Assembly (NCBI GenBank): GCA_029237695.1
Contig: CM055273.1
Location: 56,533,968-56,597,967 of the forward strand
Reading direction: 5' to 3'
Length of the DNA stretch: 64,000 bases
Source of the DNA: Conchocele bisecta
Lineage: Eukaryota; Mollusca; Bivalvia; Lucinida; Thyasiridae
Shown here: in pieces, positions 1-64,000 of the stretch
Position numbering within the stretch: the stretch's first letter is position 1
How the letters are laid out: the number at the start of each line of letters is the position of its first letter
Position numbers and translations under genes: made by a program
The notes under the pieces: generated by a model
Seen by the model: the letters and a program-made list of their open reading frames with translations, nothing else
Told to the model about the DNA's origin: nothing
The model's database searches: none

Positions 1-164
1 GACAATAAACCAGTGCGCTATTTATAGACACATTCTTGGGATATGATGTTTCGCACCTCTCTACTTTCGTTTATTGAATGTTATTTTACGCCAATCTTTT
101 GCAAACATTTTACTGCTTGTGAATGCAAATGATCTGTGATAAAAAAACATTCACTAGCAATAAC

Positions 165-1718
165 CAGATGGCCGCGGCCCGCATGTCGAGCCCGCCGAGG
201 CATTTGATGGTCTCAGAGTGTATTTATTTGAAATTTGATGCTCAATAAGCACACAAAGTTTCAAGCAAATCTGACTTACGGTAGGTATCTGAAAACATTA
301 ATGCAAATTTTGACAGAAACGCTAACGCATTCTAAGTCATTTGACCTTGGGCACAGGGGCCCGCATGAGTGGAATACAGCATGAATATATGGATCATGAC
401 TAATAAGCATATGTAGTTTCAATCAATCTGTGACTTAGGACTGCAGAGATATAGTATTTAAAAACTTTAACCAGATTTCGGAACGCACTTCTAAGCCTTT
501 AAACTTTTGACCTTGGGAACAGCTGAGTGGGATACAGCATGAATATAGGATGATGACTAATAAGTATATGAAGTTTCAAGTCAAGTGATTACATGCAGCC
601 GATTTATAAGGTATTTAAAAAAATTTAACGCAAGAATTCGAACGCAAAACTTGTAAGTCATTTTTGACTTGGGCACGCCTGTCATGAGTGGATACAGCAT
701 GAATATATGGATCATGACTAATAAGCATATGAAGTTTCAAGTCAATGTGACTTACACTGCAGAGATATAAGGTATTTAAAAATTTAACGCAGAATTCCGG
801 AACGCAACTCTAAGCCAATTTGACCTTGGGCACAGGGCGTATGAGTGGGATACAGCATGAATTTAATATATGGATCGTATGACTAACAAGTTATACCTGA
901 AGTTTCACCTCATATGAGCTTAGGCTGCAAGAGATTAGGACTAGTATTTAAAAACTTTAACGCAGATTTCGGAAAGCAAACTTGTAAGTCATTTGACCTT
1001 GGGCACAGGGGCCGCATGAGTGGGATACAGCATGAATATATGGATGATGACTAATAAGTATATGAAGTTTCAAGTCAATGTGACTTAGGACTGCAGAGAT
1101 ATAAGGTATTTAAAAAATTTAACGCAGATTTCGGAACGCAAACTTCCAAGTCATTTGACCTTGACCTTGGGCACAGGGGCTGCATGAGTGGATACAGTAT
1201 GAAATATATGGATGATGACTAATAAGTATATGAAGTTTCAAGTCAATGTGACTTAGGACTGCAGAGATATAAGGTATTTAAAAATTTTAACGCAGATTTC
1301 GGAACGCAAACTTCCAAGTCATTTGACCTTGACCTTGGGCACAGGGGCTGCATGAGTGGGATACAGCATGAATATATGGATGATGACTAATAAGTATATG
1401 AAGTTTCAAGTCAATGTGACTTACACTGCAGAGATATAAGGTATTTAAAAATTTAACGCAGAATTCCGAACGCAAACTTGTAAGTCATTTGACCTTGACT
1501 TTGGGCACAGGGCCGCATGAGTGGGATACAGCATGAATATATGGATCATGACTAATAAGCATATGAAGTTTCAAGTCAATGTGACTTAGGACTGCAGAGA
1601 TATAAGGTATTTAAAGACTTTGAACGCAGATTTTGGACAGACGGTCGGACGGACGGACAGACACCCGGACGTCATTGTGATCACTATGTCTCGCTTTCCG
1701 CAAGCGGACTCGACAAAA
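165..1718 (+). mobile_element. Minisatellite-carrying element, family B, copy 1
   Basis: The left end reads AGATGGCCGCGGCC (with the palindrome GGCCGCGGCC), then GTCGAG and CCCGCCGAGG. The right end has GGACGG microsatellite, then the hairpin CCGCAAGCGG and CTCGACAAAAA. The left GTCGAG and right CTCGAC are inverted relative to each other. Between them lie about eight tandem units of 160-169 bp. The same two ends, with other cores, recur near 7425, 15254 and 21310, which is why this is called one element. The build (conserved ends, tandem core, 3' hairpin, no coding capacity) resembles bivalve pearl/CvA-type elements, often linked to Helentrons. That assignment is inference. Confidence 0.7.
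340..1620. repeat. ~166-bp tandem array inside family B copy 1
   Basis: The marker GATACAGCATGAATA recurs near 373, 533, 683, 850, 1024, 1193, 1359 and 1524, a spacing of about 160-169 bp. Each unit also has GACCTTGGGCACAGG and a GGTATTTAAA stretch. The left units are more diverged and carry small indels; the right units are nearly identical, so expansion was most recent on the right. Confidence 0.85.
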
Positions 1719-2700
1719 ATGGTCCATGGTTGTGAAGTTGTGGTTGTCAAGATTAATTATAGCATAGTAAAATAAATAATGGGAATGTTGCTCACAACAA
1801 CTTCCAGGTTTCGATATGAAAAAACAAAACAAAGACGAGACGGTGTGTAATATTCAGTTTAATTAACTGTAATAACAGTTTATTTATTTACGTATGCATA
1901 CATGTACATATTGAAATAAAATAATTAATTTATTATATTTCTTTATTTGATATTTCTTCCAGAAGGCCATACAAACATCAATCAATGGTCACTTATTGGT
2001 GTCATTCCTAAATGGAATGAAATCACGACTAGTATTGATTTTCTTTCCCTTTGAGATTTGAGATTGATCTTCTACCGTACTTATGTCAGTTGTAATAATG
2101 AACATGTATTATTATCTTAGATGCGTTACGAAGAAATCAATCAAAATGAGATCACATATATTTTCTTGGTGTCTGGTTTACAGAGGTTCCACTGTACATC
2201 CAAAATTGTTGATGCCTATGACGACGACTATGCCAAAATTGTGACCACCTTGTCTCACTTTCCACTAACGTGGGTGAGAGAAAAATGAAATGGATGAATG
2301 AAGGCAAGTGACGATAACGTATGAGGAAACACAAGTCTCTAAATGGAGCCGTCATCTCCGGTATCGATAGCGCTTGAAGTGGGACCCGAGCTGCATGATA
2401 TTGGCGAACTGACATCGGAAACCGCGCTGGTACGAATGCTGCAATTCCTTGTTAGACCTTGAAGGCTATATCCTGTAATGGATGGCACACTGATGAGTCC
2501 TAATTTATCCAGTTACACACATTATACTGGCCTATACTGAACATTACATAATTAAATAAACACAAGATCTCTATTGATGCCAATTATTATGCATTAATCT
2601 ATAAAGCACAATGAAATAAAATATTTTATGCACAACATATGCATTACATACTATCTTTTTTTTGTTTCATGAATGAAATTAATTATATAGATATGAATTT
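1719..2700. other. AT-rich intergenic stretch
   Basis: No gene is visible. Around 2160-2290 are eroded pieces of two dispersed repeats: a GAGGTTCCACTGTA MITE end, and a TGACCACCTTGTCTCACTTTCC block that resembles the 3' region of family B carriers. The rest is AT-rich. The last Cactin coding exon, expected downstream on the minus strand, is not found here. Confidence 0.5.
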
Positions 2701-2707
2701 GTCGATA

Positions 2708-2930
2708 TGTGGCTGCGACTGGAGAAATGGAGCTTATGGGTTTTATGGCCAGTGTAGCTCCTGATCAAATAGCACACTCCTGTAGCCTGACAATGATCTA
2801 TAGGCTTGTTAGAAGCATGACAGGCGTTTCATTGATGGAATGGCAAACAGTGCAGATCCAGATCAGACTGTGCGGACAAACAATCTACTCTAGATCTACA
2901 CTGGTCGCAATACCCATAAGCCCCACATTA
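2708..2930. mobile_element. Palindromic MITE (GGAGAAATGG ... family), copy 1
   Basis: The ends are inverted: GGAGCTTATGGGTTTTATGG at the left, and TGGTCGCAATACCCATAAGC at the right. Internal text about a CAGATCCAGATCAGACTG motif recurs across the window. A second full copy lies at 5506-5742. Fragments lie near 6540-6600, 16105-16260, 16858-17000 and 22290-22490. Confidence 0.6.
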
Positions 2931-3265
2931 TGATGTCATGATGTCACATGTAACGTCACAGATGTCGTAACATTTAAATCAATGAAAGATTGTACATTGT
3001 ACTTCAAGTCGCTATACGTTGAAATAGTGTAGGCGCAATCTTACATACACTACAGAGTAGTTCTCAAAATATAATGAATGCAAATCAAAACAAAACAACT
3101 ATTACATTCTATTTACTGCATAAGCACAGTATCCACAAAATGTTTTCTGTAGCTGTCTCAATTGCATATTTATTACTCTGGTGTATTAGGATTTACAACA
3201 CACTGTGTTAACACACCGCAAAATCCCATTCATGCAATAAATAACATACAATACATTGTACATAC

Positions 3266-3349
3266 GTTGAATTTGTATCCCTGCACAATGTTCGGGGGAG
3301 GGTTGTCAATGTCATAATGTGTCCGGTTGTACTTGTTCCACTCGAAGCC
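3266..3349 (-). CDS. CACTIN: Cactin exon (conserved C-terminal block)
   Basis: The exon is 84 bp, 28 codons, in phase 0, with acceptor TTGCAG and donor GTATGT. It encodes GFEWNKYN, then a DIDNPPPNIVQGYKFN block. This matches the start of the conserved C-terminal Cactin domain, which in animal orthologues reads GFEWNKYNQTHYDFDNPPP. Cactin is a nuclear, spliceosome-associated protein; in flies it was found as a Cactus/I-kappa-B partner. The gene runs leftwards on the minus strand. The final ~80 residues of the protein (ending in an RYRR-type tail in orthologues) should follow in one or more exons left of this one and are not present in positions 1-3265, so they lie outside the window. Confidence 0.9.
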
Positions 3350-3921
3350 CTGCAATGTAACATAAGTCAATAGAAAAGTCGCCTAAAAAGGCTCTCAATT
3401 ATGAGAAATAATGAGCATGTCATGTTCACTTAGAACAACCTATGGGGCCTCCCTCCTTGATGTTAGAATTGGCGGAGTGTGCTGATTTTACATCATGTTG
3501 GTTAGTTGGTCAATTCTAATGGTGATGATGCCCCAGAAGTACATCAATGCTTAATAGGTTAAACTAAGCAATGTACTGTCAAACGGACACACTCTGTCAA
3601 TTCCAACACCGATCATGCCCCATAAGTACATCATTGCTTAGTTTAAACTAAGTAAGGTTTTTTTCAAACCGACAAATTCCGCCTATTATAATACTGATTA
3701 TATCCGAGAAGTAATTCTAAGGGAAGTGACTCCTGGTTTTCCTAGTTTGGTAACCTATTTATAAGACTGGTCAATAGTAACTGTTTCACACCCACTGCAA
3801 TGATGGATAAGAATCTGACAAAACATTGCCGAATGATCCTACAGCTAGATGTGTTGAAAGTAAACTTAAATTGGCCTGTCCAGATATTCTGTCTTATTGC
3901 ATTTGAGAATGGCCTCAGAAC

Positions 3922-3989
3922 TGAAGGGGTCAGTGAAAGAAGGGGCTAAGTCCATAGGACTTAGCCCCCTTCTTCCACTGACCCCTTCA
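3922..3989. repeat. Palindrome in Cactin intron (GACCCCTTCA family)
   Basis: Arms of about 32 bp pair around the 3-nt centre ATA. The left arm starts TGAAGGGGTCAGTGAAAGAA; the right arm ends CTTCCACTGACCCCTTCA. Single-arm or variant forms of the same sequence occur near 14755, 15885-15930, 20785 and 55499-55561. It would fold as a long hairpin in single strand. Confidence 0.85.
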
Positions 3990-4233
3990 AATGATTTTGA
4001 AGATGCATGACATAAAGGTCAATGTCAAGGTCACCCAATTAACACTGGGTGGATAGCCATCAATGTGAGGAAGCTATGAACTTTTGGTAAAGATCGGACT
4101 AACATACGCATATCAAAATTGTTCATGCCGCCTATGCCAGAATTGTGACCACTATGTCTCACTTTCCACTAAACATGGCTGAGACAATAAAGCCTCATGT
4201 TGACCATGACCTGAGTAGATAATATGTACTCAC

Positions 4234-4334
4234 CGTGTGAATGACTGCTGGTCAAGTTTAAACTCAACACTGAACTGAGCCTCGTAGTCCATGCCTTCCC
4301 GAGCCTTCTTCTCAAACTCACTCTCGTGGTCCAG
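4234..4334 (-). CDS. CACTIN: Cactin exon (EGMDYEAQFSVE block)
   Basis: The exon is 101 bp, entered in phase 0 from the exon at 6391-6518 (acceptor TTACAG, donor GTGAGTA) and left in phase 2. It encodes LDHESEFEKKAREGMDYEAQ and then FSVEFKLDQQSFT. The KAREGMDYEAQFSVE core matches the KEGM-x-x-(D/N)EAQFSVE block of animal Cactins. The outgoing phase does not fit the next exon found (3266-3349, which needs phase 0). In orthologues about 20 basic residues (RPRKPRFFNRV type) lie between these two blocks, so an exon appears to be missing. Confidence 0.88.
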
Positions 4335-4990
4335 CTGTAACAGTCAGTCAGTCAGTCAGTCAGTCAGCCAATCCATCAATCAAATAGACCAACCACAATC
4401 AGCCAATCCATCAATCGAATAGACCAACCATTATTATTGGCTGATTCATTGATTAGTTATTTTATTTGACTGAATAGTTGATTGGTTATTTTATTACTGA
4501 TTAGTTTATTAATGAAATAACCAAACTCATGCAGATGTAATAGTCAATTAGTCAATCTATCGATTGGTTATTTTATTTGACTGAATATTTGATTGGTTAT
4601 TTTATTATTCATTAGTTTATTAATCAAACTCATGCTATTGGTGCAGCTGTAATAGTCAATCAGTCAACCTATCAATTGGTTATTTTATTTGACTGAATAT
4701 TTGATTGCTTATATTAATTATTGATTAGTTTATTTGGTCATTTTATTTATTCATTAGTTTATTAATCAAACTCACGTTCATGGTCCAACTGTAATAGTGG
4801 TTGCTCGATTTGATTGGTGGATTGGCTGATTAATTTATTTATTGATTGGTTGATGGCTTATTTTACTTGACTGATTAGTTGATAGGTTATTTTATGACAA
4901 TTAATTTATATGTTATTTTACCTGACTGATTTGTTGATTATTTTATTTGACTGATTAGTCAATTGGTTATTTAATTGATTGATTAGTTAC
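4335..4990. repeat. CAGT microsatellite and AT-rich tandem array with exon-edge copies
   Basis: A (CAGT)n run abuts the Cactin splice acceptor (about 4342-4368). It is followed by degenerate units of ~110-140 bp rich in TTATTTTATTTGACTGA. Units near 4530, 4642 and 4780 each begin with a copy of the exon edge: on the minus strand at about 4758-4790 it reads TTACAG, then codons for L-D-H-E-R-E-F-D and a stop. The array therefore seems to have grown by duplicating the acceptor plus the first ~25 bp of the exon. Confidence 0.65.
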
Positions 4991-5505
4991 TTTCTGTGTG
5001 GGTGAACAATCTATTACTGCCAGGACATTTGAAATGTGGTTAACAGTTTACATATTTGAAATGTTTGTCTAAATATTCGGCTAATTGTTCGTTCGATGTT
5101 CAGATGTGCAAATTTCGGACCAGGTTTCCAGGGTAGGACATTCAGACCAGTACATTTCAAATTGACGGATCTTCAATCTCAAACTTAGTATTGGCATAGG
5201 AATATATTTATCGTACGTAGGTTAAGTGCCTGATGCTGTATATTGTAAAAATTGCGACCATTCATCAACAATGATATACCTGTAATGTATGACCATCAGC
5301 CAATCAGATTGCGTGTGTATTAGAATATATTTATCAAACAAACTTACTGATTTCATAAGAAACAAGGCTGAGCCAATTTCTTATGAAATCAGTCAATGAG
5401 TTGAATAAATATCATATTAAATCATCATACATCTTGGATTCTATTTATTCCATAAGCACATCGTCATACATTTGAACATTGCAGATTCTATGATAAAATG
5501 TTGCT

Positions 5506-5742
5506 GTGACTGGAGAAATGGGGCTTATGGGATTTATAGCCAGTGCAGCTCAAGATCAAATAACACACTCGTGTAGCCCGATAACGATCTAAAATATTTG
5601 TCCCGTCCGAAGCAGGATGGGTCTTCCACTTTCAGAATCGCGAACAGTGCAGACCCTGATCAGGCTGCGTGTATGCATACACTGATCCGGGGCTTCACTG
5701 GTCGCATAACCCACCACGAGCCCCATTTCTCCAATCACAACC
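5506..5742. mobile_element. Palindromic MITE (GGAGAAATGG family), copy 2
   Basis: The left end has GGAGAAATGGGGCTTATGGG. The right end has GAGCCCCATTTCTCC in inverted orientation. The interior holds the dispersed CCTGATCAGGCTGCGTG motif. It shares layout with the copy at 2708-2930. Confidence 0.65.
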
Positions 5743-5754
5743 AGAAATATAAGG

Positions 5755-5889
5755 TTCGACCATGTCCAACAATGGGTAAACGTTTACCATGGCATGAGGG
5801 AACTGTTTGAACCCCAAGGCCATAGGCCGCGGGTTCAAACAGTTCCCAAATGCCACGGCAAAAGTTTACCCATGGCTGGACATGGTCAA
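5755..5889. repeat. 135-bp palindrome
   Basis: Arms of about 60 bp (5755-5814 and 5831-5889) are inverted copies with a few mismatches. The left arm contains CCATGTCCAACAATGGG and GGGAACTGTTTGAACCC. The right arm contains GGGTTCAAACAGTTCCC and CCCATGGCTGGACATGG. Open frames across it are a by-product of the symmetry. Confidence 0.85.
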
Positions 5890-6390
5890 ATGTTATTGTC
5901 ACATTTCCATCGGAAATATCATGCAATTTAAGCATATATATGTAGTACATGTACTTTCGGTAGTTTGATAATCTGCTCCATTCAAACAGATGATTTGCAC
6001 ATGCATATTCCGGGGCAGAAGTACACGTCGCGTGATGCAGCCGGGCCAATTTCAAAAGTTCAGTGCGACCATAGTTAATTGGTCTGATAATGTAATGGCG
6101 CGTTCTAGTAATATCACGATACATGCATTCCGTAGGTGCTGGCTTGGTACCGAAATGAGCATTGCCTACAGCCATGGTCAAACAGCACGCGCTGTACGTT
6201 TGAACACACACGGCTGTGAGCGGTGTCAAACAACGGCAGTCATGTAAGAATAAGAAGTTTTCTATAGGTGTCTCAGTTGAATATTTATTAAACTAGTGCA
6301 TTATGAATCTTAATACACCATGTTATTACACTGTGGAAGCCTATTTTATGCAATAATTGCGGATATTGATAATAAAGAAGCGATACTTAC

Positions 6391-6518
6391 TCTGACTTTT
6401 CCGGTGGAGCGGACTTGTATACGGGCCATCTCCAGTTTCTTCATATTGTCGACCGGGTCGTAAACTACGTCGTCAATATCCAGGTCCTTCTCCAACGTAA
6501 GTTTGGGGGAATAGCTGC
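6391..6518 (-). CDS. CACTIN: Cactin exon (GSYSPKL block)
   Basis: The exon is 128 bp with acceptor TTTACAG and donor GTAAGT. It is entered in phase 1 (completing a Gly codon) and left in phase 0, which fits both neighbours. It encodes SYSPKLTLEKDLDIDDVVYD, then PVDNMKKLEMARIQVRSTGK and VR. In human Cactin the equivalent place reads GRYSPRLL followed by a weakly conserved acidic stretch ending QLQVTG. Correct phase on both sides and matching order with the other three exons support the call. Confidence 0.85.
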
Positions 6519-6969
6519 CTGTAAACATAGGACATAAATGTCGCTGTGACTGGAGAAATGGGACTTATGGGTTTTACAACCAGGGTAGAGTTGCCATCTG
6601 AGACCACTTAGTATGGACAAGCTAGCGGTCAGTTTCACCTTTGTAGCGCTTGACACAAAAAGCTAAGAATATGACAGATAAACTGATAATATTTAGTGCA
6701 ATATGTTCCCAAGACAATTATTTACAACATGCTATCCATTAAAATTAGCTGAAGTGTACATTAGATGTGATTTCAGATGATAAATGTTCCCCTTTGATAA
6801 AACACAAGCATAACAAATACTATGTGTAAAATGGTCAACAGAGTGCACAGTCGAATAGGCAATATTACCTGTACAGACATGGTGCAACACATACTGTATT
6901 GAATGTAATAGCGTATATTGTTTTCTATGGACGTATGCTGCCATTATAAAGATGTTACTAGCAGAACAG

Positions 6970-7370
6970 GTGTGGTAGCATTGTCATACCTGTAGTTCTA
7001 AAATTAGTTGAGTGAAGTGATCTGATGATTTACACAATATAATATGGCCATTGGAGTTTCTAGAATTGCCAAACTCTTAAGTCGAAACGGGGGAGATAAT
7101 CCATGACCTGGGGGTCAAATAAAAAATTGAAATAAATTTTGCGCATCTACTCAGCATAAGGAAGCTACATACCAAGTTTCAGGTCTGTAGCTATTACGGT
7201 TTAAAAGTTTTACGAATTACAAGGCAAAATTGCCAAATTCTAAGTCGAAAAGAGGGATATAATCCATGACCGGGGGTCGAATCAAACATTGAAATAAATT
7301 TAGCGCATCTACTCATCATAAGGAAGCTACATACCAAGTTTCAGGTCCTTAACACCTTCAACACTACACA
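6970..7370. repeat. Two-unit ~165-bp tandem repeat
   Basis: AATTGCCAAACTCTTAAGTCGAAA near 7060 and AATTGCCAAATTCTAAGTCG near 7228 start two similar units. Each runs through ATAATCCATGACC, GCGCATCTACTCA and AAGGAAGCTACATACCAAG. No coding signal is seen. Confidence 0.7.
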
Positions 7371-7424
7371 CCTCTATGGCAGTCTTTGCAAAGTGTGCAG
7401 ATCCAAATGAGCCGGCTTGTAACA

Positions 7425-8452
7425 CCAGATGGCCGCGGCCCGCACGTCGAGCACGTAGAGCCCGCCGAGGCATTTGATGATATTTTTAAAAACTTTAACG
7501 CAGATTTCGGACGGATGGATGGACGGACGTTGCCCCTTACTCTCGAATACCTGCCTGGACGGACGGACGGACGGACGGACGGACGGACGGACGGACGAAC
7601 GGAAATTCCTACAAATGTATACTTATGTGGCTAACCCTAACCTTTTCCTTTGTTCATCCCTATTGTTCTGTAGCCACATAAACCCATTTTTAGCCACATA
7701 AAATCACGGAGCAATAGAATATTACATAACCTATTGTTCTCCTAGCCACATATGTATCCATTTGTAAGCTCGGACGGACGGACGGACGGACGGACGTTCC
7801 TACAAATGGATACTTATGTGACTAACCGAACCTTTTCCTTTGTTCATCCCTATTGTTTTGTAGCCACATAAACCCATTTTTAGCCACATAAAATAACGGA
7901 ACAATAGAATATTACATAACCTATTGTTCTCCTAGCCACATATGTATCCATTTGTAAGCTCGGACGGACGGACGGACGGACGGACGGACGGACGGACGGA
8001 CGGACGAACTTACATTTCGGACCTTAGGGGGTACTTGCTATATAAAAGATCAAAGGAAATACCCCGTAAGACACAATAGGCTTACGGGGTACGGATTAAG
8101 TTACATTGTGTTCTAACCCTAACCCATTGTCTTAGACCACGCCCCTACCCCATAAGTACCCTAATGTGTGCCCGGACGGACGGACGGACGGACGGACGGA
8201 CGAACTTACATTTCGGACCTTAGGGGGTACTTGCTATATAAAAGATCAAAGGAAATACCCCGTAAGACACAATAGGCTTACGGGGTACGGATTATGTTCC
8301 ATTGTGTTCTAACCCTAACCCATTGTCTTAGACCACGCCCCCTACCCCATAAGTACCCTAATGTGTGCCCGGACGGACGGACGGACAGACGGATGCCCGG
8401 ACGTCATTGTGATCACCATGTCTCGCTTTCCGCAAGCGGGTTCGACAAAAAA
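7425..8452 (+). mobile_element. Minisatellite-carrying element, family B, copy 2
   Basis: It has the same ends as the element at 165-1718: AGATGGCCGCGGCC at the left, then CCGCAAGCGG and TTCGACAAAAA at the right. The core differs. It has two ~190-bp units of one sequence (about 7600-7780 and 7797-7970, with AGCCACATAAACCC), then two ~185-bp units of another (about 8006-8180 and 8202-8370, with CGGACCTTAGGGGG). Each unit is separated by a GGAC microsatellite run. Confidence 0.75.
7555..8390. repeat. GGAC microsatellite runs
   Basis: Pure or near-pure (GGAC)n tracts lie near 7557-7600, 7771-7795, 7962-8005, 8173-8202 and 8370-8386. They punctuate the tandem units of family B copy 2. Similar but shorter tracts end copy 1. 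Confidence 0.95.
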
Positions 8453-8497
8453 CTAAACATTATGTTTGTAAAGCATGGATATGAACCTCTGGCATAC

Positions 8498-8735
8498 TGG
8501 GGGCCATTTCACTAAACTTTGTATGACTAAAATGTTTGTAAGTGCAAAATTATCATAGTCTGTAAATTTCACATTAACAATGTTTTCTTGTAAACAATTA
8601 TTGGATTTACATTTATTGAGCAGAGCTGCATATGCAGCCTATGCTCAATAAATGAAAACACATAAAACTGAAATTTCCAGACGATCTTAAATTTGCACTT
8701 ACAAACTTAAAGAAGTTTAGTGAAACGGCCCCCTG
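8498..8735. mobile_element. TIR element (GGGGGCC ... TTTCACTAAACTT)
   Basis: The ends are inverted: GGGGGCCATTTCACTAAACTT at the left and AAGTTTAGTGAAACGGCCCCC at the right, about 20 bp each. The middle carries a smaller hairpin around TTTATTGAGCA / TGCTCAATAAA. It has no coding capacity, so it is a MITE. A relative lies at 21138-21552. Confidence 0.75.
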
Positions 8736-8899
8736 GACTCTAACTGGAGAAACTCTTACAAACTTTTTGACATAAATGTACAGTCAGACGGACGGACGAA
8801 CACACGTATGAAACCTCGAAAGCAACGCAATATGCCCCCCTTGCTATTGAATAGGGGGCATAAAAACAACACCCTTTTTATAAATGGACTCGTCTGAAT

Positions 8900-9260
8900 A
8901 TAATTTTGCGATTATTTGATGACTCGTTAGACACATGCTCATCATATGATTTAAACATAATTGCTTCCTAAATGTGATGAGATATACGCCTAACATAATG
9001 TGAACATCACCTCGTTACTGTATACTATATGGCTCATGGATGGCCAAGTCTGCATTCTTTGTGTGTTCCAGCCATCGGCATCGGCCAGTTTAACATATTG
9101 TGGCATTTGACACTGAACAGATAATGCAAAATAAATTATATCCCAATACCTGTTATTGTGATTAGACCACTACTGCCATATTAACCCTAAATATTAGCAC
9201 ACTCACTGTTGTGGGCAACCCTACATTTGTATGCATTTCCCCCAGGTAAATGGTTTCTGA
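8900..9260. repeat. Dispersed repeat (CTCGTTACTGTA ... GTTCCAGCCATC)
   Basis: This stretch is shared, diverged, with 39640-39830 and 40330-40510. Common words are CCTCGTTACTGTAT, TTTGTGTGTTCCAGCCATC and GGCCAGTTT. The element type is not recognised. Confidence 0.5.
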
Positions 9261-9374
9261 ATAGGTTATTATGGTAATGTAGCTATTAACTATCATCATA
9301 TGTCCAACGGGTTCTTAATAAGAATCAACTAATTAATCATTTACATCAGATGAAAGCAAGATAAGCTGGGATAC

Positions 9375-9500
9375 CTGCGAGGTAGTCAACCGTGTTCTGG
9401 TCGCCCTCCTCTTCCTCCATCTCATCATCCTCCCCCACCCATCAGGTCAGCCTCAGTGAGGGTTGGCTCATCTTGGTCATCATGGGACGGCCCCGCGCTG
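9375..9500 (-). CDS. CACTIN: Cactin exon (acidic linker) with 1-bp frame error
   Basis: The exon runs from an acceptor at CATTCCAG to a donor GTATCC. It first reads SSAGPSHDDQDEPTLTEADL-M, then in the next frame VGEDDEMEEEEGDQNTVDYL-A-G, joining in correct phase to GSYSPKL in the next exon. Human Cactin has EAVLMEEDLIQQSLDDYDAG at this place, so both halves belong. Between them is a G-rich run (GGGTGGGGGAGG, around 9430-9443) with one base too many (or two too few), which puts two stops in frame. A long-read homopolymer error is the simplest explanation. Upstream Cactin exons (CactinN and mid domains) were not found further right. Confidence 0.75.
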
Positions 9501-9560
9501 CTGGAATGTATTTGATTTGTTGGTGTTTAACGTCCTGTCAACAGCTAAGGTCATTTGAGT

Positions 9561-9789
9561 CAAGTCATGGGATTTTGTACCTTCGGACATCTGCGTAATT
9601 TCATGAAATACGTATACAAAATTCACAATATTTTCCGTAAATGGCGTCAAAAGTTGACAAAATTTTCCACATGTACTCTGTACTTTGTCAACTTTTGACA
9701 TTATTTATGAAAAATATTGTAAATTTTGTAAACGTATTCAATGAAATTATGCAGATGTCTGAAGGTACAAAATCACATGACATGTCTCA
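9561..9789. mobile_element. Palindromic MITE (GGTACAAAATC family), copy 1
   Basis: GATTTTGTACCTTCGGACAT at the left pairs with ATGTCTGAAGGTACAAAATC at the right. The inner arms TCAAAAGTTGAC / GTCAACTTTTGA are also inverted. Other copies are at 22021-22288 and 42675-42908. Just left of it (9508-9560) is a fragment of the SINE tail seen at 16385-16525. Confidence 0.75.
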
Positions 9790-9799
9790 TTTAAGGCCA

Positions 9800-10260
9800 G
9801 GCTTGTGGAATGAAGTGGCTGGTGAACAGGCGATATTGAACACACCACACCTTTCAGTCATTAGACGGAATTATTGGATCCACAGTTCCCTCCCCTGTCT
9901 GTATGGTTAGAGTGCCCCTCCTTCTCTCCGGTGTCCCCGTTGGCGTTGCCTGCCTTACAATACCAGAGGGAAACAGACCTTCAAACTGAATGCTTGAGAT
10001 TTAGACTTTCTACATGTAACTAACTGTTAGAACTATTCAAGAGATTTAGAATGTTTATATATGTAACAGACTGTTCTTAGGACTATTCAAGAGATTGAGA
10101 CTTTTTCTACATGTAATTGACTGCTGTTAAAGCTATTATTCAGCCAGTATTGTTGGACTTTTAAAGTTTATATTGCCAATAAATTATTTTTAACCCATTT
10201 ATGTCTCAGAATACGATAATTTTTGTTGAAAAAATCTCATTATTTTGTTTATTTCTCCAT
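9800..10260. other. AT-rich stretch without recognised genes
   Basis: No exon-like segment is seen. Around 9985-10130 a weak tandem motif recurs (TATTCAAGAGATT with TTTCTACATGTAA). Confidence 0.45.
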
Positions 10261-10266
10261 AAAGGT

Positions 10267-10332
10267 ATATGTTGTTACCACTCATTTGAACCGTCTCATC
10301 GAGATGGTTCAAATGAGTGGTAACAACATATG
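10267..10332. repeat. Palindrome, ACCACTCATTTGAACC family
   Basis: The left arm has TATGTTGTTACCACTCATTT and GAACC. The right arm has GGTTCAAATGAGTGGTAACA and ACATA. The centre is about 15 nt. The same core recurs near 17475-17544, 17647-17710, 22880-22935, 44240-44309, 44450-44518 and, as single arms, near 42045, 44668, 49620 and 52685. Confidence 0.9.
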
Positions 10333-11277
10333 AGCCGCGTTGCGAGAAAACCTGTCTTCGGGAATCTGACGACGTCACAAGATATGACGTCGTGAACTTA
10401 GCTGACGTAAGTTCCGCCGAGGGGATTTTCAAATATCGACGTTTGTCAGACCGCCATGTTAGGTTTGTTCCGTGGTGTAAAAAGTTATCTAACGAACAGA
10501 ATAACAATGTACCTTGGTGTTTTTATTATTTTAATGCATTTTTACCAATGAGAGCGCTATAAATTTGTTTAAATTGTATTTGAACTTTAGTTCAGTGTAA
10601 GATACATTTCCAAATACATCTATAATCGGGCATATGTGTGTGAAAAAACAAAACAGTCTTCGATCTGACCTGGGTCCTGTCCGAGAATGTATTGGATGAA
10701 CGGTACTAACGGTCGTACAATCTAAATCCACCGTGTGACATTTTTATTCAAAACGGGCATATCTTATATGTTTTTATTAACAATAATGGCGTAAGGATAA
10801 TTTTCTTTTATTCTTTTGTTGTTAATATCATATAAAAATGTTTGTCTGTTCTTGACGTGTGTTTTTTATGTTCCTTTATTTTGACATAATATTTTCTTTG
10901 ACACATTTTACAGATAACTGTCCACGTTAACTGTTATCGACCACCATTTACAGGTGAAAACTATGTGTAAGCTACATTTTTTATTTACATGTACATACAA
11001 ATAATCGGCTCCACATTTGTAGACCTACATGTATGTAGCCTGGGCCCGGTTTCCCGTACAACTATATGTTTCAGATCTGGTTTATAACTCGTAGCGAATT
11101 TTCAGTCTATTACTCAATTCTTTCTTTCTAATATAATGTATAAAATTAAAATTTAGCGAAAACTATAACGATTTTAATAAAAAAATATCTCATGCAAAAA
11201 AAACAACAACAAAGCCATGGATGTTACGACTAGTATAGCCACAGATCAGTCTCATCTGTGCGTATGTGCCATCTGAT
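10333..11277. other. Intergenic AT-rich stretch up to gap
   Basis: Low-complexity A/T runs predominate from 10740. A GC-richer part at 10335-10560 has open frames that continue out of the palindrome, but no splice sites or recognisable protein. Confidence 0.45.
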
Positions 11278-11777
11278 NNNNNNNNNNNNNNNNNNNNNNN
11301 NNNNNNNNNNNNNNNNNNNNNNNNNNNNNNNNNNNNNNNNNNNNNNNNNNNNNNNNNNNNNNNNNNNNNNNNNNNNNNNNNNNNNNNNNNNNNNNNNNNN
11401 NNNNNNNNNNNNNNNNNNNNNNNNNNNNNNNNNNNNNNNNNNNNNNNNNNNNNNNNNNNNNNNNNNNNNNNNNNNNNNNNNNNNNNNNNNNNNNNNNNNN
11501 NNNNNNNNNNNNNNNNNNNNNNNNNNNNNNNNNNNNNNNNNNNNNNNNNNNNNNNNNNNNNNNNNNNNNNNNNNNNNNNNNNNNNNNNNNNNNNNNNNNN
11601 NNNNNNNNNNNNNNNNNNNNNNNNNNNNNNNNNNNNNNNNNNNNNNNNNNNNNNNNNNNNNNNNNNNNNNNNNNNNNNNNNNNNNNNNNNNNNNNNNNNN
11701 NNNNNNNNNNNNNNNNNNNNNNNNNNNNNNNNNNNNNNNNNNNNNNNNNNNNNNNNNNNNNNNNNNNNNNNNNNNNN
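11278..11777. other. Assembly gap (500 N)
   Basis: There are exactly 500 N, so this is a fixed-size scaffold gap of unknown true length. Satellite DNA starts directly on its right side, suggesting the gap is unresolved satellite. Confidence 0.98.
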
Positions 11778-12840
11778 AATTAAAGTATTTGCACACTCCG
11801 AAACCTTGGCGTCCGTAGATGCTAATTGTGGAATTGTTCGTTCGCTTCCGTTAAACCAATCTGTAGTAATCGCCCATTTGAAGGGGTAGCGTCTTCGCGC
11901 ACGAATGCAAGCAGTACGGTCCGATTTACCCCGAAATTTGCGACTCCATAGCTCGAACTGGGTAATAGCCAGAATTAAAGTCTTTGCATATTCGGAAACC
12001 TCGGAGTCCGTAGATGCTAAATGTGGAATTGTTCGTTCGTTTCAATGCAGCCAATGTGTAGTAATCGTCGTTTGAAGTCGTGCCATTTCGTCCAAAAATG
12101 CATGAATCGTTCGCTACCTGAGGCGAAGCGATTTTTCTCCAAACTTTGAGATTTCGTAACACGAAAAGTACAACAGCTACGCTTTGTTTCTTTTCACTTT
12201 CAGAAACACTGGATACCGTAGATGCTAATTCTCGAATTGTTTGTTCGTGTCCGTACGGCCAATGTGCAGTACATTCCCAGAGAAATAATGACGTTTTCAA
12301 CCCGCGGCGGCAAGCAGAAAGCAATACGGTCCGATTTACCCCGAACTTCGCGACTTCATAACTCGAACTTGGTAATAGCCAGAATTAAAGTATTTGCACA
12401 CTCGGAAATCTTGCCGTCCATAGATGCTAATTGTGGAATTGTTCGTTCGCTTCCGTTAAGCCAATCTGTAGTAATCGCCCATTCGAAGGAGTAACGTCTT
12501 CGCGCACGAATGCAAGCAGTACGGTCCGATTTACCCCGAAATGTGCGACTCCATAGCTCGAACTGGGTAATAGCCAGAATTAAAGTTTTTGCACATTTGG
12601 AAACCTCTGAGTCCGTAGATGCTAAATGTGGAATTGTTCGTTCGTTTCAATGCAGCCAATGTGTAGTAATCGTCGTTTGAAGTCGTGCCGTTTCGTTCAA
12701 AAATACAGGAATCGTTCGCTACCTGAGGCGAAGCCATTTTTCTCCAAACTTTGAGATTTCGTAACACGAAAGGTACAACAGCTACGCTTTGTTTCTTTTC
12801 ACTTTCAGAAACACTGGATACCATAGATGCTAATTCTCAA
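11778..12840. repeat. Satellite with 605-bp three-part higher-order unit
   Basis: The word TAGATGCTAA followed by GAATTGTTYGTTCG recurs at 11816, 12011, 12219, 12421, 12616 and 12824. Spacings are 195, 208, 202, 195 and 208 bp, so first and fourth, second and fifth, and third and sixth are each exactly 605 bp apart. Three diverged ~200-bp monomers therefore form a higher-order unit, seen here about 1.75 times. It ends abruptly at 12840 against a truncated MITE. Long open frames here are not genes. Confidence 0.9.
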
Positions 12841-13759
12841 ATTGTTTGTTGTCTGCCGTTGCTTTTATACCTTGCCTTATTTATCAATAAAAACATGGTT
12901 TGACAGCACTTCAGAATCATTTCCAATGATGTAAAAGCATGTTGTAAAGTATTATAAAGTGCTGCTAAAGCATGTTTTTTTATGATAAAAATGGAAAACA
13001 GAAAATAATCAGCAGATGACAAAAAAATTAAGATACCGGTCTAAGTGTTAATAATAAAAGTTAAATTTGAGAACAATAGTGATCCTTCAATAGATGATAG
13101 ACATAATTGTGAAACTCCTGTAAAGTTCTTAATGTGTGAACAAGTTGTCAAGGTCGAAAGGTCAAGGTCATATTAAGAACAGCATGGATGTGTGGCATTA
13201 TCCCGCAAGTATGATGTATTGAAATATTGAAGTAATCTATCACGGGATAAAGACGTTATGACAGAATTGCGAAAGTTGTGAAGGTCAAATGGTCAACAGG
13301 TCAAGTTCATATTAAGGGCAGCATGTATGTGTGGCATTTGTTCACAAGTATGCTGTGTTGAAATATTTAAGCAATCCTTCAAGGGATATAGAAGTTTTGA
13401 CATAATTGAGAAACTCCGGTGAACTTTTTAATGTGCCTGACATACTGACGGACGGACGCCGTCCAAACACTACATGCCTCCGGCTCTACCGAGACGGGGC
13501 CATAACAATGGAAATTAGAACACTGCAAGCAGATGACAAAATGTCATTCAGCATTGTAAAAATTAATAACCCTTAGAATGCGGGAAGAAAACATTGTCGT
13601 CTGCTGGTGTTGTGTACATTTATTTTGTCTTCTTTGTCAATATAAAACATGGTTCGACAGAATTTCATAATTTATTTCCATTGAAATGATTCTGTAGTGC
13701 CATTAAACCATGTTTTTGGTGAGAAAAATAGAAAATAAACAAGAAACGGCAATATTTAA

Positions 13760-13981
13760 CCCTTTCACCTCTAAGTAACTGGCATGAATTTTGATATGTT
13801 AATTTTGCAACTAATCAAACCGTCACACAATGGTTTTCAAACTAGCCCATTTATGAAAAGGGGGTATTTCTTGTTCTTCAAAATATGTGCAGATCCTGAT
13901 GAGACGGCTTGTTACGAGCCGGCTCATCTGGAGTTGCACCATTTGCATAAACCGCTATAGCGCGCTTTCGGGTTCAAAGGG
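13760..13981. mobile_element. 222-bp TTAA-flanked MITE (CCCTTTCACC / GGGTTCAAAGG)
   Basis: TTAA lies on both sides (13756-13759 and 13982-13985). The ends start CCCTTTCACC and finish GGTTCAAAGG. The internal GAGACGGCTTGTTACGAGCC segment forms an imperfect hairpin with the CAGATCC text nearby. An equal-length copy is at 19969-20190 and an inverted eroded copy at 54497-54710. TTAA target duplication is typical of piggyBac-type transposition; membership is inference. Confidence 0.8.
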
Positions 13982-15102
13982 TTAATTCAGCATTGTAAGT
14001 TATTTTGCAATTACTGATAACACTGACGGACAAAATACGTCTACACATGAAAAGAGTCTATAGATAACACATTATTAGTGTTGATTGACAGATACAAATA
14101 AAACATTAGAAAAATGTATATTTTTAATTATTTATAATGATACTGTTACAACTAAAACCGTTATGTTGCGGAAATCCAGCACTTTCCGGCAGAATGGCAA
14201 GGAGCTCACATTTCTTGACATCAGGTGGGCAAGAGTCACGGACTGACTCAAGGAATGGCTTGATGAGCAAGTGGATAGTAGATTGAACTTCTATACCGAA
14301 GGTTGCGAGTTCAAGCTCCCACCTGAAGCATGACAAAGGGGCTAATCAAACCGTCACACAATGGTTTACTAAATCACGTGCCCCTAAATCACGTCCAATC
14401 CGAAGGACCAGTATGATGGAAATCAATTTACGATTAAAATGTTCATCCCTCGGATTTCTTCGGATGAGACTTCAAACAGAAACTGATGCCTGGCCCGTCT
14501 CTATATGCTATTAGCTGGGATGATAAACAGATGCCTCGCCCGTCTCTATATGATATTAGCTGGGATGGTAAACTCTAAATCACTTAAATCATTTGTCATC
14601 ATCGATATTTTCATCACCAATTGATGGGATTAATGGAAGAATGTTGCTTATTTGTCATATGGAATGAAATTACTCCTCTGGCTGCAATGCTGTTTTTAGT
14701 TGTGTCTAATCTCCAGGCTCGATACTATTCTATAATACATCGATATTTTCATCACCAATTGAAGGGGTCAATGGAAGAAGGGTGCTAATTTGCCACATGG
14801 AATGAAATTACTCCTCTGGCTGTTTTTAGTTGTGCCTTATCTCCAGACTATTGTATAATACTCGAAAATAAAAGTTATTTTTGTCATAACCCATATTTTC
14901 TGTCTGTATGTCGCCCTGCATTATAGACAGAGGATTCGGGTTAAAATGGTCCGCGATCCAGAGTTGTGCATTTCGACATAATCAACTATTTGACTTTAGA
15001 CCAGTATCAGACTTCATGCACAAGATGGCCTCTAATACACGGTCAAAATCATTGAAGAAATGCGGAATTATCATGATGTTCCGATTGCCAGGGGGTGGGG
15101 CT

Positions 15103-15440
15103 TGTTTCACTAGACTTCGTACGACTACAAGTTCGTAAGTGCAAACCTAAAACTCACAACAAAATTCACATTAACAGCCGATTTGAAACCTTTGGTGGAT
15201 TTGTTCATATTAATGACTTACATGTCGGTAGTAGATGATAGTGTTAGTATACACTAGATGGCCGCGGCCTGCATTTCGTGCCCGCCGAGGAATCTGATAG
15301 TACTAAACGAGCTTTGATGGTATACCGAAAAACTTTAACCAAAACCTTTAACCAAAATATGTAACCGAATTCACGTATGTACATACGTAAGCCAATGTGC
15401 CGACTATATCGCTCTGTCGACAAGCGGTGCGACAACAAGT
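15103..15440. mobile_element. TIR-element fragment with family B ends inside
   Basis: GGGGCTTGTTTCACTAGACTT at 15103 is the left end of the TTTCACTAAACTT element. Family B ends lie inside it at 15254-15438: AGATGGCCGCGGCC at the left, and a CGACAAGCGG hairpin with GCGACAACAA at the right. Here the family B element is only ~185 bp and has no tandem core. The right end of the outer element is lost; compare 21138-21552. Confidence 0.65.
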
Positions 15441-15609
15441 AATGTGTAACAATATAAAAATCATCGTACGAACATTGTTATCACTGTTACTGCACTCCGC
15501 ACGATTTGCCTGGTTTGGCCCTCAGGTAAGTTTTTATTGTTGGCTCTTTTGTTACCTGGAATGTGACTGTGTGGATGCGCTGAACTGGGGCTATGCTGAT
15601 TAGACTGCG

Positions 15610-16001
15610 TAGAGGTGTATATACAAGGCTCGCCGAAGAATTCCTACCATCGATCCGCGTCTGATAAACTTGATATCAAAGACACTAGCATGGTATTCTA
15701 TATAGAAGTCACGTTTTATTCTGGAGGATGGTTTGGGTTGAAAAAACTATCTACTGATATACCCAAATCATTTATTTTCTATTCAATATTGAACAAATGG
15801 TTATACCAGTTTATCTCGAATTGGAACAGTCTTAATCAGAAGGCTCAAATGCATCTTAGGCAAAGTGGAATAAAACTATTTGAAGGGGATGGACTTCGCC
15901 CCCTTCTTCCACTAACCCCTTCTATTGATGCACACATCACAGCCAGTGAATCAAATATACCGAATAAACAGAACTCACTGTTTAATGATGGCTGGTGGTG
16001 A
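15610..16001. other. Mosaic of foldback fragments
   Basis: It begins with a TGATAAACTTGATATCAAAG arm of the foldback element at 52.8 kb. At 15885-15930 it holds an arm of the GACCCCTTCA palindrome family. A 128-codon open frame runs through the middle, but it joins two repeat arms and has no recognisable domain. Confidence 0.55.
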
Positions 16002-16384
16002 TGTCGGTATATCCCTCCACGTGGGGGATTTCGCTTTCTTCTGTCTCAACACCTCGGGCAGCGGTAATGGCTGAAGGGTGGATATTTAGATGAATATGTC
16101 ACTGCGACTAAACATGGGGCTTATGGCATGAGTGGCTATTTCAGCTCCTGACGTGTGATTGCAAAATTGGGGTTTATGGCATTTGTGGCTAGTGTAGCCC
16201 CTGATGTGTGATTGTAAAATGGTGCTTTTTGGCATATGGCTTCTGAGCTATGACTGTAAAACAAGAGATGAGGCAAAGCCACGATGGTCGGGTTTTATTC
16301 AAGGCATAGACAATTGGATAACAAATAATTGGCTATTACCGGTAATATTATTATGACACTAGTGAAAGTGATAAAAAAGGTGAA

Positions 16385-16525
16385 AGTGAATGGGTTTAAC
16401 GTTCCAGCAACAGCTAAGGTCATATAGAGATGGACCACAGTTTAAAGGCTCATGCTTAAGGCGAGGTTTGAACCCACAACCTCCGGACTGGAAGTCAGGT
16501 GTTCTAACCCCTATTCCACAAACCA
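16385..16525 (-). mobile_element. tRNA-derived SINE
   Basis: Read on the minus strand, the head resembles a tRNA-Gly: an A-box-like GGGGTTAGAACACCTGA, an anticodon loop CTTCCAG (anticodon TCC), and a B box GGTTCAAACC. The tail carries AGCTGTTGCTGGAACGTTAA. A tail-only fragment lies at 9508-9560. Stem mismatches argue against a working tRNA. Confidence 0.65.
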
Positions 16526-17300
16526 TCCCTTCAAAGTGACAACTGTCAGTGGGTTACGATGGCAAAAGAAGCCAGTGTATGAGAAAACCTACATGCAGTT
16601 GCAGGCTGGTCTACATGTATAGTACAAGATATGAGTGAACATCTGTGCTGTCTGATGTGCTGTCTGCAAATGTGTTAGTCATAACACAGAACAAATAGGT
16701 CAAGGTATGGTGGTTCCATGTGGTACAGTAACAGATAAATGGACATAAACACGAAAACTTAACATTGTGGACGCCGCCGCCCGCCCAACTGGCTTTCACC
16801 AACCAATCCAATAGCCGGGATTTATTTTTAAAAAAAAAACCGGCTAATGAGGTTTACAACATTTGTGACCGAGAAATGGGCTTATGATATTTCTGGGAAG
16901 TCTAAGTCCTGATGTGTGACTGTCATAAATAGAGCTTATGGCATATGTGGCCAGTCAAGCTGACACTCGGTCATATCTGGGGATACACTGATGGCAAATG
17001 TCGTACGGTTCCTTTCAGGAGCCGGTGGCACAGGGTCCATACTGATTTCCGCAAAGTCTCATTTTGTTGAAGTCAGCTTCACATTTGGTACCCCAGCTGA
17101 GAAAATGCACCCAATTGACAAGCATAGCCACAAACCTGTGCATATGCGCAGTCTGATCAGGGCCCATGCTGTTCGCCATTCAGTAAATACGTAAACTTCC
17201 AAAAATGATTTGACCCTATAATTGAAGTATGCAAAAAATGATCAGTACCTAATATACCACAAATGCTTTTGTCAGCTGGCCGCCCTGAATGTTACATTAC

Positions 17301-17396
17301 CTTTTTGGCCATCTTGGACAGCATGGACCAGATATTATCTCCTTCCTTCCTCAGGCTGTCTCCGGGATCAGACAACATCTTAGAGTGCAGTATCAG
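17301..17396 (-). CDS. Unassigned coding exon
   Basis: A 96-bp segment, phase 0 at both ends, lies between acceptor TTTTAG and donor GTAATG. It encodes 32 residues beginning LILHSKMLSDPGDSLRKEGD and ending NIWSMLSKMAKK. Composition and clean splice sites look like a real exon in otherwise repetitive DNA. It does not match the parts of Cactin or FkbM/Star-like proteins I can recall, though it lies between exons of both on the same strand. It could belong to either gene in a variable region or to a third gene. I do not recognise it. Confidence 0.55.
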
Positions 17397-17474
17397 CTAA
17401 AACACACAGGGTAACCCTTTACATGCGGAAAACAAATCAATGTTTCCTACATTTGTTTTTTGTTTCTCATCCAA

Positions 17475-17710
17475 AATATATGTTGTGAACACTCATTTGA
17501 ACCGTCTCATTGAGACGGTTCAATTGGTGGTCATGACATATATTTTTGACATGAGGCTTTATCTGTTCTCGGACATCTTGGATCGGAAAACTTGGATCGG
17601 AAAAATCAATGATTTCATTGATATTTTTCTAATTTCTCATCCAAAGTATATGTTGTGACCACTCGTTTGAACCGCCTGGTGGGAAAAGTTCAAATGGTGG
17701 TCACGACATG
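17475..17710. repeat. Two ACCACTCATTTGAACC-family palindromes
   Basis: The first is 17475-17544 (TATATGTTGTGAACACTCAT with inverted GGTGGTCATGACATATA). The second is 17647-17710 (GTATATGTTGTGACCACTCG with GTGGTCACGACATGC). Both are followed by ATTTCTCATCCAAA-like text, which also precedes other members of the family. Confidence 0.8.
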
Positions 17711-17808
17711 CTTCTGGCACGAAATAAAATAAATGTTTAGAATTTTCCGTGGTGTGACTTCAGCATGTAAAGGATTAACTTAATATTCACACAGCATTAT
17801 TAGCATAT

Positions 17809-18024
17809 ACAGTAGAACCTCTCAAATATGGACACCAAGTAAACATTTGTATGCTTAATTTTGATGGATTGAATTGACACTTTCCCCGATTATAATGCAT
17901 GTTCGTGATCATAAAGTTCACATGCATGTCTTGGAATGCTCATCTGCCTGACGTATAGTGGCACATCTCCGAGCCGGACACCCTGTGAACCTCCAATGTG
18001 TCCAGTTAAGAGAGGTTCCACTGT
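17809..18024. mobile_element. mariner-like MITE (ACAGTAGAACCTCTC)
   Basis: The terminal inverted repeats are ACAGTAGAACCTCTC and GAGAGGTTCCACTGT, flanked by T and A, consistent with a TA target site. It is 216 bp with no coding capacity. A diverged copy lies around 22700-22876 (GAGAGGTTCTGCTGTA end). A related shorter palindromic element with ATACAGTCAAACCTCGCC lies at 18180-18342. Confidence 0.7.
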
Positions 18025-19143
18025 AATTATTTTACTGGTTGCAGGCAACCTACTTCAGTGACTGAATTGTCAACAGCGTAGGCCCCCAAGAAGACTCTGC
18101 TGATGTGTAGGCTTATCTGGTACTACGCTGGCCGCAAACGTTGTAATGTACTTTTTTCTGAGCTGGCGGCCCATCCATATATACAGTCAAACCTCGCCAA
18201 CTGTTCACCTCTCTACAACAACCCACTCTGAAACAGCCGATTGTGTATCCCAAATGGACAATTGCCTCTATATTTAACCTGCCTACTATGGTCAGTTTTC
18301 GTCTCCCCAGAGTGGCTGTTGTAGAGACGTTGCATTGTACCTTATCATACTGCCGTCTTCAGTGACTGACTGGCAAACAGCGTAGGCCCTGATCAGACTG
18401 CGTGGATGCACATGCTGATCTGGGACTATGCTGTTTGCAAATGTTGCAAGGTAGCTTTTATCAGCTGGCGTCCCATAAAATTATTTAGGACATGAAATCC
18501 TTGTTATGCTGTCTTTCAACCCATTTCATAAAATGTAATGTGTTATGACACACGTGTAACACCAGGGGCGCATTTGAAATGTGTTGGATATCTCCAAGTT
18601 TTCTGTTCTTTGGAGGCTGAAGTCATGTGATAAACATAATCTCAAACTTGTTTCCCTTTTTAATTGTAGGCACCTCGCCAGAGGCTCAGTGCATAAAGTA
18701 TGTGCGACTCGTTTCATAAATCTCATATCAAATGGAAACTCATTGAGCTTCTGTAAATTGAGACCAGTGTAGCTCCTCGTTTGTAGCTCCTGCATTACTT
18801 GTTAGAAGCAAATAATGTCTCTATCCTGGTTTACCCTACGTAACCTGATACTAGAAACATGAATATTTGTGTTTCTAGTATCTGGTTTAATATAATAAAA
18901 CTGACTACCAATCCCCGACGTACCATTTTCTCAGCAGATGGTCCGTGATCTGCTGTTGTTTTAGATTTTGTCTTCTTTCTCAATAAAAACATGGATTGAT
19001 AGACAGCCCTTTAGAATCATTTCCACTGAACATTATTCTAAAGTGCTCGTAAACCATGTTTTTTTATGAGGAAAAATGACAATGTGGCCTGTCAGCGCAC
19101 GAATGCACCCCGTGACAGATGGAAGAAACTGTGGTAAAGTTAA

Positions 19144-19365
19144 CCCTTAGACCGCTACTCACAACAATTGTCGTCAGCTGTTGCTTTTATATCTTGCCTT
19201 ATTTATCAATAAAAACATGGTTTGACATCACTTCAGAATGGAAATGATTCTGAAGTGCTGTAAAAGCATGTTGTAAAGTGCTGCTAAAGCATGTTTTTGA
19301 TGATAAAAATGGAAAACAGAAAATAAACAGCAGACAACAACAAAATTAAGATAGCGGTCCAAGGG
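19144..19365. mobile_element. 222-bp TTAA MITE (CCCTTAGACCGCT / AGCGGTCCAAGGG)
   Basis: TTAA lies on both sides (19140-19143 and 19366-19369). The inverted ends are CCCTTAGACCGCTA and ATAGCGGTCCAAGGG. The interior is itself palindromic (CAGCAGACAAC against GTCGTCAGCTG, ATGGTTTGAC against AAAGCATG). Relatives are the truncated end at 12841-13047 and a copy at 54771-55008. Confidence 0.82.
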
Positions 19366-21520
19366 TTAATAATAAATGTTAATTTGAAAAAAGTTGTCAA
19401 GGTCAAAAGGTCCAGGTCATATTAAGAACAGCATGGATGTGTGGCATTATCCCGCAAGTATGATGTATTGAAATATTGAAATATTGAAGTAATCTATCAC
19501 GGGATAAAGCTGTTATGACATAATTGCGAAAGTTCAAATGGTCAACAGGTCAATGTCATATTAAGGGCAGCATGTGTGTGTGGCATTTGTCCTTCAAGGG
19601 ATATAGAAGTTTTGACATAATTGAGAAACTCCGGCGAACTTCTTAATGTGCCCGACACACTGATGGACGGACGCAGTCCGAACACGGCATGCCTCCGGCT
19701 CTACCGAGACGGGGCCATAACAATGGAAATTAGAACACTACAAGCAGATGACAAAATATCATTCAGCATTGTAAAAGTTAATAACCCTTAGAATGAGGGA
19801 AGAAAACATTGTCGTCTGCTGGTGTTGTATATGTTGCCTTCTTTGTCATTAAAAAACATGGTTTGACCGAATTTCATAATTTATTTCCATTGAAATGATT
19901 CTGTAGTGCCATTAAACCATGGTGTTGGCGAGAAAAATAGAAAATAAACAACATACGGCAATATTTAACCCTTTCACCCCTAAGTAACTGGAATGGATTT
20001 TGACATGTTAATTTTGCAACCAATCAAACCGTCATAAAATGGTTTTCAGACTAGCCCATTTATGAAAAGGGGGTATTTCTTGTTCTTCAAAATATGTGCA
20101 GATCCTGATGAGACGGCTTGTTACGAGCCGGCTCATCTGGATCTGCACCGTTTGCATAAACCGCTATAGCGCGCTTTCGGGTTCAAAGGGTTAATTCAGC
20201 ATTGCAAGTTATTTTGCAATTACTGATAACACTAACGGACAAAATATGTCCACACATGTAAAGAGTATATAGATAACACGTTATTAGTGTTGATTGACAC
20301 GTAAAAATAAAACATTAGACGAATGTATATTTTTAATTATTTATAATAATACTGTTACAAATAAAACCGTTATATTGCGGAACTCAAGCACTTTCCGGCA
20401 GAATGGCAAGGAGCTCACATTTCTTGACATCAGGTGGGCAAGAATCATGGACGGACGCCAGGAATGGCTTGATGAGCAAGTGGATAGTATATTGGACTTC
20501 AATACTGAAGGTTGCGAGTTCAAGCTCCCACCTGAAGCATGAAAAAGACTTATATACACACGTGCCCCTAAATCACGTCCAATCCGAAGGACCAATATGA
20601 TGGAAATCAATTTAGGATTAATATGTTCATCCGTCTGATTTCTTCGGATGAGACTTGAAACAGAAACAGATGATATTAGCTGGGATGGTAAACAGATGCC
20701 TCGCCCGTCTCTAGATCATATTAGCTGGGATGGTAAACGCTAAATCACTTAAACCATTTGTCATCATCGATATTTTCATCACCAATTGATGGGATCAATG
20801 GAAGAAGGGTGCTAATTTGCCATATGGAATGAAATTACTCCTCTGGCTGCAATGCTGTTTTTAGTTGTGCCTAATCTCCAGACTATTGTATAATATTCAA
20901 AAACAGTTCTTTCCGTCATAGCCCAAATTTTCTGTCTGTATGTCGCCCTGCATTATAGACAGAGGATTCGGGTTAAAATGGTCCGAGATCTGGAATTGTG
21001 CGTTTCGACATAATAAACTATTATACTTTACTAGTAGACCGGTAAAAGGCTTCATGCACAAGATGGCCTCTAACACACGGTCAAAAACATCGAAGAAACG
21101 AGGAATTATCATGAAGTGCCGATTGCCATTTTGTACGTCCTAACATCGGGGGTTTTATTCACTAAACTTCGTACGACGAACAAGTTCGTAAGTGCAAACC
21201 GAAAACTCCGAACAAAATTCACATTAACAGTGGATTTGTGAAACCGTTAGTGGATTTGTTCATATTAATGACTTACATGTCGGTAGTAAATGGTAGTGTT
21301 AGTATACACTAGATGGCCACGGCCCACATGTCGTGCCCGCCGAAGAATTTGATAGTACTAATCGAGCTTTGAGAGGATACCTAAACACTTTAACCAAAAT
21401 ATGTAACCGAACGCTCGTACATCAGCCAATGTGCCAACTATACCGCGCTGTCCGCAAGTGAGTGTGACAAAAAAGTAATGTGCTTGGTAACAATATAAAA
21501 ATCATTGTACGAGCATTGTT
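19165..21520. repeat. Composite block, copy 2 (of 12841-15480)
   Basis: The order of sub-elements is the same as in copy 1, including 222-bp MITEs of equal length at matching places (13760-13981 and 19969-20190). The whole block was therefore probably copied after the nested insertions. At 20370-20542 both copies carry a protein-like stretch (FRQNGKELTFLDIRWARI). In copy 1 it is interrupted by stops; in copy 2 it stays open for 82 codons. Confidence 0.85.
19969..20190. mobile_element. 222-bp TTAA-flanked MITE, second copy
   Basis: TTAA at 19965-19968 and 20191-20194. The ends CCCTTTCACCCC and GGGTTCAAAGGG are inverted over the first few bases. Length and content match 13760-13981. Confidence 0.8.
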
Positions 21521-21552
21521 ATTGTACAAAGTTTAGTGAAACGGGCCCCGAG
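21138..21552. mobile_element. TIR element with family B element nested inside
   Basis: The outer ends are GGGGGTTTTATTCACTAAACTT and AAGTTTAGTGAAACGGGCCCC, inverted. Inside, 21310-21474 has family B ends (AGATGGCCACGGCC; TGTCCGCAAG and GTGTGACAAAAAA) with no tandem core. The order shows that the family B element landed in the TIR element. Confidence 0.7.
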
Positions 21553-22020
21553 TGCGTTCGGTGGGAATATAATTATTTCGGAAACTATTACGTTATATTG
21601 GATGTTTCAACGCTGTTATTGTTTTCAGACGAACGTCATTGGTAGACTATATTTGTTACAAGGTCAACATGAGCTCCCATGATGACGGCGACATAAATGT
21701 GTAAGTCACTGGTACTGCACTCCGCGCCAGCGTAAAATGTTTCATGTCTAAATAAGTGCCGGATTCTTGAAAAATGCCCATTCAACAACATGCAAGATAT
21801 ACTGCATAAATTTTCATCTAGTAACCACCACAAATTTAGATGAAGAATGCGTTGATGCGATATATCTTAGTACAGCTGAGTGGGATCTCGTACAGGAAAC
21901 CGGTGTGTTTTTAGACGAGGGCGCAGAGTGCAGTACCAGTGATATAACATGGAAGTGACCACTCTCAGATGAAACAGGATCTGTTCGAATACATCGATGA
22001 CTCGAATAAACAAACACATC

Positions 22021-22288
22021 GAGACACGCCATGTGACTTTGCACCTTTGGACTTCTGCGTAATTTCATGAAATACGGCTACAAAATTTACAATAGTTTCC
22101 GTAAATGGCGTCAAAAGTGGACAGAGAAGTTTCAGAGTACACGCAGAATATAATTCCTATATTCCACATGTACTCTGAACATTTTGTCAACTTTTGACTT
22201 TATTTATGAAAAGTATTGTAAATTTTGTAAACGTATTTCATGAAATTACGAAGATGTCCGAAGGTACAAAATCACATGTCGTGTTTCA
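22021..22288. mobile_element. Palindromic MITE (GAGACACGCCA family), copy 2
   Basis: GAGACACGCCATGTGACTTT at the left is inverted against ATCACATGTCGTGTTTC at the right. The inner text TTTCATGAAATACG is shared with 9561-9789 and 42675-42908. Confidence 0.75.
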
Positions 22289-23107
22289 TTTGTGACTGTC
22301 TGACGAAATGGAGCTGATGCGACCTGTGTAGATGCAGAGTCGCACATTTCACAATTCAATCCATGAAACACCATTCAAGCTTCTAGCGAGCAATATAATC
22401 GTTATCATGCTAATCGGGTGTGTCATTTGATCCGGATCTCGTACAATGGTCATACAACCCATAAGCCCCATTTCTCAAGTTACAGCCACATTTACAACCT
22501 TTCTTGATTTAAGATTTCTATTTCCCAGTTTTATATAGAGATTCTGGATATATATCCGGCTGGTAAGCAGGCAGCTCATAGTCGACTCGTTGCTTGCCGA
22601 ATACCCCTATGTGGAGGATGAACAAGTGAAACAAGTTCAAAAGTATGCACAATCAAAGCTCTCCAAACCGAACACAGAGACAAGTTACTTATGCTTAATT
22701 GTGCTACATTTAGTGTCCATTTATCTCCGATGACATAATGTCTGTTCATGATCACAAAGCACCCATGCGTGTCTTGCTGTAGTTATATTCATGTTTCGCA
22801 GCGAAACCTTTCTAAACCGGACACCGTGGGATGTCCTCAGGTTGTCCAGTTTAGAGAGGTTCTGCTGTATTGTAATTACTAATTTGAGCCGTCACGGTGA
22901 GACAGTTCAAATTAGCGGTAACAACATACGTTGGTCGGTGCATATTAAATTAAAGAATATATTTTTTATTTTTCGTAGTAAAACTGTGTAAACTGGGTTT
23001 TTAAAACGGGTATTAATTGCCCTCCTGTCTGATGCCGAGATTACAGTGTCTCATACTCGCTGGCCCTTAGGGCCAATATTTTAATAAATAAATTTTTTTT
23101 TTTGTAC

Positions 23108-23345
23108 ATTTGTATTCGACAACGCCATGTCCGGTTAGCACAATTCAGAATTGGTAACGAGTGCTTCTCACCAATGCAAGTTCGATCCTCGACCGGAGCA
23201 GTATGTGAGATGGTATGGTAGTCGTCAGATCGACGTTTCCTCCGGGTTCTTCAGCTTCCTCTCACATGAGGATCACCATTATGCCTCCATCTGTGCCAAC
23301 GACAGCTTTGGTATACGTGCACTCGCCGGTTTTGTAATCGTTGTA
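23108..23345 (+). mobile_element. tRNA-derived SINE (V-SINE-like)
   Basis: A tRNA-like head (GGTTAGCACA, then B-box-like AAGTTCGATCCTCG) is followed by a conserved body TTTCCTCCGGGTTCTTCAGC and CACATGAGGATCACC. The layout resembles molluscan SINEs of the V/RUDI kind, from memory only. The next 250 bp (to ~23600) are GC-richer and open in several frames, but no protein is recognised. Confidence 0.55.
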
Positions 23346-23999
23346 AATACATAGTGTTTTAGCGCCATGTGTAGTGAAATAAAATGTGTTGCACAATGCT
23401 TTAATTTTTGTTATCGTAAAACTCTCGCCTTTTAGTCCGGGCTTGAGACCGGCTGCATATCAGGAACAATTGGTGCAGGCAAAACCTTATCCACTGCACG
23501 CGCATCACTTGGTCGATATCCAGGCAGGGTTGTTTCACAGTTGTCGTGCAGCCCATGGTTACATGTACGATCGTCACATAGATTACAGTACTGCTTGATC
23601 TTTGCCCTGCTTTGTCAGAGGTTATGTCATAAAATTAAACAAAGAATGTCGTTAAATGATAAATACCCGAAAAATTATCACACAAAGATGAAGACTACAA
23701 CAAATAAAAGGTACGTTGTGTTGAATATATTATGTAATCTCTATAGATAACGTTATATAAGTGAAAGTCGACATAAATTGGTAAATAGAAACATTACTAG
23801 ACATATACAACTACTTTATGTTTCAAGAAAAGATAACGGGGTGGTCAAAAAGGACTGAACTTATTTTCAAACTCAATCGGTTCATCACTATGTTGCATTT
23901 GGGCAAATAAAAGGCATATAAGAAATTTGAAGTAAACTGATGAAAGGAAATGGTATCGCATGAAAATCTTACAAAAATGAAAAACAGAATATAATTGGG

Positions 24000-25990
24000 T
24001 GAACAAATGCTGTCCAGACCGGACGCCTACCCTCTAAGCTCAATGCTAATGTTCAAGGTCAAGCAGTACAGTGAATCGTCTGGGACGCGATGTAAAACAA
24101 TACACAGATGCATTTAGTAGGCCGAAAGTTCCGAAAGATAAAAAATTATTATACATTAAAAGTTAATAATAATACAAATGTAGTAACTTTTAATGTATAA
24201 TTATGTTATTATTATACATTAAAAGTTATTACAGAATAGTTTATTGCATTGATGCAATTGCCTCATGAGCATACATACATGACTATGGTATAATATACGT
24301 ACAATGCAAGATGGCATACATGGGTAAACTACTAAATATAATAAATGCAGAAACACCACAATCGTGGCAAATAGGCAAATAGATTTCAGACCATGCCGCG
24401 ACCACTAATATATACATCATATATTACAGTATTTCATTAAAAAGTTATTAGATACTAAAAATTTACTGGACATTAAAGTGAGTAACCACAAACATTATAT
24501 TATAATGACGGATGTTGATCGTGGCTGGTTTATAAATAATCAGAATCTTAAAATCCGTCATCAAGAAAGCGGAAATGCATACTTAACAAATAATAAAAAC
24601 ACTTATGGAGATACTCCTAGACAACGTCAGCATAAAAAAAACTTTAACGTGTCGACAGATGTATCTGAGGTGGAGGGTGATAAAGCAGGCCAGCCGACAG
24701 ACATGAATCGCGAACAGACGGAAATATGGAAAGACCTATATCAGGCGGGTTGAGGTACCGCCGGCCGGCAGACAAAAACGCGAACATGTGGTCAGATGTA
24801 TGGGAGGTGGAAGGACATACTGCCGGCCGGTGGACATGTGAAACGCGAGCAGATGGATATATGGACATACCTATATCAGGCTGGTGGAGGTACCGCCTGC
24901 CGGCAGACAAAACCGCAAACATGTGGTCAGATGTATGGGAGGTGGAGGGACATACTGCCGGCTGGTGGACACGTGAAACGCGAACAGATGGATATATGGA
25001 CATACCTATGTAGGGCTGGTGGAAGTACTGTCGGCTGGGAGACAAAAACGCGAACATGTGGTCAGATGTATGGGAGGTGGAGGGACATACTGCCGGCCGG
25101 TGGCCACGTGAAACGCGAACAGAAAATCTGATTGATATATGGACATACCTATATAGGGCTCGTGGAGGTACTGCCGGCCGGCAGACAAAAACGATAACAT
25201 GTGGTCAGATGTATGGGAGGTGGAGGGAGAAACGCGTAACGCGAACAAATGGATATATGGACATATTATGCGGAGGTAGTTACTGCCGACCGACATACAA
25301 AAACGCGAAAATATGGGAGGTGGATTTATGGGAGGTGGCAGGAGATACTGTCGGCCGGCGGACATGTGAAAGGCGAACAGACAGATATATGGACATACCT
25401 ATATCAGGCGGTTTGAGCTACCGCCGGCCGGCAGACAAAAACGCGAAGTCAGATGTATGGGAGGTGGAGGGACATACTGCCGGCCGGTGGACACGTGAAA
25501 CGCGAACAGACGGATATATGGAAATACCTATATCAGGCTGGTGGAGGTATCGCCGGACGGCTGACAAAAACGCGAACATGTGTTAACATGGTGGTCAGAT
25601 ATGGGAGGACACGCGAACAGACAGATATATGGACATATTATGCGGAGGTAGGTACCGCCAGCCGACAGACAAAAACGCGAAAATATGGGAGGTGGAGTGG
25701 GAGGTGGATTTATGGGAGGTGACGGGAGATGCTGCCGCCGGCGGACATGTGAAATGCGAACAGACGGATATATGGACATACCTATATCAGGCGGGTTGAG
25801 GTACCGCGGCCGGCAGACAAAAACGCGAACAAATGCTGTCCAGACCGATCGCCTACACCTTAACTCGATGTTCAAGGTCAAGCAGTACAGCAATACACAG
25901 GTGCATTCAGTAGGCCTAAAGTTCCGAAAGATAAACAACTATATTAAACATTAACAGTTAATAAAACTACTAACTTGTAATGTCTAATAT
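24000..25990. repeat. ~135-bp minisatellite between direct repeats
   Basis: GACAAAAACGCGAA recurs near 24771, 24907 (variant), 25042, 25186, 25298, 25435, 25563, 25670 and 25820, a unit of about 110-145 bp with ATGGGAGGTGGAGGGACATA and CGCGAACAGATGGATATATG. Outside the array a direct repeat of ~170 bp stands on both sides. It starts GAACAAATGCTGTCCAGACC (24000 and 25828) and runs through TTCAAGGTCAAGCAGTACAG and AAAGTTCCGAAAGATAAA. Many long open frames cross the array in several frames; none looks like a protein. Confidence 0.8.
24140..24235. repeat. Palindromic AT-rich cluster
   Basis: ATTATACATTAAAAGTTA occurs directly at ~24147 and ~24215, and inverted (TAACTTTTAATGTATAAT) at ~24184. Similar ACATTAAAAAGTTA text follows the array at 25970-26030. 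Confidence 0.65.
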
Positions 25991-26182
25991 GTTCTTATTA
26001 GACATTAAAAAGTTACTAAATTATTACATTTAACGTTATTAGACATTAAAGGTACATGCCCACTCAGTAGGCACAATATGTTCTTTATAGGAATTAAATA
26101 AGTGTATAATCGTGTCACTATTCGACCAGTTATAAGTTCTAAAAATTACGAGTGCCTGCTATACAGATATAATCATTTGGTA

Positions 26183-29100
26183 ATGTGTTTTTGTTTTTTT
26201 TTTTGTATTTCAATTTTGTATTCTCTTTGTTACATATAATACATACATGTGCATACACAATTTTACAATTTATGTGTACAAAACGATTGAACAATTGATA
26301 GAGGTAAAAACATTTTCTTTGTCTTAGTATATGTGACATGTAACAACGAATTTTTATATGATAATGTGTATGGGTGTTGTGGGTATACATGGGTGCGAGG
26401 GTTTGGGCCGTGGTTAATGCAACAAACAAAAAAGAGAGATAACGTTTTTGGCATTACTAGTATATATATATATATATCTATGTGTGGGTACTTGGTATAC
26501 GTTTTGATTAGTTAGTTGAAGTGAAAATCATTCCATTTTGTATTAGATTGCAACAGTTTATCTTTAATTGTCGCAATTGTCTCTTCAATTAAGATTGTTT
26601 TATGTAGATACATATTGAATGAGTTTAGTGTTAGCAGTGTTGAGCAACATTTACATTTGAATATAAAATAGTTTGCTAGAAGGATAATGAAATTAATTAG
26701 AACCGACCTTTGTTTAGATACTACGTTAATATTACAAAATGATATGTGTTCGTAATTTAGATGTGCATTGTAATTTAGTTTCGATTTCAATAATTCATCT
26801 ATTTCCGACCAAAATGTTTGGATAGTTTGATATTCCCAAAACATATGTTTATTTGAATCTACGTTCATATTACAAAATTCACACAAGTTTGATGGTTTCA
26901 AGTTACATACAAATAGGAAGGAGTTATTTGGTATTATTCTCATTAGGTATTTGTACTGGAATGCTCTTAGTTTTGTGCTTATAGTATTTTTGATAGGTGA
27001 GATAAATATTTTCTTCCATTTAATATTTTGAATATTTAATTCATTTTCCCATTTGACAGTGAGAATTTAATATAGTTAATCGCATTGTATCGATTTGTAT
27101 GTCATATAACATCTTATTGGCCATTTTATTTTTTAAAAGTTTCGAAATTAGATATTCAGGTGTGCCAGTGTCAATATTTTCTGTTTTAAGTGTTTCTTTT
27201 CATGCATCTTTAATATTACTTATTAATGTATAGTACTTTAGGAAATCTCCATTGCTTAAATTGTACAAATTCTTTAGTTCATGAAATGTATAGAAGTTTT
27301 TTGTTCTGTAATCGTAAATATTTGTTATAAACATTATACCTTTATCGTGCCAATCTCTATAAAATAATGTATTGCTTTGTTTGATGTTGGTATTATGCCA
27401 TAATATTTCATTTGATATGACAGGGTGTATATGTTTAAAGTTAATTTTACTCCACGATGTAATAATCTCACCTAAAAATGTGTACCTTTTTATGATCTGT
27501 TTTGCATCAACTTGATTAAAATTACACTTGAACAGTAAATCACCACCATACTTGTTCAATTCATTGTTATAAGCTGTGTTTTCCATTGATTCTGTGATCC
27601 CTTTAATCTTTTTTAATCCAAGATGCTTTTAATGAATGCAAAAAAGCTTGAATATTTATCATTTTTAATCCACAATTTTCGTAGTTTTGAATAATTGTTT
27701 TTCTACATATTTTATCAGGTTTTCCATCCCAAAGAAAGTCAAACATATATTTATTTATCTCTTTAATGATTTCATCAGATGGATTTTCTAGTACAGTCAG
27801 CGGATATACGAGCTTAGGGAATGCAAACGTTTTTAATACTGCTATTTTACCTATTAGTGTTAGGTTCCATTTTTTCAAACTATTTATGCAGTTCTGGAAT
27901 GACTTAAATTTGGGTGTTAGATTTAGTAGTTGCAGTTTTGTTTTATCGTTTGTAAAAGTTATTCCTAGAGTTGAGGCTTGTTCATTGGACCATGTATATA
28001 AGTTATTGTTGCACCATTTATTTGTGTTATATCTAGTTGTTCCCAATTTTAAAATAGTACATTTTCCTTTGTTTAATTTTAACCCAGATATATTTGCAAA
28101 TTGTTCTAGAGTTCTAACAAGTTCTTTGAACGATTGTTCGGTGCCATCAAGTGTAAAGCTTGCATCATCTGCAAAAAAAAAAGTGTTTATTTTATTTCCT
28201 CCCCACCAAGAGTTTGACCTTTATATTTGTGTTACTGTTAATTGTACGTGACAATAGCTCTATGCATAGTATGAAAATATATGCTGATAAAGGACAGCCT
28301 TGTCTGACGCCATTTTAACGTTAAAGACATTGGATAGATGACCGTTATTTGTGATACAACTTTTAGCGTCTTTGTAAAATAGAGTTATCTATTGAATTAG
28401 TGAGTTGCCAAAGTTGAGATGCTGTAGACATTTAATTATAAATTTATGGCTTAGACTATCGAAAGCTTTTTGAAAGTCTGCAAAAAATATCATTCCTGTT
28501 TTATTGTTTTCATTTGTGTCATCAATTATTTCCATAAGGGTTCGTACATTTTCTCCAATATATCTTCCTTTAATGAACCCTGTCTGGTTAAAATGTATTA
28601 GGGTGTTTAATACTTTCTTGATTCTGTTAGCTATTACTTTTGTTTCAATTTTATAGTCAACGTTTAAAAGTGATATTGGTCTCCAGTTTTCAATAAAGAG
28701 CGTATTTTTATCTTGTTTTGGTTGTAAGAGTAATTATGCCTCGTTTTTGAAGTTCCGTTTGAGTTCCATTTTCATGTGAGTAATGTATCGACTTTATATA
28801 ATAATCCTTTATATCACTCCAGTAAAGTTTATAAAATTCTGCTGTTAAACCATCGGATCCAGGACTTTTCATGTTTTTCATTTCCTTTAAGGCTAATTGA
28901 CATTCGTATTCATTTATTATACCATCACATAATTGTTTTTCAGCATCATTTAGTTTATGTTCTGTCGTGTTTAAGAAACTGTTATCGTCATTATCTAAAT
29001 TTAAGTCCTCGCTATATAACCCTTCGTAATAATCTTTAACATGATTCAAGATATTTGTATGGTCTGTTTCGATGTTATTCTGTATGTTTAGCTGTTTAAT

Positions 29101-30155
29101 TGTTCGTTCTTCTGATCGTTTTTTCTTCCATGTTCGAGAAATATTTTGTATTTTTTTCAGCACCTTCCACCCATTCAGCTTTTGATCTTAAACGTATTCC
29201 CTTTGTTTTTTCTTCAGTTATGTTATCAAGTTTACTTTTCTCCAAATTAAGTTTGTCTGCTACATCTTGATTGGTTGGGTTTTCATTTATTTGTCTTTCC
29301 AATTGTTGAATTTCTTTTTCTATTTTAGTTTCTTCCTCTCTTTGTTTCTTTTTCAATGTACTTGAGTATTTAATTGCTTCAATTCGTACTGAACCTTTTA
29401 TTAGTTCCCACATAGTGTTTGGGTTACATCCATTATTGATGGTAGCAGTTTCGTGTATTGTATATTTTATATTTTGTTTAAATTCTGTTTGTAGTAGTAA
29501 ACTAGTATTTAATTTAAAATAGCCGGTTCCTCTAACCGTTTCGCATACATTCAGATATAAGTAATTTCCGAATGATCTGAAAGAAATCCGGAAATTATGT
29601 CACATTCTGTGACCATATTTAGCATATTAGCTGTTATAAGAAAATAGTCTAGTCTGCAAAATATAGGTGATTTGTGATTAGAATGCCACGTGAATCGTTT
29701 TTTGTCCGGATGCCTGACTCTGAATATATAATATAATTCATTGTTGTTGATAATATCGTTTATTTTTTCCGAACATTTTTTATATCTATCTGTATTTCCA
29801 TTTAGTTTATCGGTTTCAAACATTTAGTACAATTGTTGAAATCCCCTCCTAAAACCATACTTTCACTATTATTCTCTAAAATTAGTTGTTCTACTTATTG
29901 ACACAAAGTTACGTCATCTTCATTGGTTTATATATATTTAATAGTACTATTGTTGTATCGTGTACTTTAATTTTTAATAACTGTAGGCGTCCCTGTATTA
30001 TTTCTGTATGTTCGAGTATTTCGTATGTCGATGTTAGATTCAGTAGAATACCACTACCTTGCTATTGGAGATGTTTCCACTTAGGAAAATGTCTTGACCC
30101 CATTGTTTCTTCATTTTCTTTCTTTCTTTTGTTTCTTGTGTACAGTGAAGTTCTG
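26183..30155 (-). mobile_element. L1/Tx1-like LINE, degenerate
   Basis: About 4 kb on the minus strand, with poly-T at 26189-26206 on the plus strand, i.e. a 3' poly(A). Read 5' to 3' it has an endonuclease with a QETK region and GGDFN (around 29845), and RLDYFLI with SDHS near its end (29560-29660). A coiled segment follows (29100-29410). The reverse transcriptase has SPGSDGLTAEFYK (28850), GFIKGRYIGEN (28570), FFADFQKAFD (motif A, 28470) and the catalytic FADD (28163-28175). Last is a C-terminal CEFC-x-H Cys/His region (26850). Several frameshifts and stops break it, one in an A run next to FADD. The 5' end is truncated. Nuclear, copy-and-paste element; dead as it stands. Confidence 0.85.
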
Positions 30156-30433
30156 TTTATTTTACTGATAGTGACGCGCAGTGGTATCTAATTAAATATT
30201 TTCGAGAGATTATAAAGTATGATCATTGTACATCAAAAAATAAATACAGATAATAAATAATAATGTCCGTTGACCCCCCGATGTCAGTGTGGAAATTTAC
30301 ATCCGATATAAAATGTATAATACTGCCAATCAATGCGTGGGGTAATGGTGAATGAATGTTTATTTTGCCAGATGTCTCAGATGATGTATCTGATATAAAT
30401 AACATGTTGTGTCTCCGGAGTGGGCATGTACCT
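30156..30433. mobile_element. Right part of the split TTAA element
   Basis: It resumes with TTTACTGATAGTGACGCGCA and continues as in the 43.3-43.87 kb copy (TATAAAGTA, ACATCAAAAAATAAA, TCAGTGTGGAAATTTAC, GTTTATTTTGCCAGA). Confidence 0.85.
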
Positions 30434-30639
30434 TTAAAACGACAATAAACACAATAAAACAAGTAACAATGAAAAAAGTTATTATAATGAAGATGTTGAT
30501 TGGGTCTGGTTTAGAAATAGTCAGGACAATCATCAACTTTCCCCAAGACATAAACCTAACTTCACACACCATTTACAAAATAAAATGGCAGCCGCCGCAA
30601 ACATACAAAATGTGAAGCCAATGAAACACGTATATTCGT

Positions 30640-32200
30640 GTTTTCCAATCCTAGAGACATTATGGACAAGAAAGCATTAACTATCAAACCAAGCGATTGG
30701 TAATGCTTTATATCCTGAAATATAGACAAGAGAACATTAACTGTCATGTCAGACTGTCCATACTGGAATAGAGATGAGAAACCATAAAGTCTCATACTTT
30801 CTTTATCCTGGAATAGTGACAAGAAACCATAAACTGTCATATTTTCTATCCTTGGAATAACATACTTTCAAAATTTCAAAACATGTACCAGAAACCGAAA
30901 CTGTCATACTTTGCATCCTGGAATATGGACAAGAAACTGTTAACTGTCAAATTGTCCAATCTGAAATATAGACAAGAAACCATAAACTGTCATATCTTCC
31001 AACCTGGAATATGAGCAAGACACCATAAATTGTCCGTTACTTTACGAGCTGCAATATAAACAAGAAACCATAAACTGTCAAACTTTCCCATCTGGAATAT
31101 GTACAAGAAATGGTCAACTGATATAATATACAAATATAGACAAAATAGGTAAATTGCCATACTTTTCAACCTGGAATATGGGCAAGAAGTGGTAAACTGT
31201 CGATCTCTCAAATCTGAAATTTGAACAAGAAACGGTAAACTGTCACGTATTTTCCAATCAGGAAGATGGACAAGAAACTGTCATTTCTCAAATATGGAAT
31301 ATGGACAAGACATGGTTAACTGTCGTATTGCCATTCTAGATAATATGGACAAGACATAGTTAACTGTCGTATTGCCATTCTAGATAATATGGACAAGACA
31401 TAGTTAAGTGTCGTATTGCCATTCTAGATCATACGGACAAGACATGGTTAACTGTCTTGCCATTCTAGATCATATGGACAAGAAATGGTTAGCTGTCGTA
31501 TTGCCATTCTAGATCATACGGACAAGACATGGTTAGCTGTCGTATTGCCATTCTAGATCATATGGACAAGACATGGTTAACTGTCGTACTGCCATTCCAG
31601 ATCATACGGACAATACATGGTTAACTGTCGTATTGCCATTCTAGATCATATGGACAAGAAATGGTTAACTGTCGTATTGCCATTCTAGATCATATGGATC
31701 ATATGGATAAGAAATGGTTAACTGTCGTATTGCCATTCTAGATCATATGGATAAGAAATAGTAACTGTCGTATTGCCATTCTGGAATACAGACAAGAAAT
31801 TGTAAACGTTCATATTTCCATTCTGAAATACGTACAGCAAATGGAGTAGAATACAATACGAACAAGAAATGATAACCTGTCGTATTGACATTCGGGAATA
31901 CAGACAAGACATTGTAAACTGTAATGTTGCCGTTTTTATCATAGAGCAGAAATAATAAAATGTTGCATCGCCATTCTGGAATACCGACAAGAAATGGTAA
32001 ACTGTGGCATTGCCATTCTGGAATATCAACAAGATATGGTAAACTGTTGCATTGCCATTCTGGAATACAGACAAGAAATTGCATTGCCATTCTGGAATAC
32101 CGACAAGAAATGGTAAACAGTTGCTATTCTAGAATACCGACACGAAATGGTAAACTGTTGCTGTATTTTTTTTGCAATTCTTGATCATACGGCAAGAAAT
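30640..32200. repeat. ~43-bp minisatellite with divergence gradient
   Basis: In 31300-31780 the unit has TATTGCCATTCTAGATCATA and GGACAAGAAATGGTTAACTG, ~43 bp, nearly uniform. To the left (30640-31280) units are 50-60 bp and loosely related (CTGGAATATGGACAAGAAAC). To the right (31780-32200) they change to CCATTCTGGAATACCGACAA. The centre is youngest. Confidence 0.85.
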
Positions 32201-32369
32201 GGTATTAACATCCTGGATCATGTCTGCCATGAATATCAGCTTTGGGGAAGTGTCTGAGGGGGTAAAGCTTCCACAAATCTGGTGTAGTACCCACAGTATA
32301 GTATTGTCTGTGTCCTTCTTGGCAATCTTGATGTATTCTAGAAGTATGTCTTGTTGGTCAACACTGATC

Positions 32370-33060
32370 CCTCCATTACCACAATGGCCATCATCGCTTG
32401 CGCCATATCAGCAATTGCTAGCACCACTAGTGTCATAAAGTCAATATCTACCACCGTTTGTGACATCCCTGCAATTGACATCACCGCTTGTTCCATTGCT
32501 GCAAGTACCATCACCATTGCGCCATAATTGCTACCGTTCACACCACCATCACAAATTCTAACATCACACATACTACATTACACTGATATCAATGCACACA
32601 TCACCACTACACTCGCTATCACCACACTCCCTATCACCACACTCCATATCACCACGCTCACTATCACCTTAACACGTACATGCCCGTTACTATCCTCTCC
32701 CCACGACATCTCTCGACCCGCGTCATTACCGTCCGCGACAACACAGCCCGCAACAAAACCGCCCGCGAAATCACCGCGCGCGACAACACTTCATCATCAC
32801 ATCATCATTACTTATCCTTAACAAAACTAAATAACATTTTAAAATGAAACAAGAATAAATTACCTTAACGCATCATTGACCTTACCATTATCGCCATCCC
32901 CGTGCTGTCATAGCCCACATCACATCACCATCCCCACGCCATCACCGCCCACATCACCATCCCCGCGCTGTCATTGCATCGCCCACATCACCACTTCACC
33001 ATCCCTGCGTCATCCCTCATGTCACCATTGCCCACATCACCATCGCCCACGTCACTAATA
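32370..33060. repeat. CAC/CATCACC-rich simple repeat
   Basis: A low-complexity C/A-rich tract with TATCACCACACTCC and CCACATCACCATCCCC words. Open frames reflect the absence of T-starting stops, not coding. Confidence 0.8.
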
Positions 33061-33064
33061 TCCA

Positions 33065-33900
33065 CCACAAAAACAAAATAACATTTTAAAATGAATCAAG
33101 AATAAATTACCTTAACGCATCACCGACCTAACCATTATCACCATCCCCGTGCCGTCATCGCCCACTTCACCATCCCCTCGTCATCACTCGCGGCACCATC
33201 GCCCATGCCACAATTATCCTCAACAAAAAAACAAAAAAAACATTTTAAAATGAAACAAAAATAAATTACCCTAACGCATCACCGACCTTACCATTATCAC
33301 CATCCCCGTGCCATCATAGCCCACTTCAACATGGTCCACTTCATCATCCCCGCGCCATCATCACCTACGTCACCATCCCCGCATCATCCCTCGCGTCACC
33401 ATCGCCCACGCAACTATTATCCTCAACAAAAAAAATAACATTTTAAAATGAATCAAGAATAAATTACCTTAACGCATCACCGACCTTACCATTATCACCA
33501 TCCCCGTGCCATCATAGCCGACTTCACCATCGCCCACTTCATCATACCCGAGCCATCATCGCCTACGTCACCATCACCGCGTCATCCCTCACATCACCAT
33601 CGCCCACGCCACTATTATCCTCAACAAAAAAAATAACATTTTAAAATGAATCAAGAATAAATTACCTTAACGCATCACCGACCTTACCATTATCACCATC
33701 CACGTGCCATCATAGCCCACTTCACCATCGCCCACTTCATCATACCCGCCCTATCATCGGCTATGTCACCATCCCCGCATCATCCCTCACATCACCATAG
33801 CCCACGCCACTATTATCCTCAACAAAAACAATAACATTTTAAAATGAAACAAGAATAAATTACCTTAACGCATCACCGACCTTACCATTATCACCATCCC
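33065..33900. repeat. ~190-bp tandem repeat
   Basis: AACATTTTAAAATGAA followed by ATAAATTACC and TAACGCATCACCGACC starts units near 32835, 33083, 33239, 33438, 33636 and 33833. Each ends in a CATCACC-rich part. Spacing is mostly 190-200 bp. Confidence 0.85.
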
Positions 33901-34969
33901 CGTGCCGTCATCAACCACTTCACCATTCCTGTGCCATCATCAACAACTTCACCATCCCCACGCCGTCATCAACCACTTCACCACCCTGGCGCCGTTATTA
34001 ACCACTTCACCATCATACCGCCGTCATCAACAACTTCACCATCCTCGCGCCATCATTAACAACTTCACCATCCCCGCGCAGACATCGACCACTTCACCAT
34101 CCCCGCGCCGTCATCAACCACTTAAACATCCCCACTCCACCATCCCCGCGCCTTCATCAACCACTTCACCATCCCCGCGCCGTCATCAACCACTTAACCA
34201 TCCCCACGCCGTCATCAACCACTTCACCATCCCAGCGCCGTCATCAATCACTTCACCACCCCGCGCCGTCATCAACCAATTCACCACCCTCGCGCCGTCA
34301 TCAACAACTTCACCATCCCCGCGCCATCATCAACCACTTCACCATGCCCGCGCCGTCATCAAACACTTCACCATCCCCGCGCCGTCATCAACCACTTTAC
34401 CATCATACCGCCGTCATCAACAACTTCACCATCCTCGCGCCGTCATTAACCACTTCACCATCCCCGCGCAGACATCGACCACTTCACCATCCCCGCGCAG
34501 ACATCGACCAATTCACCATCCCCGCGCCATTATCAACCACTTCAACATCCGACTCCACCATCCCCGCGCCGTCATCAACCACTTCACCATCCCCGCGCCG
34601 TTATCAACCACTTCACCATCCCCGCGCCGTCATCAACCACTTCACCATCCCCGCGCCGTCATCAATCACTTCACCATCACCGCGCCGTCAACCAATTCAC
34701 CACCCTCGCGCCGTCATCAACCAATTCACCACCCTCGCCGTCATCACCATACACGCGCCGTCATCAACCACTTCACCATCCCCACAGCCGTCATCAACCA
34801 CTTACCATCACCACGCCGTCATCACCACTTCCTCACGCCGTCCATCAACCACTTCACCACCTCGACGCCGTCATCAAACCACTTCACCATCCATCAGCAC
34901 CTCAATCATCACCAACGTCATCACCCACATCATCACCTGCATCACTCACATGATCACCCACATCACCTA
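33900..34969. repeat. 29-bp minisatellite
   Basis: The unit is CCGCGCCGTCATCAACCACT plus TCACCATCC, about 36 copies. Because 29 is not a multiple of 3, a reading frame passes through all three frames of the unit in turn, and none has a stop, so a frame of over 350 codons stays open. The encoded text is His/Pro/Ser repeats without any domain. It runs directly into the second gap. Confidence 0.92.
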
Positions 34970-35469
34970 NNNNNNNNNNNNNNNNNNNNNNNNNNNNNNN
35001 NNNNNNNNNNNNNNNNNNNNNNNNNNNNNNNNNNNNNNNNNNNNNNNNNNNNNNNNNNNNNNNNNNNNNNNNNNNNNNNNNNNNNNNNNNNNNNNNNNNN
35101 NNNNNNNNNNNNNNNNNNNNNNNNNNNNNNNNNNNNNNNNNNNNNNNNNNNNNNNNNNNNNNNNNNNNNNNNNNNNNNNNNNNNNNNNNNNNNNNNNNNN
35201 NNNNNNNNNNNNNNNNNNNNNNNNNNNNNNNNNNNNNNNNNNNNNNNNNNNNNNNNNNNNNNNNNNNNNNNNNNNNNNNNNNNNNNNNNNNNNNNNNNNN
35301 NNNNNNNNNNNNNNNNNNNNNNNNNNNNNNNNNNNNNNNNNNNNNNNNNNNNNNNNNNNNNNNNNNNNNNNNNNNNNNNNNNNNNNNNNNNNNNNNNNNN
35401 NNNNNNNNNNNNNNNNNNNNNNNNNNNNNNNNNNNNNNNNNNNNNNNNNNNNNNNNNNNNNNNNNNNNN
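34970..35469. other. Assembly gap (500 N)
   Basis: Exactly 500 N, a placeholder gap. The left flank is 29-bp minisatellite and the right flank is polymerase coding sequence, so unrelated material may have been joined here. Confidence 0.98.
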
Positions 35470-37420
35470 AAAGTACTGCTTGATGAGGTTCAGGTCGTAC
35501 CTGCTACAGTTGAACCCCACCACCGGGACTTGGTCAATCCATGAGATAATCTTTGCTTGCTGAGACTTCGATAACATATCTATGTCGGCCGGCAGATACT
35601 TCTTCCTCCTGATTGCCTTGCCTCTCATCTGCAGCTCGGTCACGAACTTCTCGACTAGCGTGTCGGGATCTCGTTCGCATAGGTGTGTGATCCCTTCATG
35701 CATCGTATCCCCCAACGACACCGATATAGGAACGTGCTCGACCTCGAAGGTCAGGTCTTTGGTGGGTCGCGTGCTTTTTGACTTGTTGAGATACGCCTCG
35801 AAGTCGTAGACTATCTGGTGGGGGTACAGAGTCGTCTCCTCCTCGCGTGGCGATTGTGGATAGTAGGTATTAATTTTATCAAAATTATCATTCAACCACT
35901 TACACTCCCACATCACCACCAGCTCGTAACCCGCCTTCCTTATTTTGGCGTCTTGAATTTTCGTCCTCTTGTACAGCGATCTCGCGTTACCTCTCATGCA
36001 ATGCCTCGGACACCCGTGCCAGTAGCATCCGTGAAACTGAAACACGGTCTCGGTCTCGTGACAGTAACCGTCGACCGGATCACCGGCCACCCACCTCTCA
36101 CCACCGTGACCGCAGTTGGCGTGATGTATGTGCTTTCCCACCCTCTCCTCTTCTCTGCTCAACCATTGAATCGACCTCACACTCGCTGACCCCTTAGGAT
36201 AGAACGTAGAACGCCTTCTCGTAGGCCGACTGTGGTCTCTCTACCCTCTTACCTGGACAGGTCACCACGGTCTTCCCACCCATGCAGGTGGTCGCGTGCC
36301 TGTGCATGTTACACGACTTTGTGAACCGTTGTTGACATCCGGTGCACCCGTACTCGTTCGTCATATTGCGGAGATTCGTTATGAGGAACGAGTGACCTCC
36401 AAACATTCCTATCGTCATTGTCTTCCCCCCAACCACGTCGTAATTTGCTGGAACCTTCATGAGGTACCACACTCCGTCGGCGGTGGGCTCGTAAACGCGA
36501 ATGCCCATCTTGAAGCGCTCTTCTACCTTCTTAATATCATCCAGGGGGATTCCCTTACTACCCGGTCCGTTATCGTGCCCGAGGTATTCGCGAGCCAGAG
36601 CTCGTGCCTTCCTACAACACCCGTCGGGTCTCCCTCCACGTTGGATGGCTATGCACCTAACACACAAGTAGTCGTCGTACGTGTCGACGGAATACATTCC
36701 CTTTTTCTGTCTTAACCAGTCTGGGAGTTTTCCCGCTCCCATGAGAAGTTGTTGAGCGTCGATGATCATCTTCACCTCGACCGATATCCAACGAACGAAG
36801 GTCCATTTTGTGTTTGGTCTATCGACTTTGTCGATGTCCATTCGACCTTTCTCTCTATCGGATATCCAACTCTCGGCTTTGGCGATCTCGTTTATCCACG
36901 GACTGCCCTTTGATTGTTTGTGATAGATCATAGTAGCGTCGGTCTCTATGTTCCTAATACGATACGAGTACGAATACCTCAGATAACATGCCGTGGTCAT
37001 CTCTGGGCGAATTTTATTCATTATGCGATTAGCGATCTCCCCGTCTACCCCCATCTCGAAAGTCCATACTATCTTCCTCCTACCCCTATCAACAGTTTCC
37101 CTAACTTCGGCTTCTTCGGCGAGAATCCTGGGACCCTCCTCCACCAAAGCTCTGGCGATATCTCTCCTCTTCTTGGGAGGTCCCCCCCTCCCCCCACCAA
37201 CCCTTGATAAATCTTATTGTAGTACGCCCTTGTATAGGGGTTTTCTACGTGCGCTGGGATCTTCTTTTACACGCTGCGCGTAAGCGGTGGCGCGCAGACT
37301 GGCCGTCGTCTCGTTCTCCAATTTCTCGGAGGGTTTTTCGGGGTCGGCGGGCAGTCGTCCGGTCGAAACCGCACGCCGCAGCCTCTCCTCGTAGACGACG
37401 GCTCGCGTGTCACTTATCCT
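35470..37420 (-). pseudogene. Family B DNA polymerase (protein-primed type), N-terminal part, broken
   Basis: Minus-strand coding sequence of a Polinton-like or adintovirus-like element. The downstream frame (from 36180) has an endonuclease-like GCYWHGCPRHC segment at residues 51-61, then the 3'-5' exonuclease: motif I YDFEAY (D126, E128) and motif II GFNCSRYD (N224, D229). It is cut by the gap, so exonuclease III and the polymerase palm are not seen. The upstream frame (36194-37147) carries a Cys2-His-Cys/His finger, CTGCQQRF with HRHATTC. Frames change near 36190 and near 37200, with stops at both, and a third stretch continues to ~37420. GC content is clearly higher than the flanks. The product would replicate the element's own DNA; this copy cannot encode it intact. 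Confidence 0.8.
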
Positions 37421-37424
37421 ATCT

Positions 37425-37970
37425 TGCTATATCTTTCTTGAGTCTAAAACCTCTTGGGGAAATTCCCCAACTCTTAGCTTGCTCTCTCATTTGCTTTATG
37501 GTAGGTAGGCTCTTATATGAGTATACCAATAGTATATCTTTATAATAGGGTTGCTAAGTTTATATTTTATTCGTATAATATATACAGAGTTGTTATACTT
37601 TAGAACTTATTGGATAACTGTCTTTAAAATACTGTCAGTTTATATTTTATTCGAAAAGTATGACGATTGCTGTATCGATTATCTTTATAGATTTCTTATC
37701 TTTAATAGGGTGTCAGTTTATATTTTATTCGTAATAAAAGTATGAAAGATTGTTGTAATATACTGAGTATATGGATAACTTGTCTTTAATAGGGTGTCAG
37801 TTTATATTTGTGACAGATTGTTGTAAATATACTGAGTATAACTTATGGATTTCTTATCTTTAATAGGGTGTCAGTTGTTATTTTATTCGTAATAAAAGTA
37901 TGACATATTGTTGTATATATATACTGAGTATAACATAGGGATTTTTATCTCTAATAGGGTGTATCTCTCA
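37425..37970. repeat. AT-rich tandem repeat beside polymerase relic
   Basis: TCTTTAATAGGGTGTCAG recurs near 37620 (variant), 37698, 37785 and 37857, with TTTATATTTTATTCG and GATTGTTGTAATATACTGAG between. Spacing is about 70-90 bp. Confidence 0.75.
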
Positions 37971-37994
37971 TGTCATAAATATATTGTCTCGCGG

Positions 37995-38103
37995 TAGTAG
38001 TATATAAGAGTCATAATGATTACAAGTTTCTTGTGGAAGCCACCACACGTAGTGGGTGGCTTCCATATAAACTTGTATCATTATGACTCTTATATACTAC
38101 TAT
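37995..38103. repeat. 109-bp palindrome
   Basis: Outer arms TAGTAGTATATAAGAGTCAT and ATGACTCTTATATACTACTA are perfectly inverted. An inner pair GGAAGCCACC / GGTGGCTTCC closes the stem, with small asymmetric bulges. It stands where an element end could be, 0.6 kb beyond the polymerase relic. Confidence 0.88.
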
Positions 38104-40560
38104 TCAGATGCGCGAAATGACCTTGTCAATAAACTGAAGCCATCACAGGCGCTCGGATTGTTCAACACAAATAATAGAGTCGCATTTCATCACACTATCG
38201 GATTATTTAATGATTAGGATGCATGTTTTGTTGAACGGGTATGTACTAAATAGGTTTTTGGATTTGTACGGAAATATATTTCGGCGTACTCGTTCGTTCT
38301 GCGGAACCTAAAATTATTCAAACTCTTAAGACAATGTTTCCTTTGTGAAGTGTATCGTACTGCATTTTCTGTGTAACTTCATTATAGATTAGTTGATGTT
38401 TTAAGTAAAATGGACACTGATTAATAATATCGATGGTTCAAGATGATTATTTAAAGCATGCGGTATGTAACTGTCAAAAAACAATGTTTCTGTTTTAAAT
38501 CATCATCATTTCGCTGTCCAATGTTGGATTTTATCGAGCCATTGACCTATGACTATGTAAACGATTCTGTAATTTGTCGGCATAAAGGACACAGTCAACT
38601 TATGAATAATATAGACGGTAAACCAGTCCTGGTACAGCTTAGCAACAAGGAGTAAATCCTCAGGACAACGGCATTGATTGTTATTATTATGACAGATAGA
38701 TAAATAAAACAGATGCTGCAGGAAAGGTATGTCTGTGCCAAACATTTTATTATATTATTTGCATGCTCTACACATGCAGGTTAAATTTTTTCTGTGTGCG
38801 ACTTGATGTGGGGGTGAGATAGATTTCGAAAGTGAAAGTAGACGGTTCCGTCAAAAAAGGGGAAATAACTCATGGAAATCAACCCGCATGACCCCGTGTT
38901 TGGCATGGATCTCGAACCGGCTTAGGTCACTGACTCCAGGAATGGAAGTAACAAAATTGATTTTGTTTTGTCGCAGGTAGTTTGCGATTGTCATGTTTGT
39001 GTGAATGTGGGTCTATGGGAAATCAATTGGTTGTCTGTTTCCTAAAATGGCGGAAACTACTTTTCATGAGACACGAGGTTAATTGTATCAGTGCGCGTGA
39101 AAAATAATATACTCAAATTAATACATGTCAGTTTATATTATATTAAATCAGATAAACATTTTGTAATATAAATGTCGTACAGAAAAATTAACAACACATG
39201 TATTACACTACACAATATAATGTTAGCTCACTATCAGAACTATTTTTCATGGCGTATAACTAGGTATAAATTACATGTGGAGCGGTCGATCATTGCGCTA
39301 AAAATATAACCTTCCTAACAAAATATTTATTATGAAACACGACCGTTAATATTTTATAAAATCACAAACTGTTTTTTTAAAAATAGAACTGTAGCTGAAA
39401 GAAAATGTAGCTGGCCAAAAATGTGAGTGACACGTTCATAATGCACCGCTCGCTTTGGAACTCTCTCAGTGGCGTAGCTAGAATCATGAAGCATGAAGTA
39501 CGTTCGTTGGTCGACAATTACTCATTTGCATAAATCATGTGAGGTCTTAAAAACCGTATAAGGACTATATCCAAGCAAATATGCTTGGATAAAAACCTGC
39601 CAAATGGATAGGTACAAAACCTTAAGGACCCGTTCTATACCTGATCATCGTTTGATTCAAAGATAATTGCTTCGTAAATATGATAGAATATATGTGAATA
39701 CTGCCTCGTTACTGTATCATATACGGCACATGCAGTGGCCAAATCGGCCATCTTTGTGTGTTCCAGCCATCAGCCAGTTTCATCTGTTCTGCCGTTTGAC
39801 AAATAACTCAAAATGTGAAGCAGAACATATGATATAAAGTAGCTAATCACATGTAGAAAAGCCAGGATAACGGACTCCTATCAATTATATTATACCAAAC
39901 TGTAAAATATGTCAGTTTTCTGGACAGGTTTGTGCCTGTGTTTTTTTACAGCATGAACCACCACCATTATAAATAACTCATACACAGAAAATCGCACAGT
40001 GTATCACTTTTACCTGGCAAACCACACAACACATACCATATATACCCACTACTGTACTCTGTTATTAGCTATCAAATCCAATGACATGTATGCAGTTACC
40101 TGAGTGTATTGTCCCTGGTGTCTACTCACCTACTATGCAAGTAAATATGGCTTTACCTATGGTATCATGTACAATAACATAGACGGCGCATCAGATTGAG
40201 AAGTTTACACATCAACATTTATTTTGATATTGATGGGAGAAATGCCCAGATATATCGTCTTTTGTATAATTTGCTGGCATAATATGTATAGCTTGCCGTT
40301 GTCATAGTGTCTATTATGTATTGCACCAAAATGAATATAACATATGATATTGTCTTGTTACTGTGTACTATATGGAGCATTGAGTTGCCATCTCCGCCAT
40401 CTTTGTATGTACAAGCCATCGTAAAGTTTAACCACCTTGTGCGTTCGACACATACAGCAAATAATATGACAGTAAACCAAATAAAATCTGGTGCAATACA
40501 TAATAGACAGATGTGACAACGCCAAGCTATAAATATAATGCCTGTACAAAAGACGAGATA
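38104..40560. other. Intergenic/intronic stretch, no gene recognised
   Basis: Mostly unique AT-rich sequence. Diverged copies of the 8900-9260 repeat lie at 39640-39830 and 40330-40510. Open frames here lack domains and good splice signals. Confidence 0.45.
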
Positions 40561-40669
40561 CACTCCCGCCTGCGATTCTCTTACCAAGAATTGCAATCCA
40601 GCGGTCCTTGAATTGCAATTCGTCCCCTCTGAAATTGCAGGCTAATTGCGGTCCAATCGCGGTCCCGTT

Positions 40670-40790
40670 TTTGCGGTCATTCTTTCGCGATACTGTTTGT
40701 GCAGTCATTCTTTCGCGGTCCAGTTTGTGCGGTCATTCTTTCGCGATACCGTTTGTGCGGTCATTCTTTCGCTATTTGCGGTAAAAACTT
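40670..40790. repeat. 28-bp minisatellite (~4 copies)
   Basis: The unit GCGGTCATTCTTTCGCG plus about 11 variable bases (ATACTGTTTGT) is repeated four times. GC-rich island in AT-rich sequence. Confidence 0.85.
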
Positions 40791-41119
40791 AGCGTTACGG
40801 CGTATATACACCTCAATTCTACTATTTATATATTTTATTGGATTTTAAATGGCTGAATACAGATAGGAAAATATATGGGCAGCGCTCTGTGAAAACCGGC
40901 CTTAATGACAACATTTTCAATTTGCATTTTTTTACATTTTCTGATGCGGACACCTTTCAAAAACAATATTCTGAAAAGAAAATGCAATTATATTTAATAG
41001 TTTTTGTTTTATCTCACTTTTTGTAGCACCATGTGAATCACGCACGAAAAAAATAAAAACGTAACGTCATCGAGAAAATGACGTTATTGAAACGGCGACG
41101 TTTGTACAATGCAACTCAA

Positions 41120-41235
41120 CAACCTACAGTAGAAATCACAGGTGGAAGACTCGGACCTATGACACCAAAAAAATGCCTATTAAAAAAAAATCCCATTACC
41201 CCACCCACTTGGTCTCGTACAGTACTATACGTTAA
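41120..41235. repeat. Single arm of the 48.6-49.0 kb palindrome
   Basis: CAGGTGGAAGACTCGGACCT and ACCCCACCCACTTGGTCTC match the left arm of the palindrome at 48564-48972. The partner arm is absent. Confidence 0.75.
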
Positions 41236-41848
41236 TTCAAGGTGAGCATAAATAGCGCTATTATAGAAAGAGCCCTCTTTTTTTCCGGCTCGCACAAACA
41301 CAATAAACATCGATTAAATGTATGAAATATGTCTCTGGCAATCGATAAAGGTATTAGGTGTGTGAATATACTCACTTCAAATCGCAGTTTCAAGTATTTA
41401 TTGAGTTATTCGCGTTTTGATTACCCCATCCAAAGCGAAAGTTGCGTGTACGAAAGAATCTCACACAGAATCGGAGGCCGTCCGGCTGGATTATCGGACA
41501 TATTTGGCCGATAGCTGATCGCCAGCTCAAACTAAAGTCGTGCACCATGATCATATACATTAGAGACTCCAACCATACAAAGTTCGTCCAATTGTGATCG
41601 TTCGCCGATCTAAAAAACACTTTTTTCTAATGTTATTGACTTTCTTTCATGATTCGCGTACTATCAGATTATGTCTTCCGGAAACCCTGAAAAGGGAAAG
41701 TCCTCGCGTCTATTTTTAGGTTTAACCAATCAGAGATGTTCTTACATAGACGCTTCGGTGGTTGTATTATGGAAGATAGTGCATTGACCCAGTTCCAGAT
41801 AATGAACGAAATTATAGAAAAAAGTGCTTTTTAGATCCTAAGCCTCGG

Positions 41849-42558
41849 AATTCCTACGCGTTTCCTAGCCTTGCCTGATAAACTTGATATCAAAATACAC
41901 TAGCCTGGTATTCTTTATATATGGGCATGCTCTCAGGTCTAGCTATGTCCCGGCTACTTTATGTTTGACCCTGTTTACATAATTGAGGGAAAATTCTGAA
42001 TATTTTTCTTATTTCTCCTTCAAAGTATATATGCTTATATGGTGTGACCACTCATTTGTAATCATAATATAACCAAAATAACTGTCCATAAAGAAGTATA
42101 ATATTGATATATTGGGTTATATTTTCGCATTGAAATATTTAAACCTGCAAGTGTACTCCACCATCTAGTAAAATGGACTAAGACCGATCTCAACCAATCA
42201 ACGTAGAGATGACATAGACTATCCTACGCAAACTAATTTTTGTGGACAAAAATGAATTCTGTCCCACAAAACTGAATTTTCTTCACAAAACTCAATTCTG
42301 TCTTACAAAATTGAATCCTTTATAACAAAAATGAATTTTGTATACGAAACGTATGCAGAATTGAATTTTGTGACACAGAATTGAATTGAATTTTGTGACA
42401 CGAATTGAATTTTTTGTGAATTGAATTTTGTGACACAGAATTGACAGAATTGAATTTTGTGACACAGAATTGAATTTTGTGATTTTTAGTGTTACAAAAC
42501 TCAATTTTGTACACATAATTAACCTGTCCTGCATGGCGCCCCGTACTGGCGCCCCGTA
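41849..42558. mobile_element. Half of a foldback element (inverted copy of 52249-52905)
   Basis: Read backwards it matches 52249-52905: the TGATAAACTTGATATCAA arm, the AAAGTATATATGCTTATATG segment, AGACCGATCTCAACCAATCA, then the GAATTGAATTTTGTGACACA minisatellite, ending TGGCGCCCCGTA (42534-42545). A second TGGCGCCCCGTA follows at once (42547-42558), as if the two ends had been brought together and the middle lost. Confidence 0.8.
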
Positions 42559-42572
42559 GATCCTGATAGGTC

Positions 42573-42648
42573 TTTTTGCGACAAGTGTACATCCAGATCA
42601 GCCTGTGCAGATGCACAGGCTGATCTGGATGTACACTTGTCGCAAAAA
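42573..42648. repeat. Perfect 37-bp inverted repeat with 2-nt loop
   Basis: TTTTTGCGACAAGTGTACAT and the next 17 bases are exactly inverted in 42612-42648, with only GA between. The TCCAGATCAGCCTGTGCA part is the dispersed GATCAGCCTG motif seen elsewhere in the window. Confidence 0.97.
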
Positions 42649-42674
42649 AAAAATATAAACCCCATCTCCAGTCA

Positions 42675-42908
42675 CAATTGAGACACGCCACACGATTGTG
42701 TACCTTCTGACAACTGCGTTATTTCATGAAATACATTTACAAATTTTCCAAAAATGAAGTAAAAAGTTGACAACAATTTCAGCATGTACTCTAAAATTTG
42801 TGTCAACTTCTGAAGTCATTTGCGGAAAATATCCCATTTTCTGTAAATATATTTCATGAAAAATCGTGCATGTTCTTAGGTACAAAATCGCATGGCGTGT
42901 CTCAATTG
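42675..42908. mobile_element. Palindromic MITE (CAATTGAGACACGCCA family), copy 3
   Basis: Exact 16-bp inverted ends CAATTGAGACACGCCA and TGGCGTGTCTCAATTG, 234 bp. It is the best-preserved copy. Its right end lies 21 bp from the donor site of the exon at 42930-43123. Confidence 0.88.
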
Positions 42909-42929
42909 ATGGACATATACATTACGCAC

Positions 42930-43123
42930 CATTGCTGGGTATGGTTCAGTATTGAGGCACGCATTGACGGCGAATGCCTTGCGGTTCTTTTTCTTTAACA
43001 GTTTGTAGTTTGAGGGGTCTGCTTCCACCAAGAGACCGTTCCATCGGCGGACCTTCTCAAAGAATAAGGTATTCGACTGGTCTCACCATCCAGAGCACCA
43101 CACTCGATATAGAAGCCATCATT
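42930..43123 (-). CDS. FkbM-methyltransferase / Star-like protein, exon 2, with 1-bp frame error
   Basis: Acceptor CATTCCAG, donor GTGCGT. The first 16 codons read NDGFYIECGALDGETS, the SAM-binding-type start of FkbM-like domains. After two bases the reading continues one frame over as NTLFFEKVRRWNGLLVEADP and SNYKLLKKKNRKAFAVNACL. The two halves are the family's consecutive motifs, so one base is missing after CG near 43074-43075. With it the exon would be 195 bp, phase 0 at both ends, fitting exon 1. The loss is either an assembly error or a true mutation. Downstream exons were not found. Confidence 0.85.
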
Positions 43124-43174
43124 CTGGAATGAAAATATTTCATGTTTGAAGATGAAAATGAAAATATGCGCTTC

Positions 43175-43869
43175 AGGCACATACTCACTCAGTGGGCACA
43201 AAATGATATTTATAGGAATTAAATAAGTGTATAATTGTGTCGCTATTCCACCATTTCTAAAGATTACGAGTGCCCACTATACATATATAATCATTTAGTA
43301 ATATTTATTTTTCTGTAGTGACTCGCGGTGGTATCGGTCTATTTTCATATACAAAAAATGAGGCATTATATTTTTTAATATTCTTTATACTAATTAAATG
43401 CGTCACCTGAACAAATTTCGACAGATTATAAAGTAAGATCATTGCACATCAAAAAATAAAATACAAAGAATAAGTTGTAATGTCCGTTAACATTTTACGG
43501 AAACACGGTTATCGCCCCTGATATCAGTGTGGAAATTTACGTCTGGATATAATAAAATGTATAATAGTGCAAATAATTAATGTCAGGTGGTCGGATTAGC
43601 TCAGTAGGTAGAGCGTCGGACTGCGGATCGGGAGACCCCGGGTTCGATTCCTTGTCCTTGGACAAGACAACTTCGTGCTAGCATATCGGATGAGGACATA
43701 AATAGTCGGTCCCCCCGACATGCAAGGTCATCGAGGCAGTGCCGTCGTTAAATCAAAGCATTTACATTTACAATACATACGTGAATGTATGTTTATTTTG
43801 CCAGAAAATGTATCGGATGATGTCTCTGATATAAAGGAAAGTTTGTGCGTAATGAGTGGACATGTAGCT
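43175..43869. mobile_element. TTAA-type TIR element with SINE inside
   Basis: The left end AGGCACATACTCACTCAG and right end ATGAGTGGACATGTAGCT are eroded versions of the AGGTACATGCCCAC TIR. TTAA is kept on the right (43870-43873) but not the left. Content matches 26050-26182 plus 30156-30433. A SINE interrupts it at 43590-43775. It starts 52 bp from the acceptor of exon 2. Confidence 0.82.
43590..43775 (+). mobile_element. tRNA-derived SINE
   Basis: The head resembles a tRNA: A box TAGCTCAGTAGGTAGAGCG, an anticodon arm that does not pair well, and B box GGGTTCGATTCC. The body has CGGATGAGGACATAAATAG and GTCATCGAGGCAGTGCC. The head is not a convincing working tRNA because the acceptor and anticodon stems are mismatched. 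Confidence 0.7.
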
Positions 43870-44164
43870 TTAAATGAGTTGACATTCACTGTTTGATATA
43901 TTGACCATATCTTTGTTCAGGCAATCAACTAATTTTGCAATTATCAACGGCATAAAATATAGTGTGTATAAAATAAATGTATTTAAATAATCAAATATAT
44001 ATTAAGCGATCATTATATGCAAACGGTAGTTACGTTCAATATGTTTGATCAAAGACGAGGTATTTAGAAAATATAATATTTATCTAACAATGTACTGACA
44101 TGAATGTACGGTTTGATGATTATACTCGAATCAACTTGTATACTTCACACCAATGTAACCCTTA

Positions 44165-44765
44165 TACTATAGGCCGATACAATACGTAATAAGAAACTTT
44201 TGAGCATTTCTTTCGCCATTTTCTTCATTTCTTCTCGAAAATATACATTGTCACCACTCATCTGAACCGTCTCGACGAGACGGTTCAGATGAGTGATAAC
44301 AATATATATTTTTATAGAGAAATAAACAAAGTAATTAAATATTTTTTAATAGCACCCTCTATAATTTAACCCGTATACCGCCGGATACAATACAGTAATA
44401 AGAAACTTTTGAGCATTTCTTTCGCCATTTTCTTCATTTCTTCTCGAAAATATACATTGTCACCACTCATCTGAACCGTCTCGACGAGACGGTTCAGATG
44501 AGTGATAACAATATATATTTTTATAGAGAAATAAACAAAGTAATTAAATATTTTTTAATAGCACCCTCTATAATTTAACCTTATACCGCCGGATACAATA
44601 CAGTAATAAAAAACTTTTGAGCATTTTTTTCCCGCCAATTTCTTTATTTCTTCTCGAAAGTATATATTGTCACCACTCATCTGAAGCGTCTCATGTTGTG
44701 GTTTTTTATAGAGAAATAAACAAAATAATCATGTTTTTTAATAGCACCCTCTCTATGTGTAGCCC
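44165..44765. repeat. Triplicated 208-bp unit with internal palindrome
   Basis: GAGCATTTC recurs at 44202, 44411 and 44619 (209 and 208 bp). The first two units are almost identical and each holds a 70-bp ACCACTCATCTGAACCGTCT palindrome (44240-44309, 44450-44518). The third keeps only one arm. Confidence 0.9.
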
Positions 44766-44929
44766 ACTCCCATATGTTCAGTTAAAACATGTAATTTTCA
44801 CATAGTAAAGTCATTTCAAACATAACAAGAGTTGTCAGAAGACAACAAAGCTCGCCTGTTGGCAGCCTTCACTCAAACTTGGCACAGTTGTATAACAAAC
44901 ATGAATATTATATAACTTGACCTTGGGTT

Positions 44930-47600
44930 AAGGGGTGTGCGGTGGACCTTGACATTGGGGTCAGTGGTGGAAGGTGGGTCGTGGATTTGCTATAGTATGA
45001 TATAGCATATTAAGATGAATGCATGTATGAAATATCAATGCGCTCCCTGAAAACAGAAGCTATACAAAATTTAACCCAACGTTAAGTTTATGAACGCACT
45101 AATTTACGTTGGTGATTTTCTACAGCATGATACCTATTCACATGAGGAATGTGCTAAGTTTGTGACCTTGACCTTGGGGAAAGGGGTGGGGGTGGGTCAT
45201 GGATTTGCTGTAGCACAATAGAGGATCATCAGATGAATGCATGTATGAAATCTTGATCTTGGGGAAAGGGGTAGGGATGTGTCATGGATTTGCTGAAGCA
45301 CAATAAAGGATCATCAGATGAATATATGTATGAAATATCAAAGCGTTCCCTGTAAAGAAACAGAAGTTACACAACATTTACCCCAACGTTAAGTTTATGA
45401 ACATGCTAAGTTTGTGACCTTGACATTGGGATAAGGGTTGTGTGGTGGGTCTTTGCTACAGCATGGTAGAGTATCATCAAATGAATGCATATATGAAAGG
45501 AAACAGATGTTATAAGACATTTACCCCAACGTTAAGTTTATGAATGTGCTAAGTTTGTGACCTTGACCTTGGGGTAAGGGGTGGGCGATGGGTCATGGAT
45601 TTGCTATAGCACGATAGAGTATCATCAGATGAATGCATGTATGAAATATCAAGGCGTTCCATGAAATGAAACATATGTTATAAGACATTTACCCCAACGT
45701 TAAGTTTATGAACATGATACGTTTGTGACCTTAACCTTGAGGTAGGTGTTGGGTGGTGGGTCGTGGATTTGCTACAGCATGATAGAGGGTCATCTGAGGA
45801 ATGCATGTATGAAATATCAAGTTCCATGAAAGGAAACAGATGTTACAAGACATTTACCCCAACGTTAAGTTAATGTCAACGTTAAGTTCATGAATGTCCT
45901 AAGTACCTTGACCTTGGGGAAAGGGGTGGGGTGGGTCATGGATTTGCTATAGCACGATAGAGTATCATCAGATGAATGCATGTATGAAATATGAAGGCGT
46001 TCCCTGTAAATAAACAGAAGTTACACAACATTTACCCCAATGTTAAGTTTATGAACATGGGTGGTGGGTTGTGGATTTGCTACAGCATGATAGAGGGTCA
46101 TCTGAGGAATGCATGTATGAAATATCAAGGCGTTCCATGAAAGGAAACATATGTTATAAGACATTTACCCCAACGTTAAGTTTATGAACATGCGAAGTTG
46201 TGACATTGACCTTGGGGTAAGGGTTGTGTGGTGGGTCGTGGATTTGCTACAGCATGATAGAGGGTCATCTGAGGAATGCATGTATAATATCAAGGCGTTT
46301 CATGAAAGGAAACAGGTGTTATAAGACATTTACACCAACGTTAAGTTTATGAATGTGCTAAGTTTGTGACCTTGACCTTGGGGTAAGGGGTGGGCGGTAT
46401 GAAATGGAATGCATATATGAAAGGAAACAGATGTTATAAGACATTTACCACAACGTTAAGTTTATGAATGTGCTATGTTTGTGACCTTGACCTTGAGGTA
46501 AGGGGTGGGCGATGGGTCATGGATTTGCTATAGCACGATAGAGGGTCATCTGAGGAATGCATGTATAAAGGCGTTTCATGAAAGGAAACAGGTGTTATAA
46601 GACATTTACACCAACGTTAAGTTTATGGATGTGCTAAGTTTGTGACCTTGGGGTAAGGTGTGGGCGGTGGGTCATGGATTTGCTATAGCACGATATAGTA
46701 TCATCAGATGAATGCATGTATGAAATATTAAAGGTACATGCCCACGCAGCAGGTTACACTGTACTCCTACTTTTCATTTTCTGTCATGCCTTATATGCAC
46801 CATTTGTCTACCCACTAACGAGTTATTTGTAATTACGGCGCGTGTTAATTGGCAAGCCGTGATGTGAAAGCCGTCGTCCCCGCACATTATCAAAATAGAC
46901 TGTTACCGCCGCGCGTCGCTAACAGTAAATTGATAATTAATAAATGATTATATTTGTATAGCGGGCACTCGTAATTTTTAGAACTGGTGGAATAGTGACA
47001 TAATTATACACTTATTTAATTCCTATAAAGAACATTTTGTGCCTACTGCGTGGGCATGTACCTTTAAGGCGTTCCATGAAAGGAAACAGATGTTATAAGA
47101 CATTTATTCCAACGTTAAGTTAATGAATGTGCTAAGTTTGTCACATTGACCTTGGGGAAATGGGTGGGGGTGGGTAATGGATTTTCTAGAGTATCATCAG
47201 ATGAATACATGTATGAAATATGAAGGCGTTCATCCCTGTAAAGAAACAGAAGTTACACAACATTTACCCCAACGTTAAGTTTATGAACATGCTAAGTTTG
47301 TGACCTTGACCTTGGTGTAAGGGTTGGGTGGTGGGTCGTTGATTTGCTACAGCATGATAGAGGTTCATCTGAGGAATGCATGTATGAAATATCACGGCGT
47401 TCCATGAAAGGAAACAGATGTTATAAGACATTTTCCCCAACGTTAAGTTTATGAACGTGCTAAGTTTGTGACCTTGACCTTGGGGTAAGGGTTGGTGGTG
47501 GGTAATGGATTTGATACAGCATGATAGAGTCATCTGAGGAATGCATGTATGAAATAACAAGGTGTTCCATGAAAGGAAACAGAAGTTATAAGACATTTAC
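44930..47600. repeat. ~166-bp tandem core of family A copy 1
   Basis: CCCCAACGTTAAGTTTATGA marks units near 45073, 45384, 45524, 45690, 45855, 46032, 46166, 46333, 46451, 46609, 47107, 47269, 47439 and 47606. Most units carry TGACCTTGACCTTGGGG and GGATTTGCTATAGCACGATA. Some units are shortened. Confidence 0.92.
46732..47063. mobile_element. 332-bp MITE with perfect 18-bp TIRs and TTAA target duplication
   Basis: TIRs AGGTACATGCCCACGCAG and CTGCGTGGGCATGTACCT are exactly inverted. TTAA stands on both sides (46728-46731, 47064-47067). It lies inside a tandem array whose other units read GAAATATCAAGGCGTTCC at this point, so the empty site is visible. Its right half matches the 43 kb and 53.8 kb elements; its left half (AACGAGTTATTTG, GCCGTCGTCCCCGC) is different. 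Confidence 0.95.
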
Positions 47601-47689
47601 CCCAACGTTAAGTTTGTGGACGCCGACGCCGACGACGCCGGGGGTATACTATAAGCTCTTCTGCACTTCGTGCAGGCGAGCTAAAAATT

Positions 47690-48563
47690 GCCATGTTTTG
47701 TTCAATATTAATGCACAAACAGCTGCTAAGAATATAGTAGCCAGGGGGATGTTTATTATAATATATGTTGTATGTATCCATTGACGTTAATGGGTTAATA
47801 TAATACAACAAATGAATAATGCACATACCCACAAGGTAATCAATACATGCATATTTATATTCTAAAGATTTATGAGATTACACTTGCAGATTTGAACATA
47901 ATATATACAACAGAAAAAAAAATAGCATACATACAATGTATGGCTTTCAACTATAATAATGTATACGGATATGTAGTGTTGCTTTTTTTTTGCTACATTC
48001 TTGTAACCAATATTTGTGTCATCTTTAGATTTAAAAACTGGGCTTGGTTCCATTTTTTCGACAATTCCGTTGGCCGCCATCTTGGATTTCAAAATGGTCT
48101 CCCTGAAATGCTATATTCATTATACGAGGGGAGTTCAATAAATTCCCAGAAAAGTCCTGTAACATACCCATTTTTAATTGAATTGTATAAAAACTCACGT
48201 GATTTTCAGATACAAATAAAAAAAATGTTATGGTCTTCAATTGGGCATGCAATTTACGAAACTCGATTATGCAAAACTGAAGACCGATAACCATAGTAAC
48301 GTCATGTTCTGTGACACAGCGCACTTGCGACGTCAAGAATAGATTTTTGCAAACAAAAAATGACGTTTTCGATTGATTGAATATGGCACAGTATGCAAAC
48401 TAATTATATTTCAATTATTAATTGGTCATTCAGCAATAAGTAACGTAATGTACATAACTTGGTGACGTCAAACTATTTTTTCGGACATCGTGCATCAATC
48501 TCGTGGACGCCAACTTTGACGCAGTACAAAATAGCCATCGAACAGGGAAATCCAATCAAATGT
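47690..48563. other. Intergenic stretch
   Basis: No gene is recognised. Frames at 47847-48336 are AT-rich and lack domains. Confidence 0.4.
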
Positions 48564-48972
48564 TACTTTGATTATCGACGGAATTAATTATATTTCAGTG
48601 ACTGATTGGCGAACAGCATATACCCTGATCATTGATCTGGGACTATGCTGGTAGCAGACACCTTAAGCTCAATTTGTCACAGGTGGAAGACTCGGACCTG
48701 TGACACCAAAAAATGCCCATTGCAAAAACAAATACATTACCCCACCCACTTGGTCTCATACAGTACTATCTTTAAAGAAGATAGTACTGTATGAGACCAA
48801 GTGGGTGGGGTAATGGATTTTTTGTAATGACATTTTTGGTGTCACAGGTCCGGGTCTTCCACCTGTGAGAAATTGATATTAAGGTGTCTGCGACCCCAGA
48901 TCAGAGATCAGGGTATATGCTGTTCGCCAATCAGTCACTGAACTATAATTAATTCCGTCGATAATCAAAGTA
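48564..48972. repeat. 409-bp palindrome
   Basis: TACTTTGATTATCGACGGAA at the left end returns inverted at the right end. The arms (~209 and ~198 bp) stay matched through the GACTGATTGGCGAACAGCAT and CAGGTGGAAGACTCGG segments to the centre near 48774 (CTATCTTTAAAGAAGATAG). There is almost no spacer. Confidence 0.95.
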
Positions 48973-49094
48973 CTAAAAGAACTGAAACTATCGCCAGATA
49001 TGGTGTGGGGTGCCCTAAAAACACACCAGATCACTTAGCCACTTATCCGAATACCGGATGGCCAAACCAGGTGCAAAATAGGGAACACGCATTA

Positions 49095-49150
49095 TAGTAA
49101 CCGTTACATAGGTACCGGATGGTACCGGTTGCGGTTGGTACCGGTACCGG
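49095..49150. repeat. GGTACCGG short repeats
   Basis: Five copies of GGTACCGG or one-base variants lie within 50 bp. Function unknown. Confidence 0.7.
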
Positions 49151-49481
49151 CTTATATGGATGGCCCAAAAATGGCAACTGACAGCCATAGTTATTGCTTC
49201 TAAAAATAGATAAATAAAATAGCGATACCTAACAATAGTAGCATACATTTAATGCTTAGCGACCAGTGTAGCATCCGCGCAGTCTGTTCAGGGCCTACAC
49301 TGTTTGACATGCCACTACTGAAGTACCCTTAATGACATCAACATTAGTTCAGTAAACAATTTTATCCAGTCAACACAGTGTGTATGTGCCGTGAAACACG
49401 GTGCCGTGAAACATTTTTGATATCCAGTCAATACTATTTTTGCATTTTACAGCCATTTGTAGATGTTGACGGGATAAATAT

Positions 49482-49585
49482 AATAGTAGGTTAGTGCCGT
49501 GAATGGGAAAAAATATCTGGCGCGGCACGGAATTTCCTGAGCCTTGCCAGATATTTTTTCCCATTCACGGCACTAACCTACTATT
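49482..49585. repeat. Perfect 40-bp inverted repeat, 24-nt spacer
   Basis: AATAGTAGGTTAGTGCCGTG plus 20 more bases (49482-49521) is exactly inverted at 49546-49585. A single arm recurs at 49680-49728 (GCCGGATATTTTTCGCATTC), next to a single arm of the ACCACTCATTTGAACC family. Confidence 0.97.
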
Positions 49586-50282
49586 CTCTATCTATTTTCC
49601 TTCTTTCTGAACCAAAATATATGTTGTGACCACTCATTTGAACCGTCTCTCTGATGAGAAATAAAGAAATTATTGAGCCTTGCCGGATATTTTTCGCATT
49701 CACGGCACTAACCTACTATTCTCTATATTACGGTGGCAGACATAGCACTATGGCTTCATCACTCTCGGAGCACGATAACAGAAAAAGAAATATTTCAGAT
49801 TAATATGTAAGTCTATTACAGTAGATACTTCTGTCTGTTTCACAAAACCTGCCCACATTTTACGGCTATATAAACAATTCAGAAACTATTTTTTTTTATA
49901 ATATTAAATTTTACAAACATTTAAGAATGAGCCTTTTTTTTATTTCGTGAAATTTGGTCATATATAGATTTTATTACGAAACATTGATTTGTATATGGGG
50001 TAATTAAAGGAGGTGAAGGAGCTGGGGGACGAGCCAACCAAATGGAAATTGACTTCGAAAACTAGCCAGACAGCTTGGAAATAATCTAACTAAGAAAACA
50101 AAAGTTAAATTTTGAAAATCGGTCCACTATTTCTGAAATCAGAAAAAAGCTCCATGTTAAATGTACATGCCCCCTCAGTAGGCACACACTGTTATTTATA
50201 TCAGAGACATCATCTGAGACATTTTCTGGCAAGATCAACATTCATTCAAACCGTGTTACCTTAAATGTTAATGGACATTACT

Positions 50283-50328
50283 TTTTAGCTCGACTATTCG
50301 AAGAACAAGTAGAGCTTATGTTGTCACC

Positions 50329-50360
<32 letters not shown>

Positions 50361-52080
50361 ACCGTCACGCATTGGTTAAGGTTTTTAGTATATGGAATAC
50401 TACTGGCCCTACACCCATCATACTTGCACAACTTCATCTCCTAGTGATGTACATCAATAACCCCTGATCTATATTTGACCTTCACCTACATTTCCTCTTG
50501 AATTACTTAGTTAAATTCCCCTTGGTTAAGGTTTTTTTAGTCAACCTTGGTTAAGGTTTTTTTTAGTCAAGCTTGTACATAGAATACTATTGTGCATACA
50601 GACACCATACTTGGACAACCTTTTATCATAGGGATGTACATCAATAACCCCTGATCTATATTTGACATTGACCTACATTTCCTCTTGAATTACTTAGTTA
50701 ATTCCCCTTGGTTAAGGTTTTTAGTCCAGCTTGTATATGGAATACTCCTGGCCCTACACCCACCATACGTGAACAACTTCATCTCCTAGTGATATACATA
50801 GTTAATTCCCCTTGGTTAATGTTTTTAGTCAACCTTGGTTAAGGTTTTTAGTCAAGCTTGTACATGGAATACTAATGTGCATACAGACACCATACTTGGA
50901 CAACCTTTTCTCATAGGGATGTACCTCAATAACCCCTGATCTATATTTGACCTTGACCTACATTTCCTCTTGAATTACTTAGTTAATTCCCCTTGGTTAA
51001 GGTTTTTAGTAAAGCTTGTATATGGAATACTCCTGGCCTTACACCCTTGGACAACTTCATCTCCTAGTGATGTACATCAACAACCCCTGACCTATATTTG
51101 ACCTTGACCTACATTTAACCTTGAATTACATAGTTAATTCCCCTTGGTTAAGGTTTTTAGTCAACCTTGGTTAAGGTTTTTAGTCAAGCTTGTACATGGA
51201 ATACTAGTGTGCATACGGACACCATACTTGGACAACCTTTTCTCATAGGGATGTACATCAATAACCCCTGATCTATATTTGACATTGACCTACATTTCCT
51301 CTTCAATTACTTAGTTAATTCCCCTTGTTTAAGGTTTTTAGTCTAGCTTGTATATGGAATATTCCTGGCCCTACACCCACCATACTTGGACAACTTCATC
51401 TCCTAGTGATGTACATCAACAACCACTGACCTATATTTGACCTTGACCTACATTTAACTTTGAATTACTTACTTAATTCCCCTTGGTTAAGGTTTTTAGT
51501 CAAGCTTGTACATGGAATACTATTGTGCATACTAGCAACATACTTGGACAACCTTTTCTCATAGCGATGTACATCAATAACCCCTGATCTATATTTGACC
51601 TTGACCTACATTTTCTCTTGAATTACTTACTTAGTTCTCCTTGGTTAAGGTTTTTAGTCAAGCTTGTAGATGCAATACTCCTGGCCCTACACCAACCATA
51701 CTTGGACAACTTCATCTAGTGATGTACATCAATAATCTCTGACCTATATTTGACCTTGACCTACTTTTATCCTTGGATTACTTTCTTATTTCCCCTTGGT
51801 GAAGGTTTTTAGTCAAGCTTGTATATGGAATATTCCTGGGCCTACAGCAACCATACTTGGAAAACTTCATCTCCTAGTGATGTACATCAATAACCCCAGA
51901 CCTATATCTGACATTGACCTACATTTAACCTTGAATTACTTACTTAATTTCCCTTGGTTAAGGTTTTTAGTCAACCTTGGTTAAGGTTTTTATGCAGGCC
52001 ACGGCCACCTTGTTTGTCAAGCTATGTGTACATCGACAACCCTCGTAGTTGAGCTATGCTGTTCTCCTACAGCTCTTGTT
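50283..52080 (-). mobile_element. Minisatellite-carrying element, family A, copy 2
   Basis: Read on the minus strand: 5' AACAAGAG, hairpin CTGTAGGAGAACAG, GCTC; 3' GACGCC microsatellite, then AATAGTCGAGCTAAAAA. These are the same terminal rules as at 44825-47687. The core is ~160-170-bp units (plus strand: CTTGGTTAAGGTTTTTAGTC, TGGACAACTTCATCTCC, TTGACCTTGACCTACATTT), about ten, partly shortened. It has no coding capacity. Confidence 0.8.
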
Positions 52081-52248
52081 ATTTTCTGTATTTATTTGTT
52101 GATGTGCAATGATCATACTTATTAATGATTCAATTGAAGCATTTAGCTAAAAGAATAGCATGCCTCATGTGTATATGAAAATAGCCTGATACCACTGCGA
52201 GTCACTAACAGTAAAATAAATGTTACTAAATGATTATATCTGAATAGC

Positions 52249-53784
52249 TACGGGGCGCCATGCAGGACATGTGTACAAAATTGAGTTTTGTAACACTAAA
52301 TATCACAAAATTCAATTCTGTGTCACAAAAATTTTGTCAATTCTGTGTCACAAAATTCAATTCTGTGTCACAAAATTCAATTCTGCATACGTTTCGTATA
52401 CAAAATTCATTTTTGTTATAAAGGATTCAATTTTGTAAGACAGAATTGAGTTTTGTGAAGAAAATTCAGTTTTGTAGGACAGAATTCATTTTTGTCCACA
52501 ATAATTAGTTTGCGTAGGATAGTCTATGTCATCTCTACGTTGATTGGTTGAGATCGGTCTTAGTCCATTTTTACTAGATGGTGGAGTACACTTGCAGGTT
52601 TAAATATTTCAATGCGAAAATATAACCCAATATATCAATATTATACTTCTTTATGGACAGTTATTTTGGTTATATAGATTACAAATGAGTGGTCACACCA
52701 TATAAGCATATATACTTTGAAGGAGAAATAAGAAAAATATTCAGAATTTTAATTTTCCCTCAATTATGTAAACAGGGTCAAACATAAAGTAGCCGGGACA
52801 TAGCTAGACCTGAGAGCATGCCCTATATAGAGAATACCAGGCTAGTGTATTTTGATATCAAGTTTATCAGGCAAGGCTAGGAAACGCGTAGGAATTCCGA
52901 GGCTTGCCGAGGAATTCCTACCGTTTCCGAGCCGAGCCTGATAAACTTGATATTAAAATACACTAGCCTGGTATTCTATTTATCAGGTAACGTTTTATGC
53001 TCGAAAATGACATTAGATGACGTCGTATTCTAACAGTAGATCTAACCTTGTGAAACAAATGGTATTGGATCTGTGTCTACTAGTTGCGAAGTTACGTGTT
53101 CGCAACTATGTGTCTACATGCATTATTTACAGTATACACCATCTTAGTACATGTATCCATGGTATCTGCACAAATACTACAAATGGTTTCCTCAAATGGC
53201 CCAATACACACATCTGTTTATAAACACAGACAGCAGTCAGAACACAGGCCACAGCGCGTGTATTATTGATTTAACTGGGGCAGATGTACCTTGCGATACA
53301 CACTAAATGACGTCAGTACTCGCGGGAGATCTACATGTACATGAATTATGTGTACAATTATAACGCAAATGAGTTTAAATACGAATGGGTTTGTCAACGT
53401 TTGACTGTTTGGAGATAGTTGAAGCAAAATGGCAGAATGAGAAATGAATCATCGGCAGAATGAGAAATGAATCATCGACATTGAATGTGTAGATCGGCGA
53501 CCGTGACCCATTTCTCCAGTGCAGTTTCTGACCAATGGTAGTCCTTCTTACATGCGTGTGCAGAATTGACAGAATTGAATTTTGTGGCACAGAATTGAAT
53601 TCTGTGGCACAGAATTGAATTTTGTGACACAGAATTGAATTCTGTGGCACAGAATTGAATTTTGTGACACAGAATTGAATTCTGTGGCACAAAAGTGAAT
53701 TTTGTGACACAGAATTGAATTTTGGTTGGCACAAAAATGAATTTTGTTGACAAAATTGAGCCATGTCCCACTTGGCGCCCCGTA
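52249..53784. mobile_element. Foldback-like element with minisatellite in inverted arms
   Basis: The ends TACGGGGCGCCA and TGGCGCCCCGTA are inverted. ATAGC stands on both sides (52244-52248, 53785-53789) and occurs once in the uninterrupted relative at 46962. Next to each end are tandem 20-bp units: TGTGTCACAAAATTCAATTC at the left, the reverse GAATTGAATTTTGTGACACA at the right (53560-53760). The middle has a 147-bp palindrome (52831-52977). Long inverted arms made of short tandem repeats are the hallmark of Drosophila FB elements. No transposase is seen. Confidence 0.82.
52831..52977. repeat. Palindrome within the foldback element
   Basis: AGAATACCAGGCTAGTGTAT and TTTGATATCAAGTTTATC at the left are inverted at 52936-52977. 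The inner part contains GGAATTCC twice. A single arm lies at 41849-41915, another at 15650-15700. Confidence 0.9.
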
Positions 53785-54174
53785 ATAGCGGGCACTAGTA
53801 ATTAATTTTTAGAACTGGTGGAATAGCGACACAATTATACACATATTTAATTCATATAAAGAACATTTTGTGCTTACTCAGTGGGCATGTACCTCTACAT
53901 TTGATAAACCGTTTTGTAAGAACTCTTTCTTTTCACAGGATATTGATTATAACGACGTTCGCGTGTCCGTGCGTACATGCATCCGTCCGAAATCTGCGCT
54001 ACGGTTTTTAAATAGTTTATATATCTGCAACCCTATTTAACGTTATATTAAAGAAAATAACAATTTGACCCTACAGAGACAATTCTGAATCACTTCCCTC
54101 AACACAAGTACTTGTTTTACCTTGTCGTATGTATACCAGGGGCGGATCCAGCATTTGGGGAACGTGGGGGTTGT

Positions 54175-54254
54175 CTAGTTGCGAAGGTAACTCTTGCAAA
54201 CTCTAGCTACGGACGGTACGGGAGTAGATTGCAAGAGTTACCGTTCGCAACTAG
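54175..54254. repeat. 25-bp inverted repeat
   Basis: CTAGTTGCGAAGGTAACTCT (plus TGCAA) at 54175-54199 is inverted at 54229-54254 with one extra base; the spacer is 29 nt. Confidence 0.9.
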
Positions 54255-54366
54255 GGGGTTGTCCTATTGTTGAGCTCTTCGAAATGCACTTTCCTGTGTT
54301 TTACGGCATTTAAATTCAGACTCTAACTGGTGGTAAACTGTGATCTATGTAAACTCCATGGCTGAA

Positions 54367-54391
54367 CGGGGGGTGGGGGGGGGGGGGGGGT
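54367..54391. repeat. Poly-G tract
   Basis: A run of over 20 G with two T interruptions, able to form a G-quadruplex in principle, and a likely place for length error in the assembly. Confidence 0.9.
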
Positions 54392-54496
54392 GCAACCCTG
54401 GAACCACCGCTTTAGATCCTCCCCTGCATACACTATTTTTGAAACACAAATTGCTGGGCGAAATAGATTAATGAAAGTGCGGCCCATGGAAATTAA

Positions 54497-54710
54497 CCTT
54501 TTGAACCCGAAAGCCGCTATAGCGGTTTATGCTCGTAACGAGCCGTCTCAGGATCTGCACTTTTTGCAAGTAATTTTCATATTTTTGAGAGCAAAAAAAT
54601 ACACCTTTTTCATAAACTAGTCTGAAAATAATATTGTGACGATTGGATTGGTCGGAAAATATAACCATATCAAAATACATCCAGTTACTTAGGGGTGAAT
54701 GGGTGAATGA
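54497..54710. mobile_element. 222-bp-type TTAA MITE, inverted eroded copy
   Basis: It starts after TTAA with CCTTTTGAACCCGAAAGC and ends near TTACTTAGGGGTGAATGGG, the reverse of 13760-13981 and 19969-20190. Confidence 0.75.
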
Positions 54711-54770
54711 AAGTGAAGCCCATGAAAATTGAACACAGTGATGTTTTCTTGGTATATGTATGAATATTAA

Positions 54771-55008
54771 CCCTTAGACCGCTACACACAACAATTGTCG
54801 TCTGCTGTTGCTTTATATCTAGCCTTATTTCTGAATAAAAACATGGTTTAACAGCACTTTACAATCATTTCCAATTCTAACTGCTGTCAAAGCATGTAGG
54901 AAATGATTATAAAGTGCTGACAAAGCATATTTTTGGTGATAAAAATGGAAAATGGAAAATAGAAAATAAACAGCAGACGACAAAAACTAATATATAGCGG
55001 TGTAAGGG
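54771..55008. mobile_element. TTAA MITE (CCCTTAGACCGCT family)
   Basis: It follows TTAA (54767-54770) and has ends CCCTTAGACCGCTA and TAGCGGTGTAAGGG. The palindromic interior is as at 19144-19365. It ends 28 bp from the donor site of the exon at 55036-55455. Confidence 0.82.
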
Positions 55009-55035
55009 TTAGGGAGGTTATACAAAAATACTCAC

Positions 55036-55455
55036 CATGTAGTTCAGCCTACTATCAACAAATGGCGCTTGTCCCATGGAGAAGTCCAGACTTTCCCTGT
55101 TCTTTAAGTTATACGGCTCCTCAGAGGGTGGGTCGATATAATAGTCCCTGATCAGTTTTATCAGTCTTGGGTCATCTTGAGCAACTTTCTCTTCGTTTAA
55201 CTTCATCATCGCCGCTTTATAGTCAAACAACGGGTCTCTGTTCGTTTTAATAACATGCGGACTAAACGGTTGTGCGTTAACATCATATGTGTGCTGCTTT
55301 GCATCAATGGAGAATTCCTCTGCTGGTTTTCCGACAGACAATCTACTGTCCGGCGATGGTAAATACTGTGCATTATCTCTATTGTGCAGCAGGTATACCA
55401 TTACAGCGAGGACGCATGCGCCGTAGAATAAATACAGTCGCGTTTCAGTCCTCAT
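55036..55455 (-). CDS. FkbM-methyltransferase / Star-like protein, exon 1
   Basis: The exon is 420 bp, 140 codons, start ATG at 55455, donor GTGAGT, phase 0. It has a short basic cytosolic end (MRTETR), a membrane helix at residues 7-23 (LYLFYGACVLAVMVYLL), and then a soluble stem. This is a type II signal anchor, expected in Golgi or ER. Residues 92-99 (AQDDPRLI) and 126-130 (SMGQA) are the conserved run-up to the FkbM domain in Star-like animal proteins. The exon continues into NDGFYIECGALDGE of exon 2. It may act as a glycan methyltransferase or, like Drosophila Star, as a membrane trafficking cofactor; the sequence does not decide. The start is chosen because the helix follows directly. 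Confidence 0.85.
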
Positions 55456-55498
55456 GCTTCACCAGTGCCCAGAATTATTTTACACGGGATCTGTCAAC

Positions 55499-55561
55499 AA
55501 TTGAAGAGGTTAGTGAAAGAAGGGGGCTAAGCCCCCTTTCTACTTACTACTTCAAGGGCAT
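55499..55561. repeat. Palindrome, GACCCCTTCA-like family
   Basis: TTGAAGAGGTTAGTGAAAGA and AGGGGGCTTAG-type centre, with inverted ACTTACTACTTCAA at the right. It lies ~45-105 bp upstream of the start codon of the FkbM/Star-like gene, so it sits in the likely promoter or 5' untranslated region. Confidence 0.75.
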
Positions 55562-55665
55562 TACATGAACATGAAGTGATACATTAAAGTCACTTTATCT
55601 CTATACTAGCATTCAATATGTGGTTTTACACTAGTGTAATAAATATGCAAAGTAGCTCGTTATAG

Positions 55666-57523
55666 AACAAGAGGGCCATGATGGCCCTAATTCGCTCACC
55701 TGACTCCATGAACACCAGAGGAGAATGTGACATTGAGTTCATGTGTTTTAAAAAAATTGTGCTATTTTTAGATGGCGGTCATCTTGGATTATGCAATGAC
55801 TCTCATTTTACCAAATCTGAAAATGCTTCACCCAAGGATCTTAACTTACTATGAAGTTTGGCCATCATCGGCCATGTGGTTTCTGAGAAAAAGACGTTCA
55901 AAATCTCGAATAAATGACCTTTTGGCGGCCATCATGGATGACATAATCATCCGATTCAGACAAATATTGCACCAGAGCAATCGCCTCATCGATACCTTCA
56001 ATTTGATATATGACATTAGCATATTAGGTCAAAAATAAAATTTGACGCCACGGGCCACGCCCATTTTTGACCCTGTCGTCACCATTTTCACAAATTTGAA
56101 AGAGCATTGTATATCAATCATTCCTACCAAGTTTCATCGAAATCCGGCCAGCGGTTCATGAGAAGATTTAAGAATTTGTGCTATTTTTAGACGGCGGCCA
56201 TCTTGGATTAGCTACGACCTCCATTTTAACAAATCTGAAAAGGCTTCACCCATGGACCATCTCTCAAAAAATGCACCAGAGTGATCGCCTCATTGATACC
56301 TTCAATTTGATATATGACATGACCATATTTGTTCAAAAATAAGATTTGACCCCAATTTGACCCCACGGGCCACGCCCATTTTTGACCCCGGGGTCACCAT
56401 TTTAACACCTTTGAAAGAGCATCGTACATCGATCATTCCTACCAAGTTTTGTCGAAATCCAGCTAGCGGTTCATGAGAAGAAGATTTTTTTAAGAATTTA
56501 TGCAATATTAGACGGCGGCCATCTTGGATTAGCGATGACCTCCATTTTAACAAATCTGAAAAGGCTTCACCCATGGACCATAACTTTTAAGTTTGGCTAC
56601 CATGGGCCAAGCGGTTCATGTGAAGAAGAATTTTGAAATCTCTAATAAAAGAACAACCTTTTGACCTTTCGGCGGCCATCTTGGATGGCCTAACCATCCG
56701 ATTTCGACAAAAAATGCACCAGAGTGATCGCCTCGTTGATACATTCATTTTGATATATGACAAGACCATATTCGGTCAAAAATAAAATTTGACCCCAATT
56801 TGACCCCACGGGCCACGCCCATATTTGAACCAGGGGTCACCATTTTAACAACTTTGAAAGAGCATTGTACATCGATCATTCCTACCAAGTTTTGTCGAAA
56901 TCCGGCTAGCGGTTCATGAGAAGAAGATTTTTTAAGAATTTATGCTATTTTTAGACGGCGGCCATCTTGGATTAGCGATGACCTCCATTTTAACAAATCT
57001 GAAAAGGCTTCACCCATGGACCATAACTCTTAAGTTTGGCTACCATGGGCCAAGCGGTTCATGTGAAGAAGAATTTTGAAATCTCTAATAAAAGAACGAC
57101 CTTTTGACCTTTCGGCGGCCATCTTGGATGACCTAACCATCCGATTTCGACAAAAAAATACACCAGAGTGATCGCCTCGTTGATACCTTCAATTTGATAT
57201 ATGACATGATCATATTTGTTCAAAAATAAAATTTGACCCCACGGGCCACGCCCATTTTTAACCCCGGGGTCACCATTTTAACAACTTTGAAAGAGCATTG
57301 TACATCGATCAGTCCTACCAAGTTTTGTCGAAATCCGGTCGGCGGTTCTTCAGAAGAAGATTTTTGAAGAATTTGTGCTATTTTTAGACGGCGGCCATCT
57401 TGGATTACGTAATGATGTAATTTTAACAATTTTGTAATCCCCCTACCTAAGGACCATGACCATGAAGTTTGGTGACTATAGGCCCAATGGTTACCGAGGA
57501 GAAGACGTTTGAAAATGTTCACG

Positions 57524-57558
<35 letters not shown>

Positions 57559-57625
57559 ACGACGAACGACGGACACATTGTGGTAACAATAGCTCACATG
57601 AGCTTTGCTCAGGTGAGCTAAAAAA
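55666..57625 (+). mobile_element. Minisatellite-carrying element, family A, copy 3
   Basis: Left end AACAAGAG, hairpin GGGCCATGATGGCCC, then GCTCACCTG. Right end ACG microsatellite (57525-57563), hairpin AGCTCACATGAGCTTTGCTC, then CAGGTGAGCTAAAAA. GCTCACCTG and CAGGTGAGC are inverted. The core has units of ~420 bp in which half-units alternate (AGACGGCGGCCATCTTGGAT, GGGCCACGCCCATTTTTGAC, AGCGGTTCATGAGAAGAAGA). No coding capacity. Confidence 0.82.
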
Positions 57626-58560
57626 GGGGTTCGTGATTAATACAGCGTCAATGTATGACGATGTGGTTATGCAATAAAATAATTTAATATTTGCGTTGAT
57701 TTAATATGACCCGCGTCGTGGGGAAAATGTACATTATGGCAACATTTTGACATTTTTACTTTTTGAGGTTTTCTGATGCAGAACTCATTCTGAACATACA
57801 TGAACTGATGTTTCTTTTATCCAATTCCGATGTAAATTGGCTGATTTAGTCAACTTTTAGCACATACACTGAATGCGATTTGAACGCCACGTCGCTCATT
57901 ATAGTGGCGACGTCGCAACTTTTTTCCGACGTCACATTAACTATCTCAGAACAAAGTAGTCGTCTTTCGTCTTACGCCATGTATGATACATTTAGCCTAT
58001 AACATACATGTACCACGTAGAGGCGAACGTGTGAAGCAATAGAGAACTGAACAATAAGTTGAAAGATATACCGTTACACGTCAGATGCGCGCCGAAAATT
58101 ACGTAAATATTTCCGTAAATGGTCAAACGTGGGAACTTTCAGTATTGTGCACATGCGGATTTAAATTAATCAGCTCCTCTCATCGATTTATCAGACTTTA
58201 ACGTTGCATAGTTCGTAAAATTATATCACTGCATTTCTTCATATATTCCTTAAAATGGATTGTATAGATGACGGATTGGCTCTTGGCCGTAGGGTTGAAC
58301 GGTTTCACGTGATATCGGGGGAAAAGAACCATTTCCACTGCAGAAGAGTTAGCATACTTGAACAATATCGACCGACGTACAGTTGTGGTCGGAAGAATAT
58401 TTTAACGACGCTTTCAAAAGTGATTCTCCAAACCTGACAAAACATGCGGTACACCTATGCAGATCAAATCTGCACTCATAATCTGGGAAATATGGAAATA
58501 ACACAATACTGATATTTGGCGGCGTGTCTTGTTACAACACGCCGCACAACATACACACCG
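57626..58560. other. Intergenic stretch with one possible short ORF
   Basis: Mostly unique sequence. At 58255-58437 (+) a 60-codon frame starts MDCIDDGLALGRRVERFHVI after AAAATGG. Its composition is protein-like but it has no domain I know, no clear splice site and no support. It could be a first exon or chance. Confidence 0.3.
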
Positions 58561-58568
58561 AGAAATAA

Positions 58569-59280
58569 TTCCAGCACAAAAATATTTACACTATTCCCTA
58601 ACATTTGATTGGCCCGTAGCAAGTCTCTGTCCAAAATTTATATCCCAGTAAACTCCCACGCCGAACTACTTTCCGTAACCGTGAGGCGCAGTTAAAATAA
58701 TTCTTAAGAAAACGGAAAATAAACACATTTTCTTGATGAATTTATTTCAAATGCTGGAATTATAAGGAATGAATGGCCTTTTTGTGGAATTTATCGGGGA
58801 TATAATTCCAGCACAAAAATATTTACACAATTCCCTAACATTTGATTTGTCCATAGCAAGTCTCTGTCCAAAATTTATATCCCAGTAAACTCCAATGCCG
58901 AACTACTTTCCATAACCGTCAGGCGCAGTTAAAATAATTCTTAAGAAAACGGAAAATAAACACATTTTCTTGATGAATTTATTTCAGATGCTGGAATTAT
59001 AAGGAATGAATGGCCTTTTTGTTGAATTTATCGGGGATATAAACTTGGAAAAGTCGCGGGAATACTGGACGAAGCCTTCCGGCCTTCGTCCAGTATTCCC
59101 GCGACTTTTCCAAGTTTATACCCTGATAAATTCCACAAAAAGGCCATTCATTCCTATAATAAACTTGGAAAAGTCGCGGGAATACTGGACGAGGCCTTCC
59201 GGCCTTCGTCCAGTATTCCCGCGACTTTTCCAAGTTTATACCCCGATAAATTCCACAAAAAGGCCATTCATTCCTATAAT
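58569..59280. mobile_element. Two ATAATTCCAGCA MITEs with long palindromes
   Basis: MITE units lie at about 58569-58769 and 58802-59001, each with inverted ends ATAATTCCAGCA and TGCTGGAATTAT. They share the inside text AACATTTGATTGGCCCGTAG and AATAAACACATTTTCTTGAT. Next is a palindrome at 59002-59155 (AGGAATGAATGGCC to GGCCATTCATTCCT, arms ~75 bp). A second, shorter palindrome at 59159-59240 repeats its inner arms. The second MITE sits inside the left arm of a palindrome, so insertions are nested. Confidence 0.85.
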
Positions 59281-59726
59281 GTCATCGCAAAAACTTCATG
59301 TACCGTAATAAACCCTAAATACACGGACACAATTTATTCTGGGAAACACACATTAACTCTTTGCATGCTGGGAAATTTATGAGCTATAAATAGTTCAAAA
59401 ATAGCAGACGACAATTCATTATAATTATTTTATTTTATTTCTCCCTATAAATATCATGAATGTGTCCTGAAATTCCAAGACATATTGACAGAGAAATAAG
59501 AAATATACTCGTAATTTGTTGGATGTTATTTTCACCGCTATAGCATGCAAAGAGTTATAAATAAATGGTTTCTCACAACAAGGAGTGTCAAAATAGTTAT
59601 GGTTTCATATGGTTGTATTTTGGTACACTTTGGTTTAAACAGTATTTATTTCAAGAGAGATATGTGATATAAATACATGTAATACATACAGTTTGAAACA
59701 GGATTAGAAAACAAGCTTTTACGCTT

Positions 59727-60086
59727 ATATAATTCCAGCACAACAATATTTACACAATTTCCCTAACATTTGATTGGCCCGTAGCAAGTCTCTGTCCAAA
59801 ATTTATATCCCAGTAAACTCCAATCGCCGAACTACTTTCCGTAACCGTGAGGCGCAGTTAAAATAATTCTTAAGAAAACGGAAAATAAACACATTTTCTT
59901 GATGAATTTATTTCAAATGCTGGAATTATAAGGAATGAATGGGCCTTCTTGTGGAATTTATCGGGGATATAAACTTGGAAAAGTCGCGGGAATACTGGAC
60001 GAGGCCTTCCTGCCTTCGTCCAGTATTCCCGCGACTTTTCCAAGTTTATACCCCGATAAATTCCACAAAAAGGCCATTCATTCCTA
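59727..60086. mobile_element. Third ATAATTCCAGCA MITE plus palindrome
   Basis: MITE at about 59728-59929, same ends and interior. Palindrome at 59931-60086 is almost the same as 59002-59155, one base different at the centre (CTTCCTGCCTTC). Confidence 0.85.
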
Positions 60087-63000
60087 TATTGTATTCACCG
60101 TACCCATGCCTCCCCCAACCGGGTGGTGGTGGGGACCGACGGGAAACCCCCGGGTATGAAAGAAATAAATAAAAATAAAACGCCGCCAACGTGGCTGTAT
60201 CATAAACATGCATATTCACTGTCGGTATTGTGATACGGTGGAGAGTTTATGTGATACGGTGCAGACAGAGTAGATACATGTCGCCAAGATGGACAGCAGG
60301 TAAGTGTCAGTTAATTAAATAGTTTACAGCTTACATGGCAGTATCAGCAATGTATCTGGTATGTACAGACGCATAAATGAATATGCTGTCCATCGATCAC
60401 GCTCACACTACTAATGACAACGTATTTTCTGAATAATTCGCTTCAAAAGATGACACCTTTTTGTACGTGACTTTTTAATCGAGGGAGCGTGATGAAAGTG
60501 CCGATCTGGCTAACAAACACGTGCTATTGCCCCTTTTCGGTGGCGATATCGAGTAAATACAGTATAAATGATCTGTTGAAAGTGTCAGCTCTCTACATGT
60601 AGGATGTGACATGTTTTTATGACTTTTTCTGATTTATCTCGCTATGGTTTGTACCGCCTGTTATGGTGTTATGGTGTTATGGTGTAGAGTTTCCGTACGC
60701 AATTGCATAAAAAGGATACGGTGTTGCGCGAAAACACTCTATGGTTTGCACAGTTGCGAAAATGGATACGGTGTGTCGCACATTCCCCTTCGGAGCCAGC
60801 TGACATGAGGTGCGTTGATTACAGCATCATTGATCGTCAGTTGGTCGTGTTCTCGCATTGTAATTATAAAAAAAGGTCAAGTGTCCAATCATGATAAGAG
60901 TCCTTAACCCGCTGCCGCAACGATTTTTATCTTCTTCATATACTGCAATGCCCACTTTCGGGAATTGTGCAGGATCATGTTTTATTCATATTCATATACA
61001 TGTACGTACAATCAAATAAATCGAGTTTCCCGGATTTTATCCGGTACTTTACCATTTACAGCTGGATGGAGAGTAGTCAAATAAATACGACTCTAACCGC
61101 TACCTACGATGTTACTTCGCTAATATATATTTCCACACGTTATTTCCACACTGAAAACGAAATGTCCACTAGCCGACGTTGAAAATTGCAATAGTTTACA
61201 TAATTAAATAACGAACTGTGTACGTACATTTCTCACCCATTTAGCCGACATATTTATCCATACCATAATACTTGACTAATTTTCTCCAGTTTAATCAACG
61301 TATTAACTCATTGCTGTCCATTTATTTCGACACGTTTAAATCAGAAAGCTACATGTCCGCCAGTGTTGTTGTTTGTAGAATCGAATGCTGCTGCCGTAAT
61401 TGAACATCATTAGTATAACTATGTGTGGCGTTGTCATTTATATAACAAATACTATGACAGATTGCGGTTGTTATTGTAGTTTTTACGTTCCCATTTATTT
61501 ATACTACTTGTAAGTTAAGTAATCGCAATTAATCCATCGGCCAATTGTGTCATGTTAATAGTCAGAAGGAATACATCACGATAACACAAGATACGATGGA
61601 ACATGCTAACCGTTGCACGAGGTACTTGTATCTTAATTTTTCTTCTATACTTTGTTCAGGTCACCATATTTCTTAATTTCATGATTTGTTAGTGAATTAT
61701 ATATCGATCATACATTTGTTGAAGCAATGACAAATATAGGATTTGTATATTTATCAGATAGTGGCCTTAACTAGTTTCATGAATTGCATTGGACACTGGC
61801 GTTTTGTCTTTGAAAATAAAATGTCAGATATAAATGCTGGTGAGATCAGAATAGCACATGGGTAACACTATCGACAGATCGATACATATTTCATGAAACT
61901 CCATGTATCTTTATCGGACAACTTACGTTACATAAAGGCACATACGTACCACAGGTGATGGGAACAACTAATCTGATAGTCTGTTTTTACTTGTATAGAT
62001 ATCTATATTATATACACCGTCATGTGATTTTTTCCCCGTCACCTGTGCTACGTATTATATATGTATTTATTTATTTATAACATATCATTTATAAATGTAT
62101 AGGAATAACCATTTTACTCATACTCAGACTACAATGTTATTGAAAAGTAAAAGTATGAAAAATATTGTATTTTTTTTTGTATTTGATGAAAATTCGAAAA
62201 CATATTGGGAATAGTCATTTTGGTCATTTTCATTGCTTTCACATTTATCATTTTGTTTTTAATCAGCATCAACACATACATTGAGTACATACGAACTATA
62301 TTTTCAACATTAAGTTGTGTTAATTTCTGTACTTATTCCTGATTTAGATTTATCAAAATGTCCAAAATATTGTTTATCAATTGTTACCATATACCAATTC
62401 AGCCATCTTCACTAGTTTTCAATAACTTAATTCAATGGAGTATATATATGTTCGCATGATCTTCAACGACAACATGTATTAGCTATTTGATTGTGATATA
62501 ATGCCCTTGATCGAACATTTCTAATGATCGATATAATGTCATCATAACAGTGATCTAAATTATGATCAATATACATGTAGCTCCTTATTAACTAGTTCAC
62601 ACAGCCTGGTCTGGGTATACACACATATACTTATAGTCATCTGTAATTTACGTAAATGTAATATAGTTGTTAGTGCATACGTACACAATGGATTCAGTGT
62701 TGAAATATACCTAAATATTGGTAAATAGTAACACCCATGATTATTACATTGTTGGAAATTCAGTGAAATGTATTACAGTTAAAACTTTAAATTAATAACA
62801 AGAAAAGCATTGTTTCTAATATATTTGTTACGAATTAAGACATCCCACAACTACTTCCATGTGACATATATCACCCAAAAGTACATACACGTACATGTTT
62901 AGTTATATTGCAAAAACAATGATAGCATAATTGATAAACATATTTCACACAGAAAGGTTTTACACTTACCATGTTACCATGGTATACTGTGTTAGTTTTT

Positions 63001-63230
63001 TTTCTGTGTGCTCATAACTTTTAAGTATAGTATTCTCCATTATTTACAATAACATAAACAAAAAAAATGAGGCCAAAATAGATATATTGCATTGCAAAGA
63101 TGGAAGACTTTGTGAGTCCGACCAAATTTAAATAAAGTTTGTTAATATAACTTCATGTAATCAATACATGTACTAAATTTAGATACCACCCGTCTCGTTT
63201 ATCATATTGTGGAATAATAAACGTTTTACA
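60087..63230. other. AT-rich stretch; weak candidate first exon only
   Basis: No gene can be supported. At 60287-60301 (+) CCAAGATGGACAGCAG is followed by a good donor GTAAGTG, which could end a first exon; nothing after it confirms this. GTTATGGT is tandemly repeated at 60662-60684. The remainder is unique AT-rich sequence. Confidence 0.35.
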
Positions 63231-63239
63231 TATTATGCA

Positions 63240-64000
63240 ATATTTAGATTTTTGTCCAATAATTGGAAATATTTCAACAACACTGTCTTTTTATAATTAC
63301 ATATTGCATACTTATTTTGAGGAATGTGATTACTAGAGATTGGCTTTTTGTAATTGTATGGGTGAGTAATGGTTATGACATGTTAGTAGCGTAAAATACT
63401 GATAGTCCAGTTGCTTGCAAACACTAAACAAATTGAAATTTGGGAATACATGTACATGCAATTAATTTGCCAATGTTGTTGTTGTTTATTTACATAGCAA
63501 CAATTGTGTCCATCTTTCTGCATCTTTATGGAAACGTTATTTGAAAACATGTTTTTAAAATCTATTGCATTCCGATCAATTATAATAAATTGTATTAGTA
63601 TAACTTTTATATAATATATACATGTAATATAACACAATTTTGTATATATTGTTGAATAATTAAAAATCAACATATTATACAATGTTTGGAGATTTTACTA
63701 TTTTTAGACCATTTTTCAAATAATTTGAATTATTTCTGCAACAATGTATTTTCATGGCAATTTTTTTTATAAGGACTACGATTATCATATATTGTTTTTG
63801 ATAATGTTATAGGTGAATACATGGTTATGCCATGTTATTAGTGTGAAAGTACTTATTTTCCTGAAAATCGAAATTTGGGAATTCAAGTAATACATGCAGT
63901 TAATTTGCCAATGGTATTGTTTTATTTTGTTTTTCATGTGTAACTACCTGTCTGGATATCCATGGACACGTCATTTTAAAACAATGTTTTCAAAAGACGA
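63240..64000. repeat. Diverged ~435-bp tandem duplication
   Basis: GAAATTTGGGAATACATGTA with TTAATTTGCCAATGTTG (63435-63480) returns at about 63870-63915. Matching text also flanks it (GGTTATGACATGTTAGTAG against GGTTATGCCATGTTATTAG). The second unit runs off the window. Confidence 0.6.

Follow-up and report, generated by a model that had tools for sequence, protein, structure and literature searches.

Rolling-circle transposons of the Helitron2 group, in the description available in PMC3627910, have a 5' ATIR 0–2 bp from the 5' end that lies within a hairpin, a 3' ATIR 20–30 bp from the 3' end directly before a hairpin, and insertion sites in T runs. Cg_HINE of Crassostrea gigas, as far as set out in PMC7492417, consists of a 5' subterminal repeat, a complementary repeat, a GTC-type microsatellite, a satellite-like array, a 3' subterminal repeat and a palindrome; it uses oligo-T targets without target duplication, and its families have related ends and unrelated arrays. 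For the DINE-1/HINE elements of Drosophila and mites, PMC4067079 describes subterminal repeats, a 3' stem-loop, a microsatellite, central tandem repeats and T-rich targets. Bivalve elements with conserved ends include the Pearl elements CvA, CvE and CvG, and also DTC84 and MgE (PMC7492417, PMC11136912). The Pearl elements, with ~160-bp central repeats, are grouped with HINE in PMC7492417, and HINE-borne satellite arrays are one published explanation of the scatter of satellite DNA in oyster genomes.

The same features recur in three elements of the window, the whole 64-kb stretch of Conchocele bisecta DNA that was analysed (Table 1). With a probability of about 0.93, we read them as HINEs, rolling-circle transposons from the Helentron/Helitron2 branch that are not autonomous, and assign them to three families, W1, W2 and W3. 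A Helentron-like, rolling-circle origin had been proposed in a preliminary description of this DNA, and it agrees with every terminal feature tested. That description had taken the wrong strand, the T-rich end being the 5' end and CTCTTGTT the 3' end, and had considered the set of rules undescribed; read in the other direction, the elements follow the plan of Helitron2 (PMC3627910) and Cg_HINE (PMC7492417), to the extent that these sources describe it.

Table 1. Positions of the three elements and their parts in the window.
Feature	Position	Strand	Basis
Copy 1, family W1, 2859 bp, core units ~165-168 bp	44824..47682	minus (Helentron 5'->3')	sequence
Copy 1, 5' end: AGCTCGCCTG subterminal repeat in 13-bp hairpin, 2 mismatches	47654..47682	minus	
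Copy 1, 3' end: CAGGCGAGC, hairpin TTGTC/GACAA, CTCTTGTT	44824..44858	minus	
Copy 2, family W2, 1794 bp, core units ~158 bp	50287..52080	plus (Helentron 5'->3'; minus in the preliminary description)	
Copy 2, 5' end: AGCTCGACTA in bulged hairpin, then CGGCGT microsatellite at 50330-50360	50287..50316	plus	
Copy 2, 3' end: TAGTTGAGC, hairpin CTGT/ACAG, CTCTTGTT	52046..52080	plus	
Copy 3, family W3, 1954 bp, core units ~443 bp	55666..57619	minus	
Copy 3, 5' end: AGCTCACCTGAGC hairpin	57591..57619	minus	
Copy 3, GAC/GTC microsatellite just inside the 5' end	57524..57571	minus	
Copy 3, 3' end: TCAGGTGAGC, hairpin AGGGCCAT/ATGGCCCT, CTCTTGTT	55666..55703	minus	
Empty paralogue of the interspersed repeat hosting copy 2 (diverged, 81% over 86 columns)	43425..43510	not assigned	

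All three copies share AACAAGAG, a hairpin and GCTC (stems TTGTC/GACAA, CTGT/ACAG and GGCCA/TGGCC), and an end made of a microsatellite, a hairpin and GAGCT. The earlier proposal of three hairpin-ended elements with common terminal rules was borne out: the AACAAGAG-hairpin-GCTC rule gave 3 matches in the window and none in 40 simulated 64-kb Markov-1 sequences, and the hairpin-GAGCTAAAA rule, with at most 2 stem mismatches allowed, recovered two of the three copies (copy 2 was missed because of a bulge in its stem) and likewise gave none in 40 Markov-1 simulations. The boundaries needed slight correction, copy 1 beginning one base earlier and the trailing AAAAA being host DNA. The subterminal repeats are inverted, as had been noted, exactly over 10 bp in copies 1 and 3 and at 8 of 9 bases, with one mismatch, in copy 2. 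However, the single pair given for all copies, GCTCACCTG/CAGGTGAGC, is exact in copy 3 only, and copies 1 and 2 carry pairs of their own, GCTCGCCTG/CAGGCGAGC and GCTCGACTA/TAGTTGAGC, respectively. In copies 1 and 3 the inverted repeat is placed asymmetrically, 0–1 nt from the 5' tip and 25–28 nt from the 3' tip.

Read on the Helentron strand, a 5' inverted repeat within a hairpin is followed by a GTC-type microsatellite, tandem repeats, a 3' inverted repeat ~25 nt from the end, a hairpin and CTCTTGTT. Two of the 43 stop-to-stop frames of at least 120 aa in the window overlap the copies (50090-50467, plus, and 57220-57636, minus), and these had no Pfam matches; at this frame length the copies show the absence of coding capacity that is a HINE trait. 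Also present are the asymmetric subterminal inverted repeats, the 3' palindrome, the 5' complementary repeat and T-rich/TT insertion without target-site duplication that mark HINEs. A canonical Helitron (Helitron1), with a 5' TC, a 3' CTRR, A-T insertion and no 5' hairpin, was rejected, since the elements run from AGCTC to CTCTTGTT, have a hairpin at the 5' end and insert into A/T runs. Compared with Helitron2 as presented in PMC3627910, the elements are without a recognised coding gene and have long tandem arrays. They are likened to Cg_HINE by architecture and not by consensus sequences; all three families here begin with AGCTC and have CTCTTGTT, and their inverted repeat, at 10 bp, is shorter than the 11–12 bp usual for Cg_HINE in the account of PMC7492417. 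The likeness to the Pearl elements is one of description.

Two 3'-end pattern searches of the 1.89-Gb genome gave 13,251 and 12,525 exact matches (roughly 25,000), and the reversed patterns used as controls gave 2 and 47. Among the matches listed, from one contig, nearly all belong to the three families of the window copies. These families have a common end architecture, and the hairpin stem, the inverted-repeat sequence and the tandem-repeat core are family-specific. The preliminary description had regarded the cores as unrelated and the shape of the hairpin, not its stem sequence, as conserved. Both statements hold between families, but among the matches listed, members of one family mostly keep the same stem sequence, and the W3 core is constant: it was found in all 19 other complete copy-3-type elements, at 14 loci (W1 and W2 offered too few elements for this comparison). 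Free exchange of cores behind one set of ends was rejected for W3. The inverted repeats, scored over 9 bp in 25 of 26 elements, had no mismatches in 21 and 1 or 2 in the other 4.

At five of 19 W3 3'-end loci (L015, L017, L021, L024 and L025) the W3 5' end was not recognised within the fetched stretch, nor was it in that of the variants L029-L031. Ends of different families were combined in 2 of the 26 elements. One of these, L011_544-, has a W1 3' end and a W2 5' end with a poly-G run at the join, which may be an assembly artefact; the other, L015_500+, has a W3 3' end and a W1 5' end over 6.2 kb, with ~4 kb unlike W1-W3 separating the parts that match, and resembles a pair of truncated elements. 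A scan of IMG/VR for the W3 3' end gave 0 matches, and a literature search with sequence strings of the elements returned only off-subject titles.

The ends of the genome copies examined are sharp and fixed, as the preliminary description had expected. Within W3, with a single element taken from each locus (n = 20 and 15), mean pairwise identity is 0.98 inside the two ends, a value set in part by the search motif, and drops to 0.27 and 0.29 outside them, with 0.28 expected by chance. For 15 of the 26 elements tested, at 9 loci, a paralogous match without the element spans the junction, as judged by eye. This empty site is situated elsewhere in the genome for L018, L020, L028 and copy 2 (the paralogues of copy 2 being diverged, 76-83%); for L009, L011, L014, L016 and L023 it lies in repeated host DNA at the same locus and is weaker. 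For the remaining 11 elements, including copies 1 and 3, the loci compared contained no empty site. Judged from the empty sites, the elements insert into an A/T run and duplicate no target sequence, and the AAAAA after GAGCT is host DNA.

The satellite-like cores raise the question whether these are ordinary satellites, flanked by chance by short conserved boxes and spread by recombination rather than transposition. Tandem duplication of an element together with its host spacer does occur, at L014 (6 spacers, 5 identical and one nearly so) and also at L011. Yet the fixed ends abut unrelated host DNA, the empty sites are without duplication and dispersed copies number in the thousands, which leaves this explanation very improbable. 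The preliminary description had equated ends tied to one core with an ordinary satellite; the ends and core of W3 do go together, but the elements are dispersed and have empty sites, and are therefore not an ordinary satellite. Just as hard to sustain are foldback elements or MITEs mobilised by a cut-and-paste transposase. Bivalve relatives of these elements were initially described as MITE-like, and here too both ends have inverted repeats and hairpins. However, copies 1 and 3 have asymmetrically placed inverted repeats, the empty sites gave no sign of a target-site duplication and the layout fits the Rep-encoding Helitron2 group. Membership of the DDE MITEs was rejected, as the symmetric TIRs and target-site duplication of that group were not found.

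Support for the HINE reading comes from the anatomy on the Helentron strand, the genome-wide 3'-end matches, the fixed ends, the insertion into A/T runs without duplication, the inverted repeats, the constant W3 core, the Rep-domain coding sequence that this genome contains and the agreement with published definitions. A Rep-helicase acting in trans would recognise the inverted repeat and hairpin at the 5' end and, at the 3' end, the hairpin with CTCTTGTT; it would copy one strand by rolling-circle replication and join the copy into a T run; any tandem array between the two ends would be copied along. Capture of tandem repeats by the elements is plausible. The 5' and 3' inverted repeats may pair at the end of a round, as proposed by Bao and Jurka, and such pairing would account for the family-specific matched pairs.

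The genome has 77 matches to the Rep domain (Helitron_like_N), against 0 in 14 control genomes. Scans for family ends over ~1.5 kb on each side of 30 of these 77 revealed no autonomous element with matching ends on both sides, and the partner may be either an endonuclease-bearing Helentron or an endonuclease-free Helitron2. An autonomous Helentron partner is known for DINE-1/HINE, according to the portion of PMC4067079 consulted, and not here; none of 10 autonomous oyster Helentrons could be linked to Cg_HINE by its authors, in the account of PMC7492417. The Rep/helicase element sharing the ends, which the preliminary description had proposed to look for, has a candidate for the 5' end and core, the 3' end not having been found. 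At L051 and L062 a W3 5' end together with 1.1 kb of W3 core (91% identity to copy 3, up to 94% to other copies) are directly continuous with an open 1156-aa Rep-PIF1 frame, followed by a 245-aa endonuclease frame, so that Rep, PIF1 and Exo_endo_phos frames adjoin. Mismatches to L047 by codon position (0.20/0.10/0.44) show past purifying selection.

That the partner is a Helentron of the L051 type, in which Rep/helicase and endonuclease are preceded by the 5' end and core of copy 3, is nevertheless doubtful. The Rep of L051 is cut at about profile position 82, whereas its relatives L047 and L058 keep coding homology further upstream; the junction was crossed by L051 alone among 40 matches scored of 1336 candidates; and there is no W3 3' end within ~3.8 kb downstream of the endonuclease frame. 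A deletion fusing a nested HINE to a Helentron would explain the structure equally well. Slightly less likely still is a reading in which L051 represents, or derives from, the autonomous partner of a bivalve HINE that carries satellite DNA, with the HINE tandem core as this Helentron's own 5' region. If so, the satellite would have arisen within the autonomous element and would not have been captured by its derivatives.

Other loci were rejected as partners. L053 has a decayed Rep preceded, at a distance of a few hundred bases, by a 169-bp array, with nothing linking the two into one element; L041 has its W3 3' end on the strand opposite Rep and inside the coding homology, and was read as a nested insertion; L044 has nothing HINE-like upstream. 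By eye, no Helitron gene is present in the frame lists of L021 and L024, whose fetched stretches showed no 5' end, or of L017, which has a W3-like 3' end only.

The elements are further members of the already published HINE/Helentron type, in three abundant families. In Conchocele bisecta these families are very abundant and their ends well defined, several loci have empty sites, and a single locus joins HINE sequence to a Rep/helicase gene; the link between HINEs and Helentrons is therefore directly testable in this species.

The elements in the window are real, abundant and cleanly bounded non-autonomous Helentron/Helitron2-type rolling-circle transposons (HINEs), ordinary in kind and unusually clear in anatomy. 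The window holds one member each of three families, W1, W2 and W3 (copies 1, 2 and 3). They are described here on the strand that agrees with published Helentrons, the reverse of that used in the preliminary description. On this strand the extreme 5' tip is AGCTC, and the 5' inverted repeat (10 bp in W1 and W3) begins at this tip, within the hairpin. The 5' hairpin is followed by a GTC/GGCGTC-type microsatellite, a core (central tandem-repeat array) and a 3' inverted repeat about 25-28 nt from the 3' tip, then a second hairpin and CTCTTGTT. At W3 5' ends (window 57585-57619 and others) AACAATAG stands directly inside the hairpin, echoing the AACAAGAG of the opposite end; no such echo was seen in window copies 1 and 2.

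Locations of the window copies and of the Rep-bearing locus
Feature	Coordinates	Content
W1 window copy (copy 1)	44824-47682	
W2 window copy (copy 2)	50287-52080	
W3 window copy (copy 3)	55666-57619	
L051+L062	G000:C8:69750061-69756400	In-frame fusion of the W3 5' end and core with a Rep-PIF1 frame, then an endonuclease frame

Nested in the copy 1 core (46730-47065) is a 336-bp element that has TTAA-like flanks and perfectly matching terminal inverted repeats of 18 bp (AAAGGTACATGCCCACGC); it looks like a MITE. Elsewhere in the window, two long minus-strand frames (26512-29599 and 34963-37213) look by eye like candidates for the reverse transcriptase of a LINE and for the type-B DNA polymerase encoded by a large DNA transposon.

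The window contained three matches to the AACAAGAG-hairpin-GCTC rule, and 40 simulated windows contained none; a GAGCT-hairpin rule allowing up to two stem mismatches caught two of the three copies and was likewise absent from the simulations. The search for the terminal structure proposed earlier was run on the whole genome (1.89 Gb), with reversed patterns as controls. It gave 13,251 exact matches to AACAAGAG-N(10,30)-GCTCACCTG (control 2) and 12,525 to AACAAGAG-H-N(11,26)-GCTCRMNT (control 47), the two overlapping slightly as a W1 variant ending in GCTCACCTG fits each. Because both patterns require GCTC, families without it would escape these counts.

Stems were typed among the matches listed, all on contig C1. 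By hand count, the 65 listed rows with letters of the second pattern comprised 42 W2-type, 22 W1-type and one W3-like; every W2 stem was paired with GCTC(A/G)ACT, and every W1 stem with GCTCGCCT, GCTCACCT or GCTCGCAT. The approximately 100 rows listed for the first pattern contained two W1 stems, one GGCCC/GGGC stem and otherwise the W3 stem or its variants. The matches listed therefore fall into three large families, with no free variation of the stem, plus a few minor variants (L009 at 3564, L018 at 6395, L028 at 3472, L029, L031, and an element of about 230 bp in L063 whose 5' end was positioned by eye).

Of 25 scored elements, 21 had 5' and 3' inverted repeats free of mismatches, so each family has retained its own pair. 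The exceptions were W2, L025 and L015 (one mismatch each) and L011_544- (two); L025 has no recognisable W3 5' end, and in L015 and L011_544- the two ends belong to different families. Such family-matched repeats are as expected if both ends must pair, as proposed for Helitron2 (PMC3627910); common descent alone would likewise retain them.

The ends of the copies examined proved sharp. When each locus was represented by a single W3 element, mean pairwise identity fell from 0.98 inside to 0.27 outside on the AACAAGAG side (20 loci) and from 0.98 to 0.29 on the GAGCT side (15 loci), the value expected from flank composition alone being 0.28; the inside identity is partly fixed by the search motif, the outside identity is unaffected. 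The 100-bp flanks of 26 elements were joined and compared with sampled genome loci and the window. For 15 elements (9 loci) a paralogous match spanned the junction, and for 11 there was none; no target duplication was seen in this comparison. In nearly all copies GAGCT is followed by AAAAA. As the joined flanks of L018, and most alignments of L028, were shorter than the empty site by exactly these five bases, the run is host DNA, and it looks like part of the insertion target. By hand count of the A's the element is AACAAGAG...GAGCT, with an uncertainty of a two-base shift. Window copy 2 was inserted in an interspersed repeat, of which a diverged empty paralogue lies at 43425-43510.

Cores were compared all-against-all in 26 elements, with family assignment. 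The proposal that unrelated cores stand behind the same terminal rules holds between the W1, W2 and W3 window copies, which have no more than 0.04 of their length in common, but fails within W3. Complete W3 elements numbered 20, with lengths of 731-3603 bp and a median of 1636 bp; apart from the window copy there are 19, from 14 loci and including six from one tandem array, and every one of them covers 0.99 or more of the window copy's length. In five of 19 loci with a W3 3' end, the stretch contained no recognised W3 5' end. The W3 core is thus tied to W3 ends, like Cg_HINE, where each array is bound to a particular flank pair (PMC7492417); the comparison is limited to W3, complete W1 and W2 copies being too few. 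In the tandem array (L014, G000:C1:481231-491031) six W3 elements alternate with an identical or nearly identical host spacer of about 135 bp, and the host junction of the first unit is unlike the inner ones. At L011 (G000:C1:289645-299600) two identical 152-bp spacers enclose an element in which a W1 3' end and core meet a W2 core and 5' end at a poly-G run; the element is either a real chimera or an assembly error.

The Rep profile PF14214 (Helitron_like_N) matched 77 times in the genome, some neighbours being fragments of one gene, and not in 14 control genomes. A Rep protein search returned 286 matches; most of the 120 listed were nameless, and the names included Saccostrea, two Mytilus, two Branchiostoma and two labelled Proteobacteria MAGs. 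At L053 (G000:C13, around 56624584) a decayed Rep gene has, a few hundred bases upstream, a 169-bp array that is 80-82% related to one found within a W1-type element. Scanning about 1.5 kb on each side of 30 of the 77 places revealed HINE ends at two, L041 and L051. L041 was rejected as a partner, its W3 end being nested and on the strand opposite Rep.

At L051 a W3 5' end, followed by 1.1 kb of core of the same family, runs directly into an open 1156-aa frame with Helitron_like_N (positions 82-191) and a PIF1 helicase, followed by a 245-aa frame with Exo_endo_phos. Mismatch by codon position (0.20/0.10/0.44 versus L047, 0.21/0.11/0.45 versus L058, both homologous loci) points to purifying selection in the lineage. 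Of the autonomous element with these ends that the preliminary description asked for, L051 shows the W3 5' end and core; no W3 3' end occurs in the 3.8 kb past the endonuclease frame, which hold 8.5 tandem copies of a 118-bp unit and, separately, a small W1-like HINE. In addition, Rep is truncated where the W3 core starts, whereas the coding homology of L047 and L058 extends further upstream, and the junction was crossed by L051 itself only (40 matches scored of 1336 candidates). L051 is accordingly an improbable autonomous partner of the W3 elements, with a slim chance of being one, and it is the single remaining lead.
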